In this document: positions 1-34,065 of the stretch, in pieces | Layout of the letters: the number at the start of each line of letters is the position of its first letter | How positions within the stretch are numbered: position 1 is the first letter of the stretch | Translations under genes and position numbers: made by a program | Notes under the pieces: generated by a model | Database searches by the model: none | Seen by the model: only the letters and a program-made list of their open reading frames with translations | What the model was told of the DNA's origin: nothing | NCBI GenBank assembly: GCA_030647415.1 | Contig: JAUSKB010000021.1 | Location: 1-34,065, forward strand | Length of the DNA: 34,065 bases | Direction of reading: 5' to 3' | Source of the DNA: a bacterium | GTDB taxonomy: Bacteria > Patescibacteriota > Minisyncoccia > UBA6257 > GWB1-50-10

Positions 1-242
1 AAACAGACGACCTCCCCTCCAAAAAAATCTCCCTCCAAAAAATCTTCGGCTCGAACCTCACCTTAAAAAAACGCGGAGCGTTCGGAATTGCCCAAAACCA
101 TTGGCTTTCTTTGGCTACCGCCAAAGAAAAAATTTCTAAAACTGACCTTAGTTTAATTCTGGTGCGGGTAACGGGAATCGAACCCGTGTCTCGACATTGG
201 CAATGTCGTGTTCTACCACTAAACCATACCCGCCTTCGCTAA
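1..242 (+). CDS. C-terminal end of an unidentified protein, possibly a serine recombinase (partial)
   Basis: An open frame enters from the left edge (codons in phase with base 3) and reads about 79 residues to a TAA at 240-242. The first 50 residues look like real protein: an IFGSNLTL segment followed by a Trp and a Lys-rich stretch. The IFGSNL pattern resembles the C-terminal tail I associate with serine recombinases of CPR bacteria, but that is recollection, not proof. The last 25 residues are read antisense to tRNA-Gly, which is odd: either the gene lost an earlier stop or the frame is only partly coding. No catalytic domain is visible because the gene begins outside the window. Confidence 0.35.
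   Translation, partial: TDDLPSKKISLQKIFGSNLTLKKRGAFGIAQNHWLSLATAKEKISKTDLSLILVRVTGIEPVSRHWQCRVLPLNHTRLR
160..233 (-). tRNA. tRNA-Gly(GCC), CCA encoded
   Basis: The reverse complement folds as a full cloverleaf: acceptor GCGGGTA/TACCCGC, anticodon stem CGACA/TGTCG around TTGCCAA (anticodon GCC), T arm ACGGG-TTCGATT-CCCGT, discriminator A, and an encoded CCA. Only two other tRNAs in this window encode CCA. Confidence 0.95.
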
Positions 243-262
243 AGCTTCGGCGGGCAGGCCCG
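234..262. repeat. GC-rich palindromic intergenic repeat
   Basis: The sequence after tRNA-Gly contains CGCTAAAGCTTCGG, which recurs exactly at about 1580-1593, followed here by the small palindrome GCGGGCAGGCCCGC. Short palindromic repeats of this style fill most gaps in the window and are typical of Parcubacteria intergenic DNA. Confidence 0.5.
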
Positions 263-341
263 CAAAAGCTCAATACATAGCGTTTTAAATCTTAGCTGGT
301 TTTTTTCTTTTAGCAACTTCTCCATCCATTTTTCGTCTTTT

Positions 342-446
342 ACCCTGTTAGAAGTTTACATACACCCATAGCGTATAGATACGATGTTTTCCTGGAACAG
401 TAATGTGTTCATGGATAACAGTGTGCGGGTAAACTTCTAACAGGGT
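342..446. repeat. MITE-like inverted-repeat element A (105 bp)
   Basis: Perfect 18-bp terminal inverted repeats lie at 342-359 and 429-446, outer ends ACCCTGTTAGAAG, enclosing about 69 bp unrelated to the interiors of elements B-D. There is no ORF inside and no clear target duplication. The shared terminal motif CCC(C/T)GTTAGA with unrelated interiors defines a dispersed family. Confidence 0.75.
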
Positions 447-458
447 GAATCCTTTTTC

Positions 459-665
459 CTATGGTGCGGGCGGCGGACCGGAAGGACCGCGAACAGACGG
501 TGCGCTCGTCGGCCCCCGAAATGTGGATGTTGTGGTATCCGGATGCCCGTCGATAATCCCCGGCCGCACATGAAGCACCGCCATCACCACGAACACGATA
601 ACGCCGAGAATGGCGACAAGCGCGAGAACGGCCAAAGATTGCTTGAGCTGTTCGGGAATGTGCAT
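459..665 (-). CDS. small single-pass membrane protein
   Basis: A 68-residue protein. A short charged N terminus (MHIPEQLKQS) is followed by one hydrophobic segment at about residues 11-33, rich in Val, Leu and Ala, then a Thr/Ser/Pro/Gly tail (residues 40-68) ending in a run of prolines. This predicts a single membrane anchor with a disordered tail. The purine-rich AGGAG three bases before the ATG is unusually close for a Shine-Dalgarno site. The stop codon lies 13 bases beyond element A. I recognise no family. Confidence 0.55.
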   Translation of the reverse strand: MHIPEQLKQSLAVLALVAILGVIVFVVMAVLHVRPGIIDGHPDTTTSTFRGPTSAPSVRGPSGPPPAP

Positions 666-979
666 GCACTCCTATGATACCAGACGAGCTGCCGGCGACA
701 AAAACATGGGGATTATTAATGACCTCGTAGGTCATTAATAACTTGCACAAGCACCAAGAGGTGCCCGTGATGGTACTGGTGCAGTATTCTAAAGATAGTC
801 CGGACGTACTTCGTTCCTCAGCACCTCCGGCATTTCGCTCCGACCGCGGTCGCGGACGAGGAAGTCCCCCGCCTGCGTGGCCGTAGCCACTTTGGCGAGG
901 CGAAGGCCCGCGAAAATCCGGAAACGCGGCGGCTTGTACTAAGCTTGTCGAAGGTTGGCGGTAAATTCTCTTGAAAAAT
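666..979. other. intergenic region with an AT-rich hairpin
   Basis: No gene is supported here. A perfect 13-bp stem with a 3-base loop lies at 713-725/729-741 (TTATTAATGACCT and its complement); it could be a terminator for the gene at 980-1462 or an operator for the gene at 459-665. The rest (about 790-950) is GC-rich CPR-style repeat sequence, including AAGCTTGTCGAAG, whose reverse-complement theme recurs near 1612. Confidence 0.5.
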
Positions 980-1462
980 TTAGAGCCCCTGATTTTTAGA
1001 TTGGCGAGCGCGCTGGATTAATTCATCTCGCATCTGTTCGGCGACTTCTCTAGATAATGCGGGTAGTCTACCTTCCGAACCTACTGTTCCGCTCATTCCA
1101 GCCGTTTGGATGTTGATGTCAGAAAGTCCGAGAAGGCGAGCTAAGATACCACGATAAATATCCACGTTCTGAATACGGTCGTAAGGAATAGTTACATACT
1201 TTTTGTAGATGACACCTAACTCTTTGCGAAAACCTGCGTCGGTGAGTTCGTAGCGGTAGAAGTGATAGGTGAGCTTAGCCCAGACAAAACATAGAACAAG
1301 AAGGGCAGGAATGATAATCCATAACCAATCCAGAAAGCCAAAAGAAAATTCTACGCGCAATGCCCCCAAACCAACAAGGCTCAAAAATATCATTGAAATG
1401 GACCAGCGCAAAACAAAACTGATAGAGAATAGCCAGACTGCTTTTGGATCAAGTTGTTTCAT
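980..1462 (-). CDS. bPH2 (YdbS-like, DUF304) membrane protein
   Basis: A 160-residue protein starting MKQLDPKAVW. It has two hydrophobic segments (about residues 12-35 and 40-62), then the bacterial PH-like core: a YRYELTDAGF strand pair, a YVTIPYDRIQNVDI segment and a GLSDINIQTAG segment, which is the conserved order of the PF03703 family. A longer reading to 1507 would start on TTG with no ribosome site, so I prefer the ATG at 1462. A TATAAT box lies at 1520-1525. The family is membrane-associated and its biochemical role is not well defined. Confidence 0.8.
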   Translation of the reverse strand: MKQLDPKAVWLFSISFVLRWSISMIFLSLVGLGALRVEFSFGFLDWLWIIIPALLVLCFVWAKLTYHFYRYELTDAGFRKELGVIYKKYVTIPYDRIQNVDIYRGILARLLGLSDINIQTAGMSGTVGSEGRLPALSREVAEQMRDELIQRARQSKNQGL

Positions 1463-1519
1463 AGTTATGTGGTTAAAATTAACATTTAATGAAAAAAGAC
1501 CGACCAACCTTTCAAAATT

Positions 1520-1525
1520 ATTATA
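1520..1525 (-). promoter_or_regulatory. -10 box for the bPH2 gene
   Basis: TATAAT on the minus strand 57 bases upstream of the preferred start; no good -35 is visible at 16-18 bases spacing. Confidence 0.45.
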
Positions 1526-1940
1526 GCATATGATTAAAAATTTTCTTTTCTTCTTTCTCCTAAAACATGGTTCCCTCCTCCGCTAAAGCTTCGGATGGGC
1601 GCAGCGAGCCGACCCTTCGACAAGCTCAGGACAAGTTGTTTTTCTCCGGGTTCTTCTTGTGGTGAGTTTATCGAACCATTGCGGTTTTGAGCGGTGCGAC
1701 TCAAATTAATAATATCACAATTCCTCTACTGGGTGCCCTCAAGAGGAAACTGCTTCACCTCTCGCCCGCCCGTCGGCGGACTCGGGTTAGCCACCGCCTT
1801 CCGCCTTCGCATCTCCGCTATCGCTACGAGCTACGGCGGACACGCGCGTCTGATAGGCGGAGTTTACCCGCCATAGTGCAATGAAGGCGGGGCGTTCGAT
1901 TCCGAACGCGAGCCGAGCAGTCGGCTCGCTCCTCGACGAC
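1526..1940. other. intergenic repeats with a scrap of tRNA-Arg
   Basis: No supported gene. It holds the repeat CGCTAAAGCTTCGG (about 1580-1593), the CPR-style repeat CCTTCGACAAGCTCAGG (about 1613-1629), and at 1733-1748 a 15/16 match to the 3' end of the tRNA-Arg at 1983-2054. In that scrap the T stem (AGAGG/CCTCT) survives but the loop is enlarged and nothing else of a tRNA remains. Two small hairpins follow at about 1889-1906 and 1909-1929. Confidence 0.5.
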
Positions 1941-1983
1941 ACAAAATCACAACCGCCCCACAAGGAGGCGGTTGTGATTTTGT
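1941..1983 (-). terminator. hairpin terminator behind tRNA-Arg
   Basis: A perfect 17-bp stem (1941-1957/1967-1983) with a 9-base loop; the GC core is flanked by AAAATC/GATTTT, giving T-rich strands in both directions. It starts at the tRNA discriminator base. Confidence 0.75.
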
Positions 1984-2054
1984 GCCCTCGAGAGGAATCG
2001 AACCTCTATTACGAGATCCGCAATCTCGCGTCCTATCCGTTGAACGACGAGGGC
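1983..2054 (-). tRNA. tRNA-Arg(GCG)
   Basis: Acceptor GCCCTCG/CGAGGGC, anticodon stem CGAGA/TCTCG around TTGCGGA (anticodon GCG), T arm AGAGG-TTCGATT-CCTCT, discriminator A, no encoded CCA. Most bacteria read CGU/CGC with a tRNA-Arg carrying ACG (inosine), so a genomic G34 is unusual. Confidence 0.93.
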
Positions 2055-2075
2055 AATCTTGCCTTTCAGTAGTAG

Positions 2076-2097
2076 GCCTGCCTGCCGACAGGCAGGC
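2076..2097. repeat. palindromic repeat hairpin
   Basis: GCCTGCCTG-CCGA-CAGGCAGGC forms a perfect 9-bp stem with a 4-base loop. It is the commonest type of CPR intergenic palindrome; a related GGCAGGCGGG motif lies near 23797. Confidence 0.6.
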
Positions 2098-2141
2098 ACA
2101 GTGTACCAACCGGACCTGACCAACGCAACCGCAGGGAGCGC

Positions 2142-2636
2142 TTAAAATCCAAGCAGGTCCGAGAAGAGCTCGATAAACGACTCGTGGTATTCCGCCTCGG
2201 GTAGGCGCCCCGCGAGGAAATTTCGGACGTTCGCACCAAGCTTGGCGTCTACCGGCAGGTGCAGGTGCGAACCAACCACCGACTGACGATGTAATAGAAT
2301 TTCGTCCAGCCGGTCCCGGCGCGACCGGTAGGCGAATTGGGTGAACTCGGTGTACGCATACCGCGAGGGCCCCACACGGACACCGTCGGCGTCCACGCCG
2401 AATTCGAGCGGGCTGGGGCGAGTGCGGTTCAGGACCGCGACAAGAATCGTCGCGAACACAATGAAAAGGGCAAAGAATGGGTTCCGCTGCCAAATCGAGA
2501 TGCCAACCAAGACGAGCGCGATTGCGGCGAGCGTCGCGTACCACACGGGCGTACGTTCAAACCGGGCGAACGGCGCCGCACGCCAGGAAATCTCTTTCGG
2601 CTCTGTGTACGAGACCGATTCGTCAAATGTTGCCAT
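2142..2636 (-). CDS. conserved two-TM membrane protein
   Basis: A 164-residue protein. A short N terminus with an ISWRAAPF motif precedes two adjacent membrane segments (about residues 32-50 and 53-69), then an NRTRPSPLEFGVDADGVRVG stretch and a soluble C-terminal half of alternating strands ending in an acidic helix. This order (ISW.AP, two TM, R-P-x(4)-F-x-V...GI/VRVG) matches a small uncharacterised membrane family common in CPR genomes; the C-terminal half may be PH-like. No Shine-Dalgarno site precedes the ATG. Function unknown. Confidence 0.75.
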   Translation of the reverse strand: MATFDESVSYTEPKEISWRAAPFARFERTPVWYATLAAIALVLVGISIWQRNPFFALFIVFATILVAVLNRTRPSPLEFGVDADGVRVGPSRYAYTEFTQFAYRSRRDRLDEILLHRQSVVGSHLHLPVDAKLGANVRNFLAGRLPEAEYHESFIELFSDLLGF

Positions 2637-2653
2637 AGGATATCTTCACATAA

Positions 2654-2765
2654 GTATACCCCGTTAGAGTTTTACACGCACGCTATTACCGCCCAAATAT
2701 CGGTTGTTGGCACATACCACTGTATTCAATAATCCAACGTATCGTAAAACTCTAACGGGGTATAC
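2654..2765. repeat. MITE-like inverted-repeat element B (112 bp)
   Basis: Perfect 22-bp terminal inverted repeats at 2654-2675 and 2744-2765, outer part GTATACCCCGTTAGAG, enclosing 68 bp with no ORF. The inner 16 bases of each arm, CCCGTTAGAGTTTTAC, are identical to the arms of element C 20 kb away. It lies between a membrane-protein gene and tRNA-Glu. Confidence 0.8.
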
Positions 2766-2800
2766 AGTAGTCCGTTCAATTCGCCTCTTCGCGTTGCTCG

Positions 2801-2872
2801 TAGCCCCAGGGAGAATCGAACTCCCATTGCCGCCGTGAAAGGGCGACGTCCTGACCATTAGACGATGGGGCC
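2801..2872 (-). tRNA. tRNA-Glu(TTC)
   Basis: Acceptor GGCCCCA/TGGGGCT (G1 with U72), anticodon stem TCGCC/GGCGG around CTTTCAC (anticodon TTC), T arm GGGAG-TTCGATT-CTCCC, discriminator A, no encoded CCA. Confidence 0.93.
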
Positions 2873-3073
2873 AGTTTTCACATCAATATAACGTACTGAG
2901 GACGACAATGGCGGTTTCGTATCTTGTCCGCCGGAGGCGGATCCGCCTTTGGCGGAAAAAGCCTGTGTCCTGACCATAGATTCACCCCGTACCGATTCGC
3001 TGGCAAGCGAATCTGGTGCAGGGCGACAGGGCCAGCAACTCCCATTACACCGCACCTGCCGACAATTCGCAAC
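2873..3073. other. intergenic palindrome and tRNA-Glu-like scraps
   Basis: TCCGCCGGAGGCGGA followed directly by TCCGCCTTTGGCGGA (about 2927-2956) makes two tandem palindromes. Beyond them, GTCCTGACCAT (2967-2977), AGGGCGAC (3020-3027) and AACTCCCATT (3037-3046) are exact short matches to pieces of the neighbouring tRNA-Glu, but in the opposite order. They may be remnants; the evidence is weak. Confidence 0.4.
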
Positions 3074-4735
3074 TTACTCTCCAAACTTCCCTAGACCGAG
3101 CGGGTTGTATCCCTTCTCTACCTCCTCCCCGTCCGTGTACCCGTCCCCGTCCGTGTCGGGATTCGCCGGATCGGTGCCGTACAAAATTTCCTGGCTGTCA
3201 GTGAGACCGTCGCTATCGGCATCGCCGGTTCCCCCGACCGGAGACGTCGAGGACGACTCCAAGCCTCCCAGCATGCCAGAAAATCCGGACATAAGTTCGG
3301 CTATGGACCTAGCCTGTTCGGGAATCGCAACCTGGACCGGTTTGTTGAATGCCGGAAAGGCGACACGAAACATGATTGGTGTGGTACCGGTAGCGATTGG
3401 AGGCGTCTCCACCAGCACCTGCCGCGGGAGAAAGTCGTCGGTTCCGATCCACACCTCAATACGCGTTTCCCCGACTGCCGAAAATGGAGACGAGCTTGCT
3501 AGAAAGGCGGTCTGCATGTCCGAAGAAAGCGGCATCTGAACCGACTGCATGAGGTCGCCGACGAGCTTTCCGAGGGCCACCGGGTCGATTGCGATGCGAT
3601 AGTGGTACGACTTGACACCGTTGATGGATTCACGGGGAAGTTCGGCCGCGACTGAGAAGATTTTGGATTGTATGAGCCGGTCCCGAATCGAGGCGAGCGT
3701 CGGACGCGACGAACTGCCTGCACCCGCTATCCCGGCAACCTCGGACGCCACGCCCGGTGGGAGAAGCGACGCAAGCGGCATAACATCTTTCGTCGACCAG
3801 GAAATCCACTGCCCCACGACGGACGTGAGTATTTCCGGCCCACGGACCAGCTGCGCGTACACCGTACTTGAAACGACGCGAAACTCAAGCGCGAGTGGAA
3901 AGTCGGGGTCGGCGAGCTCGATGGACGAGAAGCCATTGCGCGGCAATCCGGCAGTCTTCGCGCCGCCGGAAAATTTCACCGTCTTCGTTTGTAAACCCGT
4001 GGACGTCGAATTTCCAGCGAATACGGATGGGACGGCAGGGAAATTCATCTCTCCTTCGTAGCTCACGGAGGTTACGTTCGCGACTGCAGCAAGGGAGCGC
4101 GCGAGGACCGTCTGCGGATCGGGGTTCGCCACAAACCGGACATAGGCGTACGCGCCGCCCCCGAGTAGGAGCACCGCGAGCGTAACTCCAAGCACCATCG
4201 CAACATGCCGTTTCCCCTTTCCCGGTGCTCCTCCGACCATCGATAATGGTGGGGGTGGCACCACGGGGGGAGGGGGCGAAAACTGGGAGGGGGTGGACGG
4301 AGAACGAGATGGGACCGAGGGGGGTATTACCGGCGGGCGCGGAACTGGAATTGGAGTGATGCTAGGCGGAACATTCGCATTGGAGACGGGGTGTTGTGGC
4401 GGGGGCGAGAATGGCGCGGGAGTTGGTTGCAGCACCTGCGGCGGAGCCGCCGGTCGAGGAGCGCTTGACATGGGTGGCGGCAGGACGGGGTAAGACCCTG
4501 GATTCGGGGTGCTTAATGGAGGCTTCTGCGCCGTCGTGGCCGTGAGCGTCGCTGTTGAGATATTTCTCGCCGCCACGGTGGGAATGCCCGCCTGCCGGAC
4601 GGGCAGGGAATCCAGGAGCTCCGTCACATCCGCCTCGGAGAATCCCTGCGCGATGAGTGACCTGCGCACGGTCTCGCGGGCAAGACCCTGCTCGAGCTGC
4701 ACCCCTACAAGCTCGCGGAGCGATTGGTCAACCAT
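3074..4735 (-). CDS. membrane-anchored surface protein with thrombospondin type-3-like calcium repeats
   Basis: A 553-residue protein. Residues 1-45 form a small helical domain (QSLRELVGVQLEQGLA... GFSEADVTELLDSL), likely cytoplasmic. Residues about 50-170 are a Pro/Ser/Thr-rich linker. One membrane helix follows (about 178-202), then a large extracellular domain of about 280 residues that I do not recognise. The C terminus (about 505-545) carries Asp-rich repeats of the D-x-D-x-DG-x-x-D type (GDADSDGLTDSQE, DTDGDGYTDGEE), the calcium-binding pattern of thrombospondin type-3 repeats. A TATACT box at 4743-4748 lies 7 bases before the ATG, which predicts a leaderless mRNA. Confidence 0.75.
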   Translation of the reverse strand: MVDQSLRELVGVQLEQGLARETVRRSLIAQGFSEADVTELLDSLPVRQAGIPTVAARNISTATLTATTAQKPPLSTPNPGSYPVLPPPMSSAPRPAAPPQVLQPTPAPFSPPPQHPVSNANVPPSITPIPVPRPPVIPPSVPSRSPSTPSQFSPPPPVVPPPPLSMVGGAPGKGKRHVAMVLGVTLAVLLLGGGAYAYVRFVANPDPQTVLARSLAAVANVTSVSYEGEMNFPAVPSVFAGNSTSTGLQTKTVKFSGGAKTAGLPRNGFSSIELADPDFPLALEFRVVSSTVYAQLVRGPEILTSVVGQWISWSTKDVMPLASLLPPGVASEVAGIAGAGSSSRPTLASIRDRLIQSKIFSVAAELPRESINGVKSYHYRIAIDPVALGKLVGDLMQSVQMPLSSDMQTAFLASSSPFSAVGETRIEVWIGTDDFLPRQVLVETPPIATGTTPIMFRVAFPAFNKPVQVAIPEQARSIAELMSGFSGMLGGLESSSTSPVGGTGDADSDGLTDSQEILYGTDPANPDTDGDGYTDGEEVEKGYNPLGLGKFGE

Positions 4736-4742
4736 ATTTTAT

Positions 4743-4748
4743 AGTATA
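4743..4748 (-). promoter_or_regulatory. -10 box placing the transcript start at the ATG
   Basis: TATACT on the minus strand with 7 bases to the start codon at 4735; no ribosome binding site fits, so the mRNA is probably leaderless. Confidence 0.5.
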
Positions 4749-4811
4749 ACAAACTTTGTCACATCAGCGATGCAATTATCTATGCACAGCGATACTCTGC
4801 TGGTGGTATAT

Positions 4812-4934
4812 TTTAAAATCCTAAATTCTAATTTCTAAATTCTAAACAATACCAAAATCCTAAATTCTAAACGATTCGTTTTGAACATTCGAATTTAGAA
4901 TTTGTTTAGAGTTTAGTGCTTCGTGCTTAGAGTT
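4812..4934. repeat. AT-rich degenerate CTAAATTCTAA repeat block
   Basis: Copies of CTAAATTCTAA recur in the left half, including AAAATCCTAAATTCTAA at both ends of it (about 4815 and 4854). Inverted copies (TTTAGAATTTGTTTAGAG) occupy the right half, so the block can fold back on itself. It sits directly after the mltG stop and is far more AT-rich than the neighbouring genes. Confidence 0.7.
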
Positions 4935-5927
4935 TTATTTCAGGTACTGCTCGATATTTTGTTTGTGTTCCTCAAAGGTGACCGCACAATGAATTTCGCG
5001 GTTCGCATCGTGGAGGTAGAAGAGGCACCGGGTGGTCGCGGGGTAAAGCACGGCGCGGATGGCTGCAATGCCCGAATTCGCGATGGGTCGCGGCGGTAGG
5101 CCGGCGTACCGGTAGGTGTTATAGGGCGAATCGATATCACGGTCGCCGGGCGCAAGCGGTGCCCACCACCCATTCCCGACATTACCACGAGCATACTGCA
5201 CCGTTGCGTCAACCTGTAACCGCATACCAACGAGGAGCCGATTCCAAAGGATGCCCGCGATGAGCGGCATGTCGTCGTGCGACGCAGCCTCACGCTGAAC
5301 GATGGAGGCGACTTTCAGGAGCGTCGGCCACCGGACGTTCTGCGTTCGTGCCTCCGCGGCAAGTGGGGCGAACTGTTCCTCAAACCGCCGGCGAAGCCGG
5401 TTCGCGACATCGGTCGGAGGTTCGGTAAGCGCAATGAGGTAGGTGTCCGGAAAATAGACGCCTTCGGCATAGTCCGCAGATGGCGCCGTATCGGTCGAAA
5501 TCCAATACCGCTTCGTCGCGGCGCTCCACTCGAGTGTAGTCGCGAGAATCTCTGCAATCTCCTCCTTGCGGAGCCCTTCGGGAATGACCACCCACCGCAT
5601 GTACGGTCCGGCTCGGAGCGCCTTCGCGATTGCCCACGCGCTCATTGATTTCGAGACCTCGTACCCGCCGGGTGCCACCAACTCCACCCGTTCGAGGGAC
5701 AGCGCAAGCTGTATCGCCCATGCCTGCTTAACGAGGCCGGCGTCTGTAAGTTTGACGGGAACGTCCGTGGCCGCCATGCCGAGCGGCACGATGAACCGCT
5801 CGGGCGCGGCGCCTCGCTCGGGCGCGCCGAATGCCCACTGGTACCCTGCCACACCCGCGCCAGCGAGTATAAGAAGCAAAAACACCGCGACGGCGAGTTT
5901 CCGGGGAATGACATGCATATCGTTCAT
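4935..5927 (-). CDS. mltG: endolytic murein transglycosylase MltG
   Basis: A 330-residue MltG/YceG-family protein. It cleaves nascent glycan strands next to the membrane and so sets glycan length. A positively charged start (MNDMHVIPRK) is followed by one membrane helix (about 9-30), then the LysM-like subdomain, the EGVYFPDTY motif (155-163) and the catalytic region KVASIVQREAA with the expected catalytic Glu at about 213, then a QVDATVQYA and SPYNTYRYAGLPPRPI core. The start is set by ATGA overlap with the stop of the upstream ATPase, implying translational coupling; a longer open frame to 6215 only runs inside the ATPase gene. Length is normal for the family. Confidence 0.93.
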   Translation of the reverse strand: MNDMHVIPRKLAVAVFLLLILAGAGVAGYQWAFGAPERGAAPERFIVPLGMAATDVPVKLTDAGLVKQAWAIQLALSLERVELVAPGGYEVSKSMSAWAIAKALRAGPYMRWVVIPEGLRKEEIAEILATTLEWSAATKRYWISTDTAPSADYAEGVYFPDTYLIALTEPPTDVANRLRRRFEEQFAPLAAEARTQNVRWPTLLKVASIVQREAASHDDMPLIAGILWNRLLVGMRLQVDATVQYARGNVGNGWWAPLAPGDRDIDSPYNTYRYAGLPPRPIANSGIAAIRAVLYPATTRCLFYLHDANREIHCAVTFEEHKQNIEQYLK

Positions 5928-8623
5928 AGGGACGCGACTGGGGCAGGCCGCGACCGGCGGACCGTGCGGTATCGCCCGAAAAGCTTCCGAAGCTCCTCGA
6001 GTACCAGCACCGAACTTGCCACACCGACGATGAGGAGCCAGTCGGTCGCCGTGAGCGGGACGGTCATGAGATAGCGCTGCATGAACGGGTGGTAGATCGC
6101 GAATAACTGCAGGGTAACGACGATGCCAGTCGTGGCGACGAGCGCCATGTTGCGGCGCACCCGTGGAGAAAACACCGACTCGTCGTTCGACCTGCAATTC
6201 CATGCGTTGAACCACTGGAATACGGCGAGTGTGGTGAGCGACATAGTGAGTGCCTTACCGAACGGCCCGTCGAGATAGTAGGTAAAAACAAGAAGTGTGC
6301 CAAGCGCGATCACGAGGCCCATGAAGAGCATTCGGCGGGCGGCCGCGGCATCAAGCAGATACTTTGCCGGACGCGCGAACCTGCGCGTGAGCAATCCCTC
6401 CTCCTTCGGCTCAAGCGCCAGCGCCGCAACCAGAAACCCGTCGGTCACAAAGTTGAGCCAGATGATCTGTGCCGGCAATACAGGAAGCGGTAATCCAAGA
6501 AAGAGCGCTCCGGATATCGATAATACCTCTCCAATGCTGGTCGAAAACAGATACAGCACCACCTTTGAAATGGTACGGTAGATACTCCGTCCCTCCTCCA
6601 CCGCTGCGATGATGCTTCCGAAGTTATCGTCGAGAAGCATCAGGTCGGACGCTTCCTTCGCGACCTCGGTGCCAATTTTCCCCATCGCAACACCAAGGTC
6701 GGCTGCGGCGAGCGAGGGCGCATCATTCACGCCGTCGCCGGTCATCGCGACCACATCGCCTCGCTTGCGGAACAGTTCGATGATACGCAATTTATGCTCG
6801 GGCGTCACCCGCGCGAAAATGTTGCATACGGCGAACCGGCTGAGTAATTCGTCATCAGATAGCCGCTCAATATCGTCACCGGTGATGACATCCCCACCGC
6901 GCTGTATGCCTGCCTCGGCGGCGATGGCCCGCGCGGTGATGGTGTGATCACCGGTGATCATCACGACACGAATGCCGGCCGCGCGAGCCGCCCGAACCGC
7001 CTCGTGCACCTCCTCCCGCAATGGGTCTTTCATGCCAAAAAACCCGCAGAACGTGAGTGGCGGGAGTGTGCCGTCCGACAGAATCACCGATGGCGCGTCA
7101 TCATTTACGGCGAACGCCAGCACGCGAAGCCCGCGGCCAGAAAGTCTGGCAAATGTCGCCTCAAGGTGCTCACGGTCGATCTCGGTGAGAGTTCGCGACC
7201 CATCAATGCCCCACAGCATCGAGGAGCGGGCAAGTACCTGTTCCGGCGCCCCGACCGCAGAAAGGAAATTCTTCTTGTTAAATGTGTGGATGGTGACGTG
7301 GTACTTCGTGACGTAACTGAAGGGCAGGTCGAACAGCTTTGGGGATTCCAGTTCGTCACCCATGAAACCTATCTTGCGGCTGAACACCTCGAGTGCCGCC
7401 TCGGTGGGGTCACCAGAAACCTTCCATACCTTCGTGTCCTCCCGGTAGAACGCGTGTGCGTTCGCGCAGAATGACGCAATACGGCCTGCGACCACCAGTT
7501 CCGGATGGTTCAGTGGTTCGATGGGCGCGCCGTGTAGCAACAGCTCCCCAGTCGGCTCATACCCGCTACCCTGAACAGTGAACTGCTTCCCGTTCATAAT
7601 AACCGCCGCGAGGAGCATCTCGTTCTTCGTAAGCGTGCCAGTCTTGTCCACAGCAATGACCGATGCCTGGCCGAGCGCTTCCACGGCCTGCAACTTCTTC
7701 ACAAGCACATGGCGCTTTGTCATACGCCAGACGCCGGAGGCGAGGACGAGCGTGAGCACAACCGGTAGCCCTTCGGGGATGATGGAGACGGCGAGCGAAA
7801 CAACCGTGGCGAACATCTCCCGTAGGGGTTTCCCCATAGAGATTCCAGCGACAAAGAGCGATGTGGTAATTGTGAGCGCGGCGATAATGATTACTCGCGA
7901 CAGGAAGCGGATGTTCTGCTTCAGTGGCATCTCGGTGTCGATTGCGGCAATGGTCTTCGATATTCTCCCGATTTCCGTGTCGATACCGGTCGCAACAATG
8001 ATTGCCGTACCGTTTCCCGCGACGACGGTGGTGCCCTTGAACACCATATTCTTCCGTTCGACAACCGGCAGGTCGCCGTCCGGAAGGTCGGCTGCAGTCT
8101 TCGCGACGCCAGTTGATTCACCGGTTAAGCTCGCCTCATCAGTGCGGAGCGCGTTCGCGGCGATGAGCCGGGCGTCCGCGGGCACCCTGTCGCCTTCCTG
8201 GACCGTCACGATGTCGCCTGCAACGATCTCCGTGTCGGGTATGACTATAAGCGACCCGTCCCGACGAACTGCAGCGGAGGTCTCCACGAACCTCTTGAGA
8301 GCGGCAAGTGTGTGTTGCGCCTTGCCCTCCTGGACTGTACCGACGATCGCATTGAATAGGAGTACGAGACCGATAACCACTGCATCTGTCGTCTCGCCCA
8401 TGAGCGACACGACGACGGCCGCCGCGAGGAGGATATAGATGAGCGGGCTCAAAAACTGCCGGAGGAATATAGCGGGGAGGCCCGGCACCGTGGGTTCCGG
8501 GAGCGCGTTCGGGCCGCGCAGGGAAAGCCGCCGTGCGGCCTCGGCGGCAGTAAGACCCCGCTCGTCGGTATCAAGCTGTTGGAACAACTCTGCAACACTC
8601 ATCGTGTACCATCGTGCTTCCAT
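5924..8623 (-). CDS. P2A-type cation-transporting P-type ATPase (Ca2+-ATPase-like)
   Basis: 899 residues, full length. It has the cation-ATPase N-terminal domain (1-75), the actuator TGES loop (167-170), the M4 PEGLP motif (283-287), phosphorylation site DKTGTLT (Asp at about 326), a GDPTEAAL nucleotide-domain motif, the hinge TGDGVNDAP, and C-terminal helices. M4 PEGLP, M5 IGEV and M6 NFVTDG match the calcium-site residues of SERCA-like pumps except that the Asn normally three residues before the M5 Glu is Ser here. Calcium export is therefore the best guess, with Mn2+ possible. It is the first gene of an operon with mltG. A TAGAAT box 9 bases before the ATG predicts a very short leader. Confidence 0.92.
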   Translation of the reverse strand: MEARWYTMSVAELFQQLDTDERGLTAAEAARRLSLRGPNALPEPTVPGLPAIFLRQFLSPLIYILLAAAVVVSLMGETTDAVVIGLVLLFNAIVGTVQEGKAQHTLAALKRFVETSAAVRRDGSLIVIPDTEIVAGDIVTVQEGDRVPADARLIAANALRTDEASLTGESTGVAKTAADLPDGDLPVVERKNMVFKGTTVVAGNGTAIIVATGIDTEIGRISKTIAAIDTEMPLKQNIRFLSRVIIIAALTITTSLFVAGISMGKPLREMFATVVSLAVSIIPEGLPVVLTLVLASGVWRMTKRHVLVKKLQAVEALGQASVIAVDKTGTLTKNEMLLAAVIMNGKQFTVQGSGYEPTGELLLHGAPIEPLNHPELVVAGRIASFCANAHAFYREDTKVWKVSGDPTEAALEVFSRKIGFMGDELESPKLFDLPFSYVTKYHVTIHTFNKKNFLSAVGAPEQVLARSSMLWGIDGSRTLTEIDREHLEATFARLSGRGLRVLAFAVNDDAPSVILSDGTLPPLTFCGFFGMKDPLREEVHEAVRAARAAGIRVVMITGDHTITARAIAAEAGIQRGGDVITGDDIERLSDDELLSRFAVCNIFARVTPEHKLRIIELFRKRGDVVAMTGDGVNDAPSLAAADLGVAMGKIGTEVAKEASDLMLLDDNFGSIIAAVEEGRSIYRTISKVVLYLFSTSIGEVLSISGALFLGLPLPVLPAQIIWLNFVTDGFLVAALALEPKEEGLLTRRFARPAKYLLDAAAARRMLFMGLVIALGTLLVFTYYLDGPFGKALTMSLTTLAVFQWFNAWNCRSNDESVFSPRVRRNMALVATTGIVVTLQLFAIYHPFMQRYLMTVPLTATDWLLIVGVASSVLVLEELRKLFGRYRTVRRSRPAPVASL

Positions 8624-8632
8624 GTGATTTCT

Positions 8633-8638
8633 ATTCTA
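8633..8638 (-). promoter_or_regulatory. -10 box of the ATPase-mltG operon
   Basis: TAGAAT with 9 bases to the ATG at 8623; -35 not convincing. The transcript would start within about 3 bases of the start codon. Confidence 0.45.
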
Positions 8639-8764
8639 CCAGAAAAATTCGATGACCCGTGCACATCTGGAGCGGTGAGGAACACGGTACTGGCACGCGC
8701 TCACAGTATCCGAAGTAGACCAGCTAGTACACCAAAGAACGAGGTTTGTTACAAACGCGGGGGT

Positions 8765-8929
8765 TCAGTGGCTCAACCTATATCCAAGGTAGATGCCGAG
8801 GAGTCCCCCGATCCCCGAAAACGCTATTGATGAGAGTGAGAAGGTATCCCCGCCCCACAGGAGCGGGACAAACCCGCCGACGAGCGAACCGAGTATCATG
8901 CCAATCCACGTGAGTGACCGGGAGCCCAT
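8765..8929 (-). CDS. small two-TM membrane protein
   Basis: A 54-residue protein starting MGSRSLTWIGM. Two Gly-rich membrane segments (about residues 5-22 and 30-49) are joined by a GGDTFSLSS loop; this fold occurs in a widespread small membrane family of unknown function. An upstream in-frame ATG at 8956 would add nine residues, but a TTGCTG-N16-TATGAT promoter ends 6 bases before the 8929 ATG and would place the transcript start downstream of the longer start, so I choose 8929. Confidence 0.65.
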   Translation of the reverse strand: MGSRSLTWIGMILGSLVGGFVPLLWGGDTFSLSSIAFSGIGGLLGIYLGYRLSH

Positions 8930-8935
8930 TCGGTT

Positions 8936-8963
8936 ATCATAACGCCAGAAAACCATCCAGCAA
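8936..8963 (-). promoter_or_regulatory. promoter of the small membrane protein gene
   Basis: -35 TTGCTG (8958-8963), 16-base spacer, -10 TATGAT (8936-8941), then 6 bases to the ATG. Confidence 0.5.
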
Positions 8964-8983
8964 AGAGATAGTTTTCTAACGTT

Positions 8984-9007
8984 GCGTCACCGCCTCTGGC
9001 GGGACGC
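8984..9007 (-). terminator. possible terminator of the restriction operon
   Basis: GCGTC and CCGCC pair with GGCGG and GACGC around a TCT loop, with one bulged A. It lies 70 bases after the stop of the last operon gene; the T-run on the minus strand is poor, so the call is tentative. Confidence 0.4.
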
Positions 9008-9077
9008 GAGATTTTCTAAGCTCGTAAACTCGCTAACAAAATCTACGCGGTGCCTTTTGGTTAAAATCCGAACTTTT

Positions 9078-9647
9078 TTATCGCAAACTCATACTATGTT
9101 TTCTCAGTTCGACTTTGACCCCTTGATAATCCGGAAACATGCCGGCGACCAGTTTCCAAAATCTTTTCGAGTGGTTGAATTCTTTAAGGTGGCAGAGTTC
9201 GTGAACAATAATGTAGTCCTGAGCCTTTTCGGGTAAAAACATAATCTTGTAATTGAAATTAAGGTTCGCCTTTCGCGAACAACTGCCCCAGCACGTCTTC
9301 TGGTTCTTAATACTGATTTTGTTGTATCGGTGTCCGTGCTCGTTGGCAAAATGTTTGACCTTCCCTTGAACGAGCGCGAGGGCATTCTCTTTGTATTTGA
9401 GATAATCCTCGTAGCTGTATCGCGCAACCGGCTTGCCTTCAAACTGTTTGAAAAATGCCAGCTTCGAAAATAGCCACTCGGTTTTCTCCCGAATAAATCG
9501 CTCGGCAACGGTTTCCCGAAGATCGTGCGGCGTTGTTACCACAATGGATCCATCGCAATACACCGCAAGACGCATGCGGCGCGCCCGTTTGCTTTTGCGG
9601 AGCGTGTAGGCGACTTTCTTATTTTGCAATGTAATCTGTTTTTTCAT
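9078..9647 (-). CDS. YgjP-like zinc metallopeptidase, last gene of the type I R-M operon
   Basis: 189 residues, PF01863-type (YgjP/SprT-like metallopeptidase). The zinc site HELCH is at about 149-153 with the downstream FNHSKRFW (His at 159) as third ligand; the conserved KTCWGSCS motif is at 117-124. Enzymes of this family often sit at the 3' end of type I restriction operons; their substrate there is unknown. The start is one base after the hsdR stop, so the gene is almost certainly cotranslated. Length is slightly below the usual 220-240 residues; both motifs are intact. Confidence 0.88.
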   Translation of the reverse strand: MKKQITLQNKKVAYTLRKSKRARRMRLAVYCDGSIVVTTPHDLRETVAERFIREKTEWLFSKLAFFKQFEGKPVARYSYEDYLKYKENALALVQGKVKHFANEHGHRYNKISIKNQKTCWGSCSRKANLNFNYKIMFLPEKAQDYIIVHELCHLKEFNHSKRFWKLVAGMFPDYQGVKVELRKHSMSLR

Positions 9648-9648
9648 G

Positions 9649-12561
9649 TCAGAATTTCTTGATTACGATATCAATGAGACGATTCAGATATTTATGGAAG
9701 TCGTTGACCTTTATCCTGTCCTTGTATTCTTTAAGCACCAATTCCTGAATAATGCGCTTGGCTTCCTTCAAAAACTCGTCCCGCTTGGAAGATTCTTGCC
9801 AGCCCTCATCAAGCGCCTCCTCGAGTCGGCCAGCCATCTCCTTTATAAATTCACGGACTGCCTCTTTATCGCTATTAATGACAAATTCCTCCGAGATAAC
9901 GAATAGGCCGTATTCCTTAAGCGTATAGCCAAGCTCCTTGGCTTCGTCTCCCTTCTTGCGGATATCCTCAAGAAGTGTCTGATACCGCTTGATGCGTTCG
10001 GAAAGATCGATCTGATTCTGCTCGAATTCCTTCCGTATTGCGACGAGTCGCTCGCTGAATTTCTTGTATGCCGGGTTGGTATCGACGTTGATTGAGATTT
10101 CCTGCTTGAGCATCTTCTCAAGATTGAGAGCTTTTTCTTCATCGTCCATCTTGTTTAGCCGTTCCATGACATAGAGATCGTTCACGTTGAGCTCGCGGAA
10201 ATTCTTCGTGATGCCTTCGTAGTCGACTTTCTGTTGGATGAGCTGTTTCACTTTCTCGCCGTATTTCGCAAGAAGTTCCGCGTCGGATTCCTTCATTCCA
10301 TATTCTTTCTCGAAAGCGATGAATACGCTCGTGAGCCATTCGAAAATACGCACATGATTTTTCAAGAATGGATCTGGCGACAGGATTTCAAAAAGCAGCT
10401 TAAGCCGGCCGTATTTCTGTTGGAGGAATTTCTGCTTCTCGATATTGTCCGCGAATATTTTCAAACAGCGCCTGAGGTTTTCGATAGATGGATTTTCCGT
10501 GTTGATACCAACAAAAAGCGTTTTGAGCTCATCGAGAACCTCGACGAATTCCTCTTTCAGTTTGTCGATATTTATCATCGCGGAATCGACAATGCTCTCG
10601 TCGAAATTCAGCGCCCTGTGGAGACTCTTGGTGATGCCATAATAGTCGATAACCTTACCCGCGCCCTTGTTTGGATAAATGCGGTTAGTGCGCGCGATAG
10701 CTTGCAAGAGGTTATGATCCCAAAGCGGCTTATCGAGATACATCATTTGCTCTACCGGTGCATCAAAACCAGTTAAAAGCATGTCGCAGACAAGCAAAAA
10801 CTTCAGCGGACTCGCCGGATCCTTGAATTCATCGATAAGCTTCTCACGTTTCGCCTTTGTAGTATTGTATTTCCGCAATTCCTCCGGATCGATATTAGCG
10901 TCACCGGGAGAATATATCACTTCTGACCAATTTTTCGGGATTAACTCATCGAGTAGCTTCTTGTATTTCGCCGTCGCTTCACGGTCATAGCAAACAATCT
11001 GCGCCTTGAATCCTGCTGGTTCGACGTAGAGCTTAAAATGTTCAACAATGTCCCGAGCGATAGCCTGCATGCGTTTATCGAGCTTTACAATCGCTTCTTT
11101 CTTTCCGTATTTCTTTGCGATTATGTCTTTGTCTTTTTCGGTAAGATCGGCGGTAAGTTCGTCGAATTGTTTGTCGAGCTGTTCCTCGTCGATAAAGAAC
11201 TTTGAAAGCCGTGCCTCGTAGGTAACCGGCAGCGTGGCGCCGTCATCAACGGACTGCTGAATGGAATAGTAATCAAGATAACGTTCGCCTTCCTCCCCGA
11301 AATTCCGGTGCGTATTGAGCGTCACCCGATCGATCGGCGTGCCGGTGAATCCGAAGAAGAAAGCGTTGGTCATGGCACTCCGCAAATTGATCGCCGAAAT
11401 ACCTTCGTTGTCGCGGTGCGCTTCGTCCGAGAGCACAATGATATTTTCGTCAAGATTCTTCACTTCGTCGCCGAGTTCGGAGAACTTTTGGATCGTAGAA
11501 ATAAAGATGCCGCGCTCCGGCGATTGGATCTTGCGCTCAAGATCGCGCCGCGACTCCACTCGGATAACATTCTGTCCACCACAGTTGACGAATGTGTTAT
11601 AAAGCTGATCATCAAGATCAACCCGGTCCACTAAGACGAAAACCTTCGGGTTTTTAAGTTTCTTATCGAAGCGGAGTTTCCATGCAGTAAAGAACATCGT
11701 AAATGACTTGCCGGACCCCTGCGTGTGCCAGATCAAACCCCGCTTCGTTTTGCCTTGCCGTACTCGTTCCACAATTTTATTTGTTCCCCGGTACTGCATG
11801 TAACGCGTGATTTTCTTCATGGCGCCCTCTTTCTCGGTTTCAAAAAGAATAAAATTCCCAACAATATCGAGCAGGCGGTCATGCGAAAGAAGCGCGGCCA
11901 AAGTTACCTCCAGCCCTTCTCCGTATTTCTTTTCCAATTCTTCCTCGCGCCACTCGAGAAAATACTGCGTTTGGGCGTACGTCGCTCCATATACGGTCTT
12001 TAAACCATCGGAGGCGATATTGAAACAGTTCGACCAAAACAACTTGAATGCGTTCCGCTCGTATCGTTTAATCTGTCCGACGGCATTGGAATAATCGATG
12101 CTGCTTGCGGCGGTCGGACTTTTCGCTTCGATATCAACGATTGGCAACCCATTCAAAAACACCATCACATCAGGCCGAATATTTTCGGAGTTACCCTCGA
12201 AATAAAACTGATTGGTTACGACGAAGTGGTTGTTTTCAGGATGGTTGAAGTCAACGATAAAATAATCGCGCATCTTTCCGGTTTCTGGATCCTTCAAGTT
12301 GACGCCGTTTCGGAGGACATTTAAAAATGCCTCATTCGAATCAAGCTTTTTTACTTCGCGGACAACCGCTTGCGCTTCAGTATCATCAACGATCCCGTTT
12401 ATTTTCTTTACTGCCGCAGTAAGTAGTGGTGTGATAATATATTCGTTCTCAAATTCTCGCAGTTTCGCAAACTCCTGCGGTTTTATGTATTCATAACCAA
12501 GCTCCTCTTTGAGGAACTTGATAATGTGATTTTCTATTGTATATTGTTCGTTGAATTTCAT
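9649..12561 (-). CDS. hsdR: type I restriction enzyme, R subunit HsdR
   Basis: 970 residues, full length. The N-terminal PD-(D/E)xK nuclease shows Asp131 (RPDVMVF) and Glu145-x-Lys147 (IEAKSP). The SF2 motor follows: Walker A QGSGKS (281-286), DEAH-type SDEAHR (378-383), motif III GFTGTP, and the GFDAP and AIARTNRIYP motifs V/VI; the C-terminal third is helical and charged, the part that docks on HsdM. With HsdM and HsdS it would translocate and cut DNA lacking the cognate adenine methylation. The start overlaps the hsdS stop by ATGA. It appears catalytically intact. Confidence 0.95.
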   Translation of the reverse strand: MKFNEQYTIENHIIKFLKEELGYEYIKPQEFAKLREFENEYIITPLLTAAVKKINGIVDDTEAQAVVREVKKLDSNEAFLNVLRNGVNLKDPETGKMRDYFIVDFNHPENNHFVVTNQFYFEGNSENIRPDVMVFLNGLPIVDIEAKSPTAASSIDYSNAVGQIKRYERNAFKLFWSNCFNIASDGLKTVYGATYAQTQYFLEWREEELEKKYGEGLEVTLAALLSHDRLLDIVGNFILFETEKEGAMKKITRYMQYRGTNKIVERVRQGKTKRGLIWHTQGSGKSFTMFFTAWKLRFDKKLKNPKVFVLVDRVDLDDQLYNTFVNCGGQNVIRVESRRDLERKIQSPERGIFISTIQKFSELGDEVKNLDENIIVLSDEAHRDNEGISAINLRSAMTNAFFFGFTGTPIDRVTLNTHRNFGEEGERYLDYYSIQQSVDDGATLPVTYEARLSKFFIDEEQLDKQFDELTADLTEKDKDIIAKKYGKKEAIVKLDKRMQAIARDIVEHFKLYVEPAGFKAQIVCYDREATAKYKKLLDELIPKNWSEVIYSPGDANIDPEELRKYNTTKAKREKLIDEFKDPASPLKFLLVCDMLLTGFDAPVEQMMYLDKPLWDHNLLQAIARTNRIYPNKGAGKVIDYYGITKSLHRALNFDESIVDSAMINIDKLKEEFVEVLDELKTLFVGINTENPSIENLRRCLKIFADNIEKQKFLQQKYGRLKLLFEILSPDPFLKNHVRIFEWLTSVFIAFEKEYGMKESDAELLAKYGEKVKQLIQQKVDYEGITKNFRELNVNDLYVMERLNKMDDEEKALNLEKMLKQEISINVDTNPAYKKFSERLVAIRKEFEQNQIDLSERIKRYQTLLEDIRKKGDEAKELGYTLKEYGLFVISEEFVINSDKEAVREFIKEMAGRLEEALDEGWQESSKRDEFLKEAKRIIQELVLKEYKDRIKVNDFHKYLNRLIDIVIKKF

Positions 12562-13769
12562 ATGGTTCGTTTTTCGCCGCTCAGTAAATCACGCACAAGA
12601 CCTTTCTTTAGGAGAGTTAGTCCAACCTTTAGCTTCTGGTTGATTGAAATTTTTTCATCAATAACAGAAAGAATTTCAGCAATTTTTTCCTGCTCACTTT
12701 TAGGAGGAACTCCAAAGCTTAAACCTAATAAACTCGACTTGTTTAATATACTCATTGTCCCGCCATGACTATGTTGTGTTAACTGTTTTCGGATTAAGTC
12801 AGAATCAAGTAAGTAGGCAACAAACAACGAGGATGTTTTGTTCTTGTCTGGTGTGATCTTCAGAAGGCGTGGGTTTATAATTCCGGGTTTGAATTTTTCC
12901 GGAACGATGAGAATCTTTCCTATGGTCCCAACCAAGCTAATAAGCACATCTCCTGCTTTTATCTTAAATGCCTTAAGTTCTTGGTACTTTTCTTCGTCAA
13001 TGTAGTAATCACCAACTGAAGCATCCCCAGAGATAACTTGCTCTTGTCCATAAATTTTATATCCGTTTGCAACATAGAAGCTTTTTTTTAGACTTGATCC
13101 AAAAGGACCGGGCTTTATTGCATTTTTATCAGAAGAATCAGCTAGGTCTGTAAAGCTTCCCACTTCCCAGCCCTCAGGAATGTTGCCGAGTTTGGTTTTT
13201 TTGAATTTAGTATGCCCGATGCCACGAGTAAAGAGCTTCTCCATTAACCCTCTTTTAAGTTTCTCTGTGGTGTCGATAATATCGACGGTCTTTTGGATTT
13301 CCGTATCCATAGTTACCAAAATCTCCGCAATCTTTTTTTGTTCGGCTAGTGGAGGAACGGGTACCTCCATATCTTGATATTGAGATATGTAGAATCGCTT
13401 ATGACTTCCCGTTGGGAAGTTGATGGATTTCATCTTTTCAAAAACGAACCTCAAGTCAACATTTGAGCTTTTGTTTTTTAAAATCTTGATGGCCGATGAT
13501 TTTACTTTGAATGGAAAATCGACATATTTGCAGTCCGTAGTAAAATCATCAAAAATTATTGCCGGGATATCTTTATATATCCCAAAGTCCTCGTTCGTGT
13601 AGCCCAAAATGAAAGATTTATTTGCCGTAAGCACCGGCGTTTTTTCAGTATCAGCATAGCTTGTACTTTTGACAATATAGTTATCGGGGCGCTCGTAATC
13701 GAGCAGATCTTTAATTTGTTTTTGCTCCCAGCCCTTGGGAATGTTCTGTTTTTTGACGGCTGTTTTCAT
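12558..13769 (-). CDS. hsdS: type I R-M specificity subunit HsdS
   Basis: 403 residues with the usual two target-recognition domains. TRD1 (about 1-150) ends in the conserved helix PPLAEQKKIAEILVTMD, and TRD2 (about 190-370) ends in a matching KSEQEKIAEILSVID helix; these paired coiled-coil spacers set the gap between the two halves of the target. GWEQKQIKDL and GWEVGSFTDL start the two TRDs. The two TRDs differ clearly, so a bipartite asymmetric target is expected; the actual site cannot be read from sequence. ATGA overlaps join it to both neighbours. Confidence 0.94.
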   Translation of the reverse strand: MKTAVKKQNIPKGWEQKQIKDLLDYERPDNYIVKSTSYADTEKTPVLTANKSFILGYTNEDFGIYKDIPAIIFDDFTTDCKYVDFPFKVKSSAIKILKNKSSNVDLRFVFEKMKSINFPTGSHKRFYISQYQDMEVPVPPLAEQKKIAEILVTMDTEIQKTVDIIDTTEKLKRGLMEKLFTRGIGHTKFKKTKLGNIPEGWEVGSFTDLADSSDKNAIKPGPFGSSLKKSFYVANGYKIYGQEQVISGDASVGDYYIDEEKYQELKAFKIKAGDVLISLVGTIGKILIVPEKFKPGIINPRLLKITPDKNKTSSLFVAYLLDSDLIRKQLTQHSHGGTMSILNKSSLLGLSFGVPPKSEQEKIAEILSVIDEKISINQKLKVGLTLLKKGLVRDLLSGEKRTI

Positions 13770-15358
13770 TGCTTTGTTTTTATTTCCTCAACCTCAAGGT
13801 CGCCAGCGCCTATAGAATCAGCGAACTCTGAAACTTTTTTACCAATGGTATTGATGAGATAAATCCTTTTCTTTGCTCGGGTAATCGCAACAAGCATCTG
13901 ATACACCTCGCTATCAGTAACTGCTTTCTTTGTTGGGAATCTACCTTGATCAAATCCAACAAGGAAAACTACATCAGCACCAAGTCCTTTGGAATTTAGA
14001 ATGTTGCACACAGTAATATCGAGATTGCAAAGAGGGCGTGCCAGGTAAAGATTACTGCGTTTAAGCTGTTGGAACAGGAGGCTTTTCCTAACCTCTTTAT
14101 CAGAAACTGTTCCACTTTCAATATCGGTCTCTAGGTCACTAATCGCTTGATCTTTGATCTCTTGTAGTTTTTTCGGGGTGCCGTTCATAGCGGCACTTAA
14201 AGTTTTTGAATTACTAATGTGTTTCTTTTTTACGCTCTCCTCTGTAGGATTACCCAATATTCTCCATCCCAGTGTGGATGATTCGTCTTTCGCGATAAGC
14301 TTATAAGCATTCGTAACCTCGTTGCGAATATTCAATATTTCACCGTCACCTCTATAGCCAACATTTTTAAAGCCGTAATTTTTTAATTGTGAAGCAACGG
14401 TTTTTAAAAGTGCTTCACAGCTCCGTCCTTCACCAATTACAAGCACTTCTTTGATTTTTTGGTTCTCAACAATTTCCTCGAGCTCACTGCGTATCTTGTA
14501 AGCAATCATTCCCACTGGGCAATCTTTTATGAGATGGATTTTGGGATTCGCCGTTGAGTCATCACTCTTGTCGGGCACATAGCAAATATAATCCTTTTGG
14601 ATTCTTTTTTTCGCAGGATCATTTAGATTAAATTTAGAAACGAGGCCGTGGGAATACTTGATGATTACTTCCGTGCAGCGAGAACAGAAACGAAGTGTGT
14701 GACTTTCAAAATGCTTATTGCTCGGATCATACTTCTCTCTAATGAAAGAAGGAGATGATCCCTTGAAACCATATAGGGCTTGATCGTCGTCTCCGACGAT
14801 AACGATCTCGTTCTTTTGTGCCAACAAATCAACAAGCTCTGACTCTACTGCATTAAAATCTTGATACTCATCAACCAAAATGAGATCATAAACGGGAATT
14901 TTATTCGGATCCTCTTTGCATATTTTAGCTGCGTAGTGAACTACATCGGCATCACCTACTGCTTGGTAATGCTTTGTCTTGCGTTCATAATTTTCGTCCC
15001 CAATTTCAAATTTTGTCACCCCTTCAGTTTTTAGATCTTTCTCTATCAATTCATATATCCTTGGGTAATAATTCCAACCCCTGCATTGACTAAGCACAAA
15101 ACTTCTTGCAAAGCCATGCATGGTCATGGTTTCTGCAAGGCCGCACAAATCATCAGCTAAGGTATCTCCTAGCTTTCCGATAAAGGTAATAGCCAGAAAA
15201 TTAGCCTTCCCCTCAGCTCGTTTCTTTTTGATAAGCTCGCTAAATAAATAGCTTTTGCCGGTGCCGGGGCCAGCAACGATGACCTTCCTCGGGTGCACCG
15301 AGTTTTTAATCGTATTTACCTCATTATTTCTTTCTGTTTTATGATCAATCATTACCAT
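13766..15358 (-). CDS. UvrD-like superfamily 1 helicase embedded in the type I R-M operon
   Basis: About 530 residues. Walker A AGPGTGKS is close to the N terminus (about 29-36 from this start). Motif II is VDEYQDF, followed by GDDDQALYGFKGSSPS (motif III) and, near the C terminus, VFLVGFDQGRFP and LVAITRAKKRIYL (motifs V/VI). It is shorter than UvrD/Rep (about 720), with reduced 2B insertions, nearer the size of GajB-type helicases of Gabija defence. It lies between hsdM and hsdS, overlapping hsdM by 14 bases and hsdS by ATGA. The start may also be the ATG at 15352; the TTG at 15364 is less likely. No partner OLD nuclease is present. Confidence 0.88.
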   Translation of the reverse strand: MVMIDHKTERNNEVNTIKNSVHPRKVIVAGPGTGKSYLFSELIKKKRAEGKANFLAITFIGKLGDTLADDLCGLAETMTMHGFARSFVLSQCRGWNYYPRIYELIEKDLKTEGVTKFEIGDENYERKTKHYQAVGDADVVHYAAKICKEDPNKIPVYDLILVDEYQDFNAVESELVDLLAQKNEIVIVGDDDQALYGFKGSSPSFIREKYDPSNKHFESHTLRFCSRCTEVIIKYSHGLVSKFNLNDPAKKRIQKDYICYVPDKSDDSTANPKIHLIKDCPVGMIAYKIRSELEEIVENQKIKEVLVIGEGRSCEALLKTVASQLKNYGFKNVGYRGDGEILNIRNEVTNAYKLIAKDESSTLGWRILGNPTEESVKKKHISNSKTLSAAMNGTPKKLQEIKDQAISDLETDIESGTVSDKEVRKSLLFQQLKRSNLYLARPLCNLDITVCNILNSKGLGADVVFLVGFDQGRFPTKKAVTDSEVYQMLVAITRAKKRIYLINTIGKKVSEFADSIGAGDLEVEEIKTKQ

Positions 15359-17036
15359 ATCCAAGGTCTTTTAAATAACCGACGACTTTTTTGTCTATCT
15401 CTCCGCGCTCTTTCTCCAATGCGATAAGTTCCTTATGTACTGAGGAGACATCAATATCTTCTTCTTTATCACTGTTCTCTATATAACGGCGCACATTGAG
15501 GTTGTATTCGTTCTCCTTAATTTCTTTGAGGTCAACGACTCGGGCATAACCTTCAACATCTTTGTAGTTGTCGTAGGCCTTTACGATTTTTTGTATATCT
15601 TGAACACGGAGTGAATTCTGATTCTTGTCTTCAGAAAAATCTTTCTCGGCATCAATGATAAACACTCTATTTTTGTGGCCCTCTGGCTTGTTCTTGTTGA
15701 AAATGAGAATCGCTGCCGGAATACCCGTACCATAGAAAAGTTTGGACGGAAGGGCGATAACTGCCTCAATTAGATCGTGCTTGAGAATTTGCTCTCGGAT
15801 GCGTCCCTCTGCGCCACCCCGGAAAAGAACGCCGTGCGGTAGAACAATGCCCGCTCGGCCGTTCGAATTCATTGATTTGATGATATGGAGCACAAAAGCA
15901 TAGTCGGCATTACTCTTTGGTGGCAATTCGTACCCTTCCAATCGGCCATATCTTTCTTTAAACATTTCGCTCTCCCAATCGCTGATTGAGTAGGGTGGGT
16001 TTGCCACGCAGATATCGAATGTTTTTAGCGTTCCATTCGGATTCAAAAATTGAGGGTTTGCCAGTGTGTCGCCGCGTTGAATATCGGCGGCATCAAGACC
16101 GTGGAGAAACATGTTGATTTTTGCAATCGCAAATGTGCCGATATTTATTTCCTGCCCATAGAGGTAAAGTGTACGGGCAACTTTTTCACCCTCTTTTTCT
16201 TTCAAATGATGATACGCCTCGAGTAGGAAACCGCCCGATCCAACGGTGGGATCATATATGTGATCTTTCTTGTGCGGATTTAATATTTGAATAATGACGC
16301 GCTCAACTTCGCGTGGCGTGTAAAACTCACCGCCTTTTTTCCCTGCGTCGGCCGCGAACTGCTTGATGAGATATTCGTATGCATCTCCGAGGAGATCGGA
16401 GTTTATGTAGGTATCGCCAAAATTATACTGCGAGAAATGATTTATTAAACGCTGAGTAGTTTCGTTTGGAAATTTATCTTTATGCGCGAAATCAAGATCA
16501 TCAAAAATCTTGTCGAGCTTCGGACTATTCGTATTTGTGAGCTTGTCAAAAATCCCGTTAAGCTTGGGGCCGATGTTTTCCGCCTGCTCCTCAATAGCAG
16601 ACCACCGACAATCCTGTGGAACTTGAAAGCGATGATTGTAATCGGCTCGTGCGATAGTCTCATCTTTGTATTCTTCCATGACACGCTTATATTCCTCGTC
16701 CCATACATCGCTGATACGCTTGTAGAAAAGAAGTCCGAATATATATTTTTTGTAGTCCGAGCTATCGATCTTGCCGCGGAGAATATCAGCACTCTTCCAG
16801 AGGAACTGTTCGAGCTGCGGCAGGGTGAGTTTGCTGCCCATCTTGTCCACGATGGCCTGAATATCTTGAGGGCGATATTTGCGGTCACCGCGCTTACCGG
16901 CCCGCAGGGGCACTAAAATGCCTTCCTTTCCCCAGTTTCGGAGGGTATCGGGGTGAATATTGAAAATCTCCGCTACCTGGCTGATAGAGAGCAATTCCGG
17001 CTTTCCCTTAAGTTTTGCCTGTATGTCTTTACGCAT
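15345..17036 (-). CDS. hsdM: type I DNA methyltransferase HsdM with N-terminal MerR-like HTH
   Basis: 563 residues from MRKDIQAKLK. Residues 15-62 are a MerR/excisionase-type HTH (SISQVAEIFNIHPDTLRNW, then KRGDRKYRPQDIQAIV). The remainder is a normal HsdM: N-terminal helical domain (about 70-225), SAM motif DPTVGSGG (262-269), catalytic NPPY (346-349), and a C-terminal helix that contacts HsdS. It methylates adenine at the HsdS target. The HTH suggests the enzyme may also bind its own promoter. The start is chosen because a TTGACT-N17-TATAAT promoter lies just upstream, leaving about 5 leader bases; a start at 17096 would lie upstream of the promoter. Confidence 0.93.
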   Translation of the reverse strand: MRKDIQAKLKGKPELLSISQVAEIFNIHPDTLRNWGKEGILVPLRAGKRGDRKYRPQDIQAIVDKMGSKLTLPQLEQFLWKSADILRGKIDSSDYKKYIFGLLFYKRISDVWDEEYKRVMEEYKDETIARADYNHRFQVPQDCRWSAIEEQAENIGPKLNGIFDKLTNTNSPKLDKIFDDLDFAHKDKFPNETTQRLINHFSQYNFGDTYINSDLLGDAYEYLIKQFAADAGKKGGEFYTPREVERVIIQILNPHKKDHIYDPTVGSGGFLLEAYHHLKEKEGEKVARTLYLYGQEINIGTFAIAKINMFLHGLDAADIQRGDTLANPQFLNPNGTLKTFDICVANPPYSISDWESEMFKERYGRLEGYELPPKSNADYAFVLHIIKSMNSNGRAGIVLPHGVLFRGGAEGRIREQILKHDLIEAVIALPSKLFYGTGIPAAILIFNKNKPEGHKNRVFIIDAEKDFSEDKNQNSLRVQDIQKIVKAYDNYKDVEGYARVVDLKEIKENEYNLNVRRYIENSDKEEDIDVSSVHKELIALEKERGEIDKKVVGYLKDLGYGND

Positions 17037-17048
17037 ATTGTTATTCCC

Positions 17049-17077
17049 ATTATAATCGATCTGTTTTTTAAAGTCAA
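17049..17077 (-). promoter_or_regulatory. strong promoter of the hsd operon
   Basis: TTGACT (17072-17077), exactly 17 bases, TATAAT (17049-17054). The predicted transcript start is about 5 bases before the hsdM ATG, so the whole five-gene operon would begin with an almost leaderless message. Confidence 0.75.
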
Positions 17078-17083
17078 TACCTT

Positions 17084-17103
17084 CATAGGTTATCATAGGT
17101 TAT
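17084..17103. promoter_or_regulatory. tandem 10-bp repeat next to the hsd promoter, possible operator
   Basis: CATAGGTTAT is repeated twice head to tail, ending 7 bases upstream of the -35 box. The period is one helical turn. It is a candidate binding site for the HTH of the downstream HsdM. Confidence 0.5.
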
Positions 17104-17201
17104 ATAGCATTCTACAGGAGAAATAACAGCCTTTTTGAGTCCTTTGTTATCAATTTTGTGCGCTCTGGACTCCTTCGGGGCTTCGCGTCATCTCTTGTGT
17201 C

Positions 17202-18530
17202 ATGAGTACCCAACCAAAGGGGGCGCAGATCGGGACCCCCGCAACAAGCCCGATCCAGATAAAGGTCCGGTACTGCTTGTATGCAAGGAAATCAACGGAG
17301 TCCGAGGAACAGCAGGTGCTTTCCATAGATAGCCAAATCAAGGAGATGGCGAAGACCGCGGAACGGGACGAGCTCGAAATCGCGGAGATTCGGAAGGAGA
17401 GCCACTCGGCAAAAGCGACCGGCCAGAGAGCCGTCTTCAATGAGATTATAGTCGACATACGACTTGGCAAATTCAACGGTCTTTTGACCTGGGCGCCGGA
17501 CAGGCTCGCGAGGAACGCGGGCGACCTCGGGGCGCTTGTGGACCTCATGGACCAGAAGGTCCTCCTTGAGATACGGACGTATGGCCAGCGGTTTACCGAT
17601 TCTCCGAATGAGAAGTTCCTTCTCATGATCTTGGGCTCCCAAGCAAAGCTCGAGAACGACAACCGAGGCGTGAACGTGAAACGAGGATTGCGGACAAGGT
17701 GCGAAATGGGACTCAGGCCCGGAGTCGCGCCGGTGGGCTATAACAATGAAAAGCGCATGGACCGAAAATGCCATGCGGTCGTGGACACAATGCGAGCGCC
17801 TGTCATCAAGCAGATGTTCGAGAAGGTCGCGAACGAGAAATGGAGCGGCAGACGCATACACCAATGGCTGAAGTTCGAGCTCAACTTCAAGAGCCGGGGC
17901 AATAAGAACATGACCTTGAGCAGCGTCTACGTGGTGTTGCAAAATCCATTTTACCACGGCGTTTTCGAATATCCGGAGAAGAGCGGAAACTGGTACGAGG
18001 GCAAGCATCAGCCGCTCATCACCAAGGAATTGTTCGACAAGGCGCAGGAGCAACTCAAGCGCGACCGCATCGTGCGCTCCGATATCAAGGAATTCGCCTT
18101 CACCAAGCTCATGGCGTGCGGCCTATGCGGATCCGGTATCTCTGCTGACGAGAAGTTTAAGAAGCTCAAGGACGGCACCTCGAACCGGTACGTCTACTAC
18201 GGCTGCACACGCGCGCGTGACAAGGACTGCAAGAACGGCTACGTGCGCGAAGAGGAACTGGTCAGCCAGACAGTAAAAATTATGGACCAGATAGACCTTA
18301 ACCAAATCAGCATGCGGGAAAAGTTCGAGGCGGAAGTAGAGCGCATGCGGAAATTCCAACGCGCATTTGCCGGTACGGCAGCTGATACAAAGCCGCAAAA
18401 AGAAATCGACCTGCGCGACTACGCGAAGTACCTGCTCAAGGAAGGCAGTGTGACGGAGAAGCGCGAGTTATTGCTATGCATCAAAAGCAAGTTAGTGCTC
18501 ACGAAAGGGGTGGTGACGCTGGCACATTAA
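17202..18530 (+). CDS. large serine recombinase
   Basis: 442 residues. The N-terminal resolvase domain has the nucleophile in YARKSTESEEQQ (Ser at about 31) and conserved Arg-rich motifs such as WAPDRLARN; then the Recombinase domain (about 170-290, RPGVAPVGY... NPFYHGVF) and a zinc ribbon with CGLCGSG and a later CTRARDKDC. A short helical tail follows. The size suits a recombinase of a small integrative element. It is divergent from the hsd operon and convergent with the ATPase gene, whose stop is only 2 bases away. No ribosome site is visible. It may have delivered the island or act on its flanks. Confidence 0.92.
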   Translation: MSTQPKGAQIGTPATSPIQIKVRYCLYARKSTESEEQQVLSIDSQIKEMAKTAERDELEIAEIRKESHSAKATGQRAVFNEIIVDIRLGKFNGLLTWAPDRLARNAGDLGALVDLMDQKVLLEIRTYGQRFTDSPNEKFLLMILGSQAKLENDNRGVNVKRGLRTRCEMGLRPGVAPVGYNNEKRMDRKCHAVVDTMRAPVIKQMFEKVANEKWSGRRIHQWLKFELNFKSRGNKNMTLSSVYVVLQNPFYHGVFEYPEKSGNWYEGKHQPLITKELFDKAQEQLKRDRIVRSDIKEFAFTKLMACGLCGSGISADEKFKKLKDGTSNRYVYYGCTRARDKDCKNGYVREEELVSQTVKIMDQIDLNQISMREKFEAEVERMRKFQRAFAGTAADTKPQKEIDLRDYAKYLLKEGSVTEKRELLLCIKSKLVLTKGVVTLAH

Positions 18531-18532
18531 TC

Positions 18533-21028
18533 CTAGGATGTTTTCGTAAGTTTTCTGATTTCTCGTAGAGTGGAAATAGCTTGGCGAATTCTTTGAACGT
18601 TTGGCTGATACGTCTTCGGAGTATGGTGGGAGTCATTAGCATTTACAAAGACGGCATACAACCGGTCCACCTCATCCGTGGCCACCCCCGCCTCAAGAAG
18701 GATGCTCCGTACATCTTTTTTGTTCATGTTGTGCGGGCTTGTCTGGCGCCCAAGCTTATCCATAGCAACCGCAGAGGCTAGTTGGTACGCGGCGAGTCGT
18801 ATCTCCTCCTCCGCTTGTTGTAGGCGAACAGAAGTAGCGGTTACAGCGCTGACGATTGACTCAGCCTCGCGCAGACGGTCATCAAGTGACGACCACTCCA
18901 GTGCCCGAACATTCGGCCCACTTTGGGCATAGCCTGTTATTTCATAGCGAACACCGTTTAGCGACCTACAACCATCGCAAACTTGTTTTGCCCACGTCCC
19001 TTTGTGAGTCAGTATAATAACCTGCCTGCCTTCGATTTCGATTAGGCTCCGGATAACGTTTATAAACTGGGTTTCGTGCTCGTCATCCCAAGATTGAATG
19101 GGGTCGTCAATTATGAGAAACACCCAAGGCCCCGCCCTGCGGAGTGCGCTGGCGATACTTACGCACAAGCCCAGTGCGTTGAGCTTCGATTCGCTCAACG
19201 AGGAAACCGCGCTCGCGAGTTCGACCCCATACGACTCAGCTTTCACGGAAAGGCGGCGGCTCTTGAAATCGCCGTCCTTGGTGCGTTCCATGGCAAAACC
19301 TGAGAAATGCACATCAGGATCACCGGTCGTCTTAATCATGGAGTACCACTTCATCACCGAAGCGGTCAGGTCAGTATTCATCGCATTATCCATAACCTCA
19401 GCCAGCGTCTGCTCCGAATATTTTTTTAAGTCCCTTAGACTGTCGAGGCCGTCACGTAAATGCAATGCCTTCTTCACGACGGCCCTCTTCTCGAAAAGCT
19501 CGACAGCGAGCGAAACCTCAGTTGTTCCGGCAAGCATGTCGACTGCTTGACGCAAAAGATTGGCTGGGCCAGTGAGAACTGGTTCAAGCTCTTTGATTTT
19601 TATTGCTATATCATCTGCGACCGTAAGATAACTCTGTAGTGCGCTGGCTAAAGTTTCCGCGTCTGAAAGGTTTGGGGTACCGCTTTGTAGAGAAGTCTGA
19701 CATTTTACCAGAGCGGTTTCAGCTTTATTCACCTCTTCAAACAATCGGGCGCAAAGAGAATTCGCAGTGGTAGCGGATGTGCGAATAATCACAACGCTGG
19801 CCGTTTCTGAACCACCCAGAAGTTCAGTTATTTTTGTCTCATTCTCTGGATCTGCTGAAGACACCAAGCCAACAAGAGGTTTTTGCGTTAGCTCAGTGTG
19901 TTGCTTAAGAGCCCCTTTTATTTCCTCCAGTGCGTGGTTTACACGCGAACAAACTTGTTCCCGGTCACCGTCTTTCTTTACCTCCGCACTGACCGTCGTA
20001 TGACGGCTATGGATGGCTCTGCCGAGATCGTCATTAACTGACTGCAAACAGAGAGGACATGTGCTGGGCTCCTCATTCAGTAGTTGCGTACCGAGTTCGA
20101 GTAGCTGCGCCTCTTTTTGTAATTTTGCCGCAACACCCTGTACACAGAGACGCGCGTAGTCTTCGAGGAATTTTATGTCGACGGTCGCTGAAAGGGTTCG
20201 TTGCGCCGATATCAGACGACTTTCTTCCTCCGAAGTGAGAACACCAATAACTACACTCCCGGCATAAACTTTTCCCGCCGCTGCTATGCGAGCCGCAGTA
20301 AGAAGCTTGAAATGGTCGCCGATTTTTCCGATACCTAGAAACTTTTCTGACCAGCTACTGATTACTTCATACGCCGCGTCCACCCCTGCCGAACCTTTTT
20401 TGAAATCCGCGCTAGCGGTTTTTAATTCCGGAACCGCAACCATCTTCGTCTCTAAAGAAGCAAGGTTGTTCAATAGACGTTGGCTGTCTTCGGGGAGGTT
20501 GACGGTCGGTTTTGTACATAGGCTAAGAATTGCACGGAACGCATCGTCCACCTCGTTCATGCCTAACAACTGAGCAAATCCTTGGAATCTCTCAGATGGA
20601 GGAACTAGCAACAGGTACTTGAGAGCGTGCTGAAGCACAAATGGCCTGGCAGATATTAGCGACTCCTGATGAAACGGCCATTCTTTGATCCCTACGCCGT
20701 CGACAAGGCGCCTTACCGTTCCGTCTTGGTCGAGCTCTATGCGCAACAAAATATTATTTTGTCCTGGCACCGAAAAGTTTGCTTCTATGTACGCGGCCTG
20801 ATTAGTTGGATAGTGGCGATTACGGTATGAGTCTTTGTATTCATCCTTGAAGTCGGCCTTATCGACTTTGGAAGTGGTGCCATAAAGAAGGAACTCAAAC
20901 GCTTCCGAAATACTCGTCTTGCCGTAGCTGTTTGCAGCAGAAATGACAGTTAGTCGCTCATCAAAATCAACCACGCGCTCTTCGTTGAATCCTCGAAAAC
21001 CAGCAACTTTAAGCTGTTTAATCTGCAT
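18533..21028 (-). CDS. Rad50/RloC-like ABC ATPase with CxxC hook
   Basis: 831 residues. The N terminus is an AAA_23/SMC-type ATPase start (GFRGFNEERVVDFDERLTVI) with a divergent Walker A AANSYGKTS (31-39). A CPLC motif lies at 324-327 between helical arms, like a half zinc hook. The signature-like SSLSESKLNALGLCVSIASAL and Walker B FLIIDDPIQSWDD come at about 640-675, then VIILTHKGTW. The helical C terminus contains NANDSHHT, similar to the Asn/Ser-His tails of some defence ATPases; whether it is a nuclease active site is unproven. RloC, SbcC and Lamassu-type SMCs are the relatives to test. It overlaps its upstream partner by 11 bases. Confidence 0.8.
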   Translation of the reverse strand: MQIKQLKVAGFRGFNEERVVDFDERLTVISAANSYGKTSISEAFEFLLYGTTSKVDKADFKDEYKDSYRNRHYPTNQAAYIEANFSVPGQNNILLRIELDQDGTVRRLVDGVGIKEWPFHQESLISARPFVLQHALKYLLLVPPSERFQGFAQLLGMNEVDDAFRAILSLCTKPTVNLPEDSQRLLNNLASLETKMVAVPELKTASADFKKGSAGVDAAYEVISSWSEKFLGIGKIGDHFKLLTAARIAAAGKVYAGSVVIGVLTSEEESRLISAQRTLSATVDIKFLEDYARLCVQGVAAKLQKEAQLLELGTQLLNEEPSTCPLCLQSVNDDLGRAIHSRHTTVSAEVKKDGDREQVCSRVNHALEEIKGALKQHTELTQKPLVGLVSSADPENETKITELLGGSETASVVIIRTSATTANSLCARLFEEVNKAETALVKCQTSLQSGTPNLSDAETLASALQSYLTVADDIAIKIKELEPVLTGPANLLRQAVDMLAGTTEVSLAVELFEKRAVVKKALHLRDGLDSLRDLKKYSEQTLAEVMDNAMNTDLTASVMKWYSMIKTTGDPDVHFSGFAMERTKDGDFKSRRLSVKAESYGVELASAVSSLSESKLNALGLCVSIASALRRAGPWVFLIIDDPIQSWDDEHETQFINVIRSLIEIEGRQVIILTHKGTWAKQVCDGCRSLNGVRYEITGYAQSGPNVRALEWSSLDDRLREAESIVSAVTATSVRLQQAEEEIRLAAYQLASAVAMDKLGRQTSPHNMNKKDVRSILLEAGVATDEVDRLYAVFVNANDSHHTPKTYQPNVQRIRQAISTLREIRKLTKTS

Positions 21029-21233
21029 TGGTTATTTCAGCGAAAATATCCCGGAGCTCGGACTCCATGGCGCTTGCTGGGTCGCCTTGGCGACAAGCTT
21101 TCAATAGGCGCAGATGAATAGGATCTGTGGTTTTCCGCTCTACGGCATTTAGAAATTGCTCCAAGGCAGGCCCAACTACGGATTCAGGAGTTGGGTTAAC
21201 GGGGAGGTTGTCTTCTTTGGGCACATCCGACAT
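21018..21233 (-). CDS. 71-residue partner of the ATPase, unknown function
   Basis: A small acidic protein: a Pro-rich N terminus (residues 1-22) then two predicted helices (about 24-45 and 52-70) rich in Glu and Leu. GGAG lies 12 bases before the ATG. Its 3' end overlaps the ATPase gene by 11 bases, so the two are translationally coupled and their products likely interact. I recognise no family. It could be a small subunit comparable in position to accessory components of SMC-type defence systems, but no sequence similarity is claimed. Confidence 0.65.
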   Translation of the reverse strand: MSDVPKEDNLPVNPTPESVVGPALEQFLNAVERKTTDPIHLRLLKACRQGDPASAMESELRDIFAEITNAD

Positions 21234-21314
21234 ATCATCATATTGCTCCTCGATAGTACTATTAGCAAAACCGCCCCCGATGGGGGGGGGTCGCGTAACA
21301 CCGTCTCACGTTCC

Positions 21315-21335
21315 TGCGGAGGCGGAAGGATTGAA
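21315..21335 (-). pseudogene. remnant of the 3' end of tRNA-Ser
   Basis: Eighteen bases (TGCGGAGGCGGAAGGATT) repeat exactly the acceptor and T-arm 3' part of the intact tRNA-Ser 176 bases to the right, followed by GAAC with one base missing. The rest of the tRNA is absent. A duplicated tRNA 3' end is the usual footprint of integration at a tRNA gene. Confidence 0.65.
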
Positions 21336-21446
21336 CGCGCTCAGTCGCCTAAGGCGACTTCGCTTCTACAACCCCTCGGTTTTAGTGTTTCCGCCACGGG
21401 AAACTCCCGTTTCCCGACCCCTTCCCGTTCGAATCCTCGCGCCCGG

Positions 21447-21489
21447 ATACGAATTGAGCATACCATAGTAAGGTATGCTCAATTCGTAT
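21447..21489 (-). terminator. perfect 18-bp hairpin behind tRNA-Ser(GCT)
   Basis: Arms 21447-21464 and 21472-21489, loop of 7 bases, no mismatch, starting 3 bases after the tRNA end. It lacks a T-run, so it may be a processing or termination structure. Confidence 0.6.
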
Positions 21490-21492
21490 TTG

Positions 21493-21579
21493 CGGAGGCG
21501 GAAGGATTCGAACCTTCGGACCGGTTTCCCGGTCGACATCTTAGCAGGATGCCGCTTTAAGCCACTCAGCCACGCCTCC
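21493..21579 (-). tRNA. tRNA-Ser(GCT)
   Basis: Acceptor GGAGGCG/CGCCTCC, anticodon stem GCATC/GATGT around CTGCTAA (anticodon GCT), a long variable arm (ACCGG-GAAA-CCGGT) as expected for Ser, T arm GAAGG-TTCGAAT-CCTTC, discriminator G, no encoded CCA. Confidence 0.94.
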
Positions 21580-21640
21580 AATAGCGGAAATGCCTTGTTT
21601 TTATAGCATTTTACTGGTACGGTTACCAGTGCACGAAAAT

Positions 21641-23146
21641 ATGCTCCCCCGCCCGCCCATCGTAGTCATCATGGGGCACGTCGACCATGGCAAGACGACG
21701 CTCCTCGATACCATCCGAAAAACCAGCGTCGCCGCGCGCGAAGCGGGCGGCATCACGCAAGCAATCGGGGCCTACGAAATTGAGGTTCATCCGAAGAACG
21801 AACCGAAATCCCGAGCGAGTGGAACGGAGCGAGGGATCCCTCGGCAGACGCCTCGGGATGATTTTGCGAACAATGTTCGCAAAATCACCTTCATTGACAC
21901 CCCCGGCCATGAGGCCTTTTCCGCCATGCGCGTGCACGGCGCGAAGTGCGCGGACCTGGCCATCCTCGTCGTTGCCGCAGATGACGGAGTAAAGCCACAG
22001 ACGAAGGATGCGCTCGCCGCCATCCAGGCGGAAAAGCTCCCCTTCATCGTCGCGGTGAATAAGATGGATAAACCGGGCGCGGACGTGGAGAAGGTGAAGC
22101 AGGAGCTCGCGCAGGCCGGCGTCTTCCTCGAGGGGTACGGCGGGAACGTCTCCTGGCACGCCATTTCCGCGAAGACCGGCGAGGGGGTTTCCGATTTGCT
22201 TGACCTTATCCTGCTCGCCAGTGATATCGAGGCGACAACCTATGACCCGGACGCCCCGGCTTCGGGCATTGTCCTCACCACGAAGTTCGATAAGCGGCGC
22301 GGTACGGTGGCGGGCGTGGTCCTCACAAACGGGACGCTTCGCCGCGGCGACTGCATCACAACCGAAACCGCGTTCGGCAAGGTGAAGATACTCGAGGATT
22401 TCCGCGGGAAACCCGCGACAGCGCTCGTACCGTCCGCACCCGCCCTCGTCGTGGGATTCGAGAAAATTCCGCATGTCGGCGAGGTGTTCACTGCCGGACC
22501 CGGCGTGACCGGACCAAAGCCGGTCGAACGGGCGTTCCCAACAAGACAGAAGGAGGCAGAGAAGCCGGCGGACCGCATCGCGGTCGTCCTCAAAGCAGAC
22601 GAGGGTGGATCGCTCGAGGCGCTCCATGGCGTCATTATAAAGCTCGCCAAAACCCATCCGTTCCACATAATTCACCAGAGCGTGGGCGACATCTACGAAA
22701 CGGACGTGAAGACGGCGGAGAGCATGGGCGCCTTCCTCGTCGGGTTCCGGACGGGCGTGGACCGCGCCGCCCAAAACCTCGCGCAAGCGAAAAAGCTCGC
22801 CATTTTGACCTCCCCCGTCATCTACGAACTTGAGCGGGCGCTTACGGAATATGCGCAGAAACGCATCGCAAAGGAGGTGCGCGCACTCGAAGTACTCGCC
22901 ATCTTCGGCGCGGCGAAAGGCAAACAGCGCGTCGTGGGCGGCCGAGTGACGCTCGGTCCGGTCCGCACGAACGAACACTTCGAGGTCTGGCGGGAGACAA
23001 AACTCCTCTGCACCGGACTCATCCTGAACCTCCAGTCCGGACGACAAGATGCCACCGAGGTCGCAACAGGTACGGAAGCCGGTCTTCTTGTGGAAACCGA
23101 GGAATCGATCCGGATCGGCGACCGGCTGGTATTTCCCGACGCATAG
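21641..23146 (+). CDS. infB: translation initiation factor IF-2 (short form)
   Basis: 501 residues from MLPRPPIVVIMGHVDHGKTT. It delivers initiator tRNA to the 30S subunit. G1 GHVDHGKTT, switch I GGITQAIGAYEI, G3 DTPGHEAF, G4 NKMDKP and the later ISAKTGEGV (G5-like) are all present, then the beta-barrel domains II, III and IV. The N-terminal extension found in most bacteria is missing, as is common in CPR. About 25 extra residues (SRASGTERGIPRQTPRDD... NNVRK) interrupt the region between switch I and DTPGHE; the corresponding DNA is two palindromes. The frame start at 21590 is possible but the motif context favours 21641. rbfA follows after element C. Confidence 0.95.
   Translation: MLPRPPIVVIMGHVDHGKTTLLDTIRKTSVAAREAGGITQAIGAYEIEVHPKNEPKSRASGTERGIPRQTPRDDFANNVRKITFIDTPGHEAFSAMRVHGAKCADLAILVVAADDGVKPQTKDALAAIQAEKLPFIVAVNKMDKPGADVEKVKQELAQAGVFLEGYGGNVSWHAISAKTGEGVSDLLDLILLASDIEATTYDPDAPASGIVLTTKFDKRRGTVAGVVLTNGTLRRGDCITTETAFGKVKILEDFRGKPATALVPSAPALVVGFEKIPHVGEVFTAGPGVTGPKPVERAFPTRQKEAEKPADRIAVVLKADEGGSLEALHGVIIKLAKTHPFHIIHQSVGDIYETDVKTAESMGAFLVGFRTGVDRAAQNLAQAKKLAILTSPVIYELERALTEYAQKRIAKEVRALEVLAIFGAAKGKQRVVGGRVTLGPVRTNEHFEVWRETKLLCTGLILNLQSGRQDATEVATGTEAGLLVETEESIRIGDRLVFPDA
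21808..21886. repeat. palindromic repeat inserted in frame in infB
   Basis: Two adjacent palindromes: 21808-21815/21852-21859 (ATCCCGAG with CTCGGGAT, with a GAGGGATCCCTC core inside), and a perfect 12-bp stem 21860-21871/21875-21886 with a 3-base loop. Together they account for the extra protein segment before DTPGHE. The first looks like a CPR intergenic repeat. Confidence 0.7.
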
Positions 23147-23155
23147 ACACGATTT

Positions 23156-23261
23156 ATCCCGTTAGAGTTTTACCTATTTTCGAATTTTTATGGGAAGGAA
23201 CATACAGTCGAAACAGCATTTTGGTACGCACCGATGCGTGCGCGTAAAACTCTAACGGGAT
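23156..23261. repeat. MITE-like inverted-repeat element C (106 bp), ends on the rbfA start codon
   Basis: Perfect 18-bp arms at 23156-23173 and 23244-23261 (ATCCCGTTAGAGTTTTAC and complement) enclose 70 bp. The right arm supplies the A and T of the rbfA start codon, so the whole rbfA leader is this element. Confidence 0.8.
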
Positions 23262-23559
23262 GCGCTCATTCCGCCCACAAAAAATCGCGAGCGTCATCGA
23301 GCACGAGCTCGGGAGGCTCCTCGCGCGTGACTTCTACGTGCCGGGCTCGCTTGTCACCGTACTCGGCGTGGACGTCTCGGCGGACCGGTTGCATGCGACC
23401 GTGAAGGTCGGTATCATCCCCTATGAGAAGGGACCGGCGGTGTTTAAGGCGTTGGGGAAGGTCCGCGGCTCGTACGAACACCAGCTACTGCACACCATGA
23501 GTATCCGCCCCTTCCCCCACCTCACGTTCGCGATTGCAGAACCTGAAAAATTGGAATAG
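23260..23559 (+). CDS. rbfA: ribosome-binding factor A
   Basis: 99 residues with the RbfA KH-like fold: FRPQKIASVIEHELGRLLARD at the N terminus (cf. RP-x-R-x-x-E-x-I-x-x-E-L), a VDVSADRLHATVKVGI strand pair, and RPFPHLTFAIAEPEKLE at the C terminus. It matures the 30S subunit. It is shorter at the C terminus than the 120-133 residues of model species. It follows infB as in many bacteria, but only a MITE-like element separates them and the start codon is the last part of that element's arm. No Shine-Dalgarno is present. Confidence 0.9.
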   Translation: MRSFRPQKIASVIEHELGRLLARDFYVPGSLVTVLGVDVSADRLHATVKVGIIPYEKGPAVFKALGKVRGSYEHQLLHTMSIRPFPHLTFAIAEPEKLE

Positions 23560-23562
23560 CTC

Positions 23563-23596
23563 GGCGGCATGGCGAAGTGGTTAACGCGTCGGTCTG
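23563..23596 (+). pseudogene. 5' half of a tRNA-Cys, cut inside the anticodon
   Basis: GGCGGCATGGCGAAGTGG through GGTCTG is a typical tRNA-Cys from base 1 to G34; the sequence then switches to the inverted repeat at 23597. No matching 3' half (CAAA..., GCCGCC with T arm) is found in the next 200 bases. Confidence 0.7.
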
Positions 23597-23709
23597 TCCC
23601 GCACAAAAATCTGGCCACGTGGCGAAGTAGTCCAACGCGACGGTCTGCAAAACCGTTATTCGCGGGTGCGAATCCCGCCGTGGCCTCCTAGCCAGATTTT
23701 TGTGTGGGA
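23597..23709. repeat. 19-bp inverted repeat framing tRNA-Cys
   Basis: Arms 23597-23615 (TCCCGCACAAAAATCTGGC) and 23691-23709 are complementary at every position except one G-T pair. The left arm begins exactly where the tRNA-Cys 5' half breaks off, and its last three bases are the first three of the intact tRNA-Cys. Confidence 0.75.
23613..23686 (+). tRNA. tRNA-Cys(GCA)
   Basis: Acceptor GGCCACG/CGTGGCC, anticodon stem ACGGT/ACCGT around CTGCAAA (anticodon GCA), T arm GCGGG-TGCGAAT-CCCGC, discriminator T as expected for Cys, no encoded CCA. T-loop position 55 is G instead of the near-universal U. Confidence 0.92.
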
Positions 23710-23771
23710 TTGCGATTTGTAGTTTCGCTCCGCTCAAACAAATCGGGAACAAAACCGATATGCGCCGGTTC

Positions 23772-23807
23772 CCTGCCCGCCGTACTTCGTACGCAAAGGC
23801 AGGCGGG
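23772..23807. repeat. GC-rich palindromic repeat
   Basis: CCTGCCCGCC, the palindrome GTACTTCGTAC and GCAGGCGGGG form an imperfect hairpin of the CPR intergenic type between tRNA-Cys and tRNA-Leu. Confidence 0.5.
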
Positions 23808-23874
23808 GACTCCGGCTGCCGCCTCAAAATTCCTCACTTCCGAAAAACGAATGCGCGGTATACAGTGGAAATAC

Positions 23875-23958
23875 GCCCGGGTGCTGTAATTGGTAGCCAG
23901 AGGGGACTTAAAATCCCCTGGTCGCAAGGCCGTGTGGGTTCGACTCCCACCCCGGGCA
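23875..23958 (+). tRNA. tRNA-Leu(TAA)
   Basis: Acceptor GCCCGGG/CCCGGGC, anticodon stem GGGGA/TCCCC around CTTAAAA (anticodon TAA), long variable arm, T arm GTGGG-TTCGACT-CCCAC, discriminator A, no encoded CCA. No intron. Confidence 0.93.
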
Positions 23959-24322
23959 CAAACACGAAGTGGTTGCGACCGGAGCGTCGTGCCTGCGCAC
24001 GACGCGGGTGGGAGGCGAAGGGCGGAGCGATGCGCGAAGGAGCTCCGAGCACCTGAACGGAACCGAAGCGAGAGTGGCAGGCAGAGTAGTAGTCACCGCC
24101 GAATCCTGTAGGGGCTTACATCATTGATGCGGCCATTTTTTTACAGCAAGCGGTGACGGGGCGAGTCGGTTTTCCCGCTCTCCGCCAAAGGCTGACCCTC
24201 ACCTTCGAACGGGCAGGCACTTTTGGCGGAAAAGGAATTCGCGCAAAGTATATAATTATGGCGTCAGAAGAGGTTGGCATACTTATTATACGTGCGGCTC
24301 TATTTCAGCTATAACAAATTAT
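23959..24322. other. intergenic region before the GH130 operon
   Basis: No gene supported. It contains a hairpin GCGTCGTGC/GCACGACGC just behind tRNA-Leu, CPR-style repeats (about 24000-24085), the nested inverted repeat at 24092-24157, CCGCCAAAGG paired with CTTTTGGCGG near 24182-24234, and AT-rich DNA from about 24240 with TATAAT-like boxes that may be the GH130 promoter. Confidence 0.5.
24092..24157. repeat. nested inverted repeat, possible structured RNA
   Basis: GTCACCGC (24092-24099) pairs with GCGGTGAC (24150-24157) and inside it CTGTA (24106-24110) pairs with TACAG (24142-24146). The loop of about 31 bases ends in a T7 run. Similar in shape to elements A-D but with different termini. 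Confidence 0.4.
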
Positions 24323-25435
24323 ATGAAAAAGCGTATGTCAAAAAACATTAAAAAAATAACAACGCGACCTAAAAAATCAGCCACGACAAACGTGCGGCTA
24401 GGGAAAAAAATACGGAGGGGGGCAAAGGAGCTGGTTCATCCGTCTGTTTTAGTCAGACCAGAGCAGAATCCAATAATTTCACCAAGGTCGGAGAACGGTT
24501 GGGAAGCTTGGCAAACTTTTAACCCTGGTGTTATTTTACTTGACGGCAAAATTCATTTTCTTTATCGCGCCATCGGCAAAGACGGCGTGTCGCGTCTAGG
24601 ATATGCGGTTTCACACGACGGCTTTACTATTGATGAGCGGCTTGCGTACCCGGTTTATGAACACAAAACGGGAGGGCGAACATTCGGTATTTATTCCTTT
24701 TTTTCCGGCGGAAGCTGGGGCGGTTCTGAAGACCCCCGCCTTGTTCGTGTAGATGGGGAAGATGTTTTGTACATGGCTTATACCGCCTGCGACAACGGAC
24801 TGCGCGTTGGCTTGACCTCCATAAAAGTTGATGACTTTATAAATAAAAAATGGAAATGGACGCCGCCGGTCTTGATTTCACCACCAGGCGAGGTTCATAA
24901 AAACTGGCTGATTTTTCCGGAGAAAATAAACGGTAAATATGCCATTCTCCACAGCATCAAGCCGAATATCCAAATAGAATATGTCGATGGTTTAGAATTT
25001 GCCGATAATGATTATATAAATAGTTTCCATGGCGGCGAACCGCGAAAAGGCTGTTGGGATAAATGGCTTCGGGGGGCCGGCGCGCCGCCCCTTAAAACTC
25101 GCGATGGCTGGCTTTTGTTTTATCACGCGATGGACAATGACTGGAGCAAATATAAAGTTGGGGCCATGCTTCTCGATCTTACCGATCCAACTAAAATATT
25201 GCGCCGCTCGAAAGAACCAGTTCTGGAGCCAAAAGAATCTTATGAGAATAGCGGATACAAACCAGGCGTTGTGTATGTTTCTGGGGCGGTCGTCAAGGAT
25301 GGCAATCTCATGGTTTATTATGGCGGGGCGGATAACTATGTTTGTGTTGCGTATGCCAACCTCGACGAATTTTTAGAAGCGCTAAAAAAAGAGGTTAAGC
25401 CAAAACTCAAATTAAAAACTTTACAGGAAAGGTAA
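24323..25435 (+). CDS. glycoside hydrolase family 130 protein (mannoside phosphorylase/hydrolase type)
   Basis: 370 residues. A Lys/Arg-rich N terminus of about 35 residues precedes a five-bladed GH130 core: NPIISPRSENGWEAWQTFNPG, FLYRAIG, GGSEDPRL with the conserved Asp, KNWLIFPEKING, GAGAPPLKTRDGWLLFYH, and VYYGGADN. The family acts on beta-mannosides, by phosphorolysis or hydrolysis; phosphorylase versus mannosidase cannot be decided without a residue-level alignment. The C-terminal Lys-rich tail is short. The stop is one base before the next gene's ATG, so they are one operon. AT-rich codon use differs from infB/rbfA. Confidence 0.85.
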   Translation: MKKRMSKNIKKITTRPKKSATTNVRLGKKIRRGAKELVHPSVLVRPEQNPIISPRSENGWEAWQTFNPGVILLDGKIHFLYRAIGKDGVSRLGYAVSHDGFTIDERLAYPVYEHKTGGRTFGIYSFFSGGSWGGSEDPRLVRVDGEDVLYMAYTACDNGLRVGLTSIKVDDFINKKWKWTPPVLISPPGEVHKNWLIFPEKINGKYAILHSIKPNIQIEYVDGLEFADNDYINSFHGGEPRKGCWDKWLRGAGAPPLKTRDGWLLFYHAMDNDWSKYKVGAMLLDLTDPTKILRRSKEPVLEPKESYENSGYKPGVVYVSGAVVKDGNLMVYYGGADNYVCVAYANLDEFLEALKKEVKPKLKLKTLQER

Positions 25436-25436
25436 T

Positions 25437-27371
25437 ATGTTGATTGAACGATCGAGCAACAACCCAATACTAAAACCAAAGAGGATTCATCCTTGGGAAG
25501 CCGAGGCGGTTTTTAATGGTTGCCCGATAAAAAAAGGGGGGGATACGTATCTTATTTACCGAGCCCTTTCCCTGCCCCACTACCACATGACGGCCGGCAC
25601 AAAACTTATGATTTCTGATATCGGCATTGCTGAAAGTAAAAACGGCGTTGATTTTCACAACCGAAAGCGTTTTATTACGCCGGAATACTCTTGGGAAAGA
25701 TTCGGTTGCGAAGATCCCCGGGTGACAAAACTAAACAATAAATATTACATTTTTTATACCGCCCTTTCCGAATATCCCTTTCGGGCTGAGGGCATTAAGA
25801 TAGGGGTGGCAATAAGTAGGGACTTAAAAACCGTGGAGGAGAAGCATTTAGTTACACCTTTTAATGCCAAAGGCATGGCGCTCTTTCCGGAAAAAATAAA
25901 TGGAAAGATTTGGGTCGTGCTCTCTGTTCATACGGACAAACCGCCAACGAAAATTTGCCTAGCCTCTTTTGATAAAGAAGAAGACATTTGGTCAGAAAAA
26001 TACTGGAATGCCTGGTATAAAGATTTTTCCGCCGAAGGCGGAGAAAAATATTCTTTATCCATTCAACGCAGACCAGAGGACCTTATCGAAGTCGGCGCGC
26101 CGCCAATTAAAACTGGGGAGGGCTGGCTTCTGATTTATTCATATATCAGGAATTATTTTTCCCCTCAACGGCTTTTTGGCATAGAAGCAGTTCTTCTCGA
26201 TCTTAAAAATCCTCGTAAAGTTATCGCGAGGACTAAAGCGCCGCTTTTAACGCCGGAGGAGTATTACGAAAGGATTGGTTTAGTGCCGAATGTCGTTTTT
26301 CCTTCGGGTGCTCTTTCTGAAAAAAACTTAATTCGCCTTTATTACGGCGCCGCTGATACCACGTGTTGTTTAGCCACTATTGATACGAAGGCCTTACTTA
26401 AAAAACTTTTAAAGAGCGGGGGGGTGGTTACATTCGTGCGGGCCAAAGAAAATCCAATAATTATTTCAATCCCGAAACATCCCTGGGAATCGAAGGCCAC
26501 ATTTAATCCCGGAGCAATTTATCTTGAGGGGAAGGTTCGTCTGATTTATCGGGCGATGTCGGAAGACAACACCTCCGTTTTTGGCTACGCCACGAGTAGC
26601 GACGGTACCCATATAGACTATCGCGCTCCCGAGCCGGTTTATACTCCGCGCGAAGCATTCGAACAGAAAATGATTCCCGGAGGCAATTCAGGCTGTGAAG
26701 ACCCGCGGTTGACCAAAATCGGCAATAGAATATACATGTGCTATACGGCTTTTGACGGTAAAAATCCGCCGAGAGTCGCCCTGACCTCCATTACCGAAAA
26801 GGATTTCTTGAGACAGAAATGGAATTTTGCCAAACCGGTTCTTATTTCACCGCCTGATATAGATGAAAAAGACGCCTGTATTTTCCCGGAAAAAATCAAT
26901 GGCCGATATTTTATTATCCACCGCAGCGGCAACGACATTGATTCGGCGTTTACTCCTACTTTGGATTTCGACGGCAAAACTTGGATCGAGGAGTACCGCT
27001 GGATTCCCCCCAGAGCCGGCATGTGGGACAGTAAGAAGGTCGGCATAGCTGCGCCGCCAATAAAAACTAACAAGGGGTGGGTTCTGTTCTATCACGGCGT
27101 ATCTGAAGAAGATGGATTTTACCGAGTTGGCGCTATTTTACTTGACTTGAAAGACCCAACACAAATAATTGCTCGTTCTGACGAACCGATTTTTGAACCG
27201 GAAACTCCTTACGAAAAAGAGGGTCAGGTGCCGAACGTTATTTTCCCCTGCGGCGCGGTCCTTCTTGATGACAAATTTTTCCTTTACTACGGAGGAGCGG
27301 ATAAGGTTGTTGGGGTAGCAACCATGAGGAGAGAGGAGTTGCTCAAAAACCTTGAATCGTGCAAATATTAA
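25437..27371 (+). CDS. tandem double GH130 protein
   Basis: 644 residues made of two complete GH130 domains. Domain 1 (about 1-325): NNPILKPKRIHPWEAEAVFN, FGCEDPRVT, ALFPEKINGK, VGAPPIKTGEGWLLIY, LVPNVVFPSGA, YYGAADT. Domain 2 (about 335-640): NPIIISIPKHPWESKATFN, GCEDPRLTK, CIFPEKINGR, AAPPIKTNKGWVLFYHG, QVPNVIFPCGA, YYGGADK. The halves are clearly homologous but diverged. Domain 1 lacks the YHG seen in domain 2 (IYSYI instead), so they may differ in activity. No signal peptide is seen, so a cytoplasmic enzyme is expected. The preceding gene makes three GH130 domains in a row. Confidence 0.87.
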   Translation: MLIERSSNNPILKPKRIHPWEAEAVFNGCPIKKGGDTYLIYRALSLPHYHMTAGTKLMISDIGIAESKNGVDFHNRKRFITPEYSWERFGCEDPRVTKLNNKYYIFYTALSEYPFRAEGIKIGVAISRDLKTVEEKHLVTPFNAKGMALFPEKINGKIWVVLSVHTDKPPTKICLASFDKEEDIWSEKYWNAWYKDFSAEGGEKYSLSIQRRPEDLIEVGAPPIKTGEGWLLIYSYIRNYFSPQRLFGIEAVLLDLKNPRKVIARTKAPLLTPEEYYERIGLVPNVVFPSGALSEKNLIRLYYGAADTTCCLATIDTKALLKKLLKSGGVVTFVRAKENPIIISIPKHPWESKATFNPGAIYLEGKVRLIYRAMSEDNTSVFGYATSSDGTHIDYRAPEPVYTPREAFEQKMIPGGNSGCEDPRLTKIGNRIYMCYTAFDGKNPPRVALTSITEKDFLRQKWNFAKPVLISPPDIDEKDACIFPEKINGRYFIIHRSGNDIDSAFTPTLDFDGKTWIEEYRWIPPRAGMWDSKKVGIAAPPIKTNKGWVLFYHGVSEEDGFYRVGAILLDLKDPTQIIARSDEPIFEPETPYEKEGQVPNVIFPCGAVLLDDKFFLYYGGADKVVGVATMRREELLKNLESCKY

Positions 27372-27450
27372 AAAATAAATAAGCAGACCTGGGCGGATTG
27401 TTGGTGATGCGGCGGTGCGAGGGCACTGGGGGGGCTTCCACCTCGCTCAT

Positions 27451-27488
27451 AAAATACAAACCGCCCCGTTCTTGGGGGCGGCGTTTTG
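27451..27488 (-). terminator. intrinsic terminator of the zinc-ribbon gene
   Basis: CCGCCCC (27461-27467) pairs with GGGGCGG (27475-27481); read on the minus strand the stem is followed by TTTGTATTTTA. It lies 10 bases after the stop of the minus-strand gene and faces the GH130 operon end. Confidence 0.65.
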
Positions 27489-27497
27489 CTCATGCGG

Positions 27498-28046
27498 CTA
27501 TACAACCACGTCGGACACTACCGATGCTTCCTCTATTCGAATGACAGGGAGGGTCCGAAAATACCGATCCTCATCTGGTGGTACACCGAAGCATCGCAGG
27601 AGCATATCCGTGCCGGTTTCCAGCCAGACGATCTGGCATCGGGAAAACTCGAGCGGCATTCCATCCCGCGTCACCATCCGCACGAATCGGCCATCCCGCT
27701 CGCTGAAACGGTAGGTAGAATGTTCCGTGACAACTGCGAGCGCCCGCACAGGAACGATGGTGTGTTCCGGCGAAACGCACGCCGGACACTCGCATAGGAC
27801 TCCATAACATCGATGCTCTTCCAAACTTATTCCCTTGCAGCCGCTACACATGTACTCTACCCCGAACGGTCGCATCGGTTTCCCCTGTCGTTCCTCACGG
27901 CCCCGCACCGCGAAACAGAGGGCACAGAACCGGCCGATGGACGCACCGTTCGGTAAGAGCGACCCAATATGCTTGAACGACACACCTCGTACACCGCAAT
28001 CCATGCAATACTCGTAGGGCCACCAGCTCGTACTGGTATCATCCAT
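27498..28046 (-). CDS. cysteine-rich zinc-ribbon-like protein, unknown function
   Basis: 182 residues. The N-terminal half has paired cysteines (CMDCG at about 14-18, CALC at about 41-44, CSGC at about 67-70, CECPAC at about 84-89), consistent with two zinc-binding knuckles; the C-terminal half (about 100-182) has repeated beta strands with Arg/Glu. A strong ribosome site AAAGGAGGT lies 4 bases before the ATG, rare in this window, and a TTTACA-N17-TACTGT promoter sits upstream. I recognise no family. Nucleic acid binding is a reasonable guess from the zinc sites only. Confidence 0.7.
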   Translation of the reverse strand: MDDTSTSWWPYEYCMDCGVRGVSFKHIGSLLPNGASIGRFCALCFAVRGREERQGKPMRPFGVEYMCSGCKGISLEEHRCYGVLCECPACVSPEHTIVPVRALAVVTEHSTYRFSERDGRFVRMVTRDGMPLEFSRCQIVWLETGTDMLLRCFGVPPDEDRYFRTLPVIRIEEASVVSDVVV

Positions 28047-28367
28047 AATAACCTCCTTTATGATGAATTTGTTGCAGAAAACTTGAGTAACAGTACCCCC
28101 GCCGATGAATCTTGTAAAGAACTAACTTCGCCGTTGTGTCTCATGCATTGCCGCGCAGTGTTCGGTTGCTCTAGTTCGGTTTCCGCCGAAGGCGGATTCG
28201 CTCATCGAGCCTGAGGGCTTTTCAGAGCCTGGACGGCCTCTGGCAAAAAAACCTGGGGAAACTGCGTTACGCCAAAATGAACTTGACCTGCGGCCGTTCT
28301 TCCTATACGTTCCAAGCAACAGCACATTGAAAATAAATACTGTTTTTTAATTTAATCGGAGATTTGT
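28047..28367. other. intergenic region with divergent promoters
   Basis: It holds the minus-strand promoter at 28090-28118, a CCGCCGAAGGCGG palindrome (about 28182-28194), and from 28320 an AT-rich stretch whose TTGAAA (about 28327) and TTTAAT boxes may serve the plus-strand gene at 28368. No gene is supported in between. Confidence 0.5.
28090..28118 (-). promoter_or_regulatory. promoter of the zinc-ribbon gene
   Basis: TTTACA (28113-28118), 17 bases, TACTGT (28090-28095), leader of about 37 bases with AAAGGAGGT. Confidence 0.6.
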
Positions 28368-28805
28368 ATGCTTTCAAAAAAAGTTCGCCATATTCTCGCG
28401 ACGTCGGACCTTCACCCGCACGAGCAACAGCATGCTCGGTGGCTCTATGAGACGATGAAAAGCATCGCGCTGCTCCATGCCCTGCCCAAGTACGGTGCGG
28501 GCATGCTCGTGGCGATCGTCCTCATCGTTCAGGGAGTTCCCGCCACCAGAACCGCCGCATTCGATACCTGCCTTCTGGCCCTCGGGATTTTCATTGCGGC
28601 GTGGGTCATCGGAGGGCTTGTGCTTGCCTGGTTGCGTAACAAAGAGGTCGCCAATCTGGAGCATATGCTCACCGAGCCGGCGAAACGGAAGCGAATCCCG
28701 AAAATCGTCGTCGCATTGCATCGCGCAGATCCGAAGACGGTTCTGTTGGTGCAAAAGATGGATTCAAAGCTCAAAAAACTGCTGCAAGGCGAGGTGAAAC
28801 GATAA
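28368..28805 (+). CDS. two-TM membrane protein, unknown function
   Basis: 145 residues. A charged N terminus (1-32) with several His, two membrane helices (about 40-60 and 66-88), then a basic C-terminal tail (about 90-145, MLTEPAKRKRIPK... KLKKLLQGEVKR). GGAG lies 6 bases before the ATG and an intrinsic terminator follows 15 bases after the stop, so it is a monocistronic gene. No family recognised. Confidence 0.7.
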   Translation: MLSKKVRHILATSDLHPHEQQHARWLYETMKSIALLHALPKYGAGMLVAIVLIVQGVPATRTAAFDTCLLALGIFIAAWVIGGLVLAWLRNKEVANLEHMLTEPAKRKRIPKIVVALHRADPKTVLLVQKMDSKLKKLLQGEVKR

Positions 28806-28819
28806 AAACCAAGGAGACC

Positions 28820-28850
28820 GCCGGGACCATAGTCCCGGCATTTTTGTTTT
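28820..28850 (+). terminator. intrinsic terminator
   Basis: GCCGGGAC-CATA-GTCCCGGC followed by ATTTTTGTTTT; a textbook terminator. Confidence 0.88.
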
Positions 28851-28880
28851 GTCCACCGAGGCGTACCCACACCGGTCTTG

Positions 28881-28886
28881 TATAAT
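28881..28886 (+). promoter_or_regulatory. -10 box of the DUF378 gene
   Basis: Exact TATAAT, with a leader of about 42 bases before the ATG at 28935. No clear -35. Confidence 0.45.
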
Positions 28887-28934
28887 GGAAGGGATACGTA
28901 AAGGTCGTTCTAGTGACTTGAACCGACACACATC

Positions 28935-29174
28935 ATGAATCTGCATAAAGTAACGTTTGTCCTCCTCGTCATCGGCGGCCTGAACTGGCTCCTCGTGGGG
29001 CTCGTCGGCTGGGACGTGGGACAGCTCTTCGGCGGTGTGGATGCCATTGTCTCCCGCATCATCTATGTCTTGGTCGGCCTCTCGGCTATCTACGAAGTCG
29101 CGACGCATATGAAAAACTGCAAGCAGTGCGAGAAGTCCGCGATGCCGGCTGGTATGCCCCCGAAGGTGATGTAA
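28935..29174 (+). CDS. DUF378 family membrane protein
   Basis: 79 residues. Two membrane helices (about 7-25 with GGLNWLLVGLVGWD, and 38-54 with RIIYVLVGLSAIYEV) match the DUF378 (YuzA-like) pattern, in which G-x-L-N-W-x-L-x-G is conserved. The C-terminal tail has a CKQC pair and is probably outside the membrane core. Function of the family is unknown. A strong terminator follows. Confidence 0.88.
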   Translation: MNLHKVTFVLLVIGGLNWLLVGLVGWDVGQLFGGVDAIVSRIIYVLVGLSAIYEVATHMKNCKQCEKSAMPAGMPPKVM

Positions 29175-29204
29175 GTCGCGGGAACATTTCCCGCATGTAA
29201 TGCA

Positions 29205-29246
29205 CCAACCCCCGGTCGCCTCAGGCGACCGGGGGTTGGGGTTTTG
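29205..29246 (+). terminator. terminator with repeated palindrome
   Basis: A 17-bp perfect stem (29205-29221/29223-29239), then GGGTTTTG. Its centre GGTCGCCTCAGGCGACC recurs exactly at 29284-29300 and a variant GTCGCCTAAGGCGAC lies near 21344, so this hairpin belongs to a repeat family. Confidence 0.8.
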
Positions 29247-29352
29247 CGGCGTACCGCATTTTCCCGCACATTGCCCCGCTTCCGGTCGCCTCAGGCGACC
29301 TTCTTCGGGGCACTCAATTTTGTATCTTCACTTCGTTCAGAAAAAATTGGTG

Positions 29353-29437
29353 CGGAGGGTGGAGGACTCGAACCTCCAAGTCCCTTTCGGGACCGCAGTT
29401 TTCAAGACTGCTGCCTTACCATTCGGCGCAACCCTCC
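29353..29437 (-). tRNA. tRNA-Ser(TGA)
   Basis: Acceptor GGAGGGT/ACCCTCC, anticodon stem GCAGT/ACTGC around CTTGAAA (anticodon TGA), long variable arm GTCCC-GAAA-GGGAC, T arm GGAGG-TTCGAGT-CCTCC, discriminator G, no encoded CCA. Confidence 0.94.
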
Positions 29438-29453
29438 TCGCCTTCCCAGTTTA

Positions 29454-29542
29454 CCCTGTTAGAAACACTGGGACAATCTTGGTTCATCTCACAACATACC
29501 AGAAACTTATTTGTGAAAATACTACCAACGTTTCTAACGGGG
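29454..29542. repeat. MITE-like inverted-repeat element D (89 bp)
   Basis: CCCTGTTAGAAAC (29454-29466) pairs with GTTTCTAACGGGG (29530-29542) with one G-T pair, enclosing 63 bp without an ORF. The ends match elements A-C, but the arms are shorter. It lies just upstream of tRNA-Ser(TGA). Confidence 0.7.
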
Positions 29543-29557
29543 CATACCCGACCGGCA

Positions 29558-29587
29558 TTGCGGGAAGCAACCGGAAGGGAGTACACT
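29558..29587 (+). promoter_or_regulatory. promoter of the 25-residue gene
   Basis: TTGCGG (29558-29563), 18 bases, TACACT (29582-29587), then 7 bases to the ATG; a leaderless message is expected. Confidence 0.5.
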
Positions 29588-29594
29588 AAACGAG

Positions 29595-29672
29595 ATGAAC
29601 AAAACCTCGCGACTCGCAAAGAAAAAGAATGCGAAGCGGAAAGGCAAGAAGGTGCGGCTCGCCCACCGCTAA
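29595..29672 (+). CDS. 25-residue Lys/Arg-rich peptide
   Basis: MNKTSRLAKKKNAKRKGK continues to KVRLAHR and a TAA: about half the residues are Lys or Arg and none are acidic. It is flanked by its own promoter-like boxes and a 19-bp perfect terminator palindrome starting 3 bases after the stop, which is strong support for a real gene. The composition suggests binding to RNA, perhaps a ribosomal or nucleoid peptide like bTHX in size, but there is no sequence match to claim. It is too short for normal gene callers. Confidence 0.65.
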   Translation: MNKTSRLAKKKNAKRKGKKVRLAHR

Positions 29673-29675
29673 CCT

Positions 29676-29714
29676 AAAGCACCAACGCACCGATATCGGT
29701 GCGTTGGTGCTTTT
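29676..29714. terminator. bidirectional terminator palindrome
   Basis: AAAGCACCAACGCACCGAT meets its exact complement with no loop spacer (29676-29713), ending TTTT. It serves the 25-residue gene on the plus strand and tRNA-Ala on the minus strand. Confidence 0.85.
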
Positions 29715-29787
29715 GGTGGACCTATGGGGAGTCGAACCCCAACTTGATCCATGCCATGGATCCGTGATACCGCTTCACTATAGGCCC
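29714..29787 (-). tRNA. tRNA-Ala(GGC), CCA encoded
   Basis: Acceptor GGGCCTA/TAGGTCC has the G3-U70 wobble that defines alanine identity; anticodon stem GATCC/GGATC around ATGGCAT (anticodon GGC); T arm TGGGG-TTCGACT-CCCCA; discriminator A with encoded CCA. Confidence 0.94.
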
Positions 29788-29792
29788 TCATA

Positions 29793-30329
29793 CTATGTCC
29801 GAATGGGTACTCCGTCCTTACTGAACCCCGTCCCATACTCGCCGACATCGGTTTGCCGCGCGAGGTATCCCCACGGGTCAACGTACACGACGCCACGGTC
29901 GGTTGCAACCGTGAGATACTGGTGGAGATTCCAGTGGTAAAACGTCATGTGACCCGTGACCTCGCCGTCGGTAAATCGGCCGCTCTTCACGAGCATAGCC
30001 TTCAGCGTGAAGTTCAGCACATGGCACGCCTGGTTGCCTCCGCGCTGCTTTTCCCAAATCTCCGCGATGTCCTTCCGGAACAGTATCCACGGTTGCATGA
30101 ATTGTTGCCTGCGGGTCACAATGTACCGCTCCCGAAGCACGTCGAGCGCCGCGCGCATGAAGCCGAGCTGGTCGGGGTGCGCCGCCGAAATGCGGTCGAT
30201 GGTCGCCTGCATGTCCGCGGGAATCCGCTCCGGCACGCGCACCTTCCGCATGTGCGGCAAGACGAGCGGCGCGACCACAAACACGATAAAAGAATAGACG
30301 ATAACAATCCAGAGAATTGTATCCAGCAT
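29793..30329 (-). CDS. membrane-anchored protein, possible transglutaminase-like fold
   Basis: 178 residues. One N-terminal membrane helix (about 4-24), then a soluble domain. QACHVLN (Cys at about 101), NLHQYLTVA (His at about 136) and VYVDPWG (Asp at about 151) occur in the order and spacing of a Cys-His-Asp triad as in transglutaminase/papain-like folds, including the D-P-W end. This is inference from motif order; no family assignment is certain. The tandem 23-bp repeat at 30333-30378 occupies its promoter region. Confidence 0.65.
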   Translation of the reverse strand: MLDTILWIVIVYSFIVFVVAPLVLPHMRKVRVPERIPADMQATIDRISAAHPDQLGFMRAALDVLRERYIVTRRQQFMQPWILFRKDIAEIWEKQRGGNQACHVLNFTLKAMLVKSGRFTDGEVTGHMTFYHWNLHQYLTVATDRGVVYVDPWGYLARQTDVGEYGTGFSKDGVPIRT

Positions 30330-30332
30330 GTT

Positions 30333-30378
30333 GTTTACAGCGAATTTATCGAAGTGTTTACACTAAATTCATCGAAAT
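30333..30378. repeat. tandem 23-bp repeat
   Basis: Unit 1 at 30333-30355 and unit 2 at 30356-30378 match at 18 of 23 positions (GTTTACA... ATCGAA). They fill the gap between tRNA-Val and the gene at 29793-30329. GTTTACAGCGA also appears in the tRNA-Arg promoter near 30783. Confidence 0.6.
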
Positions 30379-30379
30379 G

Positions 30380-30451
30380 TGCGCCCTGTAGGAATTGGAC
30401 CTACGACCTTCTGCGTGTCATGCAGACGCTCTACCACTGAGCTAAGGGCGC
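30380..30451 (-). tRNA. tRNA-Val(GAC)
   Basis: Acceptor GCGCCCT/AGGGCGC, anticodon stem TCTGC/GCAGA around ATGACAC (anticodon GAC), T arm GTAGG-TCCAATT-CCTAC, discriminator A, no encoded CCA. T-loop base 55 is C. Confidence 0.93.
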
Positions 30452-30459
30452 TTTACTAT

Positions 30460-30732
30460 TCACCGTTCCTCTCCCGGCATCGGTCCTGGATCTCGGACCC
30501 TTCGCTCAATCTCCACCCCAACCCCGCTGCATAACGTGAACTCGAACTGCCGCCGCCGACCCTTAGTGTCCGTAGTGACAACTGTGATCAAACTGGTGTT
30601 CTCGTCACTCACGATATCCGCTTGAAACCCTTCTTTTTGGAGCACCTTAACTGCCTTACGCGCATCTGCAATCGCCCGTCTGCGGGCTTCCTGCATATCC
30701 TCAAAGCTTGGGGCTTTCAACTCTTCTGACAC
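30460..30732 (-). CDS. small soluble protein, unknown function
   Basis: 90 residues with a GTG start. The N-terminal half is a long charged helix (residues 8-34: FEDMQEARRRAIADARKAV), followed by a predicted beta sheet (ADIVSDENTSLITVVTTD, then RRRQFEFTLCSGVGVEIERR). Promoter TTGCCG-N18-TATAGT ends 9 bases before the GTG and supports this start. No family recognised. Confidence 0.65.
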   Translation of the reverse strand: MSEELKAPSFEDMQEARRRAIADARKAVKVLQKEGFQADIVSDENTSLITVVTTDTKGRRRQFEFTLCSGVGVEIERRVRDPGPMPGEER

Positions 30733-30741
30733 GGCGATCCT

Positions 30742-30771
30742 ACTATATCAGAGCAACCTAGGAAACGGCAA
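30742..30771 (-). promoter_or_regulatory. promoter of the gene at 30460-30732
   Basis: TTGCCG (30766-30771), 18 bases, TATAGT (30742-30747). The transcript would start about 2 bases before the GTG. Confidence 0.5.
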
Positions 30772-30783
30772 CCACTGCTTAAG

Positions 30784-30812
30784 TTTACAGCGAGCCCAGC
30801 TTCCGCTATACA
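30784..30812 (+). promoter_or_regulatory. promoter of tRNA-Arg(CCT)
   Basis: TTTACA (30784-30789), 17 bases, TATACA (30807-30812), then 9 bases to the tRNA 5' end at 30822. Confidence 0.7.
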
Positions 30813-30821
30813 TAGAAGCGT

Positions 30822-30893
30822 GCCCTCGTAGCTCAACGGATAGAGCTCCGCACTCCTAACGCGGTGATCGAGGTCCGATTCCTCGCGAGGGCA
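30822..30893 (+). tRNA. tRNA-Arg(CCT)
   Basis: Acceptor GCCCTCG/CGAGGGC, anticodon loop CTCCTAA (anticodon CCT) on a stem whose last pair is A-C, T arm CGAGG-TCCGATT-CCTCG with C at position 55, discriminator A, no encoded CCA. The acceptor stem is identical to that of tRNA-Arg(GCG). Confidence 0.92.
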
Positions 30894-30990
30894 CACGAAT
30901 TTTGTCCGCGCAAGCGGTTACAAAATTCAGTGTCCCGCCGTTGGCGGGACCCGGAGAACCGTGGTTTCGCTCCGCTCAAACGGTTCTCGG

Positions 30991-31078
30991 GGAGGGGTGG
31001 CAGAGTGGTCGAATGCGCCGCATTCGAAATGCGGTATGCCGAAAGGCATCGTGAGTTCGAATCTCACCCCCTCCGCCA
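30991..31078 (+). tRNA. tRNA-Ser(CGA), CCA encoded
   Basis: Acceptor GGAGGGG/CCCCTCC, anticodon stem CCGCA/TGCGG around TTCGAAA (anticodon CGA), long variable arm, T arm GTGAG-TTCGAAT-CTCAC, discriminator G with encoded CCA. Confidence 0.94.
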
Positions 31079-31125
31079 ATACCAAAACCACGTATCACCG
31101 TGATACGTGGTTTTGGTATTGGCGG
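31073..31125 (+). terminator. 25-bp perfect hairpin overlapping the tRNA-Ser 3' end
   Basis: Arms 31073-31097 and 31101-31125 are exact complements around CCG. The left arm includes the last two acceptor-stem bases, the discriminator and CCA. The right arm (TTTTGGTATTGG) also contains the -35 box of the next gene. Confidence 0.8.
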
Positions 31126-31142
31126 TGCGACGGCGGTACAAT
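31113..31142 (+). promoter_or_regulatory. promoter of the helicase gene
   Basis: TTGGTA (31113-31118), 18 bases, TACAAT (31137-31142), then 6 bases to the ATG at 31149; leaderless. Confidence 0.5.
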
Positions 31143-31148
31143 ACTGGC

Positions 31149-32879
31149 ATGACCCAGGACGAGGCGCTCGAAATCCTCAAAACCGGCGCGAGTGTATTCC
31201 TCACCGGGGAACCGGGTAGCGGGAAAACGTATGCGGTGAACCGGTTCGTCGCCTGGCTCCGGGACCACGGCGTGGCGCCTGCAGTGACGGCCTCGACGGG
31301 CATCGCGGCGACGCATATCGGTGGGTACACCATCCACTCCTGGAGCGGCATCGGCGTGAAGCAGGTCCTCACGAAGCAGGACCTGCGGCGCATCGCCGGG
31401 AACAGGCGCACGGCGGGGCGCATCCGGAACGCGTACACGCTCATCATCGACGAGATTTCGATGCTCTCCGCCCGGACGTTCGCAATGGTCGAGGAGGCGT
31501 GCCGGTTCGTGCGCGGTGGTACCACGCCGTTCGGCGGCCTGCAGGTGGTGGTCGTCGGCGACTTCTTCCAGCTACCGCCGGTCCAGACAAACGATGGGCG
31601 GGGGGGTGATGGTTCGGCACCACTCTTCTGCTTCGACTCGCCGGCATGGCACGAGCTCAATCCGATCGTTTGTTACCTTTCCGAACAACATCGCCAGGAG
31701 GATGCAGTGTTCCTCGAACTCCTCGCCGCGATTCGCACCAGCGCCGTGACCCCGGTACACGAGACCTTGCTCGCATCGCGCGCCCCCCGAGAACCCGCGC
31801 ACGCGAGCGGCATAACGAAGCTCTTCTCGCATAATCGCGATGTGGACCGTGTAAACGATACCGAGCTCGCGAAGCTCCCGAGCGCCGCGCAGACGTTCGA
31901 AATGACGGGCTCCGGGCCAGCACACCTTGTGGAACAGCTGAAGCGCGGGTGCCTCTCCCCGGAGCTCCTGTCGTTGAAGCTCGGCGCACGGGTGATGTTC
32001 ACGAAGAACGACACGCTCGAACACCGCTTCGTGAACGGCACGCTGGGCATCATCACTGGATTCTCACCAGATGACAGTGCGCCGATCGTGCAGACAACCA
32101 TAGGAAAACGAATTATTGCGGAGCGAGCCGAATGGCGCATCGAGGAGGGTACCCGCGTGCTCGCGCGCATCGTGCAGATTCCGCTCCGGCTCGCGTGGGC
32201 GATTACGGTGCACAAGAGCCAAGGTATGTCGCTCGACGAGGCGCACATGGACCTTTCGAACGCGTTCGAGTTCGGGCAGGGGTATGTGGCGCTCTCGCGC
32301 TTACGGACGCTCGCGGGGCTTTCACTCACGGGGTGGAACGCGCGAGCGCTTGCGGTCCATCCGGACATGTGTGCGAAAGACGCGGCGTTTCGGGAGGCGT
32401 CAAAACGGACGCGGGATGATTTTTTTAGTCGCCCGGCAACCGAACGCGAGGGGCGGCAAGCCGAGTTCATCCACGCCTGCGGCGGGAGTGTGCGACCGAA
32501 CGTGCGAACCGAGCGGCCAGCCAACGATGGCTTCAGTGGCAAGAAAATCGTGAAAAAGGAACGGTGCTCGGAAGAAACGCTTCGCGTGATTCGCAAGGGG
32601 AAAAACGTCGAGGCCGCCGCCCGCGCACGGGGAATGAAGCCAAATACCATCATCGCGCACCTCGAAGAACTCCTTATCCTCAATATGGTGAACCGATCCG
32701 ACATCGCCCACCTTGCAAGCGGGAAGGAAAAAATCATCACGGAAATCCACACCGCCTTCCGCGAACTGGGCGCGGACCGGCTGAAACCGGCATACGACCG
32801 GCTGGGCGGCCGCGTATCCTACGATATCATCCGCCTCGCGCGGCTTCTCTTCGACCCGGACAAGCGACCGCTCCCCTGA
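31149..32879 (+). CDS. PIF1/RecD-like DNA helicase with C-terminal HTH
   Basis: 576 residues from MTQDEALEIL. An SF1B motor: Walker A GEPGSGKT (20-27), TASTGIAATHIGG (motif Ia), IIDEISMLS (motif II), GDFFQLPPV (motif III), and near the end of the motor the HKSQGMSLD and GYVALSRLRTL motifs. The C terminus (about 470-576) holds an HTH-40-type domain (SEETLRVIRKGKNVEAAARA, KPNTIIAHLEELL) as in several RecQ/PIF1-like proteins. It probably unwinds 5'-3' in replication or repair. An upstream start at 31107 is inside the tRNA terminator, so it is rejected. GC-rich like the housekeeping genes. Confidence 0.9.
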   Translation: MTQDEALEILKTGASVFLTGEPGSGKTYAVNRFVAWLRDHGVAPAVTASTGIAATHIGGYTIHSWSGIGVKQVLTKQDLRRIAGNRRTAGRIRNAYTLIIDEISMLSARTFAMVEEACRFVRGGTTPFGGLQVVVVGDFFQLPPVQTNDGRGGDGSAPLFCFDSPAWHELNPIVCYLSEQHRQEDAVFLELLAAIRTSAVTPVHETLLASRAPREPAHASGITKLFSHNRDVDRVNDTELAKLPSAAQTFEMTGSGPAHLVEQLKRGCLSPELLSLKLGARVMFTKNDTLEHRFVNGTLGIITGFSPDDSAPIVQTTIGKRIIAERAEWRIEEGTRVLARIVQIPLRLAWAITVHKSQGMSLDEAHMDLSNAFEFGQGYVALSRLRTLAGLSLTGWNARALAVHPDMCAKDAAFREASKRTRDDFFSRPATEREGRQAEFIHACGGSVRPNVRTERPANDGFSGKKIVKKERCSEETLRVIRKGKNVEAAARARGMKPNTIIAHLEELLILNMVNRSDIAHLASGKEKIITEIHTAFRELGADRLKPAYDRLGGRVSYDIIRLARLLFDPDKRPLP

Positions 32880-32915
32880 CCCACTCGCGCCGCTCCCCAA
32901 CGTTCCAATATTTCA

Positions 32916-32961
32916 AATTCCAACGTGACTATGTTCTTAAGAACATAGTCACGTTGGAATT
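32916..32961. promoter_or_regulatory. 46-bp perfect palindrome, same core as 33272-33297
   Basis: Every base pairs with its mirror around CTTAAG; the central 20 bases CTATGTTCTTAAGAACATAG are identical to those of the palindrome at 33272-33297. It lies between the helicase stop and the stop of the regulator pseudogene; it may be an operator or a bidirectional terminator. Confidence 0.65.
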
Positions 32962-32969
32962 CTGCACCG

Positions 32970-33260
32970 TTACCGTTCTCGCTCCAGCGTCCGCAGAAAT
33001 GCAAGTGTTCTCTTTCCGAGTGGTGTGAGCTCATGCTCGACGCGCTTTCCAGCATTGTGCTTCCTCACGAGCCCAGTAAGCATCGTCCGGCGCAGGTGCT
33101 CAGACGTCGTCCGATAATTTGCCGGGAGCGACTTCGAAACTTCGCGCACCGAGAGCTTTGGCTACTCCGCGAGGAGGGATAGTATCGTGACGCGCCAGTG
33201 GTTCGAGAATCCCCGAGCGATTCGTTCTAAGCGGCGGGCACTATTCGCATCGATGATCAT
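32970..33260 (-). pseudogene. winged-helix regulator interrupted by an in-frame amber codon
   Basis: From ATG at 33260 the frame reads 32 residues (MIIDANSARRLERIARGF... LLAE), then TAG at 33162-33164, then continues without further stops for 63 residues to TAA at 32970. Read through the TAG it is an ArsR/MarR-like winged helix: HWRVTILSLLAE, KLSVREVSKSLPANYRTT with SEHLRR as recognition region, then GLVRKHNAGKRVEHELTPLG as the wing. One base change would restore a sense codon. Palindromes with one core lie upstream and downstream. Either a recent pseudogene or, less likely, readthrough. Confidence 0.65.
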
Positions 33261-33271
33261 ACTCTCTTATA

Positions 33272-33297
33272 TGGCTATGTTCTTAAGAACATAGCCA
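33272..33297. promoter_or_regulatory. 26-bp palindrome upstream of the regulator, likely operator
   Basis: TGGCTATGTTCTT with its exact complement, ending 11 bases upstream of the regulator's ATG. Between them lies TATAAG, a possible -10 box, so a protein bound here would block transcription of the regulator. Confidence 0.65.
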
Positions 33298-33343
33298 CGT
33301 CATACTCAATAGATATTTCGACCTTGCACATCATGGCAATGCT

Positions 33344-34065
33344 CTATGGGCTGTACCCAACGAGCGTGAGCGACCACTCGCGGCTCACAAACTCCGCCCA
33401 GCCGAATGGGGACATGGTGTACTTGTGGAGCTGCCAGTACGAGCTGTTTGAGAACTGGTCACCAGGACGGAACCGAGAGATGTACCCGTTCGCCGAGGTG
33501 AGGGCGGTGCGTGTCCAGTGGAACCAGTAGGTCGTGCCGGCCACGAGGGACACGCATGCGGGGAAGCGGAACTCGGTCGGGGTGTCAGGACTGGAGGGGA
33601 TGATAGATGCGGAAACGGTCGAGGAGGCAAGGAGGGTGCCCCCGATGCCGTCTGTCCAGAGCCGGAGGAGGACGTTATCGGTCGGGCTGGAGAAGGTCGC
33701 GATGCGGTGGAAGGCGGCGCAGATGCGCTGGGCTGTTGCTGGCACGTAGCGCTCGGCGATCTCGTCTATGTAGCTGTCGGTGCCAAAGCCCCAGACATTG
33801 CTGTCCGTCGTCGCATCCGTAACCTCGAAGAGCGTCTCCTCGACGGGTGCGGCGGGCGTCGTGGTCGCGGCGGTTGCGGGGGTGGAGGTGTTGCCTTCGG
33901 GGTCCCGTGCCGTCACCGAGACGATGTATGCGGTTGCATATGTAGCAGTGATGCGGATGCCGGAGGTCGCAATGGTCGAACTGCCACTGTTCACGGAAAG
34001 CAGATAGACGAGGGATGAAGTGGGTGTGTCGGGGTCCTCGCTTTCCTGCCAGGTGGCGATGATAT
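33344..34065 (-). CDS. C-terminal part of a secreted/surface protein with a fibronectin III-like domain (partial)
   Basis: The frame enters from the right edge and ends at TAG 33344-33346, giving about 239 residues. The first part (ATWQESEDPDTPTSSLVYLL, then YIVSVTARDPEGNTSTP) has the strand pattern of an Fn3/Ig-like repeat. A Thr/Ala/Pro-rich linker follows (TPATAATTTPAAPVEETLF), then a C-terminal beta-rich domain of about 150 residues with many Trp, Tyr and Ser (VWGFGTDSYIDEI, YWFHWTRTAL), resembling a sugar-binding type jelly roll. A start at 33994 is only an internal GTG. Confidence 0.7.
   Translation of the reverse strand, partial: IIATWQESEDPDTPTSSLVYLLSVNSGSSTIATSGIRITATYATAYIVSVTARDPEGNTSTPATAATTTPAAPVEETLFEVTDATTDSNVWGFGTDSYIDEIAERYVPATAQRICAAFHRIATFSSPTDNVLLRLWTDGIGGTLLASSTVSASIIPSSPDTPTEFRFPACVSLVAGTTYWFHWTRTALTSANGYISRFRPGDQFSNSSYWQLHKYTMSPFGWAEFVSREWSLTLVGYSP

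Follow-up and report, generated by a model that had tools for sequence, protein, structure and literature searches.

A mobile type I R-M operon that serves as a chassis with exchangeable cargo, in which a compact UvrD-like helicase is one such cargo, is probably the best description of the gene run analysed here. Our data show, at the sequence level, the gene content, intact motifs, exchange of the genes in one slot, horizontal spread and a repeated association of the helicase clade with methyltransferases. The window, i.e. the whole stretch of 34,065 nucleotides that was analysed, is an entire contig of a CPR-type genome (964 kb, 38 contigs). On its minus strand, genes encoding a MerR-HTH-HsdM, the compact UvrD-like helicase, HsdS, HsdR and YgjP form a tight run in which, from the ORF coordinates, neighbours overlap by 14, 4 and 4 bases and the single gap is 1 base.

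Gene content of the operon

Family assignments were obtained with Pfam, NCBIfam and PADLOC profiles, and gave the following features.

9078..9647, minus strand: YgjP/M48-like zinc metallopeptidase, last gene of the operon (PF01863, 2e-43; HELCH motif)
9649..12561, minus strand: hsdR, type I restriction motor-nuclease subunit (TIGR00348, 1.1e-167)
12558..13769, minus strand: hsdS, specificity subunit with two Methylase_S stretches (PF01420, 8e-31)
13766..15358 from ATG (15364 from TTG), minus strand: embedded compact SF1A UvrD-like helicase, in the slot between hsdM and hsdS (PF00580, 8e-22)
15345..17096 (start may be 17036), minus strand: hsdM with N-terminal MerR-type HTH (PF02384 (N6_Mtase), 4e-112; HsdM_N; PF13411, 5.5e-10; TIGR00497)
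17049..17077, minus strand: sigma-70-like promoter match TTGACT-17-TATAAT, 11/12 (consensus match only)
17202..18530, plus strand: large serine recombinase (PF00239/PF07508/PF13408, Resolvase/Recombinase)
18533..21028, minus strand: SMC/Rad50-like ATPase (831 aa) with CPLC hook motif, LmuB-like (AAA_15, 1e-11; AAA_23; SMC_N; PADLOC LmuB, 1.7e-29)
21018..21233, minus strand: 71-aa ORF overlapping the ATPase start, possible partner (no family match)
21315..21332, no strand: 18-bp copy of the tRNA-Ser 3' end, possible integration relic, with a second copy at 21491-21508 (repeat search)
21492..21579, minus strand: tRNA-Ser(GCT), integration hotspot (adjoins tRNA-Glu in relatives without the island)

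The genes, coordinates, overlaps and 1-base gap given in the original prediction were reproduced by the ORFs and by the three profile collections, and the serine recombinase and the ATPase with its 71-residue ORF were found directly behind the run (17202-21233), as had been described. The promoter claimed ahead of the run was recovered as a consensus match; since this match falls inside the longest hsdM frame, hsdM may start at the second ATG. The presence of hsdM, hsdS and hsdR in one operon, together with the NPPY, SAM, DEAH and EAK motifs, identifies a type I R-M system, with predicted N6-adenine methylation and ATP-dependent cleavage, and the catalytic motifs of HsdR, HsdM and YgjP were intact in a motif check. 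Since the operon is conserved in other genomes, it is no chance arrangement. Its G+C content is 39-49% across 9-17 kb vs 56-63% just upstream, a low value that speaks for mobility. Near the contig end (32916-33300), two near-identical 29-bp repeats with a palindrome (TGACTATGTTCTTAAGAACATAGTCACGT) lie 346 bp apart.

The R-M and YgjP parts are ordinary, and ygjP directly behind hsdR is established as common in unrelated organisms. It was located within the type I locus in 6 of the 9 plasmid loci read, the hosts being Runella, Acetobacter (whose gene table is incomplete and lacks the hsdR entry), Vibrio, Providencia, Klebsiella and the archaeon Halobaculum, and the EPEC RRDM island also has an M48 metallopeptidase at its end (PMC12255303). 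The association of YgjP with type I loci that had been asserted is thus borne out, as is the description of a type I R-M operon with an embedded helicase and a terminal YgjP, the helicase being its notable part.

The embedded helicase

The helicase gene is a non-hsd gene between hsdM and hsdS, in the same orientation and with overlaps of 14 and 4 bases, the former given by the likelier ATG (15358; 530 aa, against 532 aa from the TTG). All SF1A helicase motifs are intact in the alignment, and no nuclease domain was recognised by Pfam or by alignment. The top PADLOC matches are GajB (1e-27), whereas the structural model (mean pLDDT 82.7) resembles UvrD/PcrA/Rep structures, with DrUvrD as the best PDB match (TM 0.71), more than GajB (TM 0.37). 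The helicase is rare, being found in 5/384 genomes of the class and 5/380 of the phylum, the window's own genome included in both, and it is absent from the eight other sampled members of the window's own family. An origin as a plasmid or phage gene was considered and rejected, with no plasmid match at 1e-15 and only one close viral-contig match.

Exchange between chassis and cargo

Sister operons with the same HTH-HsdM were located by HsdM searches. Two of them, L173 (G185) and L179 (G547), come from other families of the class and share the order recombinase, hsdM, slot, hsdS, slot, hsdR, ygjP, with amino acid identities to the window of 84.5-85% for hsdM, 81-82% for hsdR, 66-68% for ygjP and 53-63% for the recombinase; for hsdS the values are 37% (L173) and 52% (L179). 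The MerR-type HTH on HsdM is present in L173 as well. In both operons the slot between hsdM and hsdS is occupied by an OLD/GajA-like ATPase-TOPRIM gene, 76% identical between the two and unrelated to the helicase (the L173 protein resembles GajA/OLD/PtuA), with an additional ORF (296 or 447 aa) separating hsdS from hsdR. The DNA alignment of the window with L173 covers hsdM (15383-17038, 77%) and hsdR-ygjP (9089-12572, 72%) with nothing between, the homology ending at the end of hsdM and restarting at the start of hsdR. L179 also has part of hsdS in common with the window at the DNA level (72% over 557 bp), so that the helicase/OLD difference is independent of a wholesale change of hsdS. L175 (hsdM 61%, hsdR 62%) is without insertion between hsdM and hsdS; its hsdS and hsdR are separated by a DUF3644 gene and one more ORF. 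Among these homologous operons the embedded gene is therefore either exchanged or present in some and absent in others. The slots of more distant operons contain Thoeris ThsB-ThsA (L178), Bro-N (L176, L177) or Abi_alpha (L036). The Thoeris pair of L178 (10417-11816, a CPR genome), made of a ThsB TIR and a ThsA macro domain protein, lies between type I hsdM and hsdS.

The closest relatives of the helicase (61-64% identity; L032/L075, L038 and L039) are all in type I loci, the R-M proteins of which are only 26-45% (HsdM), 23-28% (HsdS) and, where detected, 26-34% (HsdR) identical to those of the window, the HsdR of L039 being of the EcoEI-like kind. Besides the helicase gene, DNA homology of the window to L038 and L168 takes in the recombinase and scattered stretches of short length, and the hsdM-hsdS junctions flanking the helicase are not covered. 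Since the same chassis holds other cargo and the same cargo sits in other chassis, chassis and cargo have recombined independently. The order hsdM-UvrD-hsdS-hsdR-ygjP, the conservation of which had been suggested as a check, does occur elsewhere, but was seen in one other genome only (L038, with small ORFs between); the nearest sister operons are without the helicase. The L075 locus (4617-7579) has two different hsdM genes in tandem, each approximately 42-45% identical to the window HsdM.

These loci amount to a natural experiment: on the one hand, type I operons that are near-homologous have either a helicase or an OLD nuclease embedded between hsdM and hsdS, and on the other, near-homologous helicases are found in unrelated R-M operons. 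They open two questions to direct test, namely if embedded genes need the host R-M enzyme, and for what reason a UvrD-type helicase is present in some restriction systems.

Association of the helicase clade with methyltransferases

Housekeeping UvrD is set apart in the tree from the compact helicases, which make up their own clade (29 sequences, support 100/99). Members of this clade accompany several kinds of systems: type I loci, a PLD-SNF2 helicase with a IIG-like methyltransferase in L033, L035, L046 and L054 (L051 has the methyltransferase), a methyltransferase with a DUF499/HmaC-like ATPase in L041 and L043, an EcoRI-type methyltransferase in L034, and type I with Shedu in L092. In this last locus (9026-18099), a NucS/YhcG-like nuclease, an HsdR-like gene, an HsdM-HsdS fusion, Shedu and the compact helicase form one run. 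A same-strand methyltransferase within 4 kb was counted at 21/41 helicase loci, some of them outside the 29-sequence clade, vs 0/18 housekeeping UvrD loci (Fisher p = 6.6e-5), with methyltransferase HMMs partly built from the counted neighbourhoods; a count relying on motifs only agrees (24/41 vs 1/18). For about half of the helicase relatives, no recognised methyltransferase was found within 4 kb. The helicases beside type III genes (L037, L064) belong to a separate sister lineage in the tree, and for this reason no link to type III is claimed for the clade.

Recombinase, tRNA-Ser site and second cargo

In relatives, the gene order is IF-2, tRNA-Ser(GCT), tRNA-Glu, tRNA-Arg, tRNA-Gly, and the distance from tRNA-Ser to tRNA-Glu is 2-15 bp in L130, L131 and L132 vs 18.6 kb in the window. 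The gap between the two tRNA genes of the window (2800-21579) also contains a P-type ATPase, a YceG-like gene and a TSP3-repeat gene, with host-like G+C. Since other serine recombinases abut the same tRNA-Ser in L133-L135, tRNA-Ser(GCT) is a hotspot. Relatives of the window's recombinase at 63-66% identity were found in L032/L075, L038, L094, L179 and L181, and this recombinase clade lies near tRNA-Ser in L038 (GCT), L094 (TGA) and L181 (TGA). In L181, where the recombinase abuts tRNA-Ser(TGA), there is an hsdM fragment with an identity of 98.7% at the protein level and 88% at the DNA level, indicating recent transfer. The search for a full attachment-site pair gave only a near copy of the end of tRNA-Ser, at a distance of 176 bp, and no far copy at up to 3 mismatches. 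With regard to an SCC-type cassette, which has a Ccr recombinase and flanking att sites, the recombinase matches a CcrB-like profile at 118 bits, far under the 900-bit cut-off, and the repeat of the tRNA-Ser end occurs on one side only. The L094 locus (8941-15349), perhaps a CPR prophage or satellite, combines a distant compact helicase and a recombinase of the same type with tRNA-Ser(TGA), a terminase-like gene and a fusion of ParB with a methyltransferase. The window and its relatives show that the tRNA-Ser sites of small CPR genomes harbour defence modules that are mobile and exchangeable.

The ATPase has LmuB as its best PADLOC match, many other SMC-like families matching more weakly. Plasmids of Nitrosospira and Bradyrhizobium have a similar layout, in which a 65-66-aa ORF immediately precedes an ATPase that is either 817 aa long or split (65+817 aa in Nitrosospira); the small plasmid proteins are only 24-25% identical to the 71-aa protein of the window, so it is by layout that a partnership is supported. 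Relatives of the ATPase were found in none of 59 relatives, as one weak match among 287 phylum genomes, and on two plasmids. No LmuA effector was found, the ATPase being flanked only by the 71-aa ORF and the recombinase and the plasmid layouts likewise having none; without LmuA, a Lamassu identity of the pair was rejected. The pair had been put forward as part of the system, but it is absent from every sister island examined and sits beyond the recombinase relative to the R-M operon, which makes it a separate and independent second cargo.

Possible role of the helicase

In the model that we favour, the constant parts would be the HTH-HsdM fusion, HsdS, HsdR and YgjP, beside a serine recombinase of the tRNA-Ser-adjacent type, and the hsdM-hsdS and hsdS-hsdR intervals would be variable slots, the first of which is here taken by the compact UvrD-like helicase. 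The HTH on HsdM probably allows self-regulation of the operon, and the helicase would be co-expressed with the R-M enzyme from one promoter. It may act on DNA that the type I enzyme has cut or that is stalled on this enzyme, either by unwinding cleaved phage DNA for exonucleases or by clearing stalled or self-damaged DNA, and restriction would then be more efficient or safer, while YgjP could trim or remove restriction subunits as a proteolytic control. Such a job of the helicase within restriction is possible, and we propose it tentatively. A broader role, in which the compact UvrD clade would be a system-independent restriction helicase, i.e. a mobile subunit that plugs into methyltransferase systems of the type I, type IIG-like and HMA-like kinds and has a shared job, the processing of restricted or stalled DNA, on which many restriction systems depend, seems unlikely at present.

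Several other explanations could be issued. The main alternative is that the helicase could be an autonomous defence gene, acting alone or with some partner, that uses the operon for expression only and leaves restriction untouched, in agreement with the self-contained slot neighbours found elsewhere (Thoeris in L178, OLD nuclease in L173/L179) and with TgvAB, which protects from inside a type I operon without HsdR activity (PMC11411939). However, neither a nuclease nor a toxin domain is recognisable in the helicase, and its clade recurs beside methyltransferases, which suggests a dependence on the R-M machinery, and we regard autonomy as rather unlikely. It is improbable that a gene serving the replication or maintenance of the mobile element landed in the operon by chance. 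The window, L032/L075, L038 and L094 do have this recombinase type near the helicase, and in L094 tRNA-Ser, helicase, recombinase and terminase are grouped, but in the window and L039 the helicase lies within an R-M operon with overlapping genes, elsewhere it is inside other methyltransferase operons without this recombinase, and the recombinase occurs in L173, L179 and L178, where the helicase is absent.

The GajB matches, together with the GajA-like protein in the same slot of the sister operons, would also fit half of a Gabija-like system, the GajA-like nuclease being lost or encoded elsewhere. The two halves were never found together, no compact helicase being detected in G185 and no OLD-like gene in G000 (one distant OLD-like query), and the model is closer to UvrD than to GajB, so that this explanation is very improbable. 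Hardly credible is the proposal of one new combined defence system made of R-M, helicase, protease, ATPase and 71-aa protein. The tight operon, the neighbouring position of a protease and two ATPases and the joint presence of helicase and YgjP in L038 speak for it, but fixed parts are contradicted by L173 and L179, which hold an OLD/TOPRIM nuclease in the helicase position and an insertion between hsdS and hsdR, and none of the sister islands read has the ATPase pair.

Comparison with known systems

One of the closest known systems is the EPEC RRDM island, RptR-HsdM-HsdS-DarTG2-HsdR-M48 (PMC12255303), which is likewise a horizontally acquired type I operon with an embedded defence module, a metallopeptidase after hsdR and transcriptional control at the front. 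In contrast to the window, it carries a toxin-antitoxin pair, placed between hsdS and hsdR, instead of a helicase between hsdM and hsdS, and its regulator is a separate gene, whereas the HTH of the window is fused to HsdM. The Patescibacteria nzgw456 island, compared here by its description (PMC12455944), is also a horizontally acquired type I R-M island in CPR and has an extra ATP-dependent endonuclease gene, but no embedded helicase is reported there.

GajB of Gabija is a compact SF1A UvrD-like helicase in defence and the best PADLOC sequence match, but no GajA partner was found and the fold of the window helicase is nearer to UvrD/PcrA. A Gabija identity was rejected, with no TOPRIM gene among the Pfam-annotated neighbours and none in G000 (one OLD-like query). 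The second cargo shares with Lamassu LmuB an SMC-like ATPase and a zinc-hook-like CPLC, but has a 71-aa partner in place of an LmuA effector gene.

Defence genes embedded in type I operons have been described before, as the PDC/HEC candidates of Payne 2024, taken here as cited in PMC12988326 and PMC12255303, and as TgvAB in the hsd operon of V. cholerae (PMC11411939). As in these cases, an extra gene lies inside the hsd operon, and the sister operons of the window hold PDC-S13 and PDC-S19 genes; the helicase differs in having no PADLOC PDC model among the matches listed and in recurring in several restriction types. In the literature covered, mostly open and with the Payne preprint represented by papers that cite it, no paper was found describing a UvrD-type helicase in this role. 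A helicase inside a type I operon, spread across restriction types, looks like a new variant of such embedded genes.

Follow-up and report, generated by a model that had tools for sequence, protein, structure and literature searches.

Why should the anticodon loop of one tRNA gene hold a second, complete tRNA gene of the same isotype? This question is raised by a locus in the window, i.e. the whole stretch of 34,065 nucleotides analysed here, which is one contig of a metagenome-type draft genome (964 kb in 38 contigs) of a bacterium of the Patescibacteriota (order UBA6257).

The nested tRNA-Cys locus

The first-pass annotation, prepared from the sequence alone, described a tRNA-Cys 5' half that runs to G34 and then stops, an inverted repeat that begins right after it and, enclosed by the arms of this repeat, a second and different tRNA-Cys. 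Our analysis reproduces this description (Table 1). The arms at 23597-23615 and 23691-23709 match at 18 of 19 positions, the odd one being a G-U pair in RNA, the repeat can be extended to 27 nt at 85%, and the enclosed gene is intact. The 3' half, however, which had been taken as missing, is present as two pieces, the first lying 61 bp past the end of the inner tRNA. The outer gene starts 3 nt past the stop codon of an rbfA-like ORF (ORF end at 23559) and its three pieces, when joined, form a tRNA-Cys(gca) of 74 nt in which the acceptor, anticodon and T stems are all perfect. Two inserts break it, insert A lying exactly between G34 and C35 and insert B in the T loop, and their removal restores the gene exactly, with 0 bases lost and no target duplication. 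A stretch 90% similar to insert B is found in a tRNA-Ala remnant of the same genome.

Table 1. Features of the nested locus, with positions given in the window.
Feature	Position	Strand	Remarks
Outer tRNA-Cys, 5' part (positions 1-34), GGCGGCATGGCGAAGTGGTTAACGCGTCGGTCTG	23563..23596	+	ends after G34
Insert A: element E with tRNA cargo, 153 nt, no ORF	23597..23749	- (in E orientation)	
Left arm of the second hairpin of E, TCCCGCACAAAAATCT	23597..23612	+	complementary to 23694-23709
Cargo: intact tRNA-Cys(GCA)	23613..23688	+	ARAGORN; Rfam 64.5 bits
Right arm of the second hairpin of E, AGATTTTTGTGTGGGA	23694..23709	+	
First hairpin of E (GATTTGT ... ACAAATC), then conserved end CGGGAA	23714..23744	+	same form in aligned foreign copies
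Outer tRNA-Cys, 3' part, C35 to T loop, CAAAACCGATATGCGCCGGTTC	23750..23771	+	
Insert B: 36-nt palindromic repeat in the T loop of the broken outer tRNA-Cys	23772..23807	+	
Outer tRNA-Cys, last part (T stem, acceptor stem TGCCGCC, TC), GACTCCGGCTGCCGCCTC	23808..23825	+	

The gene order infB, tRNA-Cys, tRNA-Leu(UAA) is kept in relatives, with rbfA between infB and tRNA-Cys where this was read, and the outer gene is therefore regarded as the ancestral holder of the site. The inner gene is the sole intact tRNA-Cys found in the genome using RF00005 and ARAGORN (50 RF00005 matches; 48 tRNAs, one of them Cys, when ARAGORN was applied to their surroundings). Inner and outer genes are 78% identical, and on comparing the two cloverleaves by hand, five stem pairs were seen to be changed on both sides (acceptor 4, 5 and 7, anticodon 27-43 and T stem 51-63) and none to be broken, which implies that each was shaped as a working tRNA before the nesting. 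The best match of the outer gene is a gene of the same family (L025, 86%) and that of the inner gene belongs to another family (L031, 86%); as the comparison spans 72 nt, it is no more than suggestive of a cargo from another lineage. The earlier proposal that the resident tRNA-Cys has been replaced by an incoming copy is well supported, considering that the inner gene is the only intact tRNA-Cys, that the outer one occupies the conserved site after rbfA and that the stems differ by compensatory changes.

Element E, its cargo and its targets

Insert A consists of an element, E, and the tRNA that it carries. E is ORF-less and comprises two hairpins with the ends TTCCCG...CGGGA, the tRNA being placed in the loop of the second hairpin, and its general form can be written as TTCCCGATTTGT, hairpin, ACAAATCGCAATCCCG, arm, tRNA, arm, GCGGGA. 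A strict search pattern, CCCGATTTN{10,40}AAATCGCAATCCCG, gave 32 matches in 25 of the 244 genomes of the order, and the reversed pattern, used as control, gave 0; phylum-wide it was found in 3 of 380 genomes, two of which belong to this order. Both ends are kept in 20 aligned copies and the middle of the hairpin is variable. A typical E with tRNA-Ser(gga) cargo and a broken tRNA-Ser was also observed in a more distant member of the phylum outside the order (L313, genome G249), possibly as a result of horizontal spread.

The junctions of the window locus recur elsewhere. The left one, GGTCTG/TCCCGCNCAAAAA, is exact in genome G026, occurs twice in G123 counting one mismatch, and is nearly matched in G180. 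The right one, CGGGAA/CAAAACC, recurs in other genomes, the pattern CAAATCGGGAA/CAAAACC being exact in G123 and having one mismatch in G026; most matches of the junction patterns with one or two mismatches lie away from tRNA-Cys, and many of them resemble chance. G026 and G123 have the same junctions as the window locus and carry other cargo. The nesting in G123 is double, with a 5' remnant followed by the start of E, a second 5' half, the start of E again and an intact tRNA, and in G180 a related insert carries a tRNA that is itself split at 34/35 by a GIY-YIG-encoding element, which brings a further intact tRNA-Cys. Matches to the right-end pattern also revealed E in tRNA-Ser and tRNA-Thr genes.

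On reading 30 E loci, an intact tRNA was found within 150 nt past the element in 23, mostly starting 8 nt after TCCCG. No tRNA lies within this distance in the other 7, several of which sit in tRNA-Ala remnants; empty copies without tRNA cargo also occur. The isotype of the flanks was scored by alignment against 257 tRNAs, since ARAGORN was erratic on the joined flanks of several decayed loci. The outer flanks are of the cargo isotype (Cys, Ser, Thr or Val) in 20 of the 21 distinct loaded loci, which come from related genomes and are partly non-independent samples, and the remaining locus gave a near tie between Lys and Ser. Flanks rejoined by script after removal of E and its cargo read as Val(tac) in L306, Ser(gga) in L302 and Ser(cga) in L300 and L293, like the cargo. 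The breaks are located in the anticodon loop or the T loop, and E is found in both orientations.

Because the junctions recur in other genomes and the tRNA flanks match their own isotype, the nested arrangement is not a product of chance. The first-pass annotation had set a stable arrangement shared by relatives against its idea of replacement. The same arrangement is indeed present in relatives, but the cargoes, isotypes and orientations differ, and this variety argues for repeated insertion in place of one stable ancestral structure. Judged from the sequences, one family of elements has been inserted precisely and repeatedly into tRNA loops with cargo of matching isotype, and the window locus is one instance of a wider system, which we place among the mobile elements known to disrupt one tRNA while providing a second. 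The cargo may be fixed in each lineage of E, each homing to its own isotype; alternatively, E may capture the cognate tRNA as cargo.

As a separate observation on the tRNA-Cys genes, an unusual T loop, TGCRA in place of TTCRA, occurs in five of 37 distinct sequences (window 23613-23688, L245, L026, L031 and L153), two of the five being cargo of E.

Mobilisation of E and rival explanations

E is probably a very small mobile element that enters the loops of tRNA genes and keeps its host alive by supplying a spare tRNA (break and rescue), the involvement of GIY-YIG proteins in trans being the least certain part of this reading. Rescue is proposed because an element that lands in an essential tRNA gene present in one copy would otherwise kill its host, and a matching cargo would make such an insertion survivable. 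A break in an uninvaded tRNA gene, if repaired from an invaded copy, would lead to spread, with the outer tRNA halves acting as homology arms during repair, and small GIY-YIG endonucleases may make this break for E. Two facts count against this reading: E encodes nothing, and in seven of the 30 loci read it is not followed by a tRNA.

That GIY-YIG proteins could be the mobilising enzyme of E is something we infer from sequence. All eight free-standing GIY-YIG ORFs of this genome adjoin a tRNA or tmRNA gene, a ninth match, in a 445-aa frame, being taken as UvrC. No GIY-YIG ORF lies within insert A, which in this respect is unlike a free-standing GIY-YIG homing element; such an ORF is present in L010, L028 and L255, where a GIY-YIG element splits tRNA-Cys after the same G34, and at eight other places of this genome. 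In a sample that includes relatives and is drawn mostly from the top of the match list, 41 of 77 distinct GIY-YIG ORFs (42 of 79 rows) lie at most 300 bp from an intact tRNA or tmRNA; the density of tRNAs would predict about 4%. Same-isotype remnants are found on at least one side of 26 of the 36 distinct same-strand GIY-YIG/tRNA pairs (37 rows). Against such a role, roughly half of the ORFs sampled from relatives have no recognised tRNA next to them. An Rfam search of 20 GIY-YIG loci without a tRNA found nothing. Residues typical of the GIY-YIG active site are kept in the small ORFs, and the solved structures closest to them are those of UPF0213 proteins and of SLX1, which is a structure-specific nuclease. 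Genome G249, which carries a loaded E outside the order and is 87% complete, shows only a UvrC-sized GIY-YIG ORF, and this too speaks against the GIY-YIG step.

Some further arrangements of these ORFs were noted. A small GIY-YIG ORF (L076, G000:C19:27676-27885) follows the tmRNA gene at a distance of 140 bp and shares its strand, and the same pairing is seen in another genome (L107). The GIY-YIG units of L010 and L255 lie between direct repeats of the tRNA-Cys anticodon arm with a hairpin in the loop, and further decayed copies of the repeat follow downstream, as if units had been added successively.

It is a real possibility, appreciably short of an even chance, that E moves as described through another mobiliser, for example host recombination or a Y1/HUH transposase with single-stranded hairpins as its substrate, and that the GIY-YIG elements are a separate kind sharing the same target. 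Single-strand transposition of the IS200/IS605 type fits hairpins without target duplication, and E, with its two hairpins and no target duplication, looks as such transposition would leave it; two Y1 matches are also present in this genome. However, among seven E-bearing genomes tested, a host Y1 transposase is found in three and is absent from four, including G082 with four copies of E and G147 with three, whereas small GIY-YIG ORFs are present in all seven E-bearing genomes of the order tested. As a universal mobiliser, Y1 transposase is unsupported.

The remaining explanations fare much worse. Two tandem tRNA-Cys paralogues might have been rearranged in place, by template switching or by recombination at palindromes, leaving a nested pseudogene with no mobile element involved. 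Two tandem tRNA-Cys genes do occur at the infB-rbfA locus in three relatives, and palindromes are abundant around tRNA genes, but the occurrence of the same element and junctions in other genomes, in other isotypes, in both orientations and also empty makes this origin very unlikely. Equally, there is little to recommend the idea that the nested transcript is processed like an intron-containing precursor to give two working tRNA-Cys. All outer stems are intact, and when the nested RNA is folded as a whole the two sides of the outer acceptor stem pair (z = -6.1); nevertheless the T loop is broken by insert B, the outer halves are eroded in E loci L034 and L270, and the ends UCCCG...GGGAA do not fit group I or group II introns. 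Insert A also differs from a bacterial tRNA group I intron in that a complete tRNA lies inside it, and insert B interrupts the exon a second time. An intron at the anticodon-loop site, to which the earlier annotation had pointed, is not borne out, as no signature was seen by eye and no Rfam intron family reached its gathering score in the window.

The same annotation had suggested that a tRNA-targeting integrase inserted the element at the anticodon loop. Crossover at such loops is well known, and there are phages which disrupt a tRNA of their host while delivering a substitute (PMC10865867), yet this version is hardly credible for an insert of this length with no ORF, no integrase gene and no duplicated att-type core, and for an element that enters T loops too, occurs in both orientations and gave no match in the viral contigs searched with the E pattern. 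An assembly artefact, for which the draft state of the genome could be cited, is rejected as practically negligible because identical junctions are found in independent genomes.

Known systems and other interrupted tRNA genes

With E taken as a mobile element that probably breaks a tRNA gene and supplies a spare, several known systems may be compared with it. Similar to MITE or REP-like repeats, E is short, palindromic and ORF-less, is dispersed in several genomes and has conserved ends; unlike MITEs, it shows no target-site duplication of the DDE-transposase type, and the outer halves join cleanly. We know of no MITE or REP-like repeat that carries a whole tRNA gene or aims at tRNA loops.

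In the tRNA-dependent lysogeny of actinobacteriophages, a phage tyrosine integrase acts on a shared core of 8-10 bp (PMC10865867). E too breaks the host tRNA and supplies one of the same isotype; however, E in the window is a gene-less insert of 153 nt with no integrase or attP core, and the system involves several isotypes and is self-nested. SegB, located beside tRNA genes of T-even phages, is a free-standing homing endonuclease (PMC13096335). In both cases small GIY-YIG nucleases lie beside tRNA genes and may spread by cutting uninvaded copies; here, however, the ORFs lie within split tRNA genes next to a spare tRNA, their activity and spread are putative, and E is ORF-less. The disrupted tRNA-Thr locus of Caldiarchaeum has a 1.8-kb element, believed to code for a recombinase, with a fragment of tRNA-Thr on one side and another tRNA-Thr on the other (PMC3293823). 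Common to both cases is a mobile element with a 5' tRNA fragment before it and a further tRNA of that isotype, but the archaeal case involves archaeal introns and has no whole tRNA nested in the anticodon loop. Home-and-rescue gene drives have been engineered in insects with Cas9 (PMC7968924), and share with the proposed action of E the logic alone of breaking an essential gene while bringing a working copy.

In the open-access literature we found neither nested tRNA genes of this kind nor an association of GIY-YIG with tRNA genes in CPR bacteria, and there is a fair chance that the E system deserves a class of its own. A fuller proposal, which we hold tentatively and place just under an even chance, is that of a new class of selfish DNA, in which a minimal gene-less E breaks hairpin loops of single-copy tRNA genes and persists through a spare tRNA of the same isotype, with the GIY-YIG versions as autonomous partners and serial replacement of tRNA genes in this CPR order as the outcome. 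The data suggest that tiny mobile elements may turn over essential single-copy RNA genes, paying for the damage with a spare copy. If true, this would be a natural counterpart of the engineered home-and-rescue systems, would provide a role for the many small GIY-YIG ORFs of the order, would make the replacement of tRNA genes, horizontal replacement included, directly testable and would explain misleading tRNA fragments in the annotation of CPR genomes.

Other tRNA genes of this genome show similar interruptions and are accompanied by remnants as well. Remnants of the same type occur beside tRNA-Ile, Tyr, Trp, Gly, Ser, Thr, Pro, Ala, Val and others. When each tRNA was compared with its own flanks after masking the intact tRNAs, 11 of 48 gave matches at a score of at least 28, versus 0.3 expected from tRNAs of other isotypes.

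Several repeats around these genes may be recorded. A MITE-like family of about 106-112 bp, with arms like ACCCCGTTAGAGTTTTAC / GTAAAACTCTAACGGGGT around some 70 nt, is present in the window at 23156-23261, 2654-2765 and 339-449, one copy lying between infB and rbfA, and arms resembling those of this family also frame an intact tRNA-Ile (L049) and an intact tRNA-Pro (L058). Downstream of many tRNA genes, a hairpin is succeeded at about 50 bp by the gene's own T arm in inverted form (GGAATCGAACGGGAAAGGGGTCGGG...), and the last 15-22 nt of the gene are often repeated directly some 130-230 bp away; examples are L055, L061 (tRNA-Trp), L059, L070 and window 21380-21490. The palindrome TCCGCCAGAGGCGGATCAGCCTCCGGCTGA and its variants occupy the same point of the D arm in broken copies of different isotypes (tRNA-Ile, Thr, Trp and Val remnants at L049, L061 and L052).
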